64,000 bases of DNA from Gemmatimonas sp. GTDB lineage: Bacteria; Gemmatimonadota; Gemmatimonadetes; Gemmatimonadales; Gemmatimonadaceae. Both the position numbers and the translations under genes were made by a program. The stretch spans positions 62,001-126,000 of the forward strand of contig NZ_JAJTHI010000010.1 in NCBI RefSeq assembly GCF_021298855.1. Reading direction: 5' to 3'. Positions 1 to 64,000 of this stretch are shown piece by piece (positions within the stretch are counted from its first letter, which is position 1; every line of letters starts with the position of its first letter). A model generated the notes under the pieces. The model was given only the letters and a program-made list of their open reading frames with translations. It made no database searches and had not been told where the DNA came from.

Positions 1-539
1 CGCCCGCGCAACCGCGACAGGGACTCGTCACGCTGCGCCGGATCCGGGCCGAACAGCTCGACATACCCAATGCCGCGCACCCCCAGCTCGCGCATGGCAT
101 GCAGGGGCATCGCGGAGTCGGTGCAGTCGGCCAGCGTGGTGATGCCGTGACGCAGCGCCTCCACGATGCCCACCCGCGACGCATCCAGCAGGTCGGCTTC
201 GGTGAGCAGGTCACGCCGCACCGCCGTGAGCGTGCGCAACCACTCACGGAAGTCGAGGCCCTCGAGAAATCCGCGCAGCGTGGTGAGCTCGAGGTGGGAA
301 TGCGCATTCACCAGCCCGGGCAGGAGCACGGCATCGCCCAGGGAGACCACCGGCACGGGCGCCGCCGTGTGCGCCGAGATCACCTCGCCGGCCGCGCGTG
401 CCGGTCCCACCCAGGCAATCGTATCGGCCGTCACCAGCACGGCACCGTCTTCGATGGCCGGCGCACCGATGGGAAGCACCCACCGTGCCGTATAAAGCGT
501 GCGCTCGGAGGGAACCGGAAGCGGCGGGTCGTGCGTCAG
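1..539 (-). CDS. Amidohydrolase family protein (N-terminal part, runs off the window edge)
   Basis: This is the first ~180 residues of a metal-dependent amidohydrolase of the TrzN/AtzA/5'-deoxyadenosine-deaminase-like group. The reading frame contains an N-terminal beta-sandwich ending in PGLVNAHSHLEL, whose HxH pair is a metal-ligand motif of the TIM-barrel, followed by GITTLADCTDS. Substrate is not predictable. The frame has an in-frame stop at 552-554 (also the PBP1A stop), so the start must lie inside 539-490. A CTG at 537-539 sits 5 nt after GTGAGG and preserves the usual conserved N-terminus (TARWVLPIG). The first in-frame GTG would cut into that segment. I therefore favour the CTG start. 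It follows the PBP1A gene by 12 nt on the same strand, so the two are probably cotranscribed. Confidence 0.85.
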   Translation of the reverse strand, partial: MTHDPPLPVPSERTLYTARWVLPIGAPAIEDGAVLVTADTIAWVGPARAAGEVISAHTAAPVPVVSLGDAVLLPGLVNAHSHLELTTLRGFLEGLDFREWLRTLTAVRRDLLTEADLLDASRVGIVEALRHGITTLADCTDSAMPLHAMRELGVRGIGYVELFGPDPAQRDESLSRLRG

Positions 540-551
540 AGGGGCCTCACG

Positions 552-2705
552 TCACGCCGGTGGCAGACGGAAGGGATTGGTCGTGTCGCGCTTCACCGCG
601 GCGCCCGCACTGTCCATGGTGAACGCCGACGGTGCCGCAGCGTCGGTACAGGTGCGCGTCGGCTCGAATCCCTGCACGAAGAACTCCGTGGTGAGGGCGC
701 CCATGCAACTGGCATTGGCGAGTCGACCGGTCGCGGCGTCGATCTCCCGCACCACGACGCCGTCTGGCCGAGGCCAATCGGGAGGCTGCGGCTTGCGACG
801 GTACACCTCCGTCATGAAGGATGCCCACGCCGGGGCCGCCAGGTCGCCTCCCTGGGCGTTCCCCTTGATCTTCTGCGGCTTGTCGAAGCCCATCCACACG
901 CCGGCCACCAGATCGGCGGTATAGCCGATGAACCAGACGTCGGCGCCGTCGTTGGTCGTGCCGGTCTTCCCGCCCGACGGGACGCGAAAGCCGCTGCTCC
1001 AGATGCGGGCACCGGTGCCGCGCACGACGACATCCTTCATCATGTTCACCATCAGCCACGCCTCCTCCGGGGAAAGCACGGCTTCGCGCACGAGCGCGGG
1101 TTTCCACACGACCTTCCCCGCCGCGTTATCCACCCGCGCGATCGCGTGCGGCGTGGTGCGCAGGCCGAGGTTCGCAAACACCGAGTAGGCGCCGATCATC
1201 TGGATGGGATACGTATCGGCCGACCCGATGAAGACGGAGGGATACGGCGGAATGGGGGTGGTGATGCCGAAACGCCGCGCCATCGTGATGACCGCATCGG
1301 CGCCCACGGCCATGCCCGTCCGAATCGCCGCCAGATTGCGGGACTGATACAGGGCTTTGCGCATGGGCATGCTGCCCTGGAACTTCATGTCGTAGTTCTG
1401 CGGTGTCCACGTCTCACCGCCCATCTGGTCGAGGGCGATGGGGGAATCGTCCACCACCTGCGCCGGCCCGTATCCCTCGTGCACGGCGGCCGCGTACACG
1501 ATGGGCTTGAAGGTGGACCCCGGCTGTCGCAGCGCTTGTGTTGCGCGATTGAACTTGCTGTCGCCGAAGTCGCGCCCCCCCACCATGGCGCGCACGGCGC
1601 CGGAGCGGGGGTCGATGGCCACGAAACTGCCCTGCAGGTAGGGCGAGTTCGCCGCGCCGGTTTCACCACCGTCGGCGCTGCGGGCGAGATACGCCTCGTA
1701 CGTCAGGTGGGTGTACTTCCCGTGGCGTCCGCCCTCGATGGCCTGCAACTGGTTCTCCAGCGCCCGCTCCGCCGCCGTCTGCATGTCGACGTCGAGCGTG
1801 GTATACACCTTGAGCCCCTCGTCGTAGAGCCGCGCCCCGAAGTGCTCTTCCAGTTCCTTGCGGACCCACTCCACGAAATACGGCGCCACGTCACCCGACT
1901 CGGCGCGCTCGGCCAGCTGCAGCGGGTACGCCTTGGCCAGCGACGCGTCCTCGTTGCTGATGGCCCCACCGCGACGCATCAGCTCGAGCACCGTGTTGCG
2001 ACGCTGGATGGCGCGATCGGCGAAGCGACGCGGGTTGTAGCGCTCCGGCCCCTTGAGCAAGCCGGCCAGCACCGCCGCCTCGGCCACGGTGACGTCGCGC
2101 ACGCTCTTGCCGAAGTAGCGCTGCGAGGCCGTCTCCACGCCGTACGCGCCGTTGCCCAGGTAGACCTGGTTCAGGTAGAGCTCGAGGATCTTGTCCTTGC
2201 TGTAGCGACGCTCGATGGCGCGGGCGACGCGGGCCTCCTTGATCTTGCGCAGCAACGTCTTCTCGCGCGAAATGCGATCGGAGAAGACGTTGCGGGCCAG
2301 CTGCATCGTGATGGTGCTGAAGCCCTGCACGTAGCGGCCCGCCTTCACGTTGCGCGCGAGAGCCCCGAAAATGCGGAAGTAGTCGATGCCGTCGTGCGCG
2401 TAGAACCGCTTGTCCTCGGTGATCACCACCGCATCACGCACGTGCTTGGGGATGTCCTTGAGGCCGATGAGGGTACGGCGTTCGAGGCCAAGCTCGGTGA
2501 CGAACCGCCCGTCAGCCGCGTACACCTTGGATGTCTGGCGCGGCACGTACTGCTCGAGCGAGGCGATGGAGGGGCACCGGCCGTCGCGACAGATGACGGC
2601 CCAGGCACCCGCCAACCCGCCGGCACCGATGGCGGCACCGAAGACAGTGAGCACCAGCAGCCAGCCCAGCCAGGGGCGCCGCTTGAGGACGGTGGAAAGA
2701 GCCAT
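552..2705 (-). CDS. mrcA: Penicillin-binding protein 1A (bifunctional transglycosylase/transpeptidase)
   Basis: The product is 717 aa, a class A PBP that polymerises and cross-links peptidoglycan on the outer face of the inner membrane. A membrane anchor lies at residues ~12-36. The GT51 glycosyltransferase domain follows (~60-235) with catalytic Glu97 in ITEDKRFYAHDG and the motifs QGFSTITMQLARN and YLNQVYLGNGAYG. The transpeptidase domain has nucleophile Ser397 (STFK), S455-R-N and K580-T-G-T. All catalytic motifs are intact. The C-terminus is short, without the extra OB-like extension of long proteobacterial PBP1A. A TACCTT element lies 10 nt before the ATG. The gene is divergent from tyrS and is followed 12 nt later by an amidohydrolase gene. 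The symbol is by family; ponA is a synonym. Confidence 0.96.
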   Translation of the reverse strand: MALSTVLKRRPWLGWLLVLTVFGAAIGAGGLAGAWAVICRDGRCPSIASLEQYVPRQTSKVYAADGRFVTELGLERRTLIGLKDIPKHVRDAVVITEDKRFYAHDGIDYFRIFGALARNVKAGRYVQGFSTITMQLARNVFSDRISREKTLLRKIKEARVARAIERRYSKDKILELYLNQVYLGNGAYGVETASQRYFGKSVRDVTVAEAAVLAGLLKGPERYNPRRFADRAIQRRNTVLELMRRGGAISNEDASLAKAYPLQLAERAESGDVAPYFVEWVRKELEEHFGARLYDEGLKVYTTLDVDMQTAAERALENQLQAIEGGRHGKYTHLTYEAYLARSADGGETGAANSPYLQGSFVAIDPRSGAVRAMVGGRDFGDSKFNRATQALRQPGSTFKPIVYAAAVHEGYGPAQVVDDSPIALDQMGGETWTPQNYDMKFQGSMPMRKALYQSRNLAAIRTGMAVGADAVITMARRFGITTPIPPYPSVFIGSADTYPIQMIGAYSVFANLGLRTTPHAIARVDNAAGKVVWKPALVREAVLSPEEAWLMVNMMKDVVVRGTGARIWSSGFRVPSGGKTGTTNDGADVWFIGYTADLVAGVWMGFDKPQKIKGNAQGGDLAAPAWASFMTEVYRRKPQPPDWPRPDGVVVREIDAATGRLANASCMGALTTEFFVQGFEPTRTCTDAAAPSAFTMDSAGAAVKRDTTNPFRLPPA

Positions 2706-2715
2706 AGCAGGGTGG

Positions 2716-2721
2716 AAGGTA
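2716..2721 (-). promoter_or_regulatory. Possible -10 element of the PBP1A gene
   Basis: TACCTT reads toward the PBP1A ATG with 10 nt between them. This is slightly farther than the 5-7 nt seen at other genes here. No good -35 is visible. The transcript would have at most a few untranslated bases. Confidence 0.4.
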
Positions 2722-2760
2722 CACGCCGGGGAAGGGATCGGTACCGTTGGGTGGTGTGCT

Positions 2761-2772
2761 TATCTTCCGGGC
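2761..2772 (+). promoter_or_regulatory. Leaderless-type promoter of tyrS
   Basis: TATCTT, then CCGGGC, then the ATG at 2773. The six-base gap leaves no room for a Shine-Dalgarno site, so transcription is predicted to start at or next to the A of the ATG. No TTGACA-like -35 is found 16-18 bp upstream. Confidence 0.65.
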
Positions 2773-4059
2773 ATGTCCGCCACGACCAACACCTCCGCAC
2801 CGCTCGAGGAGCTCGCCTGGCGCGAGCTGCTGCACCAGCACACCGACGGCCTGCCGGCCGCCTTCGCCGCGGGGCAGGTCACCGCCTACGTGGGATTCGA
2901 TCCGACCGCGTCGAGCCTGCACGTGGGCAACCTGGTGCCGATCATGGGGCTGGTGCACCTGCAGCGCGCGGGACACCGCCCCATGGCGCTGGTGGGGGGC
3001 GGCACCGGGATGATCGGTGATCCCAGCGGACGCAGCAGCGAACGCAACCTGCAGGATCTCGACACCATCCGCGCCAACGCGGAGGCGATCCGGCGGCAGC
3101 TCGCCAAGTTCCTTGATTTCGAGGGACCGAGTGCCGCCAGACTCGTGAACAATGCCGATTGGCTGTGCTCCCTTTCGCTCATCGAGTTCCTGCGCGACAC
3201 GGGCAAGCACTTCTCGGTGAATTACATGATGGCCAAGGATTCGGTGAAGAGCCGGCTGGAAAACGGCATCTCGTACACCGAGTTCACCTACATGCTCCTG
3301 CAGGCGTTCGACTATCTCGAGCTGCACCGCCGCGAGGGGGTGACGCTGCAGATGGGGGGGAGCGACCAATGGGGCAACATCACCGCCGGCCTCGAACTCA
3401 TCCGCAAGGCGCAGGGTGGGGACGCCCATGCGCTCACCTTCCCGCTCATCACCAATGCCGACGGCACGAAGTTCGGCAAGAGCACCGGTGGCGGGTCGGT
3501 GTGGCTCGATGCGGAGCGCACGTCACCGTACCAGTTCTACCAGTTCTGGATGGGCGCCGACGACCGGGATGTCTCCCGCTACCTGCGGTTCTACACGCTG
3601 ATGTCGCGCGAGGAGATCGAGGCGCTCGACGAGGCGGTACGCAGCGATCCGGGGAAGCGTGCCGCGCAGCGGGCACTCGCGTACGACGTGACGGCACGCG
3701 TGCACAGCCCCGATGCGGCGCGGGCTGCCCAGGAAGTGTCGGCGTTGCTCTTCGAGCGGGCGGACCCGGCCGGCCTGTCGGACGCGGCCCTCACGGCGCT
3801 GCGATCAGAGATCCGGTTTGCCGCGTATGCGCCGGTCGCGCAGCCCGCCATGGACGAGGTGGATGTGCTGCATGCCCTGCAGTTGCTGGGCCTCGCGGAT
3901 TCCCGCGGCGCCGCGAAACGTCTGCTCGAGCAGGGCGGGATCAGCGTGAACGGCGAGAAACTCGCCCAGCCCACGGTGCGTCACGATCGCCTGCTGCGTG
4001 GTCGACATCTGCTCATCAAGAAGGGACAACGCGAGTTCGGTCTGCTGCACGTGCCCTGA
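2773..4059 (+). CDS. tyrS: Tyrosyl-tRNA synthetase
   Basis: The product is 428 aa and charges tRNA-Tyr with tyrosine in the cytoplasm. It is a class I synthetase: the HIGH-type signature is HVGN at residues 50-53 and the KMSKS-type loop is KFGKS at 233-237, as in bacterial TyrRS-alpha. Tyrosine-pocket segments YVGFDPTASS and QMGGSDQWGN are present. The C-terminal ~65 residues (RLLEQGGISVNGEK...) form an S4 RNA-binding domain. Length and order match the family. The ATG at 2773 is supported by homology and by the -10 element ending 6 nt upstream. A longer in-frame extension to 2410 lies antisense to the PBP1A gene and is not real. Confidence 0.98.
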   Translation: MSATTNTSAPLEELAWRELLHQHTDGLPAAFAAGQVTAYVGFDPTASSLHVGNLVPIMGLVHLQRAGHRPMALVGGGTGMIGDPSGRSSERNLQDLDTIRANAEAIRRQLAKFLDFEGPSAARLVNNADWLCSLSLIEFLRDTGKHFSVNYMMAKDSVKSRLENGISYTEFTYMLLQAFDYLELHRREGVTLQMGGSDQWGNITAGLELIRKAQGGDAHALTFPLITNADGTKFGKSTGGGSVWLDAERTSPYQFYQFWMGADDRDVSRYLRFYTLMSREEIEALDEAVRSDPGKRAAQRALAYDVTARVHSPDAARAAQEVSALLFERADPAGLSDAALTALRSEIRFAAYAPVAQPAMDEVDVLHALQLLGLADSRGAAKRLLEQGGISVNGEKLAQPTVRHDRLLRGRHLLIKKGQREFGLLHVP

Positions 4060-4081
4060 GCACCCCACCGGCGCCGCGCGC

Positions 4082-4678
4082 TCAGAACGCCGGTGTCAAT
4101 CCGCCAAACGCCCGGCTGACGTTCACGAACCCCACCGCGCGGGCCAACGCCCGCGCCCCCAGATCCGTGGACACGAGCGTCGCATACGGCAGCAGCCCGT
4201 CGCGCAGCAGCGCCTGCACGGTGCGGTGCAGGACGAGGTGCCCCAGGCCAATGTGCCGGAACGCCGGCGAAACGAGCACCCGCAGGCGCGAGAGGCGTCC
4301 GATCGGCGCACCGGCCGTGGCGAGCGCCACGAGCACGCCGCCTCGCAGGGCTCCCACCCGCAACCGATCGGCGGGCGCCTCACGCTCGGGTGGCGGCGCA
4401 AAGGGGCGCCACTCCTCCGGCGACACATCGAAGCGCAGCGTCTCGAGCAACATGGGGGCGGGGCCGTAGACCAGCACGGCGTTGGCGTGCGGCTCTGCCG
4501 TGAGCGTCTGCGCATCCACCATCGCCAGCAACTCGTTCGCCCCGAGGACCTCGCCCGCCGGGAGGGGGGCAAGACGCCCCCCCGCTGCCACGCCGCGTGG
4601 CGCCAGGATACGCAGCGCCTCGGCGATGGTGCGCTCGGCGAGGGCGATGGGGGTGCGAAGAGAGGGAGGGCGCGACAT
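4082..4678 (-). CDS. GNAT-like acetyltransferase domain protein
   Basis: The product is 198 aa. The second half (SRLRVLVSPAFRHIGLGHLVLHRTVQ, then LVSTDLGARALARAVGF) has the beta4-alpha3 R/Q-x-x-G-x-G/A pattern and the terminal ALA-x-x-GF segment of GNAT N-acetyltransferases, with the acetyl-CoA loop reading RHIGLG. The first ~100 residues are not recognisable and may be a substrate-binding half. Substrate unknown. It is the last gene of the minus-strand run that begins at the PorX-like gene, 79 nt after the aminotransferase, and converges on tyrS with a 22-nt gap. No clear promoter precedes it. Confidence 0.65.
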   Translation of the reverse strand: MSRPPSLRTPIALAERTIAEALRILAPRGVAAGGRLAPLPAGEVLGANELLAMVDAQTLTAEPHANAVLVYGPAPMLLETLRFDVSPEEWRPFAPPPEREAPADRLRVGALRGGVLVALATAGAPIGRLSRLRVLVSPAFRHIGLGHLVLHRTVQALLRDGLLPYATLVSTDLGARALARAVGFVNVSRAFGGLTPAF

Positions 4679-4757
4679 CGGGTGTGGAGAAGACCAACCA
4701 ATGGAATCTGGCGGTCAGGGCTTGCAAGTCCAGTGCCGACCCACATTTCCCTGGCCG

Positions 4758-5903
4758 CTAGGCGTCCAGCACCGCTACCACGCGGTCGATCTCGTCGAGG
4801 GTATTGTACACGTGCGGCGAGAGTCGAATGGCCCCCTCCCGCACGGTGAAGTGCACCTGGGCACTGGTCAACGCGGCCGCCATGGGCGCCAGCGCCACTG
4901 GCGCGAACGACACGACCCCCGCGCGACGCGCGGATTCGGCGGGGGTGATGAGGCGCACGTCGGCGCGTGATTGCGCCCATTGGGTGAGACGCCCGGTGAG
5001 CGTCTCGAGATGCGCGGCAATGGCCGGCACGCCCAACTCCAGCAAGAGCGCTGTCGCGGCGTTGGCCACGGCGAAGTCGTGGTAGGCCAGCGTCACGACT
5101 TCGAAGCGCCGCGCGTCGTCGAAGAAATCGAATTCGTACTCCGTGAGGCGGGTGTAATCGGTGCTGCGCTTCATGCACGCCCACCCCACGTCGTGCGGCT
5201 GCAGCGCCGTCACGAGCTCACGGCGCACATACACGAAACCGGTGCCCCACGGCCCCAGCTGCCATTTCTGGGCACCACTCGCGAACAGGTCCACGGGAAT
5301 GGCGTGCAGGTCGAGTGGCCGCACGCCGCATCCCTGAATGCCGTCGACGATGAAGAACACCCCGCGCGCCCGGCAGGCGCGCCCGATGCGTGCGAGATCG
5401 GCGACGTACCCCGACGCGAACTGCACCCAGCTCACTACCACGGCCACCACATCCGACCGTTGCTCGATCGCCTGCACGAGCGCGTCCTCGTCGGGGAGCC
5501 CGTGGACCCGCGGAATGAGCTCGAGCGTCACCCCTCGCGAACCGAGCGCCTGAAAGGGATACACGCAGCTGGGGAACTCGCCATCGAACGCGAGGACCAC
5601 CCCCGGGCGCAGTGGCAAGGCGCGGGCGGCGAGGTTGAGCCCATAAGTGGTGTTGGGCATGAGCGCGATCTCGTCGTGGTCGGCACCAACGAGCGCCGCG
5701 AACTGTTGCCGGGCGGTCGCGGCCGCCTCGAGCAGCGACGAAAACGGGATCGCGTGCGGCCGGGCGCGCCAGGCACTCCACCGCGCCGCCTCACGCACCG
5801 CGGCCTCCGGCATCGGTCCCACGGATGCCGCATTCAGGTAGATACCTGGATCATCGGCCATCCATGCGAACTGGGTCGCGCGAAGCGAGATAGTGTCGAG
5901 CAT
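4758..5903 (-). CDS. Class V aminotransferase (cysteine desulfurase/isopenicillin-N-epimerase-like)
   Basis: The product is 381 aa, a fold-type I PLP enzyme. It opens with the typical segment YLNAASVGPMP. Asp187 of FIVDGIQG contacts the PLP pyridine nitrogen, and Lys213 in SGAQKWQLGP is the predicted Schiff-base lysine. There is no obvious catalytic Cys loop of IscS/SufS, so a dedicated Fe-S desulfurase role is unlikely; epimerase, lyase or transaminase chemistry is possible. The ATG at 5903 is chosen because the family N-terminus starts there. It is preceded directly by ten consecutive C residues on the coding strand, so no ribosome-binding site is visible. It lies 40 nt after the glycosyltransferase gene in the same operon. 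Confidence 0.85.
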   Translation of the reverse strand: MLDTISLRATQFAWMADDPGIYLNAASVGPMPEAAVREAARWSAWRARPHAIPFSSLLEAAATARQQFAALVGADHDEIALMPNTTYGLNLAARALPLRPGVVLAFDGEFPSCVYPFQALGSRGVTLELIPRVHGLPDEDALVQAIEQRSDVVAVVVSWVQFASGYVADLARIGRACRARGVFFIVDGIQGCGVRPLDLHAIPVDLFASGAQKWQLGPWGTGFVYVRRELVTALQPHDVGWACMKRSTDYTRLTEYEFDFFDDARRFEVVTLAYHDFAVANAATALLLELGVPAIAAHLETLTGRLTQWAQSRADVRLITPAESARRAGVVSFAPVALAPMAAALTSAQVHFTVREGAIRLSPHVYNTLDEIDRVVAVLDA

Positions 5904-5913
5904 GGGGGGGGGG
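5904..5913 (-). repeat. C10 homopolymer abutting the aminotransferase start codon
   Basis: Ten G on the plus strand (C10 on the coding strand) occupy the exact place where a Shine-Dalgarno site would be. Such tracts are prone to slippage. Here a length change would alter spacing upstream of the ATG, not the reading frame. Confidence 0.8.
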
Positions 5914-5943
5914 CGGAAGGACGAGAACGGACGACGGGGGAGG

Positions 5944-7071
5944 TCAGGCTGGCGTGAGTGACGGCCGACGGGTGCGGCGGGCCCCGCTGTCACCGGCCGC
6001 GCGTGCCAGCAGCAGGGCCGCGTCATCAACGAACGCCTCCCAGCCGAACTCCCGAGCTGCCCGGGCGGCGGCGGCATGCCCCACCGCGCGTTGGGCATTC
6101 ACGTCCGCGAGGAGGCGCGCGAGCTCGGCTACGACCACGACCGTGTTGTCGGCCGAGACGTGGAGGCCGGTGGCCCCAGGCGTGACCAGCTCGGCAAAGG
6201 GGGCATCGACGGCTACGACGGTGGGCAACCGCTGCTGCATGGCCGCGAGCGTCGCGAGCGCCCCGAGGTCGCCCGGCGCCGTGATCCACGCGGCACGGGC
6301 GTGCCCCAGCTCATGCTGCAGCAGCGCCTCCACGGGCACGACCTCCACCGCAGCCGCCAGGTCGAGCGACGCGGCATGCACCCGCGTGCCTTGCAGCGCC
6401 GCGGGGGCGCCAACCAGCAGCACCCGCAAGTCCGGGCGACGGGTACGCAGATGCGCGAGCGCACGGAGGGCCGCCGCCGTGGCTTCGTCGTGCGACGCCC
6501 CGGGGACCAGCACCACGGCTGGCGCCGTCACCGGCAGCCGATGAATCGCGGTGGCATGCGCTGCCGTGTCAGCCACCCGTGGCGATGGCCACCCCAGCGC
6601 CAGGCGGGTGTCACCCCACGGCGTGATGGGAGTCCGGGCCCGTGCGAGACGCGCACGCCAGCGCAGCGTGGCGGACTTGGCCGCGCCACCAGCCGCGGGC
6701 GATCGAACCGCAGCCGTCCCCGTGCGCGGCACGTACTCGTCGGCCGTCACCCGGCGCACGATGCCACCGCGGGTGCCGATGGCGAAAGCCGCCAGCGCCG
6801 CATCGCCTTCGCTGCCCACCAGCAACGCGTCAGGGCGCAGCGCGTTGACGATCCCGCGCAGACTCCATGCCCGCCGCAGCCCACCGGCCCCGCTCACACT
6901 GCGCAGCGAGAGTCGTGGCCACCCCTGCTCCACCGCCCGTTCCGTGGCACTGCCGAGTGCGGTGACCATGGCCACCACATCCCCACCGGCGGCGAGCCCG
7001 GCCGCGAGTTGGGCCAGGAGCCGCGCTCCCGGCGTCCACTCGGGGGTGGAGGCCACGACCAACACGCGCAT
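5944..7071 (-). CDS. Glycosyltransferase (GT4/GT-B-like)
   Basis: The product is 375 aa. The N-terminus MRVLVVASTPEWTPGARLLAQLAAGLAAGGDVVAMVT is the first Rossmann strand and glycine-rich loop of GT-B glycosyltransferases. The second half carries the donor-domain pattern: AVVLVPGASHDEATAAALRALAHL, a mid-domain position list, and LVTPGATGLHVSADN followed by a terminal helix block ending in REFGWEAF. This last arrangement is typical of GT4 enzymes (PGxTGL...). The donor-binding E-x7-E is not clearly recognisable, so activity is uncertain. It starts 5 nt after the ABC exporter gene. Acceptor unknown; a cell-surface glycan or lipid is plausible from the neighbours. Confidence 0.72.
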   Translation of the reverse strand: MRVLVVASTPEWTPGARLLAQLAAGLAAGGDVVAMVTALGSATERAVEQGWPRLSLRSVSGAGGLRRAWSLRGIVNALRPDALLVGSEGDAALAAFAIGTRGGIVRRVTADEYVPRTGTAAVRSPAAGGAAKSATLRWRARLARARTPITPWGDTRLALGWPSPRVADTAAHATAIHRLPVTAPAVVLVPGASHDEATAAALRALAHLRTRRPDLRVLLVGAPAALQGTRVHAASLDLAAAVEVVPVEALLQHELGHARAAWITAPGDLGALATLAAMQQRLPTVVAVDAPFAELVTPGATGLHVSADNTVVVVAELARLLADVNAQRAVGHAAAARAAREFGWEAFVDDAALLLARAAGDSGARRTRRPSLTPA

Positions 7072-7076
7072 GATGG

Positions 7077-8939
7077 CTACCCGACCTCGGCGACTTCGTC
7101 GGTGGAGCGGCGATCGAACTGCAGCGCGTGCAGCCGCGCGTAGGGTCCGCCGCGCGCCAACAACGCGTCGTGTGCGCCTTCCTCCACGAGTCGGCCGCCA
7201 TCGAGGACCAGAATGCGGTCGGCGTGCTGAATGGTCGCGAGCCGGTGGGCAATGACGAAGACCGTGCGCCCTTCGAGCAGCCGGTCAATGGCCTCCTGCA
7301 CCAACCGTTCACTCTCCACATCGAGGGCCGACGTGGCCTCGTCGAGGATGAGAATGGGCGGATCCGATACGAGCGCGCGCGCGATGGCCACGCGCTGCCG
7401 TTGCCCACCCGACAGGCGGCTTCCGCGCTCACCGAGATTGGTGTCCCACCCCTCGGGCAAGGCCTCGATGAAGGCGAGCGCGTTCGCGGCCCGCGCCGCA
7501 TCGTCGAGTTGCGCCTGCGTGGCGTCGGGGCGCCCGAAGGCCACGTTGGCGCGCACGGTGTCGTTGAAGAGGACCGTGTCCTGGCTCACGATGCCGGTGA
7601 GGGCGCGCAGGGCTCCGAGGCGAATCTCCCGCAGATCCACGCCATCGAGGGTAATGCGCCCCGCGGTGGGATCGAGAAAGCGGGGGAGCAGGTCCACCAG
7701 CGTGCTCTTGCCGGCGCCACTCGCCCCCACGAGCGCCACCACTTCGCCTTTCCGCGCGGTGAACGTGACATCCTGCAACGCCGCGGCACCGCCATCGTAC
7801 TGGAACCCCACGCCGGAGAACGCGATCTCCCGCTCGAAGGTCGCCACATCCCGCGTCCCACGGTCGGTGGTCGTTTCCGCCGGTGCGTCGAGAATCTCGA
7901 ACACGCGCTCGGCGCTGGCGAGCGACTGCTGGGCCGCGGCCGGCGTTTGCGACAGCTGCTTGAGCGGCTGCAGCAATCGCATGACCTGCACGAGGAACAC
8001 CAGCAGCTCGGCGCCGGTGAGACTGCCCTCGACGAGCACCAGCTGCGCGCCGTACCAGAGGATGATGACGGCGGTGAGCGTGCCCAGGGTTTCGATGACC
8101 GGGCCCGAGAGCAACGCCAGACGTCCCACCTTCACGAAGCCGCGGGCGAAGGCATTGTTCTTCGCGGTGAAGCGTGCCTCTTCCCGCCCCTCGGCCCGGT
8201 ACGACTTCACGAGGCGCACCCCGCTGACCACTTCCTGCACGAGGCTCGTCATCTCCCCCTGCTCGTTGCCCAGACGGCGGTATCCCTGCCGCAACTTGCG
8301 CAGGACCGGCTGAATGGCACCGATCGTGACGGGGGCGATGACCAGGGCCGCGAGCGACAGGCGCCACGACGTGGTGAACATGGCCACCAGCGTCGCCACC
8401 AGCTGCGCGCCGCTCCAGAGGGAGCGCGTGACCAGCTCGGTCACGACCGTCTTCGCGTTGCCCGTGTCGTTGAGCACGCGGGCAATGATCTGCCCCACCT
8501 TGTTGCGGGTGAACCACGGCAACGGCAGGCGCAGCAGATGCGCATAGAGCTGGTCGCGCAGGTCACGCACCACGAACTCCTGCAGCTTCACGCCCAACTG
8601 CCCCGACAGCCACACCAGCGTGTTCTTCAGCGTCACCGCCGCGATCACGATGAGCAGCACATTGCGCAGCGACCCCATGCGATCCCGCTCATCGAGCAGG
8701 AATCCGATCGTGGTGTCGAGCACGCGTCCGATCGTGCCGGTCGCCGGGATCAGCTGTTCGCTCTGGAAGAACGCGTTGAAGAACGGCACCAGCAACGTGA
8801 ACGAGAACACGTCGGCGAAGGCGGCCAGCGCATTGAGCAGCACCACCAGCCCGAGCTTGCCCTTGTGCGGTCCCACGAACCGCCAGAGGCGGCGCCAGAG
8901 GACGGGCGCCGGTGTGCGGTGGGCCCCGGTGTCGGGCAT
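7077..8939 (-). CDS. MsbA-like ABC exporter (fused permease-ATPase)
   Basis: The product is 620 aa, a half-transporter with an N-terminal six-helix type I exporter domain (~20-320) fused to an ATPase (~360-600). Walker A is GASGAGKST with Lys411, the signature is LSGGQRQR, Walker B is ILILDEATSALD and the H-loop is VIAHRL. The order and length match MsbA/lipid and peptide exporters that work as homodimers in the inner membrane. I chose the ATG at 8939 because it sits 2 nt after the stop of the upstream PorX-like gene and leaves a normal N-terminus. The longer frame to 8981 overlaps that gene. Substrate is unknown; the glycosyltransferase next door suggests a lipid or glycan. Confidence 0.9.
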   Translation of the reverse strand: MPDTGAHRTPAPVLWRRLWRFVGPHKGKLGLVVLLNALAAFADVFSFTLLVPFFNAFFQSEQLIPATGTIGRVLDTTIGFLLDERDRMGSLRNVLLIVIAAVTLKNTLVWLSGQLGVKLQEFVVRDLRDQLYAHLLRLPLPWFTRNKVGQIIARVLNDTGNAKTVVTELVTRSLWSGAQLVATLVAMFTTSWRLSLAALVIAPVTIGAIQPVLRKLRQGYRRLGNEQGEMTSLVQEVVSGVRLVKSYRAEGREEARFTAKNNAFARGFVKVGRLALLSGPVIETLGTLTAVIILWYGAQLVLVEGSLTGAELLVFLVQVMRLLQPLKQLSQTPAAAQQSLASAERVFEILDAPAETTTDRGTRDVATFEREIAFSGVGFQYDGGAAALQDVTFTARKGEVVALVGASGAGKSTLVDLLPRFLDPTAGRITLDGVDLREIRLGALRALTGIVSQDTVLFNDTVRANVAFGRPDATQAQLDDAARAANALAFIEALPEGWDTNLGERGSRLSGGQRQRVAIARALVSDPPILILDEATSALDVESERLVQEAIDRLLEGRTVFVIAHRLATIQHADRILVLDGGRLVEEGAHDALLARGGPYARLHALQFDRRSTDEVAEVG

Positions 8940-8941
8940 CG

Positions 8942-10504
8942 TCAGCGCTTGGGCGTGAGCAGGGACACGGGGAGAATGCACTCCTCCGGTGTCACCCCGC
9001 CGTGCAGAAAGGAGCCGCGGTAGCGCCCCTGATACTCGCGCAGCTTGGTCGGATAGACGAAGAAGGTGTCCCCCGCGGCCATGAGCGTGTTGTTGCCCGG
9101 ACCGCGATGCGGCAGGCGCAGGTCGTCGGGGTTGGCGAACAGCAGCGCCTGCTCCGGGCGCTCGGCGCGGAGATCCTCCCCGAACTTGTAGCGCAGGTTC
9201 GCCGTGGCATCACGCTTGGCGAAGACGGTTGCCGGCGTGTTGCAGTGCAGCGCCCCGTGGTCGCTGGTGACCACCACCGACACGTTGCGGCGCGAGGCTT
9301 CCTTGAGCAGCGTGAAGAGCGCCGACCGTTCGAACCACTGCCGCGTGAGCGCCCGCAGGGCGATCTCGTCGCGCGCCACCTCGTACAGGATCATGCTCTC
9401 CGAGCGGCCGTGCGTCAGCATGTCCACGAAGTTGAAGACGAAGGCATGCACGCCGTCGCCGGCGATGGCCGCCGGCAGGTGGCGCTCCAGGTCGTCGGAG
9501 TCGGTGGCCGTCGTGAGCTTCTGATAGCGCACCGGGGCGGCCACCTGCAGCTCATCGAGGTGCGCCACGAGCAGGTCCTTTTCGTGGGCGTTGAGCGTTT
9601 CGTCGTCGCGCTCCCCCCACCAGTCGGGAAAGCGCGCCGCGATCTCCCCCGGGAACAGGCCGCTGAACAGCGCATTGCGCGCGTACGGCGTGGCGGTGGG
9701 CAGGATGGAGTAGTAGTGCGTCGTTTCCACGTCGAACAGCGGGACCAGCAGCGGCTCCAACGCCCGCCACTGGTCCAGCCGCAGGCAATCGATGACGACG
9801 AAAACGACCTTGCGATCGCGCTGCAGCACCGGCAGCACGAACTCGGTGACGACATCGACGGAGAGGGGCGGACGATCGCCCTCGAGCTCCCGGAGCCAGC
9901 GGGGATACTCCGTGCGCATGAACTCCGCGAACGCGCGGTGCATGTCGGGATAGAGCCCCCGCAGCGACTCGTGCAGCCCCAGTTCGCCGGCGTCGGCGAG
10001 GTCCACGTCCCACTGCATGAGCTCCGCAAAGCGATCGATCCAGCCGCGCCAGTCGAGATTGGCGTAGCGCTCCGATTCGATGGCGCGGAAGCGCTCGACG
10101 AACGCGCGCGCCATGGCCTGCGAGCGGATGAGGGGGCCGTCGAGAATCTTCGTGATGACCGACAGCACCTGGCGCGGCGTCACCGGCTTCACGAGATAGT
10201 CACGGATGTTGGCGCCGATCGCCTCCTTGAGGGTGGCGTCTTCCTCGCTCTTCGTGACCATGACCACCGGCAGGGCGGGCGCCAACTCGCGGATGTCGCG
10301 ATAGGCGTCGAGGCCACGCGTGCCCGGCATCTGCTCATCGAGCAGCACCAGGTCGTACGGGTGCCGGCGCAGCAGTTCGAGGGCGTCGTCGGCATTGGTC
10401 GCGGTGTGCACCACGTACCCCTTGTCGCCCAGGAGCAGGCGATGGGGTTCGAGCAAGTCCGCTTCGTCGTCCACCCAGAGGATGGTCTTTGCCGATGGCG
10501 CCAT
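8942..10504 (-). CDS. porX: PorX-like response regulator with PglZ/alkaline-phosphatase-type output domain
   Basis: The product is 520 aa. Residues ~5-125 form a receiver domain (ILWVDDE, phosphoacceptor Asp56 in LLDEQMPG, the MVTKSEED strand and DYLVKP). The rest is a PglZ/alkaline-phosphatase-superfamily domain with the segments VIDCLRLDQ, ATPYARNALFSG, FNFVDMLTHGR and VVVTSDHG, the positions of the catalytic Thr and metal ligands. This architecture and length match PorX, the Bacteroidota regulator linked to type IX secretion, whose output domain is reported as a Zn-dependent phosphodiesterase acting on oligonucleotides. No PorY kinase or T9SS gene is in this window. It heads a probable five-gene operon and has its own leaderless-type promoter. 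The symbol is by similarity. Confidence 0.85.
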   Translation of the reverse strand: MAPSAKTILWVDDEADLLEPHRLLLGDKGYVVHTATNADDALELLRRHPYDLVLLDEQMPGTRGLDAYRDIRELAPALPVVMVTKSEEDATLKEAIGANIRDYLVKPVTPRQVLSVITKILDGPLIRSQAMARAFVERFRAIESERYANLDWRGWIDRFAELMQWDVDLADAGELGLHESLRGLYPDMHRAFAEFMRTEYPRWLRELEGDRPPLSVDVVTEFVLPVLQRDRKVVFVVIDCLRLDQWRALEPLLVPLFDVETTHYYSILPTATPYARNALFSGLFPGEIAARFPDWWGERDDETLNAHEKDLLVAHLDELQVAAPVRYQKLTTATDSDDLERHLPAAIAGDGVHAFVFNFVDMLTHGRSESMILYEVARDEIALRALTRQWFERSALFTLLKEASRRNVSVVVTSDHGALHCNTPATVFAKRDATANLRYKFGEDLRAERPEQALLFANPDDLRLPHRGPGNNTLMAAGDTFFVYPTKLREYQGRYRGSFLHGGVTPEECILPVSLLTPKR

Positions 10505-10516
10505 GGAGGAAAGATA
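10505..10516 (-). promoter_or_regulatory. Leaderless-type promoter of the PorX-like gene
   Basis: On the minus strand, TATCTT (10516-10511) is followed by TCCTCC and the ATG at 10504. It lies back to back with the promoter of the gene at 10566; the whole divergent region is 61 bp. Confidence 0.65.
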
Positions 10517-10554
10517 CACAGGGGGTGCCCCCGCCACGGCGTGCCGGTTCGTGC

Positions 10555-10565
10555 TAGAATTGGGT
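10555..10565 (+). promoter_or_regulatory. Leaderless-type promoter of the 131-aa unknown gene
   Basis: TAGAAT, then TGGGT, then the GTG at 10566. The five-base gap leaves no ribosome-binding site. The downstream flank TG makes the element TAGAATTG. Confidence 0.6.
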
Positions 10566-10961
10566 GTGCTGACCGATCCCCTCCCGTACGCACTGGACCC
10601 GCTTCGCTTCGGATTTCCCGCCCTGGCCTCCCTGGCGGGGCGCCTGCCGTTGGGTGGCGGGCGCGAAGTGGCGCTTGCGGCCCTGCTGTCCGCCCGTCTC
10701 GCCCATGGGCTCACACCGGGGAGCGCGCTGCCGGCATCCGACCGGGTGGCGCGCGCCTCGGGCGCCAAGATCTGGTTGGCGTCGTTGGCGCTCCCGGCCA
10801 CCACGCGCGTGCCCTTCGCGCGGTGTGTCGAAGCCAGCACCGGCACCCCACTCCAGGCGGCGGGCGCCCTCCGCACCGTGGTCGCCGCCGCCGGGGCCCA
10901 CCTCGATGGTCCGTCGGTACAGGAGTTGGAGCGCCTGGCCCGACTGCTGGCGGGCGGCTGA
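10566..10961 (+). CDS. Conserved-looking protein of unknown function, 131 aa
   Basis: I do not recognise a family. The protein is alanine/leucine-rich and mostly helical by composition, with no signal peptide and no clear membrane span. Its only Cys is in FARCVEAS. A segment GRLPLGGGREVALAALLSARLAHGL precedes a block ending in ELERLARLLAGG. The GTG start is supported by a -10 element ending 5 nt upstream. The next gene, a RecA/DnaB-like ATPase, begins 3 nt after the stop, so the two are cotranscribed and may act together. It is divergent from the PorX-like gene. Confidence 0.75.
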   Translation: MLTDPLPYALDPLRFGFPALASLAGRLPLGGGREVALAALLSARLAHGLTPGSALPASDRVARASGAKIWLASLALPATTRVPFARCVEASTGTPLQAAGALRTVVAAAGAHLDGPSVQELERLARLLAGG

Positions 10962-10964
10962 CCG

Positions 10965-11801
10965 ATGGCCGGTGATCACGACATTTCGCCGCTCACCCGC
11001 ATCGTGGCGCGCGTGGATCGGACCGGCGAGGGGCAGGTGGATCCGGAGCTCGTCCCGACGCACTTCCCCTCCATCGATCGTCTCTTCGGCGGCGGGTTCC
11101 GGCGCGGCGATCTGATCGTGCTCGGGGGTGACGACAGCGCCGGGTCATCGGCGCTGGCCCTGGCCGTGGCGCTGCGCAGTGCCTCACGGGCGCTCATCGT
11201 CTCCACCGAGATGCAGCCGGAGCGCATCTACGAGCGGGCCCTTGCCATGTCCGCGCGGGTCTCCGTGGAGCACATGCGGCTCGGCGCCGTCGATGAGGCC
11301 GAGCGGGCCCGTCTGGCCGCGGCCGCCCTGTCCTTGCGTGATCGGGCCCCGGTGGTGGAAACGCTGCTCGATGGCGGAATCACCGCCATCGAACGCGCCG
11401 TGGAGGCCACCCCCGGCGCCGCCCTGGTCATCATCGACACGCTCGAAGGCACGCTGCAGCGCGACCACGGCCAGGCGGACGCCCTGGGCTTCGCGGTGCT
11501 CGCGCTCAAGCGCCTGGCGCTCTCGCGCCAGCTCGCCGTGCTGGTCACCGCGCACCTGCCCGCGCTCGATCGGACCCGGGCTGACCGACGCCCGCGGTTG
11601 GCCGATTTCGGCCTCGGTGGTGCCGTGGGCACGCACGCAGATGTGGTCCTGGGGCTCTTCCGCGAGGAGATGTACGAATTCGACCGCGGGGTGTCGGGAG
11701 CGGCAGAGCTGCTCGTGCTCAAGAATCGCGGCGGCGCGCGCACCTACGTGGACCTCTATTTCGACGCCCGCTTCGGCCGCTTCGAGGACGTGGCCGAGTA
11801 G
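10965..11801 (+). CDS. RecA/DnaB-C-like ATPase-fold protein with degenerate Walker A
   Basis: The product is 278 aa, a single RecA-fold domain most like the C-terminal helicase domain of DnaB or the ATPase of RadA/KaiC. FPSIDRLFGGGFRRGDLIVLGG leads into the P-loop, IVSTEMQPERIYERALAM matches the DnaB segment that reads fSlEM, ALVIIDTLEG is Walker B, and LLVLKNRGGARTYVDLYFD matches the KnRnG tail. In the P-loop (residues 54-62) the sequence is GGDDSAGSS: the invariant Lys is Ser61. ATP hydrolysis is therefore doubtful. There is no DnaB N-terminal domain, so it is not the replicative helicase. It is coupled to the upstream 131-aa gene. Function unknown. Confidence 0.8.
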   Translation: MAGDHDISPLTRIVARVDRTGEGQVDPELVPTHFPSIDRLFGGGFRRGDLIVLGGDDSAGSSALALAVALRSASRALIVSTEMQPERIYERALAMSARVSVEHMRLGAVDEAERARLAAAALSLRDRAPVVETLLDGGITAIERAVEATPGAALVIIDTLEGTLQRDHGQADALGFAVLALKRLALSRQLAVLVTAHLPALDRTRADRRPRLADFGLGGAVGTHADVVLGLFREEMYEFDRGVSGAAELLVLKNRGGARTYVDLYFDARFGRFEDVAE

Positions 11802-11812
11802 CGGTCTCCTGT

Positions 11813-11818
11813 TAGATT
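11813..11818 (+). promoter_or_regulatory. -10 element for yebC
   Basis: TAGATT lies 32 nt before the yebC ATG. That leaves a short leader holding a GAGGAG Shine-Dalgarno site at 11842-11847. This is a conventional leadered arrangement, in contrast to the neighbouring leaderless ones. Confidence 0.5.
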
Positions 11819-11850
11819 GCCGGACGAACCACCACCAGTCCGAGGAGCAG

Positions 11851-12594
11851 ATGGCCGGCCACAGCAAATGGAAGCAGATCAAGCACTACAAGGCGGCGAC
11901 CGACAAGAAGCGCGGCGCCTTGTTCACCCGCCTGATTCGCGAAATCACCATGGCCGCCAAGCTGGGCGGCGGCGACCCGGCCGGCAACCCGCGCCTGCGC
12001 ACGGCCATCGACAATGCGAAGGCGAGCTCGATGCCCAAGGACAACATCGAGCGGGCCATCAAGAAGGGAACGGGCGAGCTCGAGGGCGTGGACTACACCG
12101 AGGTGCTCTACGAAGCGTACGGCCCGGGCGGGGTGGCCATCATGATCCAGGCCGTCACCGACAACCCCACGCGTACGGTGGCCGACGTCCGCCACAAGCT
12201 CTCGCGCAATGGCGGCAACATGGGCACGAGCAATTCGGTGGCGTTCATGTTCGACCGCAAGGGCCAGATGACGGTGCCGGCGGACGGCGTCAACGAGGAC
12301 GCGCTCATCGAGGCGGCCCTCGAAGCCGGGGCCGACGACGTCGCGAACGAGGGTGAGCTCTTTGTCGTCACGACCGAGCCCGCGGCGCTGCACGCCGTGA
12401 AGGAAGGGCTCGAGTCCCAGAAGTACAAGGTCGAAGACGCCGAGCTCGCCTGGGTGCCGAAGAACACGGTCAAGGTGGACGGCGACAATGCGGCGGCGCT
12501 GCTCAGGCTCCTGGAAGCGCTCGAAGAGCTCGACGACGTGCAGAAGGTCGACGCCAACTTCGAGATGGACGAAAGCGCCATGGCCGGCGCGTAG
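11851..12594 (+). CDS. yebC: YebC/PmpR family protein (TACO1 homologue)
   Basis: The product is 247 aa, the usual length. It begins with the diagnostic MAGHSKWKQIKH and continues with the GGGDPAGNPRLRTAIDNAKA, MPKDNIERAIKKGTG and YEAYGPGGVAIMI blocks of the family. Homologues act as DNA-binding transcriptional regulators or, like TACO1, as translation factors that relieve ribosome stalling at proline stretches. Which role applies here cannot be told from sequence. It precedes ruvC and ruvA, a very common bacterial arrangement. The ATG has GAGGAG 3 nt upstream. Confidence 0.97.
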   Translation: MAGHSKWKQIKHYKAATDKKRGALFTRLIREITMAAKLGGGDPAGNPRLRTAIDNAKASSMPKDNIERAIKKGTGELEGVDYTEVLYEAYGPGGVAIMIQAVTDNPTRTVADVRHKLSRNGGNMGTSNSVAFMFDRKGQMTVPADGVNEDALIEAALEAGADDVANEGELFVVTTEPAALHAVKEGLESQKYKVEDAELAWVPKNTVKVDGDNAAALLRLLEALEELDDVQKVDANFEMDESAMAGA

Positions 12595-12632
12595 CCCGAT
12601 GTGGCGTTCGTCATCTCCCCCGTGAGCACACC

Positions 12633-13202
12633 ATGAAGCTGGTGCTCGGCATCGACCCGGGCACGGCGGTGACGGGGTATGGCGTGGTGTCACTCGAGGG
12701 ACGCAGCACGGCCCTTGTGGAGTGCGGCGTGATTCGCACCAACGCGCGGGACCCGCTCCCGCAGCGATTGCACGAGGTGCATGAGGGGGTGCGCGAACTC
12801 ATTGCCCGGCACCGCCCCGATACGCTGGCCATCGAAGACGTGTTCTACGCCCGGAACGTGCGCACCACCGTCGTCCTCGGGCATGCGCGGGGCGTCATTC
12901 TGCTCGCCGCGCAACAGGCGGCTCTCACGATCCACGAGTATCCGCCCGCGGCGATCAAGAAGGCCGTGACCGGGCGGGGGAGCGCCAGCAAGGAGCAGGT
13001 GCAGTTCATGGTCGGCCGGCTGTTGCGGCTCAAGCAGCCACCGCAACCGGCCGATGCGGCGGATGGGGTGGCTGCCGCGCTCTGCGCCTGTCTGTCGGTC
13101 ACGCTGCCCTCGCTGCCGCCGCTCAACCTGCCGTCGCTCGCTTCGGTTCGCGAGGCCGCGCGCCCGCACATCACCCGCCGTCCCTCGGAGTCTCGCTCAT
13201 GA
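12633..13202 (+). CDS. ruvC: Crossover junction endodeoxyribonuclease RuvC
   Basis: The product is 189 aa and resolves Holliday junctions by paired nicking after RuvAB branch migration. RNase-H-fold catalytic acidic residues are visible: Asp7 in LGIDPGTAVTGYG, Glu in LAIEDVFYA, and the Asp pair in ADAADGVAAAL. The C-terminus has a proline/leucine-rich tail (LPSLPPLNLPSL) slightly longer than usual. It follows yebC by 38 nt, and its stop overlaps the ruvA ATG (ATGA), so ruvC and ruvA are translationally coupled. Confidence 0.97.
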   Translation: MKLVLGIDPGTAVTGYGVVSLEGRSTALVECGVIRTNARDPLPQRLHEVHEGVRELIARHRPDTLAIEDVFYARNVRTTVVLGHARGVILLAAQQAALTIHEYPPAAIKKAVTGRGSASKEQVQFMVGRLLRLKQPPQPADAADGVAAALCACLSVTLPSLPPLNLPSLASVREAARPHITRRPSESRS

Positions 13203-13798
13203 TCGCACTGGTTACCGGCACGCTGGTCACCCGCGAACTCGACCGCGTGGAAATCATGACGGCCGGTGGCGTAGGCTACGAGTGCCTCATTCCGCTGTCG
13301 GTGTTCGAAGGGCTGCCCGCTACGGGACAGCAGGTGACGCTGCACACCCATCTCTCCGTGCGCGAGGATGCCTGGCACCTCTACGGGTTCGCGCACCCCT
13401 ATGAGCGTGCCGTCTTTCAGAAGCTGCTCGGCGCCAAGGGGGTTGGTCCCGCGCTCGCCCTCGGCATTCTCTCGGCGCTCACCCCCGAACGCGTCGTGCG
13501 GGCCCTGCGGGAGAAGGACGTCACCACACTCATGCGGGTCCCCCGCGTGGGACGCAAGAAGGCGGAACAGATCATTCTCGATCTCGCCGACAAGATCGAC
13601 GTGGTAGGCAGCGGGCCGGCGTCGGGCGGGGCCGCCCCCGGTAATCCCGTGGCCGACGACGCCACGCGCGCTCTGGTAGCGCTCGGCTACAATCAGCCAG
13701 AAGCCGAGCGTGCGGTGCGGGCCGTCATGGAGAGCGGTGCCGCCGGCGACGTGAGCACCGTGGTGCGGGGCGCGCTGGGCAAGTTGACGGGGAAGTGA
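13199..13798 (+). CDS. ruvA: Holliday junction branch migration protein RuvA
   Basis: The product is 199 aa, the DNA-binding tetramer that loads RuvB on Holliday junctions. The N-terminal OB fold (MIALVTGTLV...YECLIPLSV) is followed by a double helix-hairpin-helix region with GVGPALALGIL and PRVGRKKAEQIILDL. The flexible Gly/Pro/Ala linker (GSGPASGGAAPG) leads to the C-terminal domain III that contacts RuvB (ATRALVALGYNQPEAERAV). It overlaps ruvC by 4 nt. ruvB is not adjacent; it lies 5.7 kb downstream at 19469. A strong hairpin follows directly. Confidence 0.97.
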   Translation: MIALVTGTLVTRELDRVEIMTAGGVGYECLIPLSVFEGLPATGQQVTLHTHLSVREDAWHLYGFAHPYERAVFQKLLGAKGVGPALALGILSALTPERVVRALREKDVTTLMRVPRVGRKKAEQIILDLADKIDVVGSGPASGGAAPGNPVADDATRALVALGYNQPEAERAVRAVMESGAAGDVSTVVRGALGKLTGK

Positions 13799-13799
13799 A

Positions 13800-13834
13800 G
13801 GCCGGGACTCACGTGACGGACGTGAGTCCCGGCC
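13800..13834 (+). terminator. Strong hairpin after ruvA
   Basis: A 15-bp perfect stem (13800-13814 with 13820-13834) encloses the 5-nt loop GACGG. No U-tract follows, as is common in very GC-rich genomes. It probably ends the yebC-ruvC-ruvA transcript. Confidence 0.7.
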
Positions 13835-13882
13835 TGTCGGGGGGGTTCCCGAACATTTCCCGCTGCGGGGGGTCTCACACGC

Positions 13883-15067
13883 GTGATCTTCACCTTCCGC
13901 CCCCGGCCCGGTCTGCTCGTGACCCTCTCTGCGCTCGGTATTGCTGGTGGAACCGCCCTTCACGCGATCCCCGCGGCACCCGCGGGCAAGGGGCATGCGG
14001 CCTGCGCGGCCGCCAGCCCAGGGCGCGTGAGGTGGGTCCAGGGTCCGGCCAGTGACCGGGAGGAGCTCGACCGCTGGTGCGCCGGCGTCGGCCCGGCCGT
14101 CGTGGAGCGGTACGAGGCGCCCCTCGGGCAGCGCCCCACGTCGGCCCACGAACTTACGGTGGTGAGTTGGAACACCAACGTGGGCGGGGGTAATCTGCCC
14201 GGCTTCATCAGCGACCTGCGTGCGGGACGTTTCACGGGTGGCGACAGCGTCGAGCACTTCGTTCTGCTGTTGCAGGAAGTGTATCGGACCGGCCACGACG
14301 TACCACGCGGGGCGGCCATGCGGCCACGCCGGATTGCGCCACGGCCCGCTCAGGGCCAGCGGGCGGCGGTCGTCGAAGTGGCGCGGGACCATGGCCTGCA
14401 CCTGTTCTATGTCCCGTCCATGGCGAATGGCTGGGCAGACGCGGACGGTGCCCGCGAAGACCGCGGCAACGCCATCGTATCCACGCTGCCGCTCGACGAT
14501 CACACGGCCATCGAGCTGCCGTTCGAGGGGCAGCGGCGTGTAGCCGCAAGCGCAACCGTACGCTCCACCACGCCCGATGGACGGCCGCTGCCCGTGCGCG
14601 TCGTGAGCGTACACCTCGACAATCGCTCGATCCTGTCCCGGTTCCAACGCAGTTTCGGCAGCGGCCGTGCGCGACAAGCCGAGGCGCTCACGGCGGCGCT
14701 GGCGCGCGACTCGAACGCGCTGCCAACCGTGGTGGCTGGCGATCTCAACACGTGGGCCCCCTCGTCATGGGAACGTGCGGTCGCCGTGCTGCGTGCGCAC
14801 TTCCCGCACGGCAATGCCACCAACGGCCCCACGTACGCCGGTCGCCCGCTGGGTGTGGGGCGCACCCTCGATCATATGCTGTTCCGCCTGCCCGTGGCCG
14901 AGGAGCAGGAGCGCGCCACATCCGGTCCGTCAGCCGCCACGCGGTTGCCGACGCCGTCCGCCCAGACGCCGGTGTTCGACCGACCCGTGTCGCGGCGGCT
15001 CGATGATGCGCACGGATCCGACCACTACCCGCTGATGACCCGTCTCACCCTCGCCGACGCGCGCTGA
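13883..15067 (+). CDS. Secreted endonuclease/exonuclease/phosphatase (EEP) family protein
   Basis: The product is 394 aa (GTG start). An N-terminal hydrophobic segment (LLVTLSALGIAGGTALHAIPAA) looks like a signal peptide, so the enzyme is probably exported. The EEP (DNase I/sphingomyelinase-like) core is clear: VVSWNTN, the metal-ligand Glu in LLLQEVY, AGDLNTW, and the terminal catalytic GSDHYPL. An insertion of ~25 residues (RATSGPSAATRLPTPSAQT) lies before the last strand. Substrate may be nucleic acid, phospholipid or an inositol phosphate; sequence alone does not decide. The preceding hairpin isolates it from ruvA. The stop codon lies in a small tandem repeat. Confidence 0.85.
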   Translation: MIFTFRPRPGLLVTLSALGIAGGTALHAIPAAPAGKGHAACAAASPGRVRWVQGPASDREELDRWCAGVGPAVVERYEAPLGQRPTSAHELTVVSWNTNVGGGNLPGFISDLRAGRFTGGDSVEHFVLLLQEVYRTGHDVPRGAAMRPRRIAPRPAQGQRAAVVEVARDHGLHLFYVPSMANGWADADGAREDRGNAIVSTLPLDDHTAIELPFEGQRRVAASATVRSTTPDGRPLPVRVVSVHLDNRSILSRFQRSFGSGRARQAEALTAALARDSNALPTVVAGDLNTWAPSSWERAVAVLRAHFPHGNATNGPTYAGRPLGVGRTLDHMLFRLPVAEEQERATSGPSAATRLPTPSAQTPVFDRPVSRRLDDAHGSDHYPLMTRLTLADAR

Positions 15068-15089
15068 CCGACGCGCGCTGACCGACGCG
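15055..15089 (+). repeat. 14-bp tandem repeat spanning the stop codon of the EEP gene
   Basis: The unit CGACGCGCGCTGAC occurs at 15055-15068 and 15069-15082, with a partial third copy (CGACGCG) at 15083-15089. The TGA stop of the EEP gene is inside the first copy and is repeated in the second. It looks like a recent small duplication in the convergent intergenic gap. Confidence 0.85.
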
Positions 15090-15124
15090 AACCGCGCACG
15101 GCGAACCGGTGTGCTGCGCGCCGT

Positions 15125-16462
15125 CTACATGAGATTGCGCATGAGTCGGGCCAGCAGCGTCATGCCACGCTCGTAGAGCCCGCGATGCGACAGCAGGCTC
15201 GGCGTGACCTCAACCGATTGCGCCAGATCACGCGCAAACTGCCCGGCCATGGCGTCGGCCAGCGCGTGGTCCTGTACCTGCAGCACGGCTTCGTCATTGA
15301 TGCGCAGCGACAGGTTGTCGAGGTTGAGGCTGCCCACCGACACGAAGGTCTCGTCGACCAGAATCGTCTTCGCATGCATCATGGCCGGGCGATACTCGTA
15401 GATGCGCACGCCCCCGGCGAGCAGTTCGGAAAAGGTGCTGCGCGCGGCCCAATGGGAGAACGGGATATCGATCTTCCGGCTGGGCACGAGCACGCGCACA
15501 TCCACACCGCGCCGCGCCGCGGCGACGAGCCATTCTCGCAGGCCGCGATTGGGTACGAAGTACGAGTTGGTGATGTACACGCGGCGGCGCGCCCCGGCGA
15601 GCGCGAGCGCCAGGAAGCGCTCCGGCACGGAGGTACCGAACGCCCGCTGCGTGAACATCACACCCGCCACCGCGCCCGATTCCGCGGCGGCTACCGGCAC
15701 ATCGGCGGGAAATTCACCCGTGAGCAGATCACCGGTGGCGTTGGCCCAGCCGATGGCGAACGCCCCGACCAGCTGCGACACGGCCGGCCCCGTGAAGCGC
15801 ACGGCGGTCTCCCGCCACGACGGTTCACCGTCGTGGGAGATCCACTTGTCGGCAAAGCCGAAACCGCCCACGTAGCCCACGCGTCCATCGATGGTCACGA
15901 TGCGCACGTGTGAGCGATGCATGGATTCGTGCATGGCCCACCAGCGCACGGGGCGCAACGTGGCGACACCGGCACCCGCGGCGCGCAGACTGTCCATCCA
16001 CCCGCGGGTGAGCGCATTGCAGCCGAACCCGTCGCGCAGGAAGTACACCGCGACCCCGGCGCGGGCCCGTTCGGCGAGCCGGGTCTTGAGCCACTCCGTG
16101 ACCGCACCGGGCTCGCAGTAGTAGTTCTGGACCGCAATGGACCGGGTCGCCGCGCGCAGGTCCTGATCGAGGCGCGCCATGGTCGCCGGGCCGTCCACCA
16201 GCAGGTCGACACGATGGCCGGGCTCCATGGTGGTCTGCGTGAACGCGGCGAGTGCCGTGCGGAAGCGTGGCGAGTCTGCGGCAGGTACGCTGTCCATGCC
16301 GATCGGCCGCAGCACGCGGATGTCGGTGGTGCCGAAGGTGTCGGCGAAGCGATGCCACGTTTGCGCAAGCGCAAACACGAGCGGAACGAAGAAGAACGCG
16401 ACGGCGAGCAGGCGTGCCACCTGCTGTTGCCGTCGCGTTCGGGGGGGCAGCCGCTTCCACAT
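15125..16462 (-). CDS. Phospholipase D-superfamily protein, cardiolipin-synthase-like
   Basis: The product is 445 aa with one N-terminal membrane span (VARLLAVAFFFVPLVFALAQ). Two PLD domains follow. The second has an intact HKD motif: His363, Lys365, Asp370 in MHAKTILVD, then GSLNLD. The first reads HVRIVTID (His185, Arg187): its Lys is replaced by Arg, with GG in the usual place after it. Cardiolipin synthases of the ClsA/B type join two phospholipids at the membrane; the Arg change may lower or alter activity. It begins 6 nt after the FtsX-like permease gene and ends that minus-strand operon, which suggests an envelope role. Confidence 0.85.
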   Translation of the reverse strand: MWKRLPPRTRRQQQVARLLAVAFFFVPLVFALAQTWHRFADTFGTTDIRVLRPIGMDSVPAADSPRFRTALAAFTQTTMEPGHRVDLLVDGPATMARLDQDLRAATRSIAVQNYYCEPGAVTEWLKTRLAERARAGVAVYFLRDGFGCNALTRGWMDSLRAAGAGVATLRPVRWWAMHESMHRSHVRIVTIDGRVGYVGGFGFADKWISHDGEPSWRETAVRFTGPAVSQLVGAFAIGWANATGDLLTGEFPADVPVAAAESGAVAGVMFTQRAFGTSVPERFLALALAGARRRVYITNSYFVPNRGLREWLVAAARRGVDVRVLVPSRKIDIPFSHWAARSTFSELLAGGVRIYEYRPAMMHAKTILVDETFVSVGSLNLDNLSLRINDEAVLQVQDHALADAMAGQFARDLAQSVEVTPSLLSHRGLYERGMTLLARLMRNLM

Positions 16463-16468
16463 GCGCGG

Positions 16469-18046
16469 TCAGGCGCGCGGCGACAGCCCGTCCACCAGAC
16501 TCGTCCGGTACGCCTTCCACGCCGGCACGAAGCCGATCAGCATGCCGCTGATCATCACCATCGCGAGATAGCGGTACTCGGTGTCACCGAGGGCGCGCAG
16601 GGCGAGGTGGATACCGAAGCGCTGTTCGATTGGCGTCTGCGTGGCCGCCAGCCCGCCGTACACCAGCGCCACGCCGATCACGCAGCCCAGGAACGCCAGC
16701 AGCGTACTCTCGAGCACGAGCAACGCGAGAATGGTGCGCGGCCCCGCGCCCACGGCGCGGAGAATGGCCATCTCGCGCCGACGGGCCTCGAGCGACGAGT
16801 AGAGCGCCACCAGCATACCGGTGATGCTGATGGCCACGGCGAACATCGCGATCACCCGCAGTCCCACTTCGGCACTGCCGATGTTCTGCCACAGTTCGCC
16901 CAGTGCCACGCCGGGGATGATGGCGGTGAGGGGCTCCACCAGGTCCGTGTTCATCTCGCGCTGCAGCATGAGCGCTTCGAAGCGATTCTTGGTCCCCACG
17001 AAGAAGGCCGTGATCTGGTCATCGCCGTGATCATGCTCCGCCTCATCGGCCTGATCGGCGGCGCTCCGGTCGGCGGACGACGGCGCAGGCGTCACGCGCA
17101 CCTTCGGTGCGGCGGGAGGCGGGGGGGGCTCGGCCCCGGGCATGGCCACCGGCGTCCCCGGCGGGGGTTCGGCGCCCGGCATGGCCAGGGGCGTCCCCGG
17201 GGGCGGTTCGGCACCCGGCATGACCAGGGGCGCACCGGGAGGCGGTTCGGCACCCGGCATGGCCATGGGCACGCCTGCCGGTGGTGCCTTCGGAATGCTC
17301 GCCGCGCGCTGCTTGTTGGCCTCGACGATCGCGCGATTCCGGTTCTCCGTTCCCGGCTCTCTCCCCCCTGCCGGCGGCACCGCGGCAGCCTCCGCCGGGG
17401 CTTCGCCCTCCTCGTGCATCGCCTCGATCCCTTCGAGCGTGACGTACACGGAGCGGTCGATGGGCGTGAAGGTGCGCGCCAGCACGCCCACGACGCGGAA
17501 GGGGTGTGCGTCGTGATTGCTGGTGCCGATGTCACGCAGACCGTGCGTCACGACGACCGGTGTCCCCACGGCGTACTGGAGCCGTGCGGCCACTTCACTG
17601 CCGATGACGACTTCCGTGTCGGCCTGCGCGGCGCGACCGGCGGCGAAGGTGATGCGCCCGTTGTTGCGGAACCGGTAGCGCGCGTAGAACTCGGTGCTGG
17701 TTCCCACGACGCGGAAGCCGCGATGGCTGTCGCCGAGGGCGTAGGGCACCACCCACTTGACGGCCGGGTGCTGCTGCCAGCGCTGCATCGTGCGCAGCTG
17801 CACGCTGCCGGCCGGGTTGCCGATGCCGAAGACCGTGCTGAGGAGTACCTGCAGCGAACCGCCGCGCGCGCCCACGATGAGATCGACGCCGCGAATGGTT
17901 CCGGCGAAGCTGTCCCGAACACCGGCGCGCACGGTTTCGATGCCCACCAGCAGCGTGACCGAGAGGGCAATGCTGGCCACGGTGAGCGCGGTGGTGAGCT
18001 TGCGGCTGCGCAACGAGGCCAGGGCCAGACGCAGAATGAGCATCAT
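16469..18046 (-). CDS. FtsX/LolC/MacB-type ABC permease with repeat-containing periplasmic insert
   Basis: The product is 525 aa with four predicted membrane spans: one near the N-terminus (~20-40) and three in the C-terminal FtsX domain (VIAMFAVAISITGMLVALY, LLVLESTLLAFLGCVIGVALVYGG, YLAMVMISGMLIGFVPAW). The ARRREMAILRAVGAG coupling motif is present. The large periplasmic domain contains a Gly/Pro/Met/Ala-rich insert built from four near-identical 13-residue units (MPGAEPPPGTPLA type), followed by an acidic/His patch (DEAEHDHGDD). The ATPase partner is the adjacent upstream gene, with a 4-nt overlap. Such pairs drive mechanotransmission or lipoprotein/metal-related export; the insert is unusual for the family. 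Confidence 0.88.
   Translation of the reverse strand: MMLILRLALASLRSRKLTTALTVASIALSVTLLVGIETVRAGVRDSFAGTIRGVDLIVGARGGSLQVLLSTVFGIGNPAGSVQLRTMQRWQQHPAVKWVVPYALGDSHRGFRVVGTSTEFYARYRFRNNGRITFAAGRAAQADTEVVIGSEVAARLQYAVGTPVVVTHGLRDIGTSNHDAHPFRVVGVLARTFTPIDRSVYVTLEGIEAMHEEGEAPAEAAAVPPAGGREPGTENRNRAIVEANKQRAASIPKAPPAGVPMAMPGAEPPPGAPLVMPGAEPPPGTPLAMPGAEPPPGTPVAMPGAEPPPPPAAPKVRVTPAPSSADRSAADQADEAEHDHGDDQITAFFVGTKNRFEALMLQREMNTDLVEPLTAIIPGVALGELWQNIGSAEVGLRVIAMFAVAISITGMLVALYSSLEARRREMAILRAVGAGPRTILALLVLESTLLAFLGCVIGVALVYGGLAATQTPIEQRFGIHLALRALGDTEYRYLAMVMISGMLIGFVPAWKAYRTSLVDGLSPRA
17116..17277. repeat. Four tandem 39-bp units inside the permease gene
   Basis: Equivalent CAT triplets at 17141, 17180, 17219 and 17258 are spaced exactly 39 bp apart, and the surrounding bases match closely. 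Each unit encodes 13 residues, so copy-number change would keep the frame. An eight-G tract at 17121-17128 (Pro run) lies at one end. Confidence 0.9.
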
Positions 18047-18798
18047 GGGCGCGGGTCCGCCGGTGGCGAGCGGAACGACGCCGTGGTGCGGCGCCCGTTC
18101 GTCGCCGCGGTATTGATCTCCCCCAGTTCCACGATGCGCGAGAAGAGCGGCATGAGCGTGTGGTCGTGGCTCACGAACACCAGGGTGGCCTGCGCCTTCT
18201 CGCAGGAGCGGAAGAGCAGCTCGAGGAACTGCTCGCGACGGTCGGTATCGAGCGCGCTGGTGGGCTCATCGGCGATCACCACCTCGGGGCTGCCGATGAG
18301 TGCGCGCGCGGCGGCGACCCGCTGCTGCTGCCCCACGCTCAGCTCGCCAATGGGCGTGTCGAGCAACCGGGCAATGTCGAGTTGCGAAGCCACGTCGCGC
18401 ACGGCCGCGTCGAGCGTCTGCGCCCCCAGGCGTGCGCGCCGCGCCGGCTCGAGACGAATGGGCAGCAGGATGTTCTCCCGCACCGACAGGTACGGGATGA
18501 GATTGAACATCTGAAAGACGTACCCGAGATGGCGGGCGCGGAAGGCATCGCGCTCGCCGTTGGACATGCGGCTGAAGTCCTGCCCCAGCACCTGAACCTG
18601 ACCGGCGGTCGCGCGCAACACGCCGGCAAGAAGGCCGAGCAGCGTGGTCTTGCCACTGCCGCTCGGCCCGTGCAGGAACACCGTTTCACCGCGCGCGATC
18701 GACAGATGATCGATCGCCAGCACATCCTGGCCCGCGCGATAGGCGAATCGGAGCTTCGACAGGTCGACGGCCCGCGCCGACGACGTCGGAGTGGTCAT
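18043..18798 (-). CDS. ABC transporter ATP-binding protein (LolD/MacB type)
   Basis: The product is 251 aa. Walker A is GPSGSGKTT (44-52), the Q-loop is VFQMFNLIPYLSVRENI, the signature is LSVGQQQRVAAARAL, Walker B is VVIADEPTSALD and the H-loop is VFVSHD. The QMFNLIPYL region is typical of LolD/MacB/FtsE-like ATPases. It overlaps the permease gene by 4 nt and follows the DUF3299 gene by 12 nt, so the three are one unit. The C-terminal tail (TNGRRTTASFRSPPADPRP) is probably disordered. Confidence 0.94.
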   Translation of the reverse strand: MTTPTSSARAVDLSKLRFAYRAGQDVLAIDHLSIARGETVFLHGPSGSGKTTLLGLLAGVLRATAGQVQVLGQDFSRMSNGERDAFRARHLGYVFQMFNLIPYLSVRENILLPIRLEPARRARLGAQTLDAAVRDVASQLDIARLLDTPIGELSVGQQQRVAAARALIGSPEVVIADEPTSALDTDRREQFLELLFRSCEKAQATLVFVSHDHTLMPLFSRIVELGEINTAATNGRRTTASFRSPPADPRP

Positions 18799-18810
18799 GC
18801 GGATGCGGGG

Positions 18811-19347
18811 CTACTTGGCGGAGTACGGCTCGACCTTCATCCCTTCCAGCGTGTAGCCGACGGTGCCGTACGGGCTCTCGACCGAGGCGATCTTGAGCGT
18901 GCCCGACATCCACACGGCGTCGAAGAGATTGAGCTTGACCGCCTTCTTGCCGCTCATCTCCACCATCACGATCTGGTTGGGCGGTGGCGGTGGCGTGTGC
19001 ACGCAGGCGCCGTAGTAGGGAACGAGCAGGAACTCGGCCCCCTCTTCCTGAAAATCGTCGAGAGGCACCACGAAGCCGGGGATGCGCACCTGCTTCCCCT
19101 CGAGCTTGCGGAGCGTATCGGTGGCCTTGCCGTTGGTGTAGTCGAGGCCGGCGAGAACGCGCCAGTCGATGTTGACCGGCTGCTGCGAGGCCCCGACGGG
19201 CGAGGGCGTGTCGCTGGGGCGCGCCGGCGTGGTGATGGCCACCCGCTTGGCGACCGGTGGTACGCCGGGGCGGGTAAAGGCCGATCCCACCACCACCAGG
19301 GCAGCCAGACCAGCCACGGAAAGCAACGAATGGGTGCGACGCGTCAT
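18811..19347 (-). CDS. DUF3299 family exported protein
   Basis: The product is 178 aa. A signal peptide or membrane anchor is at residues 7-25 ([17 protein letters not shown]), followed by a Pro/Thr-rich linker. The DUF3299 core is unmistakable: [15 protein letters not shown], then [20 protein letters not shown]. Family members sit beside LolCDE-like ABC transporters in many bacteria, some in zinc-responsive loci, but the biochemical role is not established. Here it heads the operon DUF3299 - ABC ATPase - permease - PLD protein. A TACATT (19377-19382) lies 29 nt upstream as a possible -10. It is divergent from ruvB. Confidence 0.88.
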
Positions 19348-19376
19348 GTCAGTCTCGGGGGCAAAACGGTTACCTC

Positions 19377-19382
19377 AATGTA
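19377..19382 (-). promoter_or_regulatory. Possible -10 element of the DUF3299-ABC operon
   Basis: TACATT on the minus strand, 29 nt before the ATG at 19347. No convincing -35 and no clear Shine-Dalgarno site in the leader. Confidence 0.35.
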
Positions 19383-19455
19383 CGCGAATGAGGGCGGAAT
19401 GTTGCCCGATCGGACGCCCTTGCCGACCCGCTGCCCTCGCCCCGTCCCCTTTCGG

Positions 19456-19468
19456 TATATTTGCGGCC
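19456..19468 (+). promoter_or_regulatory. Leaderless-type promoter of ruvB
   Basis: TATATT, then TGCGGCC, then the ATG at 19469. With its TG flank the element reads TATATTTG, a full match to the Bacteroidota-type TAnnTTTG. Confidence 0.65.
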
Positions 19469-20497
19469 ATGTCGCGCGCCGAAATCACCACGCCGGAAGC
19501 CCTGTCCGAAGAAGGGCTCGTCGAACTGTCGCTGCGGCCCCAACGGCTGGCGGAGTTCATCGGGCAGAAAAAGGTGAAGGAGAGCCTGGCCATCGCGATC
19601 GAGGCGGCCCGGGCGCGCCGGGAGCCGCTCGACCACATCCTGTTCTTCGGGCCACCGGGACTGGGCAAGACGACGCTCGCCGACCTGATGGCGCGCGAAC
19701 TGGGGGTGAACCTCACCACAACCTCAGGGCCGGCGCTCGAGAAGCCCAAGGATCTGGTGGGTCCGCTCACCAACCTGCGCGCGGGCGATGTGCTCTTCAT
19801 TGACGAGATTCACCGGCTGCGCCCCGTGATCGAGGAATTCCTCTATCCGGCCATGGAGGACAACAAGATCGATGTGCGGCTCTCCGACGGTCCGAACGCA
19901 CAGACGGTGCAGATCGACATCCAGAAGTTCACCCTCGTTGGCGCCACCACCCGCCTGGGGATGCTGACGGCACCCATGCGGGCGCGATTCGGCCTCGTGC
20001 ACCAGCTGGCGTTTTACCCGGTGGAGGAACTCGAGATCATCGTCCGCCGCACGGGTGAGGTGCTGCGCGTGGAGATGGACGCCGCCGGCGCCCACGAAAT
20101 CGCCAAGCGCTCGCGCGGCACGCCACGCGTGGCCAACCGCCTGCTGCGGCGGGTGCGCGACTATGCACAGGTTCGCGCCAACGGGCGCATCACCGTCGAG
20201 GTGGCGCAGGCAGCGCTGGCGCTGCTGGATGTCGATCACTTCGGGCTCGATGACATGGACACGCGGCTGCTGCGCGCCATCATCGAGAAGTTCGACGGCG
20301 GTCCCGTGGGACTGGGTACCATTGCCGCCGCCATTGGCGAAGATGCCGGCACGATCGAGGACGTGTACGAACCCTTCCTCGTGCAGCACGGCTTCCTGCA
20401 GCGCACCCCACGCGGACGCCTCGCCACGGCGCACGCCTATCGCCACCTGGGCTTCACGCCGCCAACCGGCGCGACGGAGCAGCACGGGCTGTTCTAG
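19469..20497 (+). CDS. ruvB: Holliday junction branch migration ATPase RuvB
   Basis: The product is 342 aa, the AAA+ motor that drives branch migration with RuvA. Walker A is GPPGLGKTT, Walker B is LFIDEIHR, sensor 1 lies in TLVGATTR, and the arginine-finger region is PMRARFG. The C-terminal winged helix includes [28 protein letters not shown] and [10 protein letters not shown]. Length is standard. It is separated from ruvC-ruvA and has its own -10 element 7 nt before the ATG, so RuvB expression is probably independent. It is divergent from the DUF3299 operon and followed by queA after 188 nt. Confidence 0.98.
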
Positions 20498-20602
20498 CCG
20501 GCCCTGCGACTGAACATGACGCGTTGCTCACGCGTTGTTGCACCCCCGGTCCGGTCTGCGGTGGCAACCCATGCGGCATGCCCTGCGTTCAGCATCGTGA
20601 TC

Positions 20603-20662
20603 TGGGACCAGCCCGCACTCCTGCGGGACGAATGTCCAATCAACCGTTGCGCCCGGGACCAG
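20603..20662 (+). other. queA upstream region: small hairpin and short repeats
   Basis: The 188-nt gap between ruvB and queA holds a 6-bp hairpin (CCCGCA 20612-20617 with TGCGGG 20622-20627) and two copies of GGGACCAG (20603-20610 and 20655-20662). I see no -10 close to the ATG, no recognisable preQ1 riboswitch and no Shine-Dalgarno site. Confidence 0.4.
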
Positions 20663-20685
20663 TTTCGATTGTCTTTCGCTCCCTT

Positions 20686-21777
20686 ATGACCGTTTCGTCC
20701 GAACCTGCGGCCCCTGCGGAACCGGTGGCTCCCACCGGCGCGCGCACGTCCGACTACGACTACGAGCTTCCCGACACGCACATCGCGCAGCGGCCCGTCG
20801 AACCGCGCGACGCCAGTCGGCTCCTCGTGCTCGACCGTCGCGACGGGTCGCTGGCGCATCGCACCTTTCGCGACATCCTCGAGCTGATTCCGGACGGAGA
20901 CGCGCTGGTGCTGAACACCACCAAGGTGTTCCGGGCACGGCTGCTGGGGCATCGGGAAAGCGGCGGGCCGGCGGAAATCCTGTTGCTGCGCCCCGCCGAG
21001 GGCACGAGCGACGGCCTGCACTTCGAGGCGATGATCCACCCGGGCGGCAAGCTGCGCCCGGGCCGCACCGTGACGATCGCCGAAGGCTTCGCGGTGGAGA
21101 TCGTGGATACGACGCCGCGCCGCACGCGCATCGTGAAGCTGCACACCTCGGGCAACCCCATGGACGCGGTGGAAGCGCACGGTCACGTGCCGCTCCCGCC
21201 TTACATCGAGCGCGCCGACGAAGCGGGCGACGCGAGCCGCTACCAGACGGTCTATGCCCAGCAGGCGGGGTCGGTGGCTGCGCCCACGGCCGGCCTGCAC
21301 TTCACCGACGACGTGCTCACCCGGCTCGACGCCAAGGGCGTGGAGCGCGTGCATGTGCTGCTGCACGTGGGCGCCGGTACCTTCCGGCCGGTGAGCGATG
21401 ATGATCCCTCGCGGCATGTGATGCACGAGGAGTGGTGCCAGGTGAGCCGAGAGGCCGCGGACCGGCTCAACGCCGTGCGCGCTCGTGGCAACAAGATCTG
21501 GGTGGTCGGCACCACCGGGGTCCGCACGCTCGAAACGGCGACGGACGCGCACGGCATCGTGCAGCCGTTCCAGGGGAACACGGACATCTTCCTGCGGCCG
21601 CCGTACCAGTTCCGTGGTGTCGATCATCTCATCACGAACTTCCACCTGCCGAAGTCCACGCTCATCATGCTGGTGGCGGCCTTTGCCGGCTATGAGCGTA
21701 CCATGCACGCGTACCGGACCGCGGTGGCCGAGCAGTACCGCTTCTACTCGTACGGCGACGCGATGGCGATCGTGTGA
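20686..21777 (+). CDS. queA: S-adenosylmethionine:tRNA ribosyltransferase-isomerase QueA
   Basis: The product is 363 aa and converts preQ1 at tRNA position 34 to epoxyqueuosine. Conserved blocks are YELPDTHIAQRPVEPRDASRLL, LNTTKVFRARL, PPYI, YAQQAGSVAAPTAGLHFT, LLHVGAGTFRPV and NFHLPKSTLIMLVAAFAG. An extra ~20 residues at the N-terminus (Glu/Pro/Ala-rich, MTVSSEPAAPAEP) precede the family start, so initiation could also lie downstream. The frame continues upstream to 20524 without homology. tgt, the enzyme of the preceding pathway step, follows 29 nt later. Confidence 0.96.
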   Translation: MTVSSEPAAPAEPVAPTGARTSDYDYELPDTHIAQRPVEPRDASRLLVLDRRDGSLAHRTFRDILELIPDGDALVLNTTKVFRARLLGHRESGGPAEILLLRPAEGTSDGLHFEAMIHPGGKLRPGRTVTIAEGFAVEIVDTTPRRTRIVKLHTSGNPMDAVEAHGHVPLPPYIERADEAGDASRYQTVYAQQAGSVAAPTAGLHFTDDVLTRLDAKGVERVHVLLHVGAGTFRPVSDDDPSRHVMHEEWCQVSREAADRLNAVRARGNKIWVVGTTGVRTLETATDAHGIVQPFQGNTDIFLRPPYQFRGVDHLITNFHLPKSTLIMLVAAFAGYERTMHAYRTAVAEQYRFYSYGDAMAIV

Positions 21778-21794
21778 CCTGACGCCGGTTCCGC

Positions 21795-21806
21795 TACTTT
21801 TCCGCG
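21795..21806 (+). promoter_or_regulatory. Leaderless-type promoter of tgt
   Basis: TACTTT, then TCCGCG, then the GTG at 21807. It lies in the 29-nt gap after queA, so tgt probably has its own transcript start inside the queuosine cluster. Confidence 0.6.
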
Positions 21807-22964
21807 GTGACCAGCCCGTTTCAATTCCAGACGACCCACACCGACGGCGGCGCCCGCGCCGGCGTCTTCACCACGCCACATGGCGAGGTGGCCACGCCGC
21901 AGTTCATGCCGGTCGGCACCCTTGCCAGCGTGAAGGCGCTCGACCCGGAGGATCTGACGCGTCTCGGCGCCACCATGATCCTCGCCAACGCCTATCATCT
22001 CCGCCTGCGCCCCGGCGACGCGATGATCCGCACCATGGGCGGGCTGCACCGGTTCATGCAGTGGGATGGCCCCATCCTGACCGACAGCGGCGGCTTTCAG
22101 GTGTTCTCCCTCGAGGGGTTGCGCACGATCGCCGAGGAGGGGGTCGCGTTCCGCAGCCACCTCGACGGGTCTCTGCAGCAGTTCACCCCCGAGTCGGTCA
22201 TGCAGATCGAGCGCAACCTGGGCGCCGACGTCATCATGCAGTTCGACCATGTCGTGCCCGGGCAGTCGCCCCACGAGCTGGCGAAGGTGGCCATGGAGCG
22301 CAGCGTGCGCTGGCTCGAGCGCTGCCGGGTGGCCTTCGACCGACTGCAGGCAGACGACACGCTGGCCCCCACGCCGGTGCAGGCACTCTTCCCCATTGTG
22401 CAGGGGGGCATTCATGCGGACCTCCGCCGGGACTCGGCGCGGGCCATCATGAACTGTGGCGATTGGGTGGGGTATGGCGTGGGCGGGCTGTCGGTCGGGG
22501 AAGCCAAGCCCGACATGTACGCCATGCTCGATGTCGTGAACGGGGAGCTCCCCACACACCGGCCGCGCTACCTCATGGGGGTGGGATTCCCGGAAGATCT
22601 GGTGGAGGGCGTTGCCCGCGGCATTGACCTGTTCGACTGCGTCGCCCCCACGCGCATGGGCCGCACCGGGGCCTTCTTCACGGGCACCGGACGCAAGAAC
22701 ATCAAGAACGCCCAGTGGCGGCTCGACCCGGCCCCGCTCGAGGACGGGTGCACCTGTGCCGCCTGCACCCGCTTCTCCAAGGCGTACATCCGGCACCTGT
22801 TCGTGGCGGAGGAAATCCTCGGACTCCGCCTCCTGAGCCTCCACAATGTACATTTCCTCGTCGCGCTGATGCGCGATGCCCGCGCCGCCGTTCAGGCCGG
22901 CACGTTCGCAGGCTGGAGCCGTGACTGGCTCGCCCGTTACCACTCAAGCAAGACCATGTCATGA
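21807..22964 (+). CDS. tgt: Queuine/preQ1 tRNA-guanine transglycosylase
   Basis: The product is 385 aa (GTG start) and exchanges guanine 34 for preQ1 in Asp, Asn, His and Tyr tRNAs. The motifs are complete: TDSGGFQVFSL contains the catalytic/base-recognition Asp, QFDHVVPG, QGGIHADLR, GYGVGGLSVGE, and the zinc site CTCAACTRFSKAYIRH. In the pathway it acts just before QueA. It overlaps yajC by 4 nt (ATGA). The start is supported by the -10 element 6 nt upstream and by the family N-terminus (FQFQTTHTDGGARAG). Confidence 0.98.
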   Translation: MTSPFQFQTTHTDGGARAGVFTTPHGEVATPQFMPVGTLASVKALDPEDLTRLGATMILANAYHLRLRPGDAMIRTMGGLHRFMQWDGPILTDSGGFQVFSLEGLRTIAEEGVAFRSHLDGSLQQFTPESVMQIERNLGADVIMQFDHVVPGQSPHELAKVAMERSVRWLERCRVAFDRLQADDTLAPTPVQALFPIVQGGIHADLRRDSARAIMNCGDWVGYGVGGLSVGEAKPDMYAMLDVVNGELPTHRPRYLMGVGFPEDLVEGVARGIDLFDCVAPTRMGRTGAFFTGTGRKNIKNAQWRLDPAPLEDGCTCAACTRFSKAYIRHLFVAEEILGLRLLSLHNVHFLVALMRDARAAVQAGTFAGWSRDWLARYHSSKTMS

Positions 22965-23311
22965 ACGCTTCCGTCATTGCCAGCTTCGCCCTGCTGCAGG
23001 CCGCCCCCGGCGCCGCCGTGCCGCAGATGATTTTCATGTACGGCGCGATCTTCGCGATCTTCTACTTCGTGCTCATCCGGCCGCAGCAGAAGCAGCGCAA
23101 GCAGCACGAAGAGCGCGTGAAGACGCTCAAGAAGGGCGACGAAATCGTCACCGCCGGCGGCATCGTGGGCGAAGTGCTGCACATTGCCGCCCAGGGGAAA
23201 GACGGCACGGCCACCCTCGCCGATCGCATCACGATCAAGTCGGGGGAAAGCAAGCTGGTGGTCGAGCGCGGCCGCATCGCCGCCGTGGCCGGCAGCACGC
23301 CCGCGGCCTGA
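22961..23311 (+). CDS. yajC: Preprotein translocase subunit YajC
   Basis: The product is 116 aa, a single-span inner-membrane protein that associates with SecDF of the Sec translocase. The membrane segment is MIFMYGAIFAIFYFVLI, followed by the signature RPQQKQRKQHEERVKTLKKGDEIVTAGGIVGEV. It overlaps tgt by 4 nt, as the queA-tgt-yajC order often does. secD and secF do not follow here; def does. Confidence 0.95.
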   Translation: MNASVIASFALLQAAPGAAVPQMIFMYGAIFAIFYFVLIRPQQKQRKQHEERVKTLKKGDEIVTAGGIVGEVLHIAAQGKDGTATLADRITIKSGESKLVVERGRIAAVAGSTPAA

Positions 23312-23371
23312 GTCCGGCCTCGTCAGCGCGACCTCTCGCTCCTTCTTCCGCACTTCCCGCCCGACCGTCCC

Positions 23372-23932
23372 GTGTCCCTGCTCGATATTCACGTCCTTGG
23401 CTCCCCCATTCTCCGGCAGGAGACGCAGGTAGTCACGCAGATCACCCCGGCGCTGCGCCGCCTGGTCGACGACATGTTCGAGACCATGGAAGTGGCGAAG
23501 GGGGTGGGACTCGCGGCGCCGCAGGTCGGGCGCAGCGAGCGGCTGTGCGTGGTGGACGCCGACGAGACGCGACTCGTGGTCATCAACCCCGAAATCGTGC
23601 ACAAGGAAGGCGGCATGATCCGGGGTGAAGAAGGGTGCCTCTCCATGCCGGAGATCTACGCCGACGTGGAGCGCCACGCGCGGGTGACGGTGCGCGCACA
23701 GGATATCGACGGCGCCTGGTACGAAGTGGAACTCGCCTCGGGGTTGCTGGGGCGGTGCCTGCAGCATGAGATCGATCACCTGCACGGCCGCATGTTCACC
23801 GACCGCCTGAGCCTGCTCAAGAAGCGGGCGGCGCTCAAGGAGTGGGAGTACGAGAAGGCCAAGTATCCGAAGAACGTCCGCGTGCTTCCCGTCGGCGATC
23901 TGCCGCCGGAGAAGGATGGCGCGAGCGCGTAA
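23372..23932 (+). CDS. def: Peptide deformylase
   Basis: The product is 186 aa (GTG start) and removes the formyl group from nascent N-terminal methionine. All three motifs are intact: GVGLAAPQVG, EEGCLSMPE with the metal-ligand Cys, and QHEIDHLHG with the two metal-ligand His and the catalytic Glu. The C-terminal tail (EYEKAKYPKNVRVLPVGDLPPEKDG) is longer than in E. coli Def. It lies 60 nt after yajC and 15 nt before fmt, the enzyme that adds the formyl group. Confidence 0.97.
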   Translation: MSLLDIHVLGSPILRQETQVVTQITPALRRLVDDMFETMEVAKGVGLAAPQVGRSERLCVVDADETRLVVINPEIVHKEGGMIRGEEGCLSMPEIYADVERHARVTVRAQDIDGAWYEVELASGLLGRCLQHEIDHLHGRMFTDRLSLLKKRAALKEWEYEKAKYPKNVRVLPVGDLPPEKDGASA

Positions 23933-23947
23933 CGGACTCGGCGCCCC

Positions 23948-24943
23948 GTGAGAATTCTGTTCTGGGGCACGCCCGACTTCGCCGTGCCGCCGCTGCGCGC
24001 CCTGCTGGGCGAGGGGCACGATGTGGTGGGTGTCGTCACGCAGCCCGACAAGCCGCGGGGCCGCTCGCGCACCCAGCGCGATCCGTCACCGGTCAAGGTC
24101 GTCGCGCTCGAGGAATCGCTGCCGGTGCTGCAGCCGCTCAAGCCGCGCGGCGAGGAGTTCCTGCAGCAGCTGCGCGACCTGGCCCCCGATATCTCGGTGG
24201 TGGTGGCGTACGGCCACATTCTCCCCAAGGCCGTGATCGACCTGCCCCCGCACGGCACGCTCAACATTCACGCGTCGCTGCTGCCGACCTTGCGCGGCGC
24301 CGCCCCCATTCAGGCCAGCATTCTGCAGGGGATGGCCGAAACGGGGGTCACCATCATGCAGATGGTGCCGGCGCTCGACGCGGGGGACATGCTGCATGTC
24401 CTGCGCATTCCCATCGGGGCCGAGACCACCTACGGGGAGCTGCACGACCAGCTGGCGGAGATGGGCGCGCTGGCCATCGTGCAGGCGCTCACGCTCATCG
24501 AGGCGGGGGTCTCGCGCGCCGTGCCGCAGGACGACGCGCTCTCCACCTACGCCCCCAAGATCGAGCGGTCCATGGCGCGTCTCGACTTTTCCGCCGACGC
24601 CACCGTGGTGTCGCGGGTCGTGCGCGCCTTCGATCCGCGCCCCGGCGCGTTCGCGACGCTGCGCGGCGCGGAGGTGAAGTGCTTCGGCGCGCGGATTCAC
24701 GAGGACGGCACCGACGCGTCGCTCGACGAGCCGACCCGCGCCAGTCCACCAGGTACGGTGCGCAGCGTTGATGATGGCGGGCTGCTCGTGCGGTGCGGTC
24801 GCGGCGCCGTCCGCCTGATGGACGTGCAGCCCAGCGGCAAGCCGCGCATGACGGCCGCCGCCTGGGCCCGCGGACGGGGCGTGCAGGTGGGTGACGCTTT
24901 TGCCATGCCAAGCAGCGACCACGCGCGCGGCGCGGCGTCGTGA
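23948..24943 (+). CDS. fmt: Methionyl-tRNA formyltransferase
   Basis: The product is 331 aa (GTG start) and formylates initiator Met-tRNA. The catalytic trio is visible: Asn and His in LNIHASLLP and Asp in ALDAGDML. The N-terminal Rossmann-like start is ILFWGTPDFAVPPL, and the SLLPTLRGAAPIQ loop is present. The C-terminal OB-like domain extends from ~residue 205. It overlaps rsmB by 4 nt (GTGA). The def-fmt-rsmB order is widely conserved. Some genes in this window appear to be translated from leaderless mRNAs, which are thought to depend on formylated initiator tRNA with 70S ribosomes. Confidence 0.97.
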   Translation: MRILFWGTPDFAVPPLRALLGEGHDVVGVVTQPDKPRGRSRTQRDPSPVKVVALEESLPVLQPLKPRGEEFLQQLRDLAPDISVVVAYGHILPKAVIDLPPHGTLNIHASLLPTLRGAAPIQASILQGMAETGVTIMQMVPALDAGDMLHVLRIPIGAETTYGELHDQLAEMGALAIVQALTLIEAGVSRAVPQDDALSTYAPKIERSMARLDFSADATVVSRVVRAFDPRPGAFATLRGAEVKCFGARIHEDGTDASLDEPTRASPPGTVRSVDDGGLLVRCGRGAVRLMDVQPSGKPRMTAAAWARGRGVQVGDAFAMPSSDHARGAAS

Positions 24944-26289
24944 GTACCGTGAAGCGCCCCTATCAGGGCACGCACAAGGGCCCCGAGGTCACCGAATCGC
25001 GCACCGCGGCGGCACTCGTGCTGGCCGACCTGCGTGGTGGGCAGCTGCTTGACGCCAGCTTTGAACGCCGCACGACGCTGCTCGACGCGCGCGACCGCCG
25101 CTGGGTGCAGGAGCTCGTCTGGGGGATGCTGCGCACGCGCGCGCGGCTCGATGCCATCCTCGCCGACCGCGTACGGGGCGGCATCGCCAAACTCGATGCC
25201 GACGTGGCCGACCTGCTGCGCCTCGGCACCTACCAGCTGCTGCACATGGACAGCGTGCCGCCGTACGCCGCCATTGGCCAGACGGTGCAGCTGACCAAGC
25301 AGCGTCACGGCATCGGCGCCAGCACGCTGGCCAATGCCGTCCTGCGCCGCATCGATCGGGAGCGGGCGCACATCGAGCCGGTGGTTCCGGCCGACCCCCT
25401 CGACGCGCTCGCGCAGCAGTATTCGCACCCGCGCTGGGTGGTGCAGCGGTGGGCAGCACGATGGGGGCTGGACGACACCGCCCGGCTGCTGAGCGCCAAC
25501 AACACCCCGGGCGGCATCGTGCTGCGCCCGTACGGGATCGATCGGGCGCAGCTCGTGGCCCTGCTGGATGGCGCCGGCGTGGAGACCCACGAGGTCCCCG
25601 GCGTCCCCGATTCGGTCCGCCTGGCCGGCTCGGTGGCGCTCACCGAACTGGGCGCATTCAAGCAGGGGAACTGCTACGTGCAGGACCCGGCGGCAACGCT
25701 GGTGGTGCAGTATGCCCAGGTGGAGGCTGGCAGCGTGGTGGCCGACCTGTGCGCGGCGCCCGGCAGCAAGGCGCTCGAGCTGTCGCGACGCGCGGCCATG
25801 GTGATTGCGTCCGACCGGCACGGCGCCCGTGTCGATCGCATGCTCCACGGGTTCGGCCGGCTCGACGCCGATCGCCTGCAGGTCGTCATCGCCGACGCAA
25901 CGCAGCCGGCGATCGTGCCGGTGGATGCCGTGCTGGTGGATGTGCCCTGCACCGGCACCGGCACCTTTCGGCGGCACCCCGATGCGCGGTGGCGCCTGCG
26001 TGTGAGCGACTTCGCGGTGCTGGGAGCGCTGCAGAAGCGCATCCTGCGGGCAGCGGCCACCGTGGTGAAACCCGGCGGGCTGCTGGTATACAGCACCTGC
26101 TCGCTCGAGCTCGAGGAGAACGACGACCAGGTGGCGACCTTTCTGGCCGATCATCCGGAGTACTCCGTCGAACCCCCATCCCCGGGCACCGTGCCGGACG
26201 CCCTGCTCGACGGCGGGCTGCTGCGCGTCCTGCCGCATCGCCACGGATTTGATGGGGCCTTTGCCGCGCGACTGCGCAGGGCGGCCTGA
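24940..26289 (+). CDS. rsmB: 16S rRNA m5C967 methyltransferase (RsmB/Sun)
   Basis: The product is 449 aa. The N-terminal NusB-like RNA-binding domain covers ~15-150 (RRWVQELVWGMLRTRARLD, LRLGTYQLLHMDSVPPYAAI). The C-terminal SAM methyltransferase has DLCAAPGSKALEL as the SAM-binding motif, the catalytic-loop Cys in VDVPCTGTGTFRRHPD and the second catalytic Cys in VYSTCSLE. Both catalytic cysteines are present. The start overlaps fmt, and the stop overlaps the next ATG (TGATG). Confidence 0.95.
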   Translation: MSTVKRPYQGTHKGPEVTESRTAAALVLADLRGGQLLDASFERRTTLLDARDRRWVQELVWGMLRTRARLDAILADRVRGGIAKLDADVADLLRLGTYQLLHMDSVPPYAAIGQTVQLTKQRHGIGASTLANAVLRRIDRERAHIEPVVPADPLDALAQQYSHPRWVVQRWAARWGLDDTARLLSANNTPGGIVLRPYGIDRAQLVALLDGAGVETHEVPGVPDSVRLAGSVALTELGAFKQGNCYVQDPAATLVVQYAQVEAGSVVADLCAAPGSKALELSRRAAMVIASDRHGARVDRMLHGFGRLDADRLQVVIADATQPAIVPVDAVLVDVPCTGTGTFRRHPDARWRLRVSDFAVLGALQKRILRAAATVVKPGGLLVYSTCSLELEENDDQVATFLADHPEYSVEPPSPGTVPDALLDGGLLRVLPHRHGFDGAFAARLRRAA

Positions 26290-26807
26290 TGAACGCCACG
26301 CTCAAGCGCTGGGGGACGCGCGCCGTCATGGCCCTCCTGCTGGGCGGCGCGCTGGGTGCGGGCGCCGGCGTGTTCACGGTGAACCGGCTGGAGCCCGGGC
26401 GCGGCACCGGGGTAGATTCGCTGGCCGTGATGCTCGACAGCCTTGCGCGCGGGAATGTGCCGGCGGCGCGTGGTGCGGAGGGCGGGGAGGCGCCGAGCAA
26501 GAGCGCGGATGTCCCGGCTGACACCGCCCCCACCCCGCCCGCGGAAGTCGTGGCGGTGCCCGCACTCGAGGGGCTCGAGGAAGGCGCGGCGCGCAACGCG
26601 CTCCTCGACGCCGGGCTCGTGGTGGGGGAAATCGAATTCCGTGCCTCCTCCCGCCCGGCCGGCACCGTGCTGGCCTCGGTCCCGGCAGCCGGCGCCCAAC
26701 TTGCCCCCGAATCGCCGGTCACGCTCATCCTCAGCGACGGGCGCAGCACCGATCCGGATACGCTGGCGGTACCGGCACCGTCTTCTCCTTCGCCTTCTTC
26801 CTCATGA
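26289..26807 (+). CDS. Membrane-anchored single-PASTA-domain protein
   Basis: The product is 172 aa. One N-terminal membrane span (VMALLLGGALGAGAGVF) is followed by a low-complexity linker rich in Ala/Glu/Pro. A PASTA-like domain lies at ~88-150: VVAVPALEGLEEGAARNALLDAGL, then ASSRPAGTVLASVPAAGAQLAPESPVTLILS. It ends in a Ser/Pro tail. PASTA domains bind muropeptides or beta-lactam-like ligands in Ser/Thr kinases and PBPs; here there is no kinase or PBP domain. It overlaps rsmB by 1 nt and rpe by 4 nt, so it is firmly inside this operon. Role unknown; periplasmic peptidoglycan sensing is a guess. Confidence 0.85.
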   Translation: MNATLKRWGTRAVMALLLGGALGAGAGVFTVNRLEPGRGTGVDSLAVMLDSLARGNVPAARGAEGGEAPSKSADVPADTAPTPPAEVVAVPALEGLEEGAARNALLDAGLVVGEIEFRASSRPAGTVLASVPAAGAQLAPESPVTLILSDGRSTDPDTLAVPAPSSPSPSSS

Positions 26808-27469
26808 GCGTTCGCATCGCCCCGTCCGTCCTCAGCGCCGATTTCCGCAAACTCGGTGATGAGATTGCCATGTGTGAGGCCGGTGGTGCCGACTGGATCC
26901 ACGTGGACGTCATGGACGGCCGCTTCGTGCCCAACCTGTCGTTCGGCGTGAAGGTCATCGACGCGGTGAAGAAGAGCACCAGCAAGGTCGTGGACGTGCA
27001 CCTCATGGTGCTGGAGCCGGAGCACTACTTCGACGACTACGTGAAGGCCGGCGCCGACGTGCTCACCATTCACGCCGAAGCGGCGCCGCACCTCGATCGC
27101 CAGATCATGCGCATCAAGGAGCTGGGCGCCAAGGCGGGGGTGGCGCTCAACCCCGGTACGCCGCTCAGCGCGATCGAAGAGGTGGTGCACCTGCTCGACC
27201 TCGTGCTCATCATGAGCGTGAACCCGGGGTACGGCGGGCAGAAGTTCATCGACTATTCGGTGGACAAGATCGAACGGGCGCGCTTCCTGCTGGACCAGGC
27301 GCAGAGCCGCGCGGTACTGGAGGTGGATGGCGGCATTTCGCGCGACACCATTCAGGCGTGCTGGAAGGCGGGTGCCGATACCTTCGTGGCCGGCAACGCC
27401 ATTTTTGGTGCGGCCAATCCGCAGCAGGAAATCGCCGTGCTGCGCAACCTCTGCTCGGAAAACGTATGA
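26804..27469 (+). CDS. rpe: Ribulose-phosphate 3-epimerase
   Basis: The product is 221 aa, a TIM-barrel enzyme that interconverts ribulose-5-phosphate and xylulose-5-phosphate in the pentose phosphate pathway. Signatures are APSVLSADF, WIHVDVMDGRFVPNLSFG (metal-ligand His and catalytic Asp), VDVHLMV, MSVNPGYGGQKF and LEVDGGIS. It is flanked by 4-nt overlaps with the PASTA gene and the thioredoxin-like gene. Confidence 0.98.
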   Translation: MSVRIAPSVLSADFRKLGDEIAMCEAGGADWIHVDVMDGRFVPNLSFGVKVIDAVKKSTSKVVDVHLMVLEPEHYFDDYVKAGADVLTIHAEAAPHLDRQIMRIKELGAKAGVALNPGTPLSAIEEVVHLLDLVLIMSVNPGYGGQKFIDYSVDKIERARFLLDQAQSRAVLEVDGGISRDTIQACWKAGADTFVAGNAIFGAANPQQEIAVLRNLCSENV

Positions 27470-28017
27470 CGGCGAAGCAACAGTGGCTGGTGGTCCTGGG
27501 CATCGTGGCGCTGCTCGGTGGCGGCGCGTTCGCGGCGTCACATGTCCTCGAGGACGAACTCACGAGCATCACCATGGGCAGCGACGCCCCCGGGTTCGCT
27601 GCCGCCACGCTCGACACACCGCCGCGCATGAAGTCGCTCAGCGACTATCGTGGCGAGGTCGTGGTGCTCAACATCTGGGCCACCTGGTGCATTCCCTGCC
27701 GCACCGAGATGCCCAGCATGGAGAAGCTGTTCAAGGAGCTTGGCCCCAAGGGGCTCAAGATGGTCGCCGTGAGCGTGGACAACGCCGGTGAGGAACAGAA
27801 GATCCGCGATTTCGTGAAGGAGTACGGGCTCACCTTCGAGGTGCTGCACGATGCGGCCGGCAGCATTCAAAGCATTTATCGCACGACCGGTGTCCCGGAG
27901 ACCTTCGTCCTCGACCGCGACGGCGTGATTCGCAAGAAATGGATCGGCGCCGACGATTGGGCGTCCGAGGGCAACCGCCGCCTGCTCGAACAGCTGCTCG
28001 CGCAGCCCAAGTCGTAA
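27466..28017 (+). CDS. TlpA/ResA-like periplasmic thioredoxin
   Basis: The product is 183 aa. An N-terminal membrane anchor (LVVLGIVALLGGGAFAA) puts the thioredoxin fold in the periplasm. The redox site is WCIPC in LNIWATWCIPCRTEMP, the cis-Pro loop is TGVPETFVLD, and the AhpC/TSA-like insertion typical of TlpA/ResA is present. Relatives reduce apocytochrome c or act on other envelope disulfides. The window also encodes c-type cytochromes, but there is no maturation operon beside this gene. The ATG at 27466 overlaps the rpe stop. Confidence 0.93.
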   Translation: MTAKQQWLVVLGIVALLGGGAFAASHVLEDELTSITMGSDAPGFAAATLDTPPRMKSLSDYRGEVVVLNIWATWCIPCRTEMPSMEKLFKELGPKGLKMVAVSVDNAGEEQKIRDFVKEYGLTFEVLHDAAGSIQSIYRTTGVPETFVLDRDGVIRKKWIGADDWASEGNRRLLEQLLAQPKS

Positions 28018-28031
28018 GCGGCCAGCCTTCC

Positions 28032-29111
28032 GTGCGCGTCCTCGGCATCGAGACCTCGTGCGACGAAACGTCGGCGGCGGTGGTGAGCGGCACGCCCACG
28101 GCAATGGTGATCGAGTCGCTGGTCATTCTGTCGCAGGACGTGCACCGCCTCTTCGGTGGCGTGGTGCCGGAGATTGCCAGTCGCCAGCACCTCACCGGCA
28201 TCGTGCCGGCGGTGGACGCGGCGCTGCATGACGCCGGGGTGTCGCCCGGCGATCTCGATGCCATCGCGGTGACGTACGCCCCGGGGCTCGTGGGCGCGCT
28301 GCTGGTAGGCACGAGCTACGCCAAGGCCTTCGCGTACGCGCACGACGTGCCGGTGGTGCCGGTGCATCACCTCGAGGGGCATCTCTTTGCCACGCTGCTC
28401 GAGCACGAGCAGGCGGCGCCGCCCTTCACCGCGCTGCTGGTGAGCGGCGGACACACCCTGCTGCTCGACGTGCCCGCCTGGGGGCGCTACACGCTGCTGG
28501 GGCAGACGCGCGACGATGCCGCCGGCGAAGCCTTCGACAAGGTGGCCAAGCTGCTGGGGCTGCCCTATCCCGGTGGGCGTCCCATCGAACAGCTGGCCGC
28601 GATGGCCGACCGCCCTGAGCACGGACACGCGCACTACTTCGCGCGCCCCATGCTGCGTCGGCGCGCCGTGGTGACCGACGAGGACTACTACGACTGCTCG
28701 TTCAGTGGCCTCAAGACGGCTGTCCTGCACGCCGTGCGCAAGGCCGAGCAGGCCGGCACGCTGGAGCAGGATCGCGCCAGTATCGCGCGCGGCTTCCAGG
28801 ACGCGGTCATCGACACGCTCGGCGAAAAGGTCTATCGGGCCGCCAAGGCCCATCGGCGGGGCCGGGTGGTCCTGGGGGGCGGCGTGGCGTGCAACGGCGC
28901 GCTGCAGCAGGCCATACGGGACCGCTTTGCCGGGCGCGGTGGTGTGGTGTTTGCGCCGTCGCCGCGTCTCGCCACCGACAATGCCGCCATGATTGCCGCC
29001 GCGGGGCTCTTCCGGGCCGCGCAGGGCGAACGGGGCGCCCCGACCTTCACCGCCGTGGCCTCGATGCCCCTCCCGGGGCTGGTCGCCGACCGGCATGCCG
29101 CCGCGGACTGA
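28032..29111 (+). CDS. tsaD: tRNA N6-threonylcarbamoyladenosine transferase TsaD
   Basis: The product is 359 aa (GTG start) and transfers threonylcarbamoyl to A37 of ANN-decoding tRNAs with TsaB/TsaE. The ASKHA-fold motifs are clear: VLGIETSCDETSAAVV, the metal-binding VHHLEGHLFA, LLVSGGHTLLL, GEAFDKVAKLLGLPYPGG, and GGVACNGALQ. An upstream frame extension to 27939 overlaps the thioredoxin gene and adds no homology. tsaB and tsaE are not in the window. lgt follows 12 nt later with its own promoter. Confidence 0.97.
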   Translation: MRVLGIETSCDETSAAVVSGTPTAMVIESLVILSQDVHRLFGGVVPEIASRQHLTGIVPAVDAALHDAGVSPGDLDAIAVTYAPGLVGALLVGTSYAKAFAYAHDVPVVPVHHLEGHLFATLLEHEQAAPPFTALLVSGGHTLLLDVPAWGRYTLLGQTRDDAAGEAFDKVAKLLGLPYPGGRPIEQLAAMADRPEHGHAHYFARPMLRRRAVVTDEDYYDCSFSGLKTAVLHAVRKAEQAGTLEQDRASIARGFQDAVIDTLGEKVYRAAKAHRRGRVVLGGGVACNGALQQAIRDRFAGRGGVVFAPSPRLATDNAAMIAAAGLFRAAQGERGAPTFTAVASMPLPGLVADRHAAAD

Positions 29112-29112
29112 G

Positions 29113-29123
29113 TACTTTTGAGC
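29113..29123 (+). promoter_or_regulatory. Leaderless-type promoter of lgt
   Basis: TACTTT starts 2 nt after the tsaD stop, followed by TGAGC and the ATG at 29124. With its flank it reads TACTTTTG. It therefore starts an independent lgt transcript inside the gene cluster. Confidence 0.65.
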
Positions 29124-29951
29124 ATGCTTTCTCCCATTGTGCACCATCCCGCGAATTTCCAGCTCGGCCCGCTCGAGGTCACCGGTTTCGGCCTCGCGGT
29201 GCTGGCGGCGTTCGCCGTCTCGCAGATCATCTGCCAGCGGGAGCTGTGGCGTCGCGGCCATGACGTGGAGGCGGACGCCATCCCCGACATCGTGCTCGCC
29301 GCGCTGCTGGGGACCTTGATCGGCGCGAAGACCTACTACGTGGTGCTGACGGGCGACCCGGGGGCGTTCTTCAGTCGCGGAGGGTTCGTGTTCTGGGGCG
29401 GCTTCATGGGGTCGGTGGCGCTCTGCTGGGCGGTCATCCGGTACAAGAAGCTCAACTTCCTGCGCATCGCCGATGTGGCGGGGATCGCCATTGCCGCCGG
29501 CTACGCGGTAGGACGCACGGGGTGCTGGGCGGTAGGCGACGACTACGGGCGGCCGTGGAACGGTTTCCTGGCCACGCAGTTCCCCGAGGGGGCGCCGCCG
29601 AGCACGGTGAGCGTGATGAGTTCGCAGTTCGGCGTGAGCTTCCCCGCCGGAACGAACTCCGCCGATGTCGTGGCCGTACATCCCACGCAGCTCTACGAGA
29701 CGCTGATGGGATTCATCATGTTCGTGGTGCTGTGGCGTTTCCGCGCGCACACGCACCGCGAAGGGTGGCTCTTTGGTCTGTACTGCGTGGTGGCGGGGAT
29801 CGAGCGCTTCATCGTGGAGTTTTTTCGCGCCAAGGATGACACGCTCACGTTCGGCCTGACGACCGCCCAGATCATTGCCCTGACGATCTTCACGATTGGC
29901 GTGGGGCTGTTGGTGGGGCGCCGGGGGCCGGGGACCGCCGCGACGGCCTGA
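29124..29951 (+). CDS. lgt: Prolipoprotein diacylglyceryl transferase (divergent)
   Basis: The product is 275 aa, a seven-span inner-membrane enzyme that attaches diacylglycerol to the lipobox Cys of prolipoproteins. Family landmarks are HHPANFQLGPLEVTGFGLAV, GGFVFWGGFMGS, VAVHPTQLYE and ERFIVEFFRAKDD. The usual GRxGNFxNGE signature reads GRTGCWAVGDDYG: the essential Arg is kept, but Asn is Cys and the last residues differ. I still favour Lgt because several other predicted lipoproteins are encoded here. The ATG at 29124 is preferred to the TTG at 29118, which lies in the -10 region. Confidence 0.88.
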   Translation: MLSPIVHHPANFQLGPLEVTGFGLAVLAAFAVSQIICQRELWRRGHDVEADAIPDIVLAALLGTLIGAKTYYVVLTGDPGAFFSRGGFVFWGGFMGSVALCWAVIRYKKLNFLRIADVAGIAIAAGYAVGRTGCWAVGDDYGRPWNGFLATQFPEGAPPSTVSVMSSQFGVSFPAGTNSADVVAVHPTQLYETLMGFIMFVVLWRFRAHTHREGWLFGLYCVVAGIERFIVEFFRAKDDTLTFGLTTAQIIALTIFTIGVGLLVGRRGPGTAATA

Positions 29952-30018
29952 GGTGGTTCGGCGAGGGGGTTCAACGGCAGACGAGGGAGGGAGGTCTCGA
30001 GACGCCTCCGCCACCTCA
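29949..30018 (+). terminator. Nested hairpin region after lgt
   Basis: TGAGGTGG (29949-29956, including the lgt stop) pairs with CCACCTCA (30011-30018). Inside it, GGAGG (29990-29994) pairs with CCTCC (30005-30009) around a GTCTCGAGAC palindrome. This could end the lgt transcript before the feo promoter. No U-tract. Confidence 0.45.
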
Positions 30019-30040
30019 ATCCCGACGCCCCTATTCCCCA

Positions 30041-30070
30041 TTGCGCCGAGAACGCCGAGTCGTGTATACT
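30041..30070 (+). promoter_or_regulatory. Promoter of the feoAB operon
   Basis: TTGCGC (30041-30046), an 18-bp spacer, and TATACT (30065-30070). The -10 overlaps an inverted repeat, GTGTAT (30062-30067) with ATACAC (30074-30079). The leader to the feoA GTG is about 30 nt. Confidence 0.6.
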
Positions 30071-30083
30071 CAAATACACCGTT

Positions 30084-30098
30084 TGAGAACCATTCTCA
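30084..30098. promoter_or_regulatory. Fur-like operator (7-1-7 palindrome) before feoA
   Basis: TGAGAAC-C-ATTCTCA compares with the Fur consensus TGATAAT-N-ATTATCA: 11 of 14 arm positions agree, and the TGAGAA...TTCTCA arms are perfectly symmetric. It lies just after the predicted transcription start, where a bound repressor would block initiation when iron is sufficient. Confidence 0.7.
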
Positions 30099-30107
30099 TC
30101 TACTCCT

Positions 30108-30392
30108 GTGCGCTCGGTCTCCCTTCCTACGCTCCAGCCTGCTGACACTGCGCCGCGCACAACCTGCGCGCTGAGCGCCTGTCGCGCCGGAACCCGCGCC
30201 ACCGTAGTCGATATCGAGTGCTCCGGCGACGAGGCGTGCCGCCTGCGCGCGCTTGGCTTCTGCGAAGGGACCGCCGTCAACATCATCGACGCGCGCGACG
30301 CCATGCTCCTCGAGGTGCGCGGGACCCGGCTCGCCCTCGGGTCGGCCCTCACGGCGGGGATCACCGTGCAGCCGGTCGCCGCGCGAGCCTGA
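30108..30392 (+). CDS. feoA: Ferrous iron transport protein FeoA
   Basis: The product is 94 aa (GTG start), a small cytoplasmic SH3-like protein that assists FeoB. The FeoA pattern is present: GTRATVVDIECSGDEACRLRALGFCEGTAVNII, then DAMLLEVRGTRLALGSALTAGITV. The N-terminal ~25 residues are not conserved in the family. It follows the predicted promoter and Fur-like box directly and precedes feoB by 55 nt. No Shine-Dalgarno site is evident. Confidence 0.93.
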   Translation: MRSVSLPTLQPADTAPRTTCALSACRAGTRATVVDIECSGDEACRLRALGFCEGTAVNIIDARDAMLLEVRGTRLALGSALTAGITVQPVAARA

Positions 30393-30447
30393 GCCCGCGC
30401 AACTGGCTCCGGCGGGCGCACCGCGCCGCTGCCTCGAGCTGAACGCG

Positions 30448-32658
30448 ATGACCGCCCGTGACCCCATGACGATGATTCCGCCCGCGCCAGCCGACCAGGC
30501 GCCCGAGAGCGGGCGGGCTGGCCTCCGCGATGCCTCGCGTGCGCACCCTGACGCGCTCCTGCGGGTCGCCATCATCGGCAATCCGAACACCGGCAAGACC
30601 ACGCTCTTCAACGCCCTCACCGGGCTTCGGCAGCGCGTGGGCAACTTTGCCGGAGTCACCGTCGAGCGGGTCGAAGGGAGCGTCAAGGGCCCCGATGGCC
30701 ATCGGTTCACCGTACTCGACCTGCCCGGCAGCTACTCGCTCTCCGCCGGCTCGCCCGATGAGCAGGTGGCGCTCGAAGTCCTGCTCCACCGCGACAGCGA
30801 CCGCTGGACGCCGGACGTCGTCCTGGTGGTCGTGGACGCCGTGCACCTCGAGCGCAATCTGTTCCTCACGAGCCAAGTGCTCGAGTTGGGCATTCCGGTC
30901 GTCGTCGCCCTCAATCAGTACGACGTGGCAGAAGACGAGGGGATCGCCATTGATGTCCCCGAGCTGATTCACGCCCTGGGCGTGCCCATCGTGCCCACGG
31001 TGGCCAAGCGCGGCGAAGGATTGGATCCCCTCAAACGGGCGCTCCTCACCGCGGCCACCCTCCCGCCACCGCAGCGCCGCTTCACGCTTCCGGCGGACGT
31101 GCGCGATGCCCTGGAGCCGCTCACGACCTGCCTCACCGACGCCGGACTCGCTCGCAGTGCCGCGGGGATGGAAGCACTGCGCCTGCTGAGCGTCCAGAAG
31201 TCCGAAGCCCACCTGGCCACCGTGCCCCGCCTTGAGGCCGAGGTACAGAACGCCATCGCCGCGCTCAGGAATCGTGGGTATCAGCCCAGCCGCCTGGAGA
31301 GCGAGCTGCGCTACGCCTGGATTGCCGAGGTGATCGAGCGCACCGTGTCGCGGCCGCGCTCGATAAAGCAGAACCTCAGCGATCGTATCGATCGGGTCGT
31401 GCTGCATCGGGTGCTGGGCCCGCTGATCTTTCTCCTGCTCATGGCCGTCGTCTTCCAGTCGGTGTTCTCGTGGGCGGCACCGCTCATGGACGGCATCGAG
31501 GTGCTCATCGGAGCCCTGGGCGGCGCCGTGGGTGATCGCATGGCCGACGGCGATCTCAAATCGCTGGTGGTGGACGGCGTGTTCGGCGGCGTGGGGTCGG
31601 TCCTCGTGTTCCTGCCGCAGATCGCCATCCTCTTCGCGTTCATCACCCTGCTCGAACACTCCGGGTACATGGCGCGTGCGGCGTTCCTCATGGATCGCGT
31701 CATGCGGACGGTGGGACTGCATGGCAAGAGCTTCATTCCCATGCTGTCGGGCTACGCCTGTGCCGTGCCCGGCGTCATGGCGACGCGGACCATCGAGGAC
31801 CCCAAGGACCGACTCGCCACCATCATGGTGGTGCCACTCATGAGCTGCTCGGCGCGGCTGCCGGTGTACACGCTGCTGATCGGCGCCTTCGTGCCGGCCA
31901 CCGCACTGCTGCCGGGGCTGACGCTGCAGGGGGCGACGATGCTGGGCATGTATCTGCTCGGCACGGTGACCGCGCTGGTGGTGGCGGCGATCTTCAAGCG
32001 GACGCTGCTCAAGGGGCCGGTGCGGCCCATGATCCTCGAGCTGCCCCCGTATCGACTGCCCAGTGCCTGGTCGCTGCTGGTCAGCGTGGCACAGCGCTGT
32101 CAGCTGTTCCTGCGCCGCGCCGGCACCGTCATTCTGGCGCTCAGCATCGTGCTCTGGGCCATGGCCACGTACCCGCGCTCCGTCGTGGATCCGTCGCTCC
32201 CCGACGTCGCCCGGCAGGAACGGCAGCTGCAGGGATCGGTGCTGGGGCAGATCGGACAGGCCATCGAACCCGTGGTGCGCCCGTTGGGGTACGATTGGAA
32301 GATCGGCGTGAGCATCGCCGCCAGCTTCGCGGCCCGCGAGGTGTTCGTGTCCACCATGGGCACGATTTACGGCGTGGGCGGAGAGAACGAAGCGGCGCTG
32401 ACCGAGAAGCTGCAGACCGAAACGCATCCGACGACCGGCGCACGCGTGTACACCCCGCTGGTGGCGATCGGTTTGATGGTCTTCTACGTGTTCGCGCTCA
32501 TGTGCATCAGCACCGTCGCCGTCACCGTGCGCGAAGCCGGTGGCGGCGCACTGGGATGGAAGTGGGCATCGATTCAGTTCGCGTACATGCTCGTCCTGGC
32601 GTACGGCGCCGCGTGGATCGTGTACGCCGGTGGTCGGGCGCTGGGCTTCGGAGGCTGA
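30448..32658 (+). CDS. feoB: Ferrous iron transporter FeoB
   Basis: The product is 736 aa, the inner-membrane Fe(II) importer. Residues ~38-200 are the GTPase domain: G1 GNPNTGKTT (44-52), G2 region VGNFAGVTVE, G3 DLPGSYSL, G4 NQYD. A helical GDI domain follows, then the membrane part with two Gate segments (FIPMLSGYACAVPGVMATRTI and SIAASFAAREVFVSTMGTIYG). The conserved Gate cysteine is present in GYACAVPG. An N-terminal extension of ~38 residues precedes the G domain. The ATG at 30448 is chosen over longer frames that overlap feoA. Confidence 0.97.
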   Translation: MTARDPMTMIPPAPADQAPESGRAGLRDASRAHPDALLRVAIIGNPNTGKTTLFNALTGLRQRVGNFAGVTVERVEGSVKGPDGHRFTVLDLPGSYSLSAGSPDEQVALEVLLHRDSDRWTPDVVLVVVDAVHLERNLFLTSQVLELGIPVVVALNQYDVAEDEGIAIDVPELIHALGVPIVPTVAKRGEGLDPLKRALLTAATLPPPQRRFTLPADVRDALEPLTTCLTDAGLARSAAGMEALRLLSVQKSEAHLATVPRLEAEVQNAIAALRNRGYQPSRLESELRYAWIAEVIERTVSRPRSIKQNLSDRIDRVVLHRVLGPLIFLLLMAVVFQSVFSWAAPLMDGIEVLIGALGGAVGDRMADGDLKSLVVDGVFGGVGSVLVFLPQIAILFAFITLLEHSGYMARAAFLMDRVMRTVGLHGKSFIPMLSGYACAVPGVMATRTIEDPKDRLATIMVVPLMSCSARLPVYTLLIGAFVPATALLPGLTLQGATMLGMYLLGTVTALVVAAIFKRTLLKGPVRPMILELPPYRLPSAWSLLVSVAQRCQLFLRRAGTVILALSIVLWAMATYPRSVVDPSLPDVARQERQLQGSVLGQIGQAIEPVVRPLGYDWKIGVSIAASFAAREVFVSTMGTIYGVGGENEAALTEKLQTETHPTTGARVYTPLVAIGLMVFYVFALMCISTVAVTVREAGGGALGWKWASIQFAYMLVLAYGAAWIVYAGGRALGFGG

Positions 32659-32663
32659 CGACG

Positions 32664-32801
32664 ATGACGACCGAGAGCGTGGTGGTATGGCTCATCGTGG
32701 CCGGCGCGCTGGGCTACGTGGGGCGCATGGTCTGGCGTGCCACGGCGGCGGCGCGCCAGCCGAAGAACGGGTGCGGGTCCGACTGCGGCTGCGGCCACTG
32801 A
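32664..32801 (+). CDS. FeoB-associated Cys-rich membrane protein
   Basis: The product is 45 aa. One membrane span (VVVWLIVAGALGYVGRMVW) is followed by a short basic stretch and a Cys/Gly/His tail (NGCGSDCGCGH) that could bind metal. This is the architecture of the small FeoB-associated proteins that replace FeoC in many bacteria. It begins 5 nt after the feoB stop, so it is part of the operon. Confidence 0.85.
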   Translation: MTTESVVVWLIVAGALGYVGRMVWRATAAARQPKNGCGSDCGCGH

Positions 32802-32812
32802 GCCACCCCGCC

Positions 32813-32856
32813 GGCGCGCGCGCCGCAGCAGCGTGCGCCGCAGCAGCGCGCGCCGC
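32813..32856. repeat. 15-bp repeat and GC palindrome between convergent genes
   Basis: A 15-bp unit (CGCGCCGCAGCAGCG type) occurs ~2.5 times at 32819-32856. A 12-bp self-complementary GGCGCGCGCGCC lies at 32813-32824. It separates the feo operon from the convergent gene at 32859 and may act as a bidirectional terminator. Confidence 0.6.
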
Positions 32857-32858
32857 GC

Positions 32859-33617
32859 TCAGTGCTCCCGCACGAGCTCCGCGACAACAGTCCACGCCTC
32901 GTCGGCCGACGCGAACACGCCATGCACCGCCGACACCCACCGGCGCCAGTCGGCGAAGCGGGTGTCCGTCGCCCCGTGGCGCACGAGATCGCCGGTGACC
33001 CGCAGTCGCTCGAGGGCGGTGAACAGCGCCCGCGCCTCATCCTCGATGGCGGCCTCGATGGCGCGCCGTTCCGCAGCATCCGTTGGTGCCAGCTGCTGCG
33101 CGATCTGCGCGGACGCTCCCGTCATGGCCTCCGTCAGCGCCACCGCATCCATGAGCGCGACCTGACGGACCGGGTCGCTCACGCCATGCACGGCGCGTCG
33201 TGCCGCCAGGAGCGGACCGAACCACGCATCGTGGGCCGCCTGCAACACATCACGATCGGTCGGGATCGTCGCCGCTGCGCCCCGCTCGGCACGGTGCGGG
33301 GTGGCGCCGAAGTGCCGCAGTCCGCGCGTGAGCTCGGGCAGGCGGCAGGCGCGGTCCATTACCGCCAGCGCGAAAGGCCGCAGGGCGTCGTCGCCCGTCA
33401 GTTCCAGCACATCGTGATCGCGCAGATACACCGTCAGCCCCTGCGCACCGATGCCGAGTCCCTCGATGCCGTCCAGCGCCAGGCGCCACGCGGCCGCCTG
33501 CGGCCACTCCAGCACCATGGCGTCATGATCGAGTGCGAGGATCCCCGTCGCATTGATGTCGCGACCGCGCACGATGCCCACCACGCGCACCGGAAGCGGG
33601 GTGGGGGCAGACGTCAT
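32859..33617 (-). CDS. Protein of unknown function, 252 aa
   Basis: No family recognised. The N-terminal ~90 residues look beta-rich (VRVVGIVRGRDINATGILALDHDAMVLEW), like a small PH- or Lsm-like domain. The rest is helical with many Ala/Arg residues (ERRAIEAAIEDEARALFTALERLRVTGDLVRHGATDTRFADWRRWVSAVH). No signal peptide or membrane span. The ATG overlaps the HAD-phosphatase stop (ATGA), making it the last gene of a three-gene operon. Codon use fits a real gene. Confidence 0.75.
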   Translation of the reverse strand: MTSAPTPLPVRVVGIVRGRDINATGILALDHDAMVLEWPQAAAWRLALDGIEGLGIGAQGLTVYLRDHDVLELTGDDALRPFALAVMDRACRLPELTRGLRHFGATPHRAERGAAATIPTDRDVLQAAHDAWFGPLLAARRAVHGVSDPVRQVALMDAVALTEAMTGASAQIAQQLAPTDAAERRAIEAAIEDEARALFTALERLRVTGDLVRHGATDTRFADWRRWVSAVHGVFASADEAWTVVAELVREH

Positions 33618-34303
33618 GCCAGGATTGCCTCGACGACGGCTTCGGTATCGTGCAGCGTGGGGAACACCGCGGTCGGCGCGTGCGAGGCCAGCTCGGGCAC
33701 CGTGTAGCGCCCGGTGGCCACGCCGATGGCGCGCACGTTGAGGGAGCGCCCGCAGTGAATGTCCGCCGGCGTGTCGCCGATGATGACCATGCGGTCCCCC
33801 GGGATCTGTCGTCCCAGCAACGCCTCGGCGCGACGTTGGGCCACGGCCGGCAACATCGGGCGCAGCTCATGATCACTGCCGAAGGCATTCACCAGAAACT
33901 GCTCCCACGCGAGATTCACGGCCTTGAGCTTCTGACGAGCCCCAGCTTCGATGTTGCCGGTCAACAGCCCCAGCGTGACCGGCGCTTCCTCGGCCAGTCG
34001 CGCCAGCAACGGCTCGACCCCCGGCAACAGGATGGCCTGCTCCGCCCCGTCCGCCAATTCGGCGGCGAGTCGTTCGGTGTAGCACGCGAACACGTCGTCC
34101 ATGCGCCGGTCGATGTCGGCGTCGGGTACTCCGGCCCACCGCATCTGCTCGCGGGTGATCTGCCGGTCGGTCTTGCCGTCGTAGTGGTACGCGGGATCAC
34201 CGCGAACGCCGAAGACGCGGTGCAACGCGTACTCCATGGAGCGCCGCCCTGCGCCATCCGTGCGCAGCAATGTGCCATCAATGTCGAAGAGCACCAGCTT
34301 CAC
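33614..34303 (-). CDS. HAD-superfamily hydrolase (phosphoglycolate-phosphatase-like)
   Basis: The product is 229 aa (GTG start). HAD motifs: I FDIDGTLLRTDG with the nucleophile Asp, II LGLLTGN, III lysine region ending in LEQ-like segments before PGDRMVIIGDTPADIHCG (motif IV). An alpha-helical cap lies between motifs I and II, as in phosphoglycolate phosphatase and beta-phosphoglucomutase. The glcDEF genes for glycolate oxidation are 16 kb away, so a phosphoglycolate role is possible but not proven. The GTG overlaps the DMT-gene stop (GTGA), which fixes the start; the longer frame to 34567 is not real. Confidence 0.88.
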   Translation of the reverse strand: MKLVLFDIDGTLLRTDGAGRRSMEYALHRVFGVRGDPAYHYDGKTDRQITREQMRWAGVPDADIDRRMDDVFACYTERLAAELADGAEQAILLPGVEPLLARLAEEAPVTLGLLTGNIEAGARQKLKAVNLAWEQFLVNAFGSDHELRPMLPAVAQRRAEALLGRQIPGDRMVIIGDTPADIHCGRSLNVRAIGVATGRYTVPELASHAPTAVFPTLHDTEAVVEAILA

Positions 34304-35286
34304 GCGGCTTCCTCCAGGGCTTCCGGTGCCGGACGCACCTTGGCCGTTCGTGACACCAGCAGCCCGCCCATGATGCAGGCGGCCCCCAGCAGCTGCCATC
34401 CGGTGGGGGTCTCGTGCAGGAGGATCCACGCAACGGCAATGGCGATGATGGGCTGGAGATTGCCGTACATGGCCGTCTTGGTCGGGCCAAGGATGCGTAC
34501 GCCGCGGTAGAACAGGAGGTACGCGACCACCATGGCCAGCAGGGCGGAATACGCCACGGCGCCCCACCCCGTGAGCCCTACGGCACCCCAGTCGAGCCGG
34601 AGCATGTCAGGAACGCCGATCACCCCCATCATGGCTGCCCCGCTGGCCAAGGTGAGGGCCGACAGATGCAAACCATTGCTGCGCTGCGTATACGGCTGGA
34701 GCAGGATGCTGTACAGCGCCCAGGCGATGCTGCCGGCCGCAATGAGGACGGCACCGAGCAGGCTGTCGCTCCCGCCCTCGAACTTCTGTGTGCTGCCCAC
34801 CACGCACAGGACGCCGACGAGCTGGAGCCCGATGCCGGCCCACCCGAGACGGGACACGCGCTCGCGTCCGAGCAGCCGCGACAGAATGGCGATCCATGCC
34901 GGCCCCGCTGCCACGATGAGTGCCGCCACGCCGGCCCGCGTGCGGGCCATCCCGGAGATGAACAGCAGCTGGTAGAAGCCATTCCCCAGCAGGCCGAGGA
35001 GGAGCAGGCGCACGATGTCGCGCCGGTTGGGCCACTCGGCACGCACGAACGAAGCGATGCCGAAGAGCACCACCGAGGCAAACACCATGCGCACCCCGGT
35101 GAACGACAGTGGGGTCATGGCCTGCAGTCCCGCCTTCACGACGCTGTAGTTGACCCCCCAGATCGTCGCCATGAGTACCAACCCGGCGTCGGTCGCCCCG
35201 AACCCCTGCGGGGCGGCGGTACTGGCCGCTTCGGCGGCAGACGCGGGAGTGGCGGCGCGTGCGCGCACGGGAGACAGCGACGACAT
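34300..35286 (-). CDS. DMT-superfamily (EamA) permease
   Basis: The product is 328 aa with ten predicted membrane spans arranged as two EamA repeats (GLVLMATIWGVNYSVVKAGL... and SLLGAVLIAAGSIAWALYSILLQPY...). The N-terminal ~40 residues are Ala/Ser/Pro-rich and cytoplasmic. Members export amino acids, nucleosides or other metabolites; the substrate is unknown. The ATG at 35286 is supported by TACATT ending 5 nt upstream. It heads the operon with the HAD phosphatase and the 252-aa protein and is divergent from the DUF6941-like gene. Confidence 0.92.
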   Translation of the reverse strand: MSSLSPVRARAATPASAAEAASTAAPQGFGATDAGLVLMATIWGVNYSVVKAGLQAMTPLSFTGVRMVFASVVLFGIASFVRAEWPNRRDIVRLLLLGLLGNGFYQLLFISGMARTRAGVAALIVAAGPAWIAILSRLLGRERVSRLGWAGIGLQLVGVLCVVGSTQKFEGGSDSLLGAVLIAAGSIAWALYSILLQPYTQRSNGLHLSALTLASGAAMMGVIGVPDMLRLDWGAVGLTGWGAVAYSALLAMVVAYLLFYRGVRILGPTKTAMYGNLQPIIAIAVAWILLHETPTGWQLLGAACIMGGLLVSRTAKVRPAPEALEEAA

Positions 35287-35297
35287 GCCGCAATGTA
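35287..35297 (-). promoter_or_regulatory. Leaderless-type promoter of the DMT permease operon
   Basis: On the minus strand, TACATT (35297-35292) is followed by GCGGC and the ATG at 35286. It is back to back with the promoter at 35334 within 58 bp. Confidence 0.6.
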
Positions 35298-35333
35298 GAG
35301 CACTTGGCCCCACACCGGGTAGCGCGGTGACGT

Positions 35334-35344
35334 TATCTTGCGGG
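35334..35344 (+). promoter_or_regulatory. Leaderless-type promoter of the DUF6941-like gene
   Basis: TATCTT, then GCGGG, then the ATG at 35345. Nearly identical to the element before the adenosyltransferase gene (TATCTT-GCGGC-ATG at 46637). Confidence 0.65.
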
Positions 35345-35776
35345 ATGCATGTTTCCTTCGCGCTCTTCGCCGATGCGGCGAACATTTCCCAGGAAGGGAA
35401 GCTGAATATCCTGGGGATCTTCGACGCCGTTCAGGTCGGGCAGCTCCCCGCCCTGCACCCACGCACCTCGTTTGTCCTGCGTCTCAAGGCCACGGCGCAG
35501 GATGCCGGTGTGTACCCGCTCGTGCTCCGCTGGATGAATCCCAAGGGGAATGAACTCTGGAGCTCGCAGGCGGAACTCGAGATTGGCGGCGCACCGCCCG
35601 GTTCGAGCGAGCTCGATATGCCGGTCATCGTGCAGCTCGACCTGCCGCTCGATGTGGCGGGGGAATATCGCATGATCATCAACATCGGCTCGCAGCACAC
35701 GACCACTTGTACGCTCAACGTGCATGGAGCGCAGGCCCCGTCGCTCCCCACCCCGCACCCCGGCATCGTGTCGTAG
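35345..35776 (+). CDS. DUF6941-like small protein
   Basis: The product is 143 aa with the pattern of DUF6941-type proteins: FALFADAANISQEGKLNILGIFDAVQVGQLPALHPRTSFVLRL, later a beta-rich VIVQLDLPLDVAGEYRMIINI. It looks like a soluble beta-sandwich. No signal peptide. No function is known for the family. It is a single-gene unit between the divergent DMT operon and the convergent sensor kinase gene. Confidence 0.7.
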   Translation: MHVSFALFADAANISQEGKLNILGIFDAVQVGQLPALHPRTSFVLRLKATAQDAGVYPLVLRWMNPKGNELWSSQAELEIGGAPPGSSELDMPVIVQLDLPLDVAGEYRMIINIGSQHTTTCTLNVHGAQAPSLPTPHPGIVS

Positions 35777-35799
35777 GGCAACCCGGGACCTCCGCCGGC

Positions 35800-38700
35800 T
35801 CAGCGCCCGGGGGCCAGAAGCTGGTCGATGCGGGTGGCCAACTCGTCCAGCGTGAAGGGCTTGGCCAGCACGGGGCGTCCCGTGGCGCGGATGAAGCGCG
35901 AGGCCGCCGCGCTGTGCAGATCACCCGTCATGAACACCACGCGTTGCGCCTGGTCCGGGTGCGCAGCCCGCATGGAGTCGTAGACATCCTCGCCGGAGAT
36001 CCCCGTCATGCGGAGATCGAGCAGGATGAGATCGAAGCGCCGGGCGCTCACCAGGTCGAGCGCCGCGCTGCCACTGTCGGCCACCTGCACGTCGTAGTGC
36101 TGCCCGCGCAGGAATCGGCTGATCGCGGCCCGGAGCGTCGGCTCGTCCTCGATCAGCAGGATCGAGGCGGCAGCAGGAACCGGGACCGCACTGGCCGCGA
36201 GCGTGCCGTCCGGCGCCGCCGCGACCGCGGTAGCGCCAGCCGGCGTGCGACGTGCTGGCGGCGGGGTGGGCGCAGTGCCTTCCACCAGCGCGGGAAAGGT
36301 GAGCGTGAACCGCGCCCCCTGTCCCGGCTCGGAGTGGACGTGAACCTGTCCACCATGGTCGCGCACGATGGTGTGGGTGATGGTCAGCCCCAGTCCACGA
36401 TGCCCAAGCGCCCCGCGGGTCGTGAACATGGGTTCCAGTACCCGCTCCACGTGCGCCGGGAGAATGCCGGGCCCGCTGTCCTCGATGGTGACCCGGACCT
36501 CGTCGCCGTGGATGGCCGAAGTGACCCGCACCTCACGTAGGCCGCGGTGCTCGCTGAGCGCCTGCTCCGCATTGGCCAGCAGATTCGAGACGACCTGCTG
36601 CAGCTGCAGCGCGTCGCCGTTGACGAGGCAGAGCCTGGGCTCCAGCGCAATCCGCACCGACGCGTCGATGGCGCGCAGCGTATAGCCGTGGTGGTCGAGC
36701 ACGCGACGCAGCACCGTGTTCACATCCACCGGCACGCGGGTGCCGCCGAGCTGCGGCGCCTCACCGGTGGTATCGAGCAACTGCCCCACGATGCGGCTGG
36801 CGCGGCGCGCCTCCTCGGCGATCTGTTCAACCGCGCGGCGGTCCTCCGCCCCGAGCGAGGGAGACGACAGCTGGAGCTCCGCGACGGCAAGCAGGCTGGC
36901 AAGCGGGTTGTTCAACTCATTGGCCACCCGCCCCAGCGATTGCCCCACGGCGGCCAGTCGCGCCTGCTGCAGCGAGGCTTCATGCCTCATCTCATCGTTC
37001 GTGATGTCGCGCACGATGCCCAGCGCCCCCACCACGACGCCGTCTTCCAGAAGCGGGGCGGTGGTGACGAGCGTGAGACGCGAGCCGGCGTGCCCAAGGC
37101 AGCGCAGCTGGAGGCGGCGACGGTTCCCGGCCAGCGTGGCGCGCATCTCCCGCTCGGCGAGGCCGCGATCCACGGGATCGACCAGCGTCAGGAAATGCGT
37201 ACCGAGCACCTGCTCCGCAGGCAGCCCGGCCTCCGCGAGAAACCCGGGATTCACCGAGGTGAACGTGCCGTCCGACGCCACCGTGAAGATGGCGTCGATG
37301 GCGTTGTCGATGAGGCGACGGTACAACTCCTCACTGCGGTGACGCGCCAGCGCGTCGGCGCGCTGCTCGGTCACGTCCCGCAGACACGACACCGTGCCGG
37401 TCACCTCGTTCAGTTCGTAGAGGGGCGCGCTGCTCACCTGCACGGTGCGCGTCGTGCCGTCGGCACGCTGCACTTCGCATTCGTAGCGACGCGCCAGTCC
37501 CTGTCGCGTGGCCAGCTCCTCGCGCTCGAGTGCTTCCACGCCGCCGGGTACGACGAGATCGATGTTCAGCGCGCCCACGAGATTCCCGCGGCCCACCAGC
37601 AGGTGCGCAGCCGGGTTGGCAAAGGTGATGCGCCCGTCGAGGCCGGTGATGATGATCGCATCGGACACCGTCTCGAGCACCTTGCGGTGCTGCTCGGCGA
37701 GACGCGCCGTCTCCGTCACGTCATCGAAGGTGATGACGCACCCCCCGTCCGGGTGCGAGGCCGCAAGCAGTGAGAAGAGGCGGCCGGTGGCCATGTCGCG
37801 CACCGTCTCCCGCACCGGTACGCCATCGGTGAGGGCACGATCGATGAAGGCGTCAAGTTGCCGGCCTTCGTCGGAGTCTCCGCTGCCCACGAGGGCTTCG
37901 CGAAAGCGCCGGCCCAGGAGCCCGGGAATGCTGAATCCGCACAGTTCCGCTGCGCGACTGTTGCAGCGGCTCACCGTGAGCGATTCCTCGAGTACCACGA
38001 TGCCGTTGGCGGTGCTGTCGAAGGCCACCTTCCACTCGCGGGTGGCGCGTTCGATTTCCTCGAACAGTCGCGCATTCACGATGGCGACCGCGACCTGATC
38101 GGCCAGTCGCTGCAGGACCTTGGCGTCCTCCGCGTCGAACGGACGCTCGCGGTTGAGGATGGCGATGGCGCCAATGGTGCCGCGTCCGGTCACGAACGGC
38201 GCAATGACCGAGCGCTGAATGCGCAGGAGATGCTGAACCAGCCGGTTCAGCGCGTCATCGCCCCCGGACTCATTCATGAGAATGAGTTCGTTGGTCAGCA
38301 CCGAGCGACCGATGAGGCTCGCGTTGACGGGCAGATGCACGCCGCCCAGGACATCGGCGCTGCCGATGGCCGCCACAATATGGAGATAGTCACCCGTGCG
38401 CAGCGCGATGCACGCGCCCTCGACGCTCAGCAGCGAGACGGCATGGCGCAGGATGAGACGCAGGACCTCACCAAGCCGCAGCGACTCGCCGACGGCACGC
38501 GCCACGTCGGCCAGCGCCTCGGTGGTGCGGCGTTCCCGCTCGCTCTCGGCGTACCGTCGTGCGTTGGCAATGGCGGTGGCCACCTGCGAGGCCATGGTGG
38601 CCAGCATCTCTTCGTCTTCGGCCGTGTAGACATCCGGGCTGGTGGAGTGCACGGCCAGCACGCCGAGCAATCGGATGCCCACGCGAATGGGGACCGCCAC

Positions 38701-39639
38701 CACGCTGGTGGCCACGCCCGATTCGCCGACGACGTCGTACATCGACACCGGCGGCGCAATGCCGGCCTTCTCGCGAGCCTTGTCCGCCTCGCGGTCACCA
38801 ACACGCACGGGACGGCCGGTCCGCGCCACCTCGGCCACGATCCCATCGCCCAACCGCACGGGGCTGCGCGGGCGCTCGACGCCGCGGACCAGCCGCAGCG
38901 CGGTCGCGAGAGTGTCGTGGTGGAGATCAGGGACGAGCACGGCGACGCCATCACAGCGGATGGCTCGTTGGACCTGCCGCGCGAGCTCCCGCATGATCTC
39001 CTGCTCGTCGAGCGACCGCGTGAGCGACGCGCCGGCCTCCTGCAACAGCGTGAGGCGCTCATGGCGCTGGAGCGCCAGCGCTTCGAGCGCGTCGTAGGCC
39101 ACCCGGGCAGTGAGGTGGCGCGCGACCGCTTCGATCTCGCCCAGCCGCCGGTCGTCCGGGCGGCGACCATCGCGTGCCCCCGCCAGCTTCATGGTGCCGA
39201 CCACTTCGCCCTTCGGCCCACGCATGACGGCCACCAGCAGATCGGTGGGCAGCCACTCGTCACCGTCACCGCCCGGGGTCGGTTCCGTGCCGAAGAACTC
39301 CCGGGCGACCCACGGATCGCTGCCATTGAGCAGGTACAGGTCGCCCACCCGGAAGCGTTCCAGATGCGAGAGACGCCGGCGCCACACGGCCCCGGGCAGG
39401 GGCTTGAGCCCGAAGCCCGTGAGTGACGTGAGATCAGGGCTGCCGGCCTGGGCCACCACCGTCGGGTTGAGCGACGCATCACGCAGCGAGATGACCACCC
39501 GATCGAAGCCCAGGTCGTACAGGGCATTTGCCGCAATCTGAACCCGCGCCCCGGTCGACTCGGCGCGATCGATCGCGTCGAGAATGGCGGGGAGGGGGCG
39601 GGTCGCGGATGCGGCGGCGGGTGTGGAGGCGCGGAGCAT
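35800..39639 (-). CDS. Hybrid sensor kinase-like protein (GAF x3, PAS x3, HATPase, receiver) lacking the H-box histidine
   Basis: The product is 1279 aa and soluble by sequence. Three GAF-like domains (~25-190, 215-375, 395-540) precede three PAS domains (~545-900; e.g. AFDSTANGIVVLEESL, VSDAIIITGLDGRITFANPA, AIDAIFTVASDGTFTSVNPGF). The dimerisation box reads GRVANELNNPLASLL: the phosphoacceptor His is Asn907 (codon AAT at 36919-36921). The HATPase domain is complete (N-box NLLANAEQAL, G1 EDSGPGI, G2 GLGLTITHTIVRDHGG). A C-terminal receiver has Asp1208 in LILLDLRM. It may act without autophosphorylation, as a pseudokinase or phosphatase. The ATG at 39639 is chosen by homology; a longer frame invades tamB. 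Confidence 0.88.
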   Translation of the reverse strand: MLRASTPAAASATRPLPAILDAIDRAESTGARVQIAANALYDLGFDRVVISLRDASLNPTVVAQAGSPDLTSLTGFGLKPLPGAVWRRRLSHLERFRVGDLYLLNGSDPWVAREFFGTEPTPGGDGDEWLPTDLLVAVMRGPKGEVVGTMKLAGARDGRRPDDRRLGEIEAVARHLTARVAYDALEALALQRHERLTLLQEAGASLTRSLDEQEIMRELARQVQRAIRCDGVAVLVPDLHHDTLATALRLVRGVERPRSPVRLGDGIVAEVARTGRPVRVGDREADKAREKAGIAPPVSMYDVVGESGVATSVVAVPIRVGIRLLGVLAVHSTSPDVYTAEDEEMLATMASQVATAIANARRYAESERERRTTEALADVARAVGESLRLGEVLRLILRHAVSLLSVEGACIALRTGDYLHIVAAIGSADVLGGVHLPVNASLIGRSVLTNELILMNESGGDDALNRLVQHLLRIQRSVIAPFVTGRGTIGAIAILNRERPFDAEDAKVLQRLADQVAVAIVNARLFEEIERATREWKVAFDSTANGIVVLEESLTVSRCNSRAAELCGFSIPGLLGRRFREALVGSGDSDEGRQLDAFIDRALTDGVPVRETVRDMATGRLFSLLAASHPDGGCVITFDDVTETARLAEQHRKVLETVSDAIIITGLDGRITFANPAAHLLVGRGNLVGALNIDLVVPGGVEALEREELATRQGLARRYECEVQRADGTTRTVQVSSAPLYELNEVTGTVSCLRDVTEQRADALARHRSEELYRRLIDNAIDAIFTVASDGTFTSVNPGFLAEAGLPAEQVLGTHFLTLVDPVDRGLAEREMRATLAGNRRRLQLRCLGHAGSRLTLVTTAPLLEDGVVVGALGIVRDITNDEMRHEASLQQARLAAVGQSLGRVANELNNPLASLLAVAELQLSSPSLGAEDRRAVEQIAEEARRASRIVGQLLDTTGEAPQLGGTRVPVDVNTVLRRVLDHHGYTLRAIDASVRIALEPRLCLVNGDALQLQQVVSNLLANAEQALSEHRGLREVRVTSAIHGDEVRVTIEDSGPGILPAHVERVLEPMFTTRGALGHRGLGLTITHTIVRDHGGQVHVHSEPGQGARFTLTFPALVEGTAPTPPPARRTPAGATAVAAAPDGTLAASAVPVPAAASILLIEDEPTLRAAISRFLRGQHYDVQVADSGSAALDLVSARRFDLILLDLRMTGISGEDVYDSMRAAHPDQAQRVVFMTGDLHSAAASRFIRATGRPVLAKPFTLDELATRIDQLLAPGR

Positions 39640-39703
39640 AGGGTACCGCAAGGACGACGATCCCCGTGGCCGCGAAACGTCGTCGCGGCAGACCCCACGG
39701 TGC

Positions 39704-42700
39704 CTAGAAGGTCCAGAAACGGAAAAAGTCGATTCCCACCTGCGGCGGTGTCTGCTGGAAGGTGCGGCTGATCCCCGCCCGGCCGCAGGCCTGGGCGCTC
39801 GAGCCGGGCTCCACCCCTGCCGAGACGGAAAGCCCCCCCTCGAAGCGTCGCTCCACCTTGACGCCGAGTCCCTGGGCAAAGAGCGAGAGGGCATCGCCGT
39901 TGCCGCCACTCTGCGGGGCCAGCCCGCACAGGCCGGTACTGAAGGTGAGGAAGGTGTTGCGGGCCACCTGTCCGCCAACCCCGACGCGTGTGGAGGCCAG
40001 AATGCCGAGGCCGTTCTGGCGGAGATTGGCCGCGTCACCCGGATTGAGGGCCGTGGGTTCCACCTGGACCACGTCGAAGCGGCCGCCGGCCAGCCGGCTC
40101 GACAGGTACGATCCGGCCAGGCGCAGCGCCAACGTGGCCCCCTGCTCGGCGTACGTGCTCCCCAGCACGGTGTACGCCGGTTCGCCGGTGACGAGGTAGC
40201 TGAGCATATCGCTCTCGGGGAGCGGCGGATTGTCGGCACTGGTGAGCGCCAGCGTGGGGCGATCGACCGTCCCGCCGATGTTCACGCGGATGCGCACGAA
40301 TTGCTGGTTGGAGTTCGCCCGCGTCTCGCGGACCGTATGCAACGCCGCGATGTCGAGGGTGGGCTGCAGCTCCGGATCACCGAAGAACCGCACGAGTCCA
40401 CGTTCGACCTCGAAGGTTGGCCGGGCCAGCCCGAGGTTGAGCTGGTACGTGCCACGTTCGACGGTGAGCGAGTCGGCCAGCGCCAGTCGCGCGGCGCGCC
40501 CGTCACGGGATAGTGCCTGGGTCACGCGAAGCTGCCCGCCCAACTTGAGATTCGCCTCGGGGGAGCGCAGCCACACATCATCGCCGATGCCGATGCGCAC
40601 GTCGTCGAGTTGCAGGTTGCGCACCAGCGCGCTCGGGGCGTTCGGCAGCAGCGCATTCATCACCAGCTGCGACGTATCCACGAGATCGAGATTGTCGCTC
40701 AGGTCGAGCGCGCGACGCTGGGTGAGTTGGCTGATGTACACGCGCCCGCGATCGACACGCACGGCGCCACGGAGGCGGGCCGCATCGCTCGAGCCGGTCA
40801 GCACGACCGGTGTGGGCGTGCTCACGGTGAGCGTCGCCGTGCGCGCCTTGTCCACGGCAAGGAAGTTGTTGGCGGCCAGACGCAGGTTGAACGATGGCTT
40901 GGCGATCTCGGCAATGCTGATCACCCCGGACAGGCCAAGGGTATCGGTGAGGGCACCACTCACGGCGCCGAAGCGCCGAATGAGGATGCTGTCGCCGGTC
41001 AGCCCGATGTCGGCGGTGGCGCGCTCCAGACGAATGCCGAGATTCGCCAGCGTGAGCGCCGCACTGTCCATGCGCACCTGGCCACGCAGGCGTGGACGAT
41101 TCCAGGTGCCGGTGAGCTGCACATCGCTTTCCAGCGTTCCCGCGGCCCGCGTGACATCCGGGAAGAGCGCTTCGAGCAGCGACAGGTCGGTACGCTGGGC
41201 GGTGATGCGCCCCGCCAGCGGCTCGTCGATCCGGCGCGTAGTGCGGGCGGCAAGCGCCAGATCGAGGGGCAGTGAAGCCGTGGCCCGCACGGCATCGACG
41301 CCGCGCAGGCGCAGGGCGCCGTTGAGGGTGAGCCGCAGCGAGTCGTACCGCGCCTGCACGCTCAGGTCGCCGAGGCGCACCCGGCCGACCACGGCATCGG
41401 CAAGCGCGACCGCCCCCGTGAGCTGCGGTTGCTCGCGCGTTCCGCTGACGACGCCCTGCGCCGTGAGCGCGCCCTGGTCGAGCCCTGAGCGGCGCAGGAG
41501 GCGACCGACATCATTGAGCGGCAAGCGGGTCACCGCGACGCTGGCGCTGACCGCGCCACCGGCCGCCACCCGTCCGCGCACGGCCAAGCGCCCCGTGTCG
41601 GTGTGCTGCAGCACCAGGGAGTCCAGCGCCCCCTCGCCGTCGGGTTGCCACCGCAGGGTCGACGGGCCGGCCAAGGTGAAGCCGCGCGGTCGCGCGCCCA
41701 GGGTATCGACGCGCACCGTGAGCGTGTCCAGGCGCACTTCGGTGGAATCCCCACGCCGCGTGACCCCACCGGCGATCGCCACGCGCGACTCCGACGGCGT
41801 GCGCAAGGCGAAGGTGAACCGATCGGCGAGTCCGCCCTTGAGCGTGGCACGCGCCGTCGCGGCGGCCACGTCGATGCCCGCCACGTAGGCCGAATCCGCG
41901 GACGCCGTGAAGAGGCCGTTCGCGCCACGCAGCACATCCCGTACGTCGAGGTCGAAGGCCGTGCGGATGGCGCGCGAACTCGCGACCACGAGATCACTCA
42001 CGTCGGCCCGCAGTTGCAGGTCGAGCCCTCGCGTATCCAGCGTGTCGATGGAGCCGCGCAGGACGCCCGACACCTCCACGCTACCGCGCAGCGTGTCGGT
42101 GGGCAGGACCAGCGGGCGCGTACCGGTATCGGTGGGCGAGAGCCACGGGCGCAGCCCGCCGAGGGAGTCGACGTGCACCGACAGCATCAGCGAATCGCGT
42201 TTGGCCTCGGCCAGACCCACGCCGCCGCGGGCCGTGAGGCGCGCCGCCGAGCTTTCCAGCGTCAGCGTGTCGACCCGCACAACGCCCTGGTCGAAACGCA
42301 GCGCGGCGCTCCCCCCGAAGACCCGCGCATCGGCGATCCGCGAGAACTGATCGATCGTCGCCCGCAGCGGCCCGGTGAAGCTGTCGTTGCGGAAGACCCC
42401 CGACTCGTTGACGGTGCCCTTCAGGTCGACCGTGCCCGCCATGTTGAGCGTCGACGTGGGGAGGCTGCTGCTGCCGAACAACGCCTGCAGGTTGCCGCCG
42501 CGGACTCGCCAGTCTCCGGCCGCCCCCATCACCGGTTCCAGCGCATCGGCCACGCCGGTGAAGCTCACCTCGCCCCCTTCACCGGAGAGGGTGGTGTTCA
42601 GGTCGAACCGGTCGGCCATGCCCATGGCCCGAATGCGTCCCACGGCACTGCCGCGCAGCGGCATGTTGGGATAGGAGCGCGACAAGGTGGTGTAGGAGAG

Positions 42701-44290
42701 CGGCAACGCCTCGAGATCCACATCGAACCTGACCCCTTCCGTGACGAGCGTGTAGCGGCCGGCACCGGTGAAGCGCGAGGGTTGCCCGGGGCCATCCACG
42801 AGCTCGAGATCCGCCTTGCTGAAGCGCGCGTCGTACCACAGGGAGTCGAGTCGCACCACGCCACGCGCAAAGCCGCCCAGCTCCGCGAAGAGCGGGTTCA
42901 CGAACCGCGGGGTGCGGAAATCGAGCTGGTCGATCGTGAGGTCCACCCCCTTGAGGATGGCTTCGGCGGGCCGGAAGAGGTCGAGGCGTCCCCTGGCCCG
43001 TGCCCGTGAGATGGCGCCCGGCACGTGTTCGTCCTCGAACGTCACCCGTGCCTCATCGAGCGCCCAGTCGGTCACGTAGCCACCGCTGGCGCGGAGCGTC
43101 CCGCGCACGGCGCCGCGCCAGTCATAGGGGAAGGGTTCTCCGTTGAACCAGCGCAGCAGATCGGTGTGGGCGGGCTGCAGGTCGAGATTCACATTGGTCA
43201 GCCGCGTCACGACGCCACCCACGCCCCACGTCATCGAGCCCCGCAGTCGCGACTTCAGCGACCGCGCGTCCATGTCGGTGATCGCGTAGTCGATGATGTT
43301 GAGATCGCGCGGGTCGTTGCGCATGGTGAGCATGGCGCTGCCGCCCCCGGTGTGCGGTACGGTCTCGTCGATCCACGCGAGATCGCTCAGGGCCACGCTG
43401 TCGAGACGCAGGCGCACATCGTAGCGCACGGGGCGGTTGCCGCCCCAGACGATCTTGGCGCCGCCGCGCGCGGTGCTGCGCGGCAGGTCGAAACGGGCAT
43501 TCTCCACCCACAGGGAATCGCCGAGACGACGGAAATCGCCCGACAGATCCTTGAACCAGAAGGGCGGATGGATCCACATCACGTCGAGACGGCGCACCGG
43601 GAAGCGCATGCCGGCCGTGTCGGGGTGAGCAAGCCACGAACGCCCCAGCGCCAGATTGCCGCGCACGAAGCGGTGCACACGCACGAGCCGGCCATCCTCC
43701 CGTCGCACCTCCCCGTCGAGGCGCCCCAGGTTGTACGCCAGCGCACTGTCGCGTTTGGCCCCGCGCAGGGAGTCGGCCAACTGCCAGGGGAGCCGCATCA
43801 CGAAGGTCACTTCGTGGAGCGCCGTGGTGTCGATCACGATGTACGTGCCGAACCGGGTCGTGCCTGGCTCACGGCGGCGGCGCGGGGTACGCTGCAGCGC
43901 GCGACGCCAGTTCCAGTCGTCCTTGCCGTAGTCGATGAGGGTGATCACCGGTCGCGTGACCTCGAGCGACTTCACCACGATGCGCGCGTCGAGCAGATCG
44001 CGCGGATCGTAGCTGAGGCGGATCGGCCCCGTGCTGAGAAACGGGGTCCCGTCGGGCGCCCGGACATCGACGCTGTCGATGGTGATGTCGCTGAAGAGAT
44101 TCCCGCCCACCGCGCCCACGTAGAGCCGCCCCGGTATGGCAGCCCGTGCCAGCGGCATCACCGTGCGCAGAATGAGCGCGCGGCCGCGCACGGTCTGCGT
44201 GAGGGCCACGACGCCGCCCACCACGGTCGCCAGCAGCGACAGCAGGACGGCGGCGGTGCCCAGCACGATGGTGCGGCGGCGTGGTGCCAT
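39704..44290 (-). CDS. tamB: TamB-like translocation/assembly (AsmA-like) protein
   Basis: The product is 1528 aa. One N-terminal membrane span (TIVLGTAAVLLSLLATVVGGVVAL) anchors a very long repetitive beta-helical protein that would cross the periplasm, with recurring RLDSV/VRGTL-type strands. The C-terminal ~350 residues match the TamB/DUF490 domain (DNPPLPESDMLSYLVTGEPAY, then SGGNGDALSLFAQGLGVKVERRF) and end in an aromatic residue (FFRFWTF). TamA-TamB-like systems are linked to outer-membrane protein insertion and lipid transport to the outer membrane. The gene follows tamA by 37 nt. I start it at the ATG at 44290 (MAPRRRTIVLG); the longer frame overlaps tamA. Confidence 0.92.
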   Translation of the reverse strand: MAPRRRTIVLGTAAVLLSLLATVVGGVVALTQTVRGRALILRTVMPLARAAIPGRLYVGAVGGNLFSDITIDSVDVRAPDGTPFLSTGPIRLSYDPRDLLDARIVVKSLEVTRPVITLIDYGKDDWNWRRALQRTPRRRREPGTTRFGTYIVIDTTALHEVTFVMRLPWQLADSLRGAKRDSALAYNLGRLDGEVRREDGRLVRVHRFVRGNLALGRSWLAHPDTAGMRFPVRRLDVMWIHPPFWFKDLSGDFRRLGDSLWVENARFDLPRSTARGGAKIVWGGNRPVRYDVRLRLDSVALSDLAWIDETVPHTGGGSAMLTMRNDPRDLNIIDYAITDMDARSLKSRLRGSMTWGVGGVVTRLTNVNLDLQPAHTDLLRWFNGEPFPYDWRGAVRGTLRASGGYVTDWALDEARVTFEDEHVPGAISRARARGRLDLFRPAEAILKGVDLTIDQLDFRTPRFVNPLFAELGGFARGVVRLDSLWYDARFSKADLELVDGPGQPSRFTGAGRYTLVTEGVRFDVDLEALPLSYTTLSRSYPNMPLRGSAVGRIRAMGMADRFDLNTTLSGEGGEVSFTGVADALEPVMGAAGDWRVRGGNLQALFGSSSLPTSTLNMAGTVDLKGTVNESGVFRNDSFTGPLRATIDQFSRIADARVFGGSAALRFDQGVVRVDTLTLESSAARLTARGGVGLAEAKRDSLMLSVHVDSLGGLRPWLSPTDTGTRPLVLPTDTLRGSVEVSGVLRGSIDTLDTRGLDLQLRADVSDLVVASSRAIRTAFDLDVRDVLRGANGLFTASADSAYVAGIDVAAATARATLKGGLADRFTFALRTPSESRVAIAGGVTRRGDSTEVRLDTLTVRVDTLGARPRGFTLAGPSTLRWQPDGEGALDSLVLQHTDTGRLAVRGRVAAGGAVSASVAVTRLPLNDVGRLLRRSGLDQGALTAQGVVSGTREQPQLTGAVALADAVVGRVRLGDLSVQARYDSLRLTLNGALRLRGVDAVRATASLPLDLALAARTTRRIDEPLAGRITAQRTDLSLLEALFPDVTRAAGTLESDVQLTGTWNRPRLRGQVRMDSAALTLANLGIRLERATADIGLTGDSILIRRFGAVSGALTDTLGLSGVISIAEIAKPSFNLRLAANNFLAVDKARTATLTVSTPTPVVLTGSSDAARLRGAVRVDRGRVYISQLTQRRALDLSDNLDLVDTSQLVMNALLPNAPSALVRNLQLDDVRIGIGDDVWLRSPEANLKLGGQLRVTQALSRDGRAARLALADSLTVERGTYQLNLGLARPTFEVERGLVRFFGDPELQPTLDIAALHTVRETRANSNQQFVRIRVNIGGTVDRPTLALTSADNPPLPESDMLSYLVTGEPAYTVLGSTYAEQGATLALRLAGSYLSSRLAGGRFDVVQVEPTALNPGDAANLRQNGLGILASTRVGVGGQVARNTFLTFSTGLCGLAPQSGGNGDALSLFAQGLGVKVERRFEGGLSVSAGVEPGSSAQACGRAGISRTFQQTPPQVGIDFFRFWTF

Positions 44291-44327
44291 TAGGGGAGCC
44301 CCCCGGCGGCGGCGGCGGTGCCCGGCA

Positions 44328-46562
44328 TCAGAAGGCCTGCCCGATCCAGATGCTGGGATTGAGCCGGCGGAAGAACCCCGTACGCCGCACCGGCCGATAC
44401 GTGGCTGGACAGCCGCCGGCCGCCTGCGCCGCCAGCTGGCCATCGGCCGCGGCGGGCGTCACCGCCAGGGTGTTGCCGGGACTGACGCAATAGAGCGGGG
44501 CCACCCCGCCTTGTGGCCGCGCGTTGAAGTAGGCCGCCCCGGCCGGCAGTTCGTACGGATTGTACCCGAAGTCGATGCGCACCGCGCCGAACGGCGATGC
44601 GACCCGCACGCCCAACCCGGGGGTGATCTTCACCACCGGCCCGTCGGCGCGCAGCGCACTGCCCCCCCGGTTCCAGAGTCGCCCGGCGTCGGCAAAGGCG
44701 GCCAGCTGCAGCAGGCGCGGGAGCACGGGACTCGCCCATTGCGCCTCGAGGTTGCCCACGACCAGCGTGTTGCCACCCGTGGGCACCACGCGCTCGGTGA
44801 CGGCGCGCTGGTCGGCACGGAAGTACGTCACGCCGTTCACCGTCTCCGTGGTGAAGTCACTCACGATGTACACGGCGGGGCCCAGTTCGTTCTGCCGAAA
44901 CCCTCGCACCGTGGTCGGGCCACCGGCATAGAGCCGCTCCTGCGGCGGGATGAAGCCGGCGAATCCGCTGCCGGTCCCCAGCCCCTGCACAAGGCCGGCG
45001 CGGACGTGGGCGGTGATCGTCGCCCCGGCCACCTGCCGGTACCACGACACATCGCCGGAGGCGCGATTGAACTGCTGCGTGGCGTCCGAGCCGATCCACG
45101 TGCTGGCGTGACGCAGCGTGGCGCGCACGATGGTCCCGCCCGTGGGTCTGACCGCGTCGTTCAGCCGTTCGCGCGACAGCGAGAACTCCACGGCGGCCAG
45201 ACGGTTGTTGCGCTGCAGGAAACTGCGCAGATCGTTGTCGCACGCGTTGAACACCGCGCAGAAGAACGCCGGCTCCGCCTCGGTGCGCCCCAGTTCCAGC
45301 TGATACGAGAGCGTACTGGGCGTGCGGGGCGAGGGCCGCCGGGCAAAGGGATCCGAAAGCGAGAGCACGCCACCAATGGGCGTGCGTCGCAGATACGCCT
45401 TGAACTCCGAGAGCGTCGAGCTGAACACGGTGAGCGACGGCACCCGGGCCTGGTCGGCTCGCACCGGCTGGCGCAACGTCATCGACGTGTAGTAGTTGAG
45501 CGTGCGGCTGTAGGGGTCGCTGCGCGCCTGTCCCTGGCAGAAGTCATCGGCACCGTCGAGCGGCGCCCCCAGACCGATCTTGCTGACCCGCGCGGTGAGC
45601 TCCAGCCGCTGGGCATAGGGCAGGAAATCCCGGTCGGTGAGCGACCCTTGCGCGCGGAAGCAGTCGAGGGTGGCCCAGCCCACGCCCCCGCGCGCCGCAA
45701 AGCGGTCGCCCACAACGAGGCGCGCGGTCAGGTTGACGATGGTGTCCCCCGGCGGTTGCACACTGTCGGGCTGCAGCTCCACGCGCTGAAAGGCGTCGGT
45801 CTGGTAGAGGTTGCGCTGGGCATCGATGATGCGGCGCACCGAGTACCAGTCGCCCGAGCGCAACGCCATGGTCCGCCGGATGGTGGCGTCGGAGACCGTG
45901 CGCGCGCCCAGACTCGTGTCCACGGCGATCGCGATGCGTCCGACCCGCGCCCGCGCCCCCGGCACCACCGTGACCTCCACATCGGCCGTCCGTGCCCGCA
46001 CGTCGGTGGTGTAGGCCAGCAGCGCCTCGGCCTGCGGCCAACCGAGATTGCGCAGGCGCCGGACGAGCGTATCGCGACCTGCCTCCAGGGCGCTCCGGTC
46101 GAACAACAGGCCCGTGCGGAGCGGGAAGTCGCGGGCCGCCGTGCCCAATGCCTCGTCGCGCTCGATCCCGCGGATGGCGAACGCCGAGACCCGCATCGGT
46201 TCCCCTTCGGCGATCTGGAACTCGATATCGATGACGGCTGGGCGCACCACGCGGACCACGGTGTCCACCCGCACGTCAGGGTACCCGCGCCGCCGGTACA
46301 GCGTCTCCAGCCGGCGGATATCCCGCGCGAACTCGACCGGATCGAGGCAGCGCCGGGTACCGACCAGCGGCACCCCCGGGAGCGTCGACGGCAGCGTGGC
46401 CACGGTGCTCGCCAGCACCGCCGCGGAGTACTCACGGTTGCCGACAAAGCGCAGCGACCGCACCTCGCGGTCACCACGTTCGCAGGACAGGTCCTGGGCG
46501 GCGACCGGCGCGGCACACCACAGCGCAGCGAGCGCGGCAAGGAAGCGGGGAGATAATCGCAC
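44328..46562 (-). CDS. tamA: TamA/BamA-like Omp85 outer-membrane protein
   Basis: The product is 744 aa (GTG start) with a signal peptide (FLAALAALWCAAPVAAQ). About three POTRA domains follow (~28-300; SLRFVGNREYSAAVLASTV, VSAFAIRGIERDEALG, GRIAIAVDTSLGARTVSD). The 16-strand barrel carries the lid-loop motif VRGFRQNELGP and closes on an aromatic residue (SIWIGQAF). Three POTRA domains and the adjacent tamB favour TamA over BamA. A TATAGA lies 2 nt before the GTG, so the exact start is not certain. The gene is divergent from the adenosyltransferase gene by 85 bp. Confidence 0.9.
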   Translation of the reverse strand: MRLSPRFLAALAALWCAAPVAAQDLSCERGDREVRSLRFVGNREYSAAVLASTVATLPSTLPGVPLVGTRRCLDPVEFARDIRRLETLYRRRGYPDVRVDTVVRVVRPAVIDIEFQIAEGEPMRVSAFAIRGIERDEALGTAARDFPLRTGLLFDRSALEAGRDTLVRRLRNLGWPQAEALLAYTTDVRARTADVEVTVVPGARARVGRIAIAVDTSLGARTVSDATIRRTMALRSGDWYSVRRIIDAQRNLYQTDAFQRVELQPDSVQPPGDTIVNLTARLVVGDRFAARGGVGWATLDCFRAQGSLTDRDFLPYAQRLELTARVSKIGLGAPLDGADDFCQGQARSDPYSRTLNYYTSMTLRQPVRADQARVPSLTVFSSTLSEFKAYLRRTPIGGVLSLSDPFARRPSPRTPSTLSYQLELGRTEAEPAFFCAVFNACDNDLRSFLQRNNRLAAVEFSLSRERLNDAVRPTGGTIVRATLRHASTWIGSDATQQFNRASGDVSWYRQVAGATITAHVRAGLVQGLGTGSGFAGFIPPQERLYAGGPTTVRGFRQNELGPAVYIVSDFTTETVNGVTYFRADQRAVTERVVPTGGNTLVVGNLEAQWASPVLPRLLQLAAFADAGRLWNRGGSALRADGPVVKITPGLGVRVASPFGAVRIDFGYNPYELPAGAAYFNARPQGGVAPLYCVSPGNTLAVTPAAADGQLAAQAAGGCPATYRPVRRTGFFRRLNPSIWIGQAF

Positions 46563-46636
46563 GTTCTATAGTGCGAAACCTCACGTGGCTCAGGGAGCCC
46601 GTCAACCTCGACCTGCGGCTTTGGAGCGGCATCCGC

Positions 46637-46647
46637 TATCTTGCGGC
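46637..46647 (+). promoter_or_regulatory. Leaderless-type promoter of the adenosyltransferase gene
   Basis: TATCTT, then GCGGC, then the ATG at 46648. Five-base gap, no ribosome-binding site. Confidence 0.65.
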
Positions 46648-47193
46648 ATGAAGATCTATACCCGCTCCGGTGACGAAGGCGCGACCGCTCTCTTTGGCGG
46701 CGGCCGCGTAGGCAAGGATCACCCCCGTGTCGACGCGTACGGTGACGTGGACGAGCTGAATGCCTCGCTGGGTCTGGCTCGCTCCATCCAGATGATCCCG
46801 CGCATCGACGAGGTGCTCGTCCCCATTCAGCGCGACCTCTTCGCCATCGGCGCGCTGCTGGCGACCCCGGACCTCGAGAAGATGCGCGACCATCTCACCA
46901 AGGCCCGCATCGACGAAGGCCGCATCGATGAGCTCGAAAAGGCAATCGACGCGTGCGAGCAGGAGCTGGAGCCCCTGCGCAGCTTCATCATTCCCGGCGG
47001 TACCCCCAAGGCGGCGGCGCTGCACGTGGCCCGCACCGTGTGCCGGCGCGCCGAGCGCCGCGTGGTGCACCTGGCCAGCGAGGTGGAGCTGCCGCACCTC
47101 GTGGTGATCTACCTCAACCGGCTCTCGGATCTCCTGTTCATGCTGGCCCGTGTTGCCAACAAGCGCGCCGGAGCCGGCGAAGTCACCTGGTGA
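46648..47193 (+). CDS. pduO: Cob(I)alamin adenosyltransferase, PduO type
   Basis: The product is 181 aa and makes adenosylcobalamin from cob(I)alamin and ATP. It begins with the ATP-binding signature KIYTRSGDEGATALFGGGRVGKDHPRVDAYGDVDELNASLG. The catalytic Arg/Asp helix block (IPGGTPKAAALHVARTVCRRAERRVV) and YLNRLSDLLFMLAR follow. The protein is a trimeric PduO/MMAB-type enzyme by sequence. The aroB gene begins 10 nt after its stop, so they share a transcript. Confidence 0.96.
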   Translation: MKIYTRSGDEGATALFGGGRVGKDHPRVDAYGDVDELNASLGLARSIQMIPRIDEVLVPIQRDLFAIGALLATPDLEKMRDHLTKARIDEGRIDELEKAIDACEQELEPLRSFIIPGGTPKAAALHVARTVCRRAERRVVHLASEVELPHLVVIYLNRLSDLLFMLARVANKRAGAGEVTW

Positions 47194-47202
47194 TGCGCTG
47201 AC

Positions 47203-48315
47203 ATGGGCGCACTCCCCACGCCGCTCGCGCTGCCGCTTGGCTACCCCGTGTACTGCACCAACGGGGTCCTGGCCCAAGTGGGCGCCGTCGTGCGCGACAC
47301 GGCGCCTGCGCATCGGGTCGCGATCATCAGCGACCGCGTCGTGGGGGCCCACCATGCCAGCGCGATACTGGCGCAGTGTGCCGGCGTACCGGTCCAGCTG
47401 TTCACCATTCCCCCCGGGGAGCAGGAAAAGACCCGGGCGCGCTGGGCCGAACTGACCGACGCCCTGGTGGCATGGGGGGCCGGACGTGATACGACCATCA
47501 TTGCGCTGGGCGGCGGAGTGGTGGGCGATCTGGCCGGCTTCGTTGCCGCCACGTTCATGCGGGGGCTTCCCGTCGTGCAGGTCCCCACGACGCTGCTCGC
47601 GATGGTGGACGCGTCCGTTGGCGGGAAGACGGCCGTGGACACCCCGGCCGGGAAGAACCTCGTGGGTGCGTTTCACAATCCGTCCGCCGTGGTCATCGAC
47701 CCGCAGGTGCTCGAGACGCTGCCCCCGGCCGTGCTGCGGAGCGGACTTGCCGAGATGCTCAAGCACGGGGTGATTGCCGACGCGAGCTACTTCGAACAGG
47801 TGCTCGCAGCCCTCCCCGACATCGTCCGGCAGGGCGCCAAGGCCAACGGGCTGGACACACTCATCGCCGGCAGCGTGCACCTCAAGGCCCACGTGGTGGC
47901 CGAGGATACCCGCGAGGGAGGACTGCGACAGATCCTCAACTTCGGCCATACCATCGCCCACGCCATTGAAAAGGTGCGACAGTACGACATGCTGCACGGC
48001 GAGGCGGTCGCCATGGGGATGGTGGTCGAAGCACGGCTTGCCGAACAGATCGGCCTTGCGCACCAGGGACTCTCGCGGTCGATACGCGACGCCGTCCAGC
48101 GCGCCGGGCTGCCAGCGACGCTCCCGCCGGGGATCGATCTGGCGGCGGTGGTGGCCGAGACACACGGCGACAAGAAGGCGCGCGGTGGGGCGGCGCGTTA
48201 CGCGCTTCCGCGCGCCATTGGCGAAATGGAGGCGGCGGAGGGGCGCTGGGCCGTACCGGTACCCGACGAAGTGGTCATGACCGCCCTCACCGAGTCCGCC
48301 GGCGCGCCGGCTTGA
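47203..48315 (+). CDS. aroB: 3-dehydroquinate synthase
   Basis: The product is 370 aa and makes 3-dehydroquinate from DAHP, the second step of the shikimate pathway. Signatures include the NAD-binding GGGVVGDLAGFVAATFMRGL, VPTTLLAMVDASVGGKTAVDTPAGKNLVGAF, the zinc-ligand Glu in GLAEMLKHGVI, FGHTIAHAIE and LHGEAVAMGM. The order and length match AroB and not the related 2-deoxy-scyllo-inosose synthase. A hairpin follows. Confidence 0.96.
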   Translation: MGALPTPLALPLGYPVYCTNGVLAQVGAVVRDTAPAHRVAIISDRVVGAHHASAILAQCAGVPVQLFTIPPGEQEKTRARWAELTDALVAWGAGRDTTIIALGGGVVGDLAGFVAATFMRGLPVVQVPTTLLAMVDASVGGKTAVDTPAGKNLVGAFHNPSAVVIDPQVLETLPPAVLRSGLAEMLKHGVIADASYFEQVLAALPDIVRQGAKANGLDTLIAGSVHLKAHVVAEDTREGGLRQILNFGHTIAHAIEKVRQYDMLHGEAVAMGMVVEARLAEQIGLAHQGLSRSIRDAVQRAGLPATLPPGIDLAAVVAETHGDKKARGGAARYALPRAIGEMEAAEGRWAVPVPDEVVMTALTESAGAPA

Positions 48316-48327
48316 CCGGAAGCCAAG

Positions 48328-48355
48328 GCGGCCCCGAACGCAGGTCCGGGGCCGC
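48328..48355 (+). terminator. Hairpin terminator after aroB
   Basis: A 9-bp GC stem (48328-48336 with 48347-48355) with a 10-nt loop, 13 nt after the aroB stop. No long U-tract. Confidence 0.6.
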
Positions 48356-48521
48356 GGTTACCGCAGCAAGGCCGCCACACCCCCACGGCTGCGGGCGGGA
48401 CACGTCGCTTGCCGGAAATGAATCCCACATGTGATTGTCGGCTATTTTTGCACGAAATTCGGCCAACTGTCGCGATACTATCTTTTTACTGTCGCTCTTC
48501 GTCGCCTGGGGAAAATTTTCA

Positions 48522-48550
48522 TTGACCGTCCAGACCGGGACCGTTATCGT
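48522..48550 (+). promoter_or_regulatory. Promoter of the sigma factor gene
   Basis: TTGACC (48522-48527), a 17-bp spacer, and TATCGT (48545-48550). This is the best -35/-10 pair in the window. The leader is ~62 nt and ends with a GAGG site. Confidence 0.65.
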
Positions 48551-48618
48551 GGCGCTCCCACCCCTAGTTCGGGCCGCGACCCCCGGCCCTACCTCTGCAA
48601 CACGTACGGCGAGGACGT

Positions 48619-49527
48619 ATGCAGGCAGCCGCAGCGACCAGGACTTCCGAGACCCGTTCCAAAGGGTTCTTCCGATCCGCGCCTTCCACGGCCTTCGACC
48701 AGTACCTGCACGACATTCAGAAACTGCCCCTCATCACCGATGCCGCTGAAGAGCGCCGGCTGGCGCGATTGGCGCAGAAGGGCGACGAAAGTGCGGCGGA
48801 GCGTCTGGTGACCGCCAATCTGCGGTTCGTCATCAGCTACGTGAAGAAGTATCAGGGTCATGGCCTCGACCTCTCCGAACTCGTGGCCATCGGCAACGAA
48901 GGGCTGCTCAAGGCGGTTCGGAAGTTCGACCCGGATCAGGGCGTGAAGTTCATCTCCTACGCGGTGTGGTGGGTGCGCCAGGCGGTGCTCAAGGCGCTGG
49001 CGGAACAGACGCGCAGCGTGCGGATTCCCCTCAACCAGAATTCGCAGCTCATCCGGATGGCGCGGGGGGAGATGATTCTCTCCCAGGTGCTCAACCGCGA
49101 GCCCACCGACGCCGAAATGGCCAAGCTGCTCGATGAACCGGTGGAGCAGGTGCGCAGCGCCCGCCAGATCACCAGCACCGAGGTCTCGCTGGATGCACCG
49201 ATCGACCGTCAGGATCGTGAAGCGTCCACGCTCGGTGAGCGCTTCGCCGGGGAAACGCACGCCGATATCGAGGACGGCACCGATTTCCGTCTCATGCGGG
49301 AGTTCATCGATCGGGTCTTCCGCAAGTACCTGACCCCGCGCGAGCGGAAGATCCTGTACCTCTATTACGGGCTGGACGAGGGCGCCGAAGCCATGACGCT
49401 CGAGCGCATCGGCGCTCTCATGGGCGTGACACGCGAGCGCATCCGCCAGATCCGCGAGCGGGCCTTCGAAAAGCTGCGCGAATCGCCGGACGGGCACGCA
49501 CTGGCCGGGTTCTGGGGCGCCGCCTGA
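48619..49527 (+). CDS. Short RpoD-type sigma-70 factor
   Basis: The product is 302 aa. It has regions 1.2 (FDQYLHDIQKLPLIT), 2 (RLVTANLRFVISYVKKY, LVAIGNEGLLKAVRKFDP, FISYAVWWVRQAVLKALAEQ), 3 (MILSQVLNREPTDAEMAKLL) and 4 (LTPRERKILYLYYGL, then the helix-turn-helix MTLERIGALMGVTRERIRQI). Region 1.1 and the non-conserved region of E. coli RpoD are absent. In length and layout it resembles the primary sigma of Bacteroidota, but other sigma factors may be encoded elsewhere, so primary status is not proven. It has a canonical promoter and a terminator. Confidence 0.93.
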   Translation: MQAAAATRTSETRSKGFFRSAPSTAFDQYLHDIQKLPLITDAAEERRLARLAQKGDESAAERLVTANLRFVISYVKKYQGHGLDLSELVAIGNEGLLKAVRKFDPDQGVKFISYAVWWVRQAVLKALAEQTRSVRIPLNQNSQLIRMARGEMILSQVLNREPTDAEMAKLLDEPVEQVRSARQITSTEVSLDAPIDRQDREASTLGERFAGETHADIEDGTDFRLMREFIDRVFRKYLTPRERKILYLYYGLDEGAEAMTLERIGALMGVTRERIRQIRERAFEKLRESPDGHALAGFWGAA

Positions 49528-49565
49528 ACGCGCTGCCCCTTCTCTGGTAGCGGAGACGGACAAGC

Positions 49566-49612
49566 ACACACACGGGCACGGCAGCAAGGACTCGGCCGTG
49601 CCCGTTTGTGCA
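49566..49612 (+). terminator. Hairpin terminator after the sigma factor gene
   Basis: ACGGGCACGGC (49572-49582) pairs with GCCGTGCCCGT (49595-49605), an 11-bp stem with a 12-nt loop. Four more pairs outside follow after one mismatch (CACA with TGTG). TT follows the core stem. Confidence 0.75.
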
Positions 49613-49726
49613 CCGACGATTGGCATTGCCTTGTGCGTGGTGCGGTTCAGGAATTGATCGCCAGTATGGCGGACCAGGCCGACGGTCCGCACCGCGGTTT
49701 CCCTTGGCTCCCCGGGAGGCACCCTC

Positions 49727-50104
49727 GTGCCGCGTGTGTTGATCGTCGATGACGAGCCGGGCATTCGCTTCGCCCTCAAGCGCTGGTTCGAGCGGCAGCA
49801 GTGGCAGGTCACGGAAGCGCCGGACGGCGGCCGTGCCCTCGACCTGTTGCGGAACGTGACCGACGCCACGATTCCCGATGTGATTGTCTGTGACCTGCAC
49901 CTGCCTGTGCGCTCGGGGGAAGAGATCGTGCACGCTCTCCGCCGGGAGCAGCCGGCACTGGCGGCGCGCGTGCTGCTGACGACGGGCGATGCCGTGTCGC
50001 ACGCTGAGCCGACGAGTGTCCTCAACACCCACCCGCACGTGCTGCAGAAGCCCTTCGACCTCGCCACCCTGCGCGCGGCCGTCGAGCGCATCACCGGCGC
50101 GTAA
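49727..50104 (+). CDS. Single-domain response regulator (CheY-like)
   Basis: The product is 125 aa (GTG start), only a receiver domain: acidic pocket in VLIVDDEPG, phosphoacceptor Asp in VIVCDLHLPVRSGEE, the Thr in LLTTGDA and the Lys in VLQKPF. It has no output domain, so it likely passes phosphate or acts by protein contact. Partner kinase unknown; the hybrid kinase-like gene at 35800 is not adjacent. It is flanked by a terminator upstream and glcD 60 nt downstream. Confidence 0.92.
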   Translation: MPRVLIVDDEPGIRFALKRWFERQQWQVTEAPDGGRALDLLRNVTDATIPDVIVCDLHLPVRSGEEIVHALRREQPALAARVLLTTGDAVSHAEPTSVLNTHPHVLQKPFDLATLRAAVERITGA

Positions 50105-50164
50105 CGCGCTGCCCCAGCTGTCGCACCTCTTCTCCTGCGACTCCCGCGGCAACAGTTTGCGGTC

Positions 50165-51601
50165 ATGACTGCGCTGCGCGAGACGCTCGAAGGAATTGTT
50201 GGCCCACGGTGGGTCAAAGCACGCGCCCCGGAGCTGGCCCCCTACGATGCCGACGGCCTGCCGGGATATCGCGCCACGCCGTCGCTGGCGGTGCTCCCCG
50301 GCTCGCGGGCCGAGGTGATCGCCGTCGTGCGGGCGCTGGCAGACACGGGCACGCCTTGGGTACCGCGCGGCGCCGGCACCGGCCTCTCGGGGGGCGCACT
50401 CGCCAACGGCGTCGTGCTCATCGGCCTGAATCGGCTCACCCGCATACTCGACGTCGATCCGGTCAACCGCCTGGCGCGCGTCGAGCCGGGGGTCGTGAAC
50501 GCCAGTCTCTCGCGCGAGACGACACGCTATGGCCTGCAGTACGCCCCCGACCCCTCGAGCCAGACCGCCTGTACGATAGGTGGGAACGTTGCCGAAAACG
50601 CCGGCGGCCCTCACTGCCTCAAGTACGGCGTCACGCTCAACCACGTGCTGGAGTGCGAGGTGGTGCTCCCCGATGGCACCGTCACGCGGCTCGGTGGGGC
50701 GTATGCCGAGTCGTCGGGCTATGACCTGCTGGGGGCCTTCGTTGGCAGTGAGGGCTGTTTCGGCATCGCCACGGAAGTCACGGTGCAGCTGGTCCCGCTC
50801 CCCGATGCGGTGCACACGCTCCTCGCCGACTTCGCCAGCGTCACCGACGCCGCGCGTGCCGTGTCCCGCATCATCGCCTGCGGCATCGTCCCCGCCGCGT
50901 TGGAAATGATGGACAACGCCACCATCCGGTGTGTCGAGGCCAGCATCTACGCGGCGGGATATCCGGTGGACGCGGCGGCCGTGCTGCTCTGCGACGTGGA
51001 CGGCGTGTCCGAGGGGCTCGACGAAGACGTGGCCATCATCCGGGAGGCATGCCGTGCGGCCGGCGCCCGAACGGTCGCGGTGGCCACCGACGCCGCCGAC
51101 CGCGCGCGGCTGTGGCAGGGCCGCAAGAAGGCCTTCGGTGCCATGGGCCGCCTTGCGCCGGCGCTCGTCGTGCAGGACGCCGTGGTGCCCCGCACCAGGC
51201 TTCCCGAGGTCCTGGCGGCCATCGAGCAGATCGGCGACCGGTTCGGCGTTCGCGTATGCAATGTGTTCCACGCCGGCGATGGCAATCTGCATCCCAACAT
51301 CCCGTACAACCCGCACGACGCCGCAGAGAGTGCGCGCGTCCACGAGGCGATGGGCGAGATCATGAAGGCGTGTATCGCGGCGGGAGGCACCATTACCGGC
51401 GAGCACGGGGTGGGACTCGACAAGCTGCCGTACATGGAATCGCTGTTCGACGCCGACTCGCTCGACATGATGTGCCGGGTGCGACGGGTCTTCGATCCGG
51501 AGACGCGCGCCAACCCCGGCAAGGTGATCCCGGTGCACAGTTGCCGTGAGTGGCACGGGGCCACCGGGCCGAGCCCCCGTGGCCCACAGTCCCGTGTCTG
51601 A
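50165..51601 (+). CDS. glcD: Glycolate oxidase subunit GlcD (FAD-binding)
   Basis: The product is 478 aa, the FAD-binding catalytic subunit that oxidises glycolate or related 2-hydroxy acids. The FAD_binding_4 (PCMH) domain contains VPRGAGTGLSGGAL, PDPSSQTACTIGGNVAENAGGPHCLKYG and VGSEGCFGIATEV. The C-terminal FAD-oxidase domain contains NVFHAGDGNLHPNI and GTITGEHGVGLDK. The ATG follows a weak TTTGCGGTC flank like that of ruvB, but no clear TA start of the element. It overlaps glcE by 8 nt. D-lactate dehydrogenase activity is an alternative. Confidence 0.93.
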   Translation: MTALRETLEGIVGPRWVKARAPELAPYDADGLPGYRATPSLAVLPGSRAEVIAVVRALADTGTPWVPRGAGTGLSGGALANGVVLIGLNRLTRILDVDPVNRLARVEPGVVNASLSRETTRYGLQYAPDPSSQTACTIGGNVAENAGGPHCLKYGVTLNHVLECEVVLPDGTVTRLGGAYAESSGYDLLGAFVGSEGCFGIATEVTVQLVPLPDAVHTLLADFASVTDAARAVSRIIACGIVPAALEMMDNATIRCVEASIYAAGYPVDAAAVLLCDVDGVSEGLDEDVAIIREACRAAGARTVAVATDAADRARLWQGRKKAFGAMGRLAPALVVQDAVVPRTRLPEVLAAIEQIGDRFGVRVCNVFHAGDGNLHPNIPYNPHDAAESARVHEAMGEIMKACIAAGGTITGEHGVGLDKLPYMESLFDADSLDMMCRVRRVFDPETRANPGKVIPVHSCREWHGATGPSPRGPQSRV

Positions 51602-52730
51602 CATCACCAGGCTGGCCGAGCAGATTCGCGAAACGTCGGCGCCGCTGCGCATCGAGGGTGGCGGCAGCTGGCTGCACGCCGGAGGGCCGTGGGCGCCGGC
51701 CGCCTCGCTGTCGGTGCGGCATCTTCGTGGCATTCGCGCATACACGCCGGGCGATCTGGTCGTGACCGTGGCGGCGGGAACGAGCCTCGCCGAACTCGCG
51801 GCGGCCACGGCGGAACACGGGCAGATGCTGGCCCTCGATCCGTACGGCACCCCCGACGACACGATCGGTGCCGTCGTGGCCACCGCGTCGCCGGCCCCAC
51901 TGGCGTTGGGTGACCATCGGGTGCGCGACCTCGTGCTCGGCGTGCAGGTCGTCACGGGGGACGGCGTCGTCATGCGCGCCGGAGGGCACGTGGTGAAGAA
52001 CGTGGCCGGGTTCGACCTCGTGCGGTTGCAGACGGGCGCGTGGGGCACGCTCGGTGTCATCACCGAGGTGAGCCTGCGCCTGCATGCCCGCCCGCCGGTC
52101 GATCAGCTGGTGTGCGCCGCCGTGCCGCATGCCGACACCGGAGCCCTCGACGACCTGCTGCCCGCGGTCCTGGCGCAGCGGGTGCCGCTGCCCATGCTGC
52201 TGGTGAGTCCCCCCGGCGGGGAGCCGCAACTCTGGGCGCGGCTCACCGGCAACACCAGTCGCGTGCGCGCGCTGCACGCGCGGCTGCGGGCGCTGCCGGT
52301 GGGCGATGTCCGGGACGCACCAGACGACGAAACCTGGCGCACGCTGCGCACCACCCCGTCGGAGGCGATCGTGCTGCGCGCCCGGACGCATCGATCGGAC
52401 GCCGTCCCCTTCGTTCGCGCCGCGCGTGACGCGTTCGAGTCGGCCACGCTCAGCTACGATCCGGCGCACGGCTCCCTGCGGCTGGTCATGCCCGGTACCG
52501 GCCTCGCGACGCTGGAGCGCGACATGGCCACGTGGTATCGGCTCGCCGCGGCGCGCGGCGCCATGCACCGGATGACCGTGGTGGTCGATCAGGGACGCAC
52601 ATGGTCCGCACCGTACCAATCGCCGCGTACACCACTGGAGGCCGGCGTGAAGCGCGCCTTCGATGCCCGTGACGTGCTCAATCGCCTCGCCGAGTTGCGG
52701 CCGTCGACGCGTGCCCATCCCGATGCGTGA
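51594..52730 (+). CDS. glcE: Glycolate oxidase subunit GlcE
   Basis: The product is 378 aa with a second FAD_binding_4 domain, shorter than GlcD: GGGSWLHAGGP, GDLVVTVAAGTSLAELAA, DDTIGAVVATASPAP, GGHVVKNVAGFDLVRLQTGAWGTLGVITEV. This last block is diagnostic of GlcE. The start is uncertain: in-frame GTG codons occur at 51546, 51579 and 51594. I use 51594, which leaves an 8-nt overlap with glcD. The stop overlaps glcF. Confidence 0.88.
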   Translation: MSDITRLAEQIRETSAPLRIEGGGSWLHAGGPWAPAASLSVRHLRGIRAYTPGDLVVTVAAGTSLAELAAATAEHGQMLALDPYGTPDDTIGAVVATASPAPLALGDHRVRDLVLGVQVVTGDGVVMRAGGHVVKNVAGFDLVRLQTGAWGTLGVITEVSLRLHARPPVDQLVCAAVPHADTGALDDLLPAVLAQRVPLPMLLVSPPGGEPQLWARLTGNTSRVRALHARLRALPVGDVRDAPDDETWRTLRTTPSEAIVLRARTHRSDAVPFVRAARDAFESATLSYDPAHGSLRLVMPGTGLATLERDMATWYRLAAARGAMHRMTVVVDQGRTWSAPYQSPRTPLEAGVKRAFDARDVLNRLAELRPSTRAHPDA

Positions 52731-54105
52731 GCCCATGCCGCCGTCCATTTCCTCCTCCACCGCCCACGTGACCGCCGCGACGCCGGGCTGTGCGCTGCCC
52801 GGCACGCCCCTGCAGCAGGCGGCGGCGGGGCTCGATGCGTGCGTGCACTGCGGCTTCTGTCTGCCGGCGTGCCCCACGTACGTGAATCTCGAAGACGAGA
52901 ACGACTCGCCACGTGGCCGCCTGGTGCTCATGCGCCGCCTCCTGGACGGCGAGATTGCGCTCGCGGACGAGGGCGTGGCCCGGCACTTCGACCGCTGTCT
53001 CGGCTGTCGCGCCTGCGAGACGGCGTGCCCATCCGGCGTCCCCTACGGAGAACTGCTCGAGGCCACCCGCGCCACGATGCGTCCCGTGCGGGGGATCCCG
53101 CGCGTGGCGCAGGTGGTGCTGACCGTGTTCCGGCATCATGTGCTGTTGCGCGCGGCACTGGCGGGTGCGCGCGCGGTGCGCGCCACGGGGCTGCCACGCG
53201 TTCTCGCGCGTCTGCTTCCGCGTCGGCTGGCCTTTCCTTTTGCGATGCTGGCGGCCTCGGCACCGGCGCCCTGGCGCCGTCGCCTCCTTGCCCCACGCGC
53301 ACGGGCCGCGGTGGGCGATGCCCACGTGAAGACCCCCGAGGGCGCAGCACCACCGACCCCCGTGGTCACGTTGCTCGAAGGGTGCGTGATGTCGGGGCTC
53401 TTCCGGCATGTCAACGACGCCACGGCGCATGTGCTCGCGTACCACGGGTATCGGTCGTGTGAGACCCAGGGGCAGCGCTGCTGCGGCGCCTTGCATGCCC
53501 ACGCTGGTGATCTCGAGGGGGCGCGGGCACTGGCGCGCGAAAACATCGCCGCGTTCGAGCGCACCGCGGCCGATCTCATCGTGGTGAACGCGGCGGGATG
53601 TGGTGCCATGCTCAAGCAGTATGGGCACCTGCTGCACGACGATCCGGCCTGGTCGGCGCGCGCGGAGGCGCTGTCATCCCGCACCCGCGATGTCAGCGAG
53701 CTGCTGGCCGCCGCCGGCGTGCGCGCGGGCACCATTCCCATTGGGCTGCGGGTCACGCACGACCCGCCGTGCCATCAGATGCATGCGCAGCGTGTGGTGC
53801 GGCCACCCATGGCCGTGCTCGAGGCGGTGCCCGGGCTGGAACTCGTGCCGCTCGAAGACGCCGATCAGTGCTGCGGCTCTGCCGGCATCTACAATCTCGT
53901 GGAACCCGACACCTCGGACGCGGTGCTGGCCCCGAAACTGGCCCGCATTGCCGACACCCACGCCCAGATCGTGGCGACGGGCAATCCCGGTTGCCATATG
54001 CAGATCGGCGCGGGGCTCCTCCTGAGTGGGTCCGGCGTCACGGTGGCCCATCCCATCGAGCTGCTGGCCGCCAGTTATCCAGAGCGAGGGAGCCCGCGAC
54101 CATAG
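52723..54105 (+). CDS. glcF: Glycolate oxidase iron-sulfur subunit GlcF
   Basis: The product is 460 aa. Two [4Fe-4S] ferredoxin motifs (CVHCGFCLPACPTY and CLGCRACETACPSG) are followed by two CCG domains (RCCGALHAHAGD and QCCGSAGIYNLVE), the standard GlcF/LutA layout. It passes electrons from GlcDE to the quinone pool at the membrane. The ATG at 52723 overlaps the end of glcE; an ATG at 52735 is an alternative. A terminator follows. Confidence 0.93.
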   Translation: MREPMPPSISSSTAHVTAATPGCALPGTPLQQAAAGLDACVHCGFCLPACPTYVNLEDENDSPRGRLVLMRRLLDGEIALADEGVARHFDRCLGCRACETACPSGVPYGELLEATRATMRPVRGIPRVAQVVLTVFRHHVLLRAALAGARAVRATGLPRVLARLLPRRLAFPFAMLAASAPAPWRRRLLAPRARAAVGDAHVKTPEGAAPPTPVVTLLEGCVMSGLFRHVNDATAHVLAYHGYRSCETQGQRCCGALHAHAGDLEGARALARENIAAFERTAADLIVVNAAGCGAMLKQYGHLLHDDPAWSARAEALSSRTRDVSELLAAAGVRAGTIPIGLRVTHDPPCHQMHAQRVVRPPMAVLEAVPGLELVPLEDADQCCGSAGIYNLVEPDTSDAVLAPKLARIADTHAQIVATGNPGCHMQIGAGLLLSGSGVTVAHPIELLAASYPERGSPRP

Positions 54106-54221
54106 CGCCCAATGCCATCTCCGGTCACGCTCTGGCGGCGAGCGCGTGCGGGGGCTGGAGCGGGAATTCGTGACGCGCCCCGTGGTCGACGGGATACTGC
54201 GCCGCCTGCGCTGAACGCGAC

Positions 54222-54250
54222 GGAGGCGGCTGGCCCCCCGGCCGCCTTTG
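54222..54250 (+). terminator. Hairpin terminator after glcDEF
   Basis: AGGCGGC (54224-54230) pairs with GCCGCCT (54241-54247) around a 10-nt loop, followed by TT. It ends 4 nt before the next promoter element. Confidence 0.65.
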
Positions 54251-54253
54251 CGG

Positions 54254-54265
54254 TATGATCGCCGC
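54254..54265 (+). promoter_or_regulatory. Leaderless-type promoter of the plug-domain gene
   Basis: TATGAT, then CGCCGC, then the ATG at 54266. It lies directly after the glcF terminator. Confidence 0.6.
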
Positions 54266-55705
54266 ATGATGAGGATGATAGGAGTGGGCGCGGCTGTGGC
54301 CACCGCGCTGGCGACCACAACGGCATTCGCGCAGGCACCGGCTCGCGTCAGCGCGAGGGTGCGTGGCGAAATCGTGGACAGCGTGCGATCACGCCGGTTG
54401 AGCGGCGCCACGGTGCAGCTGACGGCCGCCGACGGCAGCGGACGCATTCTTTCCACGACCTCCACATCGCAGGGCACGTTTCAGCTGGACGACGTGGCAA
54501 CCGGGGTGTATCTGGTCGGCTTTCTCCACCCTTTTCTCGATTCCCTTGGCGTCGAGAGCCAGCTCTTGCGTCTGGACGTGACGAATGGCGATCCGATCGT
54601 GCTGACCCTCGCCACCCCGTCGGCCGCCACGCTCATCGAGGCGCGGTGTGGCGCCCCCGCGCCGGAACTGCCGCGCGGCATGTTCTTCGGGACGGTACGC
54701 ACCGCCGGCGGGTCCCCACCGCCGGTCCCCGCGCGCGTGCGCGCACAGTACAACAGCAATCGCGTCACGGCACGAGGCCTCGAGCGCGTCCCCAACGTGC
54801 GCATCGCCACCGGCACCGCCGACGGCGCGTTCGCCGTATGCGGCGTGCCCCCCAATACCGCCATCACCGTGCGCGCCTTCGCCGACCTCGACAGCAGCGG
54901 CTTTGTGGAGTTGCCGGTGCCCGGCAACGGCCTGCTGCTGCGCGATCTCGTCATTGGCCGCGGCGTGCGCCAACAGGCGCGCGGCACCGGAGGCACGGCA
55001 CGGGTGACGAGCGTGTTGACCGGCAAGGCGTCGCTGCGTGGCATCGCGCGCAACCAGAGCGGCCAGCCGGTGAATGGCGCCCGCATCACGTTGTGGGGCA
55101 CCGGCGTCGAGACCAGCGCGAACGCCGCCGGCCAGTATCAGTTCACCAACCTGCCCGAAGGGACGTATACGGTCGAGGCCCGTGCCGTCGGGTTCCAGCC
55201 ACACCGGGCACCGGCCGACCTGCAGGCCGCGCGCGAGGCCGTGGTCGATCTCACGCTGTCCGCGCTCGTCACCAACATCGACACGCTGCGCGTGCGCGCC
55301 AATCGCGCGGTGCCGCTCGACGAGTTCGAACGCCGCCGCAAGCTGGGCTTTGGCCACTTCCTCACCGAGGAGGAGATCCGCAAGAAGGGCCCGACCTACA
55401 TGGGCGACATTTTCCGCGGGCTTCCCGGTGTGGTCACGATGCCGGGGCAGTTCGGGCGCGACCGGGTGCTGGTTCGCGGCACCGGCATGACCGGCGATTG
55501 CGCGCCGGCCATCTTTCTCAACGGCCTGTACGTGAACATCGAGGACGGCGACCTCGACAACATCATCAATCCCAAGGACGTCCGCGCCATCGAGCTCTAT
55601 GCACGCACCGCGAGCATCCCGTTGCAGTTCCAGACGCGAAACGGCTGCGGCAGTGCCGTCATCTGGACGGGTGCGCGCATGGATGATCCTCCGGTGAAGA
55701 AGTAG
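54266..55705 (+). CDS. Exported carboxypeptidase-regulatory-like protein with a TonB-plug domain but no barrel
   Basis: The product is 479 aa with a signal peptide (GVGAAVATALATTTAFAQA). Residues ~30-115 and ~250-330 are CarboxypepD_reg-like beta-sandwiches (VRGEIVDSVRSRRLSGATVQLTAADG; ARNQSGQPVNGARITLWGTG with NLPEGTYTVEARAVGF). The C-terminus resembles the plug of TonB-dependent receptors (RGLPGVVTMP, VLVRGTGM, CAPAIFLNGLYV, PKDVRAIELYARTASIPLQF). There is no 22-strand barrel: the protein ends ~40 residues after the plug. It may be a periplasmic or surface binding module. It begins a run with two cytochrome genes. Confidence 0.8.
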   Translation: MMRMIGVGAAVATALATTTAFAQAPARVSARVRGEIVDSVRSRRLSGATVQLTAADGSGRILSTTSTSQGTFQLDDVATGVYLVGFLHPFLDSLGVESQLLRLDVTNGDPIVLTLATPSAATLIEARCGAPAPELPRGMFFGTVRTAGGSPPPVPARVRAQYNSNRVTARGLERVPNVRIATGTADGAFAVCGVPPNTAITVRAFADLDSSGFVELPVPGNGLLLRDLVIGRGVRQQARGTGGTARVTSVLTGKASLRGIARNQSGQPVNGARITLWGTGVETSANAAGQYQFTNLPEGTYTVEARAVGFQPHRAPADLQAAREAVVDLTLSALVTNIDTLRVRANRAVPLDEFERRRKLGFGHFLTEEEIRKKGPTYMGDIFRGLPGVVTMPGQFGRDRVLVRGTGMTGDCAPAIFLNGLYVNIEDGDLDNIINPKDVRAIELYARTASIPLQFQTRNGCGSAVIWTGARMDDPPVKK

Positions 55706-55715
55706 GACGGGCGCG

Positions 55716-56429
55716 GTGCGACACGCGCGTGGGACCCTGGTCCACCTCGCCGCACTCCTCCTGGTCCTCACCGTGCCGGGGGAGGGGATCGTGGCGCAAC
55801 CGCTGTCCGGCTTCGCTGCCCGCAAGGCCGAGCAGTTGCTGCGTGACAAGCACAGCTGCCTTGGCTGTCACCGCCTCAAGGGGGAAGGGGGACAGCTGGC
55901 ACCGACGCTCGACGCGGTGCACGAGCGGCGCGATGCGGCCTACATTGCCGCCATCGTGAGCGACCCGCAGCGACTGAAGCCCGGTGTGAGCATGCCGCGC
56001 GTACGCATGCCGGCCAGCGAGCGCGCCCTCATTGTGCGCTATCTCGGCGGTGATCCCGCCCGCATGGATGTGCCCCGCACCGCGCCGTCACCTGCGGGGC
56101 CGACAGCCACCCCGCCCGACGGCAAGGTGCTCTACGCCCAATGGTGCGCCGGGTGCCACGGCACCACGGGCATGGGCGATGGCCCCAACGCGAAGATGCT
56201 GCCCGTGCCGCCGGCGCGACATCATGATGCGGAGGCCATGGGACGGCGCAGCGACGACGCGCTCTTTGATACCATCGAGGCCGGCGGGGCGATCATGAAC
56301 CGGCATCACCGCATGCCGGCGTTCGGCGGGACGCTCACCACGCCGCAGATTCGCGCACTGGTGGCATACATTCGCACGCTGTGCCGCTGTCAGGGACCGG
56401 CATGGAGTCGCGACGGGGCGCCGTCGTGA
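55716..56429 (+). CDS. Di-heme c-type cytochrome
   Basis: The product is 237 aa (GTG start) with a signal peptide (LVHLAALLLVLTVPGEGIVAQ). There are two CXXCH heme sites: CLGCH in KHSCLGCHRLKGEGG and CAGCH in WCAGCHGTTGMGDG. Each lies in a small class I cytochrome c domain with a distal Met candidate (SMPRVRMP; HRMPAFGG). It is periplasmic and probably transfers electrons to or from the octaheme protein encoded next, with which its stop overlaps (GTGA). Confidence 0.9.
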   Translation: MRHARGTLVHLAALLLVLTVPGEGIVAQPLSGFAARKAEQLLRDKHSCLGCHRLKGEGGQLAPTLDAVHERRDAAYIAAIVSDPQRLKPGVSMPRVRMPASERALIVRYLGGDPARMDVPRTAPSPAGPTATPPDGKVLYAQWCAGCHGTTGMGDGPNAKMLPVPPARHHDAEAMGRRSDDALFDTIEAGGAIMNRHHRMPAFGGTLTTPQIRALVAYIRTLCRCQGPAWSRDGAPS

Positions 56430-58738
56430 CACGCACACACCGGCGAGCGTGGGGCGCGCTGCTGCTGCTGGGCGCGTGCACCACGGACACCAGCGACAAC
56501 GCGGCCGGGGAGCAGGGGACCGCGCCGCTGACGGCGGCGGTGCTCGCCACGCCCTCGGCACCGCCGCCGGAGTCGTTTGCGGGCAATGCCTCCTGCCTCA
56601 GCTGTCATGCCCGGCAGGTGGAGCAGTGGAGCCGCTCCACGCACGGACGAGCCGGTGGTGTACCGGGCAGCGCGACCAACGATGTGCCGGTCATCGCCCC
56701 CTTCTCGGGGACCCCCATCCGGTTTGCCGATGCCACGGTCACGCCGCGCCAACGCCGCGGGCGGTACGAGTTCCTCCTGCAACGGGAGGGGGAAGCCGAC
56801 ACCGCCTTCGTGGTGGACGGCGTCATTGGTGGGGGACACATGGCGGGCGGCGGAACGCAGGGCTTCGTGACCACCTGGACCGACGGCACGGTGCGTTTCC
56901 TGCCGTTCGACTGGAGCCGGGACGGACGCACGTGGTTCTGCAACACCGGCACGCGCAGCGACCGAGGATGGCAGCCCATCCGTCCCACCATGCGCCTGGC
57001 CGAATGCGGAGACTGGCCCCCCGTGCGCATCCTCGGCGACGAACCGCGCTTCAGCAACTGCCAGAGCTGTCACGGCAGCAACATCACCGTGCAGTACGAG
57101 GCGCGTGATGGACGCTGGCGCACCCAGGTCGCCACGTACGCCGTGAACTGCGAAAGTTGTCATGGTCCTGCCGCTCGGCACGTGCGCCTCATGCAGCAGG
57201 GGAGTACGGGCGCGGACATCGGACTGGAGGCACTGGCGACGGGCGACAAGGCGCGCAGCCTCGCCACCTGCATGGGGTGCCATGCCCTCAAGACGCGACT
57301 CGCGACCGGCTACACACCGGGAGCGCCGCTCACGCAGTTCTACTCCACCGCCCTGTCGCAGCTGGGCGACCGGCCGTTCACGCCGGACGGTCGCACGCGC
57401 ACCTTCGCGTATCAGGAGGGGCACTACGCAAGTGATTGCTATCGCAACGGTGGCATGACCTGCACCAGCTGTCACGATCCGCATACGCAAGGGTATCGGA
57501 CGGTTGACGGCGAACCGATTCCGGGGCGCACCGACGATCGCCAGTGCACGAGTTGCCACGCCAGCAAACGCGACGAGCCGTCACGCCATACGCGGCACGC
57601 CCCCGACAGTCGCGGCAGCCGCTGCGTGAGCTGCCATATGCCGTACGAGCAGCAGCACGAGTTGGGGCAGGCCGTGCGTTATGGCCGCAGCGACCACAGC
57701 ATTGCCATCCCGCGGCCCGCCCTCGACTCGGCGCTGGGACTCGTTGGCGCGTGCCGCTCGTGCCATGTGACCCGGAGCGTGCGCGAGCTCGAGGCGCAGG
57801 CCGCACGGTGGTGGGGTACGCTCAAGCCGCACGACCGCGCCGTGGGCGGGGTGCTGGCGGCACGGGGGGTCACTGATGTCGAGCGCGCCACGCCGTTGCT
57901 GCTCGAACCGCGTTCCACGCACGCCATGGCGCAGGTGGCCGGCCTGGGGGAGTGGCTCGAACGGTTCGCCACGCCGCACATGGAGCGCGTGCCCGCCGAG
58001 TTCGAGGAACGGGCGCGCAGGCTCGCGGACAGCCCCGATCTCGATGTGCAGGCGCTCGCCATGGCGCTGCTGCACCTCACTCGCGGTCATGTCGGCACCA
58101 TCCGACGGGAGCTGACCACGCGACTAGCCGCCGCGCCCGACGCGGCGACACGCGATGCCCTGCGCCGTCGCTGGGCCACCGTGCTCGGTGGCGTCGGGGA
58201 TGCCGCCCGTGACGCGGGCCGACCAGGGGAGGCGGTGGCGGCCTATCGTGCCGCGCTGGAGGTCACGCCCGATGCCGCACCGTTGCGGCGCAATCTGGGG
58301 CTGGCCCTGGCCGCGCAGGGCGATTGGGGTGCGGCGATGCGCGCGTACCAGCACGCGCTGCAGATCGATCCGCGGGTGCCACTGGGGGAAGTGAACCTGG
58401 GGCTGGCACTGGAACAGCAAGGCAACCGTGCTGGCGCGCGGGCGGCCTATGAGCGGGCCATCGCCGGTGATCCGACCGACGCGGCGCCCTACCTCAATAT
58501 CGGCACCCTGCTGCTGCGCGAGGAGCGGGCGGCGGAGGCGCGCCCGTGGCTGGAGAAGGCCCTGGCACGAGATCCGGGACTGGCCACTGGCCATTTCCAG
58601 CTGGCGCTGGTGTTCGTTCAGGCAGGTGACCTTGCCCGTGCGGAACGCTCGGTGCGGCGGGCGCTTGGGCGCGACCCGACCCACGCCGAAGCCGCCAGAC
58701 TGCTGGACGCCCTGCGCGAGGCACGGCAGGAACGCTGA
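56426..58738 (+). CDS. Octaheme c-type cytochrome fused to TPR repeats, predicted lipoprotein
   Basis: The product is 770 aa. The N-terminus RRAWGALLLLGAC has a lipobox, so it is likely a lipoprotein. Eight CXXCH sites follow: CLSCH, CQSCH, CESCH, CMGCH, CTSCH, CTSCH, CVSCH and CRSCH. The C-terminal ~200 residues contain tandem TPR units (AAYRAALEVTPDAAPLRRNLGLALA, AYQHALQIDPRVPLGEVNLGLALE, and two more). Multiheme-TPR fusions of this kind occur in several phyla but their substrates are not known. The GTG at 56426 is preferred because of the overlap with the di-heme gene; an ATG at 56402 is possible. Confidence 0.88.
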   Translation: MTRTHRRAWGALLLLGACTTDTSDNAAGEQGTAPLTAAVLATPSAPPPESFAGNASCLSCHARQVEQWSRSTHGRAGGVPGSATNDVPVIAPFSGTPIRFADATVTPRQRRGRYEFLLQREGEADTAFVVDGVIGGGHMAGGGTQGFVTTWTDGTVRFLPFDWSRDGRTWFCNTGTRSDRGWQPIRPTMRLAECGDWPPVRILGDEPRFSNCQSCHGSNITVQYEARDGRWRTQVATYAVNCESCHGPAARHVRLMQQGSTGADIGLEALATGDKARSLATCMGCHALKTRLATGYTPGAPLTQFYSTALSQLGDRPFTPDGRTRTFAYQEGHYASDCYRNGGMTCTSCHDPHTQGYRTVDGEPIPGRTDDRQCTSCHASKRDEPSRHTRHAPDSRGSRCVSCHMPYEQQHELGQAVRYGRSDHSIAIPRPALDSALGLVGACRSCHVTRSVRELEAQAARWWGTLKPHDRAVGGVLAARGVTDVERATPLLLEPRSTHAMAQVAGLGEWLERFATPHMERVPAEFEERARRLADSPDLDVQALAMALLHLTRGHVGTIRRELTTRLAAAPDAATRDALRRRWATVLGGVGDAARDAGRPGEAVAAYRAALEVTPDAAPLRRNLGLALAAQGDWGAAMRAYQHALQIDPRVPLGEVNLGLALEQQGNRAGARAAYERAIAGDPTDAAPYLNIGTLLLREERAAEARPWLEKALARDPGLATGHFQLALVFVQAGDLARAERSVRRALGRDPTHAEAARLLDALREARQER

Positions 58739-58801
58739 GCGTCTGGCCGGATCCTCCGCGGAGTGCGCCCGGTTGGGATATTCCGATTGACGAAACGCAT
58801 T

Positions 58802-58827
58802 AAGGGGATACGAGACGTCCCTTTTCT
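58802..58827 (+). terminator. Weak hairpin with T-rich tail after the octaheme gene
   Basis: AAGGG (58802-58806) pairs with CCCTT (58819-58823), with an inner G-T pair, followed by TTCT. Small, but placed correctly before the susC promoter. Confidence 0.4.
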
Positions 58828-58871
58828 ACGCCGATACGGGAATGGACGGGACAGGAGGCAGGGACGAGTTA

Positions 58872-58953
58872 TTGCTCGCGGCGGTTCGGCATCGTACAAT
58901 AGCCGTCTTGTCGCCGTATCCGGTTCCCCGGTTCATCTCGTCCCTGCAGGAGG
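58872..58953 (+). promoter_or_regulatory. Promoter and Shine-Dalgarno site of the susC-susD operon
   Basis: TTGCTC (58872-58877), a 17-bp spacer, and TACAAT (58895-58900). The ~55-nt leader contains a perfect AGGAGG (58948-58953) 7 nt before the ATG at 58961. This is a conventional leadered gene. Confidence 0.7.
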
Positions 58954-58960
58954 CTAAGGA

Positions 58961-61900
58961 ATGCCCGGAGCTCTTCTCGCACGAAGCGCACGCTTCGTCG
59001 CCGCGTTGTTGCTCGTCCTGGCGGTGCCGCTGGCACGCAGCCACGCCCAAGGCAACACCGCGATCGTCGAAGGTCGTGTCACCGATGCGTCGAATCAGCG
59101 GCCGCTCGAAAACGTGCAAGTCACGATCGACGGTACGCAGCTCGGCGCCATGACCAACGCCTCGGGCAACTACCGGATCACCGGCATCCCCGTTCCGGGT
59201 GGTACCGCCGAGGTCGTGGTGCGGGTGCGTGCCATTGGCTACTCGCGCGAAACGCGCACCGTCACGGTGTCGGCGGGTCAGACCACGAAGCGCGATTTTG
59301 CGGTGACGGTGTCGGCCATCCAGCTCAATCAGGTCGTGGTGACGGGGTCCGGGCAGAAGACCGAGGTGAAGCGCCTGGGCAACACGGTGGCGGTCATCCA
59401 GCCACCGGCCAACGCGCCCATCAATGACATCTCCAACCTGCTCACGGCGCGTGAACCGGGCGTCTCCGGCCTCGTCTCGGGCGGTCTGTCGGGTGAGGGC
59501 GCGAAGATCCGCATTCGCGGCAACGCGTCGCTCTCGCAGTCGAACGAGCCCATCATCTTCGTCGATGGGGTGCGCATCAACTCGGGCGGTGGCTTCGGCA
59601 TCGGCACCGGTGGCGGCGGGTCGCCGTCGCGCATCGACGACATCGACCCCAGCACCATCGAGCGCGTGGAAGTGCTGAAGGGCGCGGCCGCGGCCACGCT
59701 CTATGGCACCGAAGCCTCGAACGGCGTGATCCAGTTCTTCACCAAGTCGGGCACGTCGAGCTCGCCGCGCTGGACCATGCAGCTGCAGCAGGACGCCGTG
59801 GACTTCGGCAACCGCGTCGCGCCCAACTCCGGTTTTGCGCGTCGTCAGGGCCAGGCCGACTCGTTGGCGACCTTCTGGAATAAGCCGGGGCTCCGGCCGT
59901 TCGAAGTGTTCGAGGTGCCCGTCTTCAATGACTTCATCACCGAGACGGGGCTCGGCAACACCATCTCCACGAGCGTGCAGGGTGGCAGCCAGAGCGTGAC
60001 GTACTTCGCGTCGGGGCGCTACTACCGCGAGAACGGCCCGTTCGGCGGGCGTGATCTCGGCCCGGCCCAGGACATCGTGCGCCGTATCCAGACGTCGGCC
60101 AACCTCTCGCTGGTGCCCACCAAGAATCTCCGGCTCCGCTTCAACAACGCCTACTACAACACGGCCAACGAAGCCCCCGAGAACAACAACAACATCTACG
60201 GCGTGAACTCGCTGGCCTATATGGCCCGCCCCGAGCTCGCCAACTGCAACGCGTCCACCTATGTCGCCCCGGGCAAGTGCTCCGGCGCCGGCAACGTCTT
60301 CGGCAATCAGGCGTTCATGACGGTGCGCGAGGCCATGCAGCAGACGAACCGGACGGCCACGCAGCGCTACGTCGGCACCCTCGACGCATCGTACACGGCC
60401 ACTGAGCGCCTCACGCTCTCGTCCACGTTCGGCTTCGACTACGCCTCGCAGCGCGACTTCGGCTTCTCGCCGTTCGGCTATAACGTCGACCTCTTCACGT
60501 CCAACAATCCGGACGGCTCGCGGTCGGTGTTCTCGGGGGGCACGCGCGTGCTCACCCTCGACGGCAAGGTCGCCTACAACCGCGACTTCGGCCCGTTCAC
60601 CACGAGCAACGTGGCCGGCCTGCAGGTGTTCAACAACCGCACCGAAACCAATTCGGGCTCGTCCAACTTCTTCCCGGGTCCCGGCATCGAAGTGGTGGGC
60701 GCCGGCGGGCAGAACATCTCCGCCGGTGAGTCGTTCCTGACCACGGTGAACGGTGGCTACTTCGCGCAGTCGCAGATCGGCTGGCACGACTGGGTGTTCG
60801 GCACGGTCGGCGGCCGCTACGATTTCTCGTCGGCGTTCGGCCAGGATGCCGGTGGCGTGTTCTACCCGAAGGTCTCGCTGTCCGTGGTGCCGTCGGACCG
60901 CACCGGCTGGAACAGCACGCTGCTCTCCACCTTCCGCATGCGCGCCGCCATCGGCCAGTCGGGGCGCCAGCCCGGCGCCTTCGACCAGTTCACCACGTTC
61001 GCCCCGCAGGTGACCGCGGTGGGGTCGGGTCTCATTCCGTCGCAGCTCGGCAACCCCGATCTCAAGCCGGAAATCTCCACGGAAATCGAAGCGGGCTTCG
61101 AAGCGGGGCTCTTCAACAACAAGGTCGCGCTCGAGTACACGGCGTGGACGCGGACGGTCAACGACGCGCTCGTGCCGCGCACCTTCCCCACGTCGGGCGG
61201 CTTCCGCAACGCGCAGCTCACCAACATCGGCCAGATCGACGCGAACGGCATGGAAATCAGCCTGCGCTCGCAGGTGATCAACAAGAGCAGCAACAAGCTG
61301 GAGCTGTTCGCCAACGCGGCGTACCTGAACCAGACCCTCGCCAGCCTGGGCGGCGCGCCGCCCATCCGCGTGTCGGGCGGCTACGCGCGCTATCGCATCT
61401 ACCTCAAGGAAGGCGCCCCGCTGGGATCCATCTACGAGCCGCGTCTCGCCGGCGCGTGCGGCTCGGTGCCAGCCACCAACTCGGCCAACCGCCCCATCAC
61501 GTGCTACAACAGCGCCGATCAGCTGCCGATCAACTTCAATGGCCGCGGCACGGCCGCCACGCGCGCGGAGCTGCTCGCCTATTTCTCGCAGCCGCGTGAC
61601 ATCCAGACGTCCGCCGTCCAGTCGGCACTGCAGCCGCTGCTGGCCGACTACGACGGCAGCGGCATTCTCTTCGAGCAGAACGTGGGCAAGAGCATTCCCA
61701 CGTGGACGGGGGCGTTCGGCGGTACGTGGAGCTTCGCCAACCACTGGAAGTTCCAGAGCACGCTCGAATACCGCACGGGCTACCTCATCTCCAACCTGAC
61801 CGACGGCTTCCGTCTCTCGCAGCACCCGTCCATCGGGTCCAACCGCCGCGAGTTCTCGGAGATTCAGGCCGTCATGCAGAATCCGGCCAGCACGCCTGAA

Positions 61901-62245
61901 CAGCGGGTGCAGGCCGCCGAGACGTACATCCGCGGCTATCGTCGCCTGCTGGAGCCGGGGCTCTACCAGGGGCAGAACGGCAACTTCCTGCGCTGGCGCG
62001 AACTCGCCATCACCTACGACTTCGGCGCCGACCTCGCCAAGAAGCTCGGTTTCCGCAACGCCAGCATCACGGCCGCCGGGCGCAACCTGTTCCTCTGGAC
62101 GAGCTACCCGGGACAGGACCCCGAGTCGAACGAGAACGGCCGCGGCTCAGTCGGCGCACTGCAGGACAACTTCCAGAACGCGACGGACGGCTTCGGCCTC
62201 CCGATTCCGCGTCGTGTCTCGCTCGCGCTGAACCTCAACTTCTGA
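58961..62245 (+). CDS. SusC/RagA-family TonB-dependent outer-membrane receptor
   Basis: The product is 1094 aa with a signal peptide ([18 protein letters not shown]). A CarboxypepD_reg-like domain (~33-115: [25 protein letters not shown]) precedes the plug (~130-250, with [30 protein letters not shown] and [23 protein letters not shown]). A 22-strand barrel follows, with the closing strand [12 protein letters not shown] Gly-rich loop ([13 protein letters not shown]) lies in the plug. Together with SusD it imports a large ligand, often glycans or peptides; the ligand is unknown and no glycoside hydrolase is adjacent. Confidence 0.95.
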
Positions 62246-62264
62246 TTCGGAGCACGATCCCTCT

Positions 62265-63659
62265 ATGCAGAAGCTTTTCAAGACGCAGGGAACGCGCTTC
62301 CGTCGTGCGCTCGGCACCGCCACGGCGGTGCTGGGCACGATGGCGCTGGCCTCCTGCACCGTGTTCTCCACGGAAGTGAAGAACCCGAACGCCGTCACGG
62401 AGGATGCCATCGCGACGTCGGCAGCCGCCGCCACGTCGCTCGTCAACGGCCTCTACGGCGCCGTGAACGCGGCCGGCAACCAGATCACCGGGACCAGCGG
62501 TGCCGCCGCCGATGAACTCACCTGGGTGGGCTCGCGCGAGTACTGGAACCTGCTCGACGTGGGTGATATCGGCGACCCGCTCAATGAGTACACCGACGGC
62601 CAGTACCCCTTCGTGAGTCAGGCGCGCTGGCTGACCAACTACGTCCTGCCCAAGCTCGAGGAGTACGACAAGGCCGGGGCGCTGCGCAACCGGGCCGACC
62701 TGGCGCAGGCGTACTTTCTGGGGGCCACGATCTACACCATGATCGGCGAGAACTACGAGGACTTCATCATCTCGTCCGATCGCGTGAAGGAAGGGGCGCC
62801 CGTCGGGGAGGCGAACATGCGCATCATGTTCGACTCCGCCATCGTGTACACCGGCAAGGGAGTGGCCATCGCCACGGCGCTCAACAACCAGCCGTTGCGG
62901 GCCCGCCTGCTGGCCATGCAGGCGCGGGCGAAGTGGTCGAAGGCGGTGTGGGCCACGCTGCGCGCCCCGCGCGGCTTCCCGGCCCAGCCGCTGATCAACG
63001 ATGCGGGGGCCAACGCCGACGCGGCAGCCGCCATTGCAGCCTTCGGCAACAACGGGGCGCGCTACCGCTTCGACGTCATCGCGCAAAACGCCGGCGGCTG
63101 GTTCTCGACCGGGTCCGAAATGAACGGCCGCCTCGAGATCCGGGCCGGCAACCGCTACATCATCCCCACCGCGGCGGGGACGCGTCCGGTCGATGGCGCG
63201 GCGGGCATCGCCATGCGCGATCCCATCACCAACGAGATCGATCCGGTGACGCTCGCGAACATCAACGAGTGCTGCCGGCTCTCCTCCACGGTGAACGTGG
63301 GATGGACGGCCGTGTCGGCGAAGGATATGCACCTCATCCTCGCCGAGGCTGCGCTCGCCACGGGTAACACCACCGAATTTGCCAGCCGCATCAATGCGGT
63401 GCGCGCGGTGGACGCCCTCCCGGCGTGGACGCCGACCAGCACGGTGACGGCGCGTGACATCCTCATCCACGAGCGCAACGTGTCCCTGTTCCTGCAGGCG
63501 CGTCGCCTCATCGACCACTATCGCTTCCAGATCCGGGCGGATCGGTGGGTGAGCACGCGGGGAACCCGGCCGTGCTTCTTCCCCATCTCGTACAACGAGC
63601 GGCAGCAGAACCCGCTGGCGCCGCAGCCTGCGCAGGACCGGCCGGCGGCCTGTCAGTAA
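62265..63659 (+). CDS. SusD/RagB-family surface lipoprotein
   Basis: The product is 464 aa. The signal peptide ends in a lipobox (MALASC), giving a lipoprotein. The helical SusD fold begins with NPNAVTEDAIATSAAAATSLVNGLYGAV and ends with RDILIHERNVSLFLQARRLIDHYRF, the typical C-terminal block (ERxxELxxEGxRxxDLxR in other members). It caps the SusC barrel and captures ligand at the cell surface. It follows susC by 19 nt and ends at a strong terminator. The product is shorter than many SusD proteins. Confidence 0.93.
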   Translation: MQKLFKTQGTRFRRALGTATAVLGTMALASCTVFSTEVKNPNAVTEDAIATSAAAATSLVNGLYGAVNAAGNQITGTSGAAADELTWVGSREYWNLLDVGDIGDPLNEYTDGQYPFVSQARWLTNYVLPKLEEYDKAGALRNRADLAQAYFLGATIYTMIGENYEDFIISSDRVKEGAPVGEANMRIMFDSAIVYTGKGVAIATALNNQPLRARLLAMQARAKWSKAVWATLRAPRGFPAQPLINDAGANADAAAAIAAFGNNGARYRFDVIAQNAGGWFSTGSEMNGRLEIRAGNRYIIPTAAGTRPVDGAAGIAMRDPITNEIDPVTLANINECCRLSSTVNVGWTAVSAKDMHLILAEAALATGNTTEFASRINAVRAVDALPAWTPTSTVTARDILIHERNVSLFLQARRLIDHYRFQIRADRWVSTRGTRPCFFPISYNERQQNPLAPQPAQDRPAACQ

Positions 63660-63718
63660 GCAACTGACCCTCGTACCGGCGGGCTGGTGAACGCCGGTAG
63701 GTGGGATGGAGAAGCAGG

Positions 63719-63754
63719 AATCGGGGGCGACCGCGTGGCGGCGCCCCCGATTTC
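63719..63754 (+). terminator. Rho-independent-type terminator after susD
   Basis: An 11-bp perfect stem (63719-63729 with 63742-63752) with a 12-nt loop, ending in ATTTC. The best terminator in the window. Confidence 0.85.
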
Positions 63755-63835
63755 GTTGGGAGGAGGCGTTGGGGTTGCGCGGTGAGGGGTGGGAGTCGGC
63801 CGCATTGGACTCTGACCCCGCGCGCGCCGGCGCCG

Positions 63836-63841
63836 TAACTT
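63836..63841 (+). promoter_or_regulatory. Possible -10 element of the last gene
   Basis: TAACTT, 33 nt before the ATG at 63875. A TTGGAC lies upstream at 63805-63810, but the spacing (25 bp) is too long for a normal pair. Confidence 0.35.
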
Positions 63842-63874
63842 GAACTCGTACTCGTACCCGCACCCGGGATTCGC

Positions 63875-64000
63875 ATGGCTCACCCATTTCCTCGCCGCCG
63901 CCCGGCCGCATTCACGGCCCTCGCGCTCACCGCCTGGTCGCTCGTGCTGCCGCTGGTCGGCTGCTACCGCTACGTCCCGGTCGACACGAACGCCACGCCG
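63875..64000 (+). CDS. Predicted lipoprotein (5' fragment)
   Basis: Only 42 codons are in the window. The frame begins MAHPFPRRRPAAF, followed by a hydrophobic stretch (TALALTAWSLVLPLVGC) with a lipobox LVGC, then YRYVPVDTNATP. It is a probable lipoprotein of unknown function. It may be a separate unit, because a strong terminator lies upstream. Confidence 0.65.
   Translation, partial: MAHPFPRRRPAAFTALALTAWSLVLPLVGCYRYVPVDTNATP

Follow-up and report, generated by a model that had tools for sequence, protein, structure and literature searches.

A PorX-type regulator heads an MsbA-like exporter operon in Gemmatimonas and may couple lipopolysaccharide export to surface assembly

PorX is the response regulator of the type IX secretion system (T9SS) in Porphyromonas gingivalis, the gum disease bacterium, and in Flavobacterium johnsoniae (7pv7, 8ted, 8p6f). 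A sequence-only reading of a 64,000-nucleotide stretch of the Gemmatimonas sp. genome (contig NZ_JAJTHI010000010.1; this whole stretch is referred to below as the window) pointed to a protein of the same layout heading an operon with an exporter of the MsbA type, and suggested that it may control or modify the export of envelope glycans or lipids. The locus thus raises the question of what a PorX would govern in this phylum: type IX secretion, the supply of the cell surface with lipids, or both. The gene run is composed as follows, the neighbours of porX having been called from open reading frames and similarity, without a gene finder.

8942..10504, minus strand: porX, with a receiver (residues 8-117), a three-helix linker (approximately 123-216) and a PglZ/alkaline-phosphatase-fold domain (approximately 217-518), assigned from NF052313, Pfam, residues and structure
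7077..8939, minus strand: MsbA-like ABC exporter (ABC_membrane and ABC_tran; TIGR02203; conserved beside porX)
5944..7071, minus strand: glycosyltransferase group 1 (PF00534; by synteny, in the slot of a lipid A acyltransferase in related genomes)
4758..5900, minus strand: class-V aminotransferase (PF00266; by synteny, kept behind msbA in related families)
4082..4678, minus strand: GNAT-type acetyltransferase, closing the run (PF00583, weak at 22.8 bits)

The coordinates first given are correct but name no strand. The porX gene reads from an ATG at 10504 to a TGA ending at 8942 and encodes 520 amino acids beginning with MAPSAKTILWVDDE (translation of minus strand 10504-8942); the plus-strand frame across 8942-10504 is open as well, but it is a meaningless antisense frame and was rejected as a gene. 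Two bases separate the porX stop codon from the ATG of the msbA-like gene (8939; the 634-aa open reading frame reaching up to 8981 is over-extended), and these two genes are probably translated together. The operon of exporter, glycosyltransferase and aminotransferase is therefore real, with all of its members on the same strand. The exporter scored 519.8 bits against the MsbA_lipidA model (TIGR02203), under the equivalog cut-off of 602, which marks it as related only. An Rfam search of the 64-kb window gave no match.

Divergently from porX, the plus strand carries a gene for a small protein without a family match (10503-10961), whose possible ATG overlaps the porX ATG within a CCATGG palindrome, followed by a gene for a DnaB/KaiC-like ATPase (10965-11801); in related genomes both of them are conserved next to porX and yebC-ruvC. 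Elsewhere in the window, an Omp85/POTRA gene stands beside a tamB gene (39704-46562, minus strand), a TAM-like pair for outer-membrane assembly or lipid transport, and a SusC-type TonB-dependent receptor is followed by a SusD-like protein (58961-63659, plus strand).

The identity of the protein was assessed by family models, conserved residues and structure prediction. The NCBIfam equivalog T9SS_RR_PorX (NF052313) covers residues 7-519 with 535.8 bits at a cut-off of 300, while Pfam recognizes Response_reg (residues 8-117, 93.8 bits) and PglZ (residues 231-424, 64.8 bits). P. gingivalis PorX (7pv7) matches with a phmmer E-value of 1.6e-107, and all five PDB sequences that match over the full length are PorX. 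The AlphaFold2 model (mean pLDDT 88.0, pTM 0.77) superimposes on 7pvk with a TM-score of 0.92 and an rmsd of 2.4 over 515 columns; its 17 best structure matches are PorX crystal structures (TM 0.87-0.93), and the next one is a BREX PglZ complex at a TM-score of only 0.45. The layout and domain identity originally proposed are thereby confirmed, and so are the phosphoacceptor and the phosphatase-fold motifs. The receiver has Asp56 together with Asp13, Glu14, Thr84 and Lys106, and the output domain has the catalytic nucleophile T272 and the zinc ligands D239, D361, H365, D415, H416 and H501, the positions having been transferred in register from the ligands given for F. johnsoniae PorX (PMC11320123). 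No loss of metal-ligand residues, the observation named beforehand as counting against the assignment, is seen. Overall, by sequence and predicted fold, the window protein is a true PorX, in which a helical linker joins the CheY-like receiver to a two-zinc domain with predicted phosphodiesterase activity.

In Bacteroidota, the receiver of PorX takes up the phosphoryl group on the conserved Asp and contacts the motor protein PorL/GldL, and zinc bound in the phosphatase domain promotes both dimers and phosphodiesterase activity (PMC11320123, PMC10951265). PorY and SigP are the known partners of PorX. Oligonucleotide signalling by PorX is cited in PMC10951265 and PMC12839542, and the oligonucleotide signal suggested for the window protein is taken from this literature. 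For the window protein, we identified neither a DNA-binding domain nor a named partner kinase, and no kinase gene adjoins porX in the 64-kb window. A large hybrid histidine kinase frame, in which GAF and PAS domains recur and a receiver forms the C-terminal part, is present farther away (35800-40239, minus strand), with no link to PorX shown.

This PorX is neither peculiar to one genome nor a likely newcomer. It is a core gene of Gemmatimonadota: among 200 sampled genomes, 176 gave a match much stronger than a receiver domain by itself would produce. In the unrooted PorX tree, a 100/100 branch splits Gemmatimonadota from Bacteroidota, and the order within Gemmatimonadota follows families, so that the descent looks vertical rather than the result of a recent transfer from Bacteroidota. 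This tree, the sampled genomes of the phylum and syntenic loci from named Gemmatimonadetes all put the window near Gemmatimonadales. The window protein shares domain layout, length, 34-36% identity and a fold within the above TM range with PorX of P. gingivalis and F. johnsoniae. The sites compared, namely the phosphoacceptor, the receiver Thr and Lys, the zinc ligands and the catalytic Thr, do not vary among the 31 Gemmatimonadota and 72 Bacteroidota PorX sequences. In contrast, residues at the known interfaces differ: Leu113 of the receiver dimer, present in 72/72 Bacteroidota sequences, is Ser in 30/31 of those from Gemmatimonadota, and Ser384 and Ser388 of the phosphatase dimer, likewise 72/72 in Bacteroidota, are not kept in Gemmatimonadota, while the linker is only 23% identical. 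The combination of kept chemistry with changed dimer contacts and linker would fit a switch and enzyme that have been retained with different partners.

The genomic context of porX was compared in both phyla. Of 50 loci sampled across Gemmatimonadota, 47 have an MsbA-like gene downstream of porX in the same orientation (as do 10/10 named loci, close 3' of it), most often with touching genes or a 4-base stop/start overlap and in a few cases with a gap or an inserted gene. This pairing, conserved through the greater part of the phylum, supports the proposed link to envelope lipid export at a depth that a single window could not reveal. In many loci of the families f4-f9, a lipid A acyltransferase (lpxL-type, PF03279), a GT2 glycosyltransferase and DUF3108 come next, often with the addition of a methyltransferase resembling Leptospira LmtA; on account of these genes, the exporter of the porX operon is very likely a lipid A/LPS exporter, even if the window copy falls below the MsbA cut-off and a glycosyltransferase occupies the acyltransferase slot. 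Compared with MsbA-LpxL operons, the porX-msbA-lpxL-GT2-DUF3108 arrangement of these other families is distinguished by the receiver-phosphodiesterase regulator at its head, and we found no paper describing such an operon. In the family f10, genes of the heptosyltransferase family abut porX instead.

In contrast to this arrangement, none of 70 Bacteroidota loci has an MsbA-like gene directly beside porX. There, HD, lpxD and lpxC/fabZ genes diverge from it in 55 of 65 loci, and tsaE-ald usually follow. Nearly all of the settings inspected thus have LPS genes next to porX, but which genes these are and how they are oriented differs; our literature search found nothing naming PorX together with LpxC. 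As the lpx genes point away from porX and most of the sampled loci come from Flavobacteriaceae, the Bacteroidota synteny may be mere inheritance.

The type IX side of the question was approached by searching the window's genome for SprA, GldM, GldL, PorV and the C-terminal sorting signal Por_Secre_tail. A 2404-aa SprA/Sov protein, the outer-membrane translocon of T9SS, is encoded on another contig (1086 bits; the model's cut-off is 200), and in this respect the suggestion that the regulator works outside a type IX secretion setting has to be amended. On the other hand, its remaining part stands, in that no complete T9SS was found elsewhere in the genome: neither PorV (PF19572) nor the type A signal Por_Secre_tail (TIGR04183) gave a match, with a positive Flavobacterium control for the former and 41 matches in Flavobacterium for the latter. 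PorM/GldM (TIGR03517) was found in none of four Gemmatimonadota, including the window's genome, and in all four Flavobacteria used as a control, and the N-terminal GldM domain (PF12081) in none of 200 Gemmatimonadota genomes. PorL/GldL (TIGR03513) gave no match with a model run without a positive control. SprA is thus the only T9SS part found among those searched, and a strongly diverged motor could also be present. While the SprA equivalog is common to Bacteroidota and this genome, the gene here (contig C29, 316-7530) is directly followed by comEA-like, pilB, pilT and pilC genes, a type IV pilus neighbourhood unlike that of the Bacteroidota T9SS. A 2016 survey placed T9SS in Bacteroidetes only (PMC4793230), and T9SSs may be present in Gemmatimonadetes according to PMC11285876.

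SprA proved to be widespread in the phylum (about 72% of the sampled genomes), as called by two independent models that gave 144 and 143 positives in the same 200 genomes, the second being a search with a 680-aa block. PorX and SprA occur together in 142 genomes, PorX only in 34, SprA only in 2 and neither in 22 (Fisher p 3.5e-12); at the level of genera the corresponding counts are 70/14/1/8 (p 2.4e-5), these p-values being indicative as genomes are not independent. In 20,000 within-family shuffles, the number of genera without both proteins never came up to the observed 8, and their joint loss is seen again inside the genera g8 and g66. Of the two genomes with SprA and no PorX, G116 also has no good MsbA match and may represent an assembly gap. 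The porX-msbA pair, for its part, is kept in 17 of 17 checked genomes without SprA. PorX-less genomes retain msbA, several of them also lpxL and the aminotransferase, at the usual position and with a clean absence of porX, from which it follows that the exporter does not need PorX; an obligate PorX-MsbA pair, each useless alone, was rejected on the same grounds. In genus g72 (family f7) porX is joined to a GT2 gene, with neither SprA nor an msbA ortholog found. Overall, SprA seems to need PorX, PorX can do without SprA, and MsbA can do without PorX.

The explanation that we tentatively prefer, judging from context and distribution, is that PorX links the export of lipid A/LPS with the assembly of the cell surface and has been kept or co-opted for SprA-dependent secretion. 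By this mechanism, a putative sensor kinase would phosphorylate Asp56, and the dimer state together with the zinc-dependent phosphodiesterase would then set an output by protein contact or by an oligonucleotide. This output would match LPS export to surface assembly, the signal, the targets and the LPS role all being presumed, and in genomes with the SprA channel it may also serve SprA-dependent surface secretion. A tie between T9SS and lipid A processing is already known from P. gingivalis (PMC12704123). Several points weigh against the proposed coupling: the exporter gene is retained in genomes that have lost porX, genus g72 keeps porX with no msbA ortholog found, a glycosyltransferase fills the acyltransferase slot of the window, the Bacteroidota synteny may be inherited, neither a DNA-binding domain nor a named partner kinase was identified, and a gene neighbourhood is no proof of regulation.

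The chief rival, which we consider doubtful, would make PorX the ordinary regulator of a divergent T9SS whose motor, shuttle and cargo signals have changed too much to be recognized, its place in a lipid A operon being incidental. The large and high-scoring SprA of this genome speaks for it, as do the rarity of SprA without PorX, the loss of PorX almost only along with SprA (down to single genera) and the published possibility of T9SSs in the phylum. It is harder to reconcile with the 34 of 176 PorX genomes that have no SprA by either model, with the failure to find GldM, PorV or Por_Secre_tail in the window's genome by models that perform well in Flavobacterium (and the N-terminal GldM domain in any sampled genome) and with the loss of interface residues that do not vary across Bacteroidota PorX. 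A further proposal, which we regard as unlikely, is that the control of lipid A/LPS supply was the ancestral job of PorX and its T9SS role came later, the SprA of Gemmatimonadota being a translocon without a rotary motor; such an ancestral role would explain both the LPS genes beside porX in the two phyla and the survival of PorX where SprA is missing.

More unlikely still, PorX would control lipid A/LPS export only, and its correlation with SprA would be indirect, both being lost where the cell surface simplifies. The phylum-wide pairing with msbA, found also without SprA, and the LPS genes adjoining porX in family f10 and in Bacteroidota are what this explanation would predict, but PorX-less genomes still carry msbA, lpxL and the other operon genes, and the loss of PorX tracks that of SprA within families and genera. 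Finally, a stray defence component with a BREX-like nuclease is highly improbable and was rejected: although the PglZ domain is shared, the BREX-3 PglZ model gives 72.2 bits and BREX PglZ is a metal-dependent nuclease according to PMC12205998, this score is far under the cut-off of 250 (compared to 535.8 bits with the PorX model), the architecture differs, no BREX gene is seen nearby among the housekeeping and lipid A genes, and porX is core in the phylum.

The proposed coupling of LPS export to surface assembly bears on a matter that is disputed even in Porphyromonas, namely whether PorX acts by gene control, by contact with the PorL motor or by an oligonucleotide signal. In Gemmatimonadota, with PorX and SprA widespread and GldM, PorV and the usual cargo tags undetectable, these modes would be separated by nature, which makes the phylum a natural place to learn the original target of PorX control. 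The deeply conserved porX-msbA pair ties PorX to LPS export, and the coordination of T9SS with LPS may thus become testable in a cultured soil bacterium.
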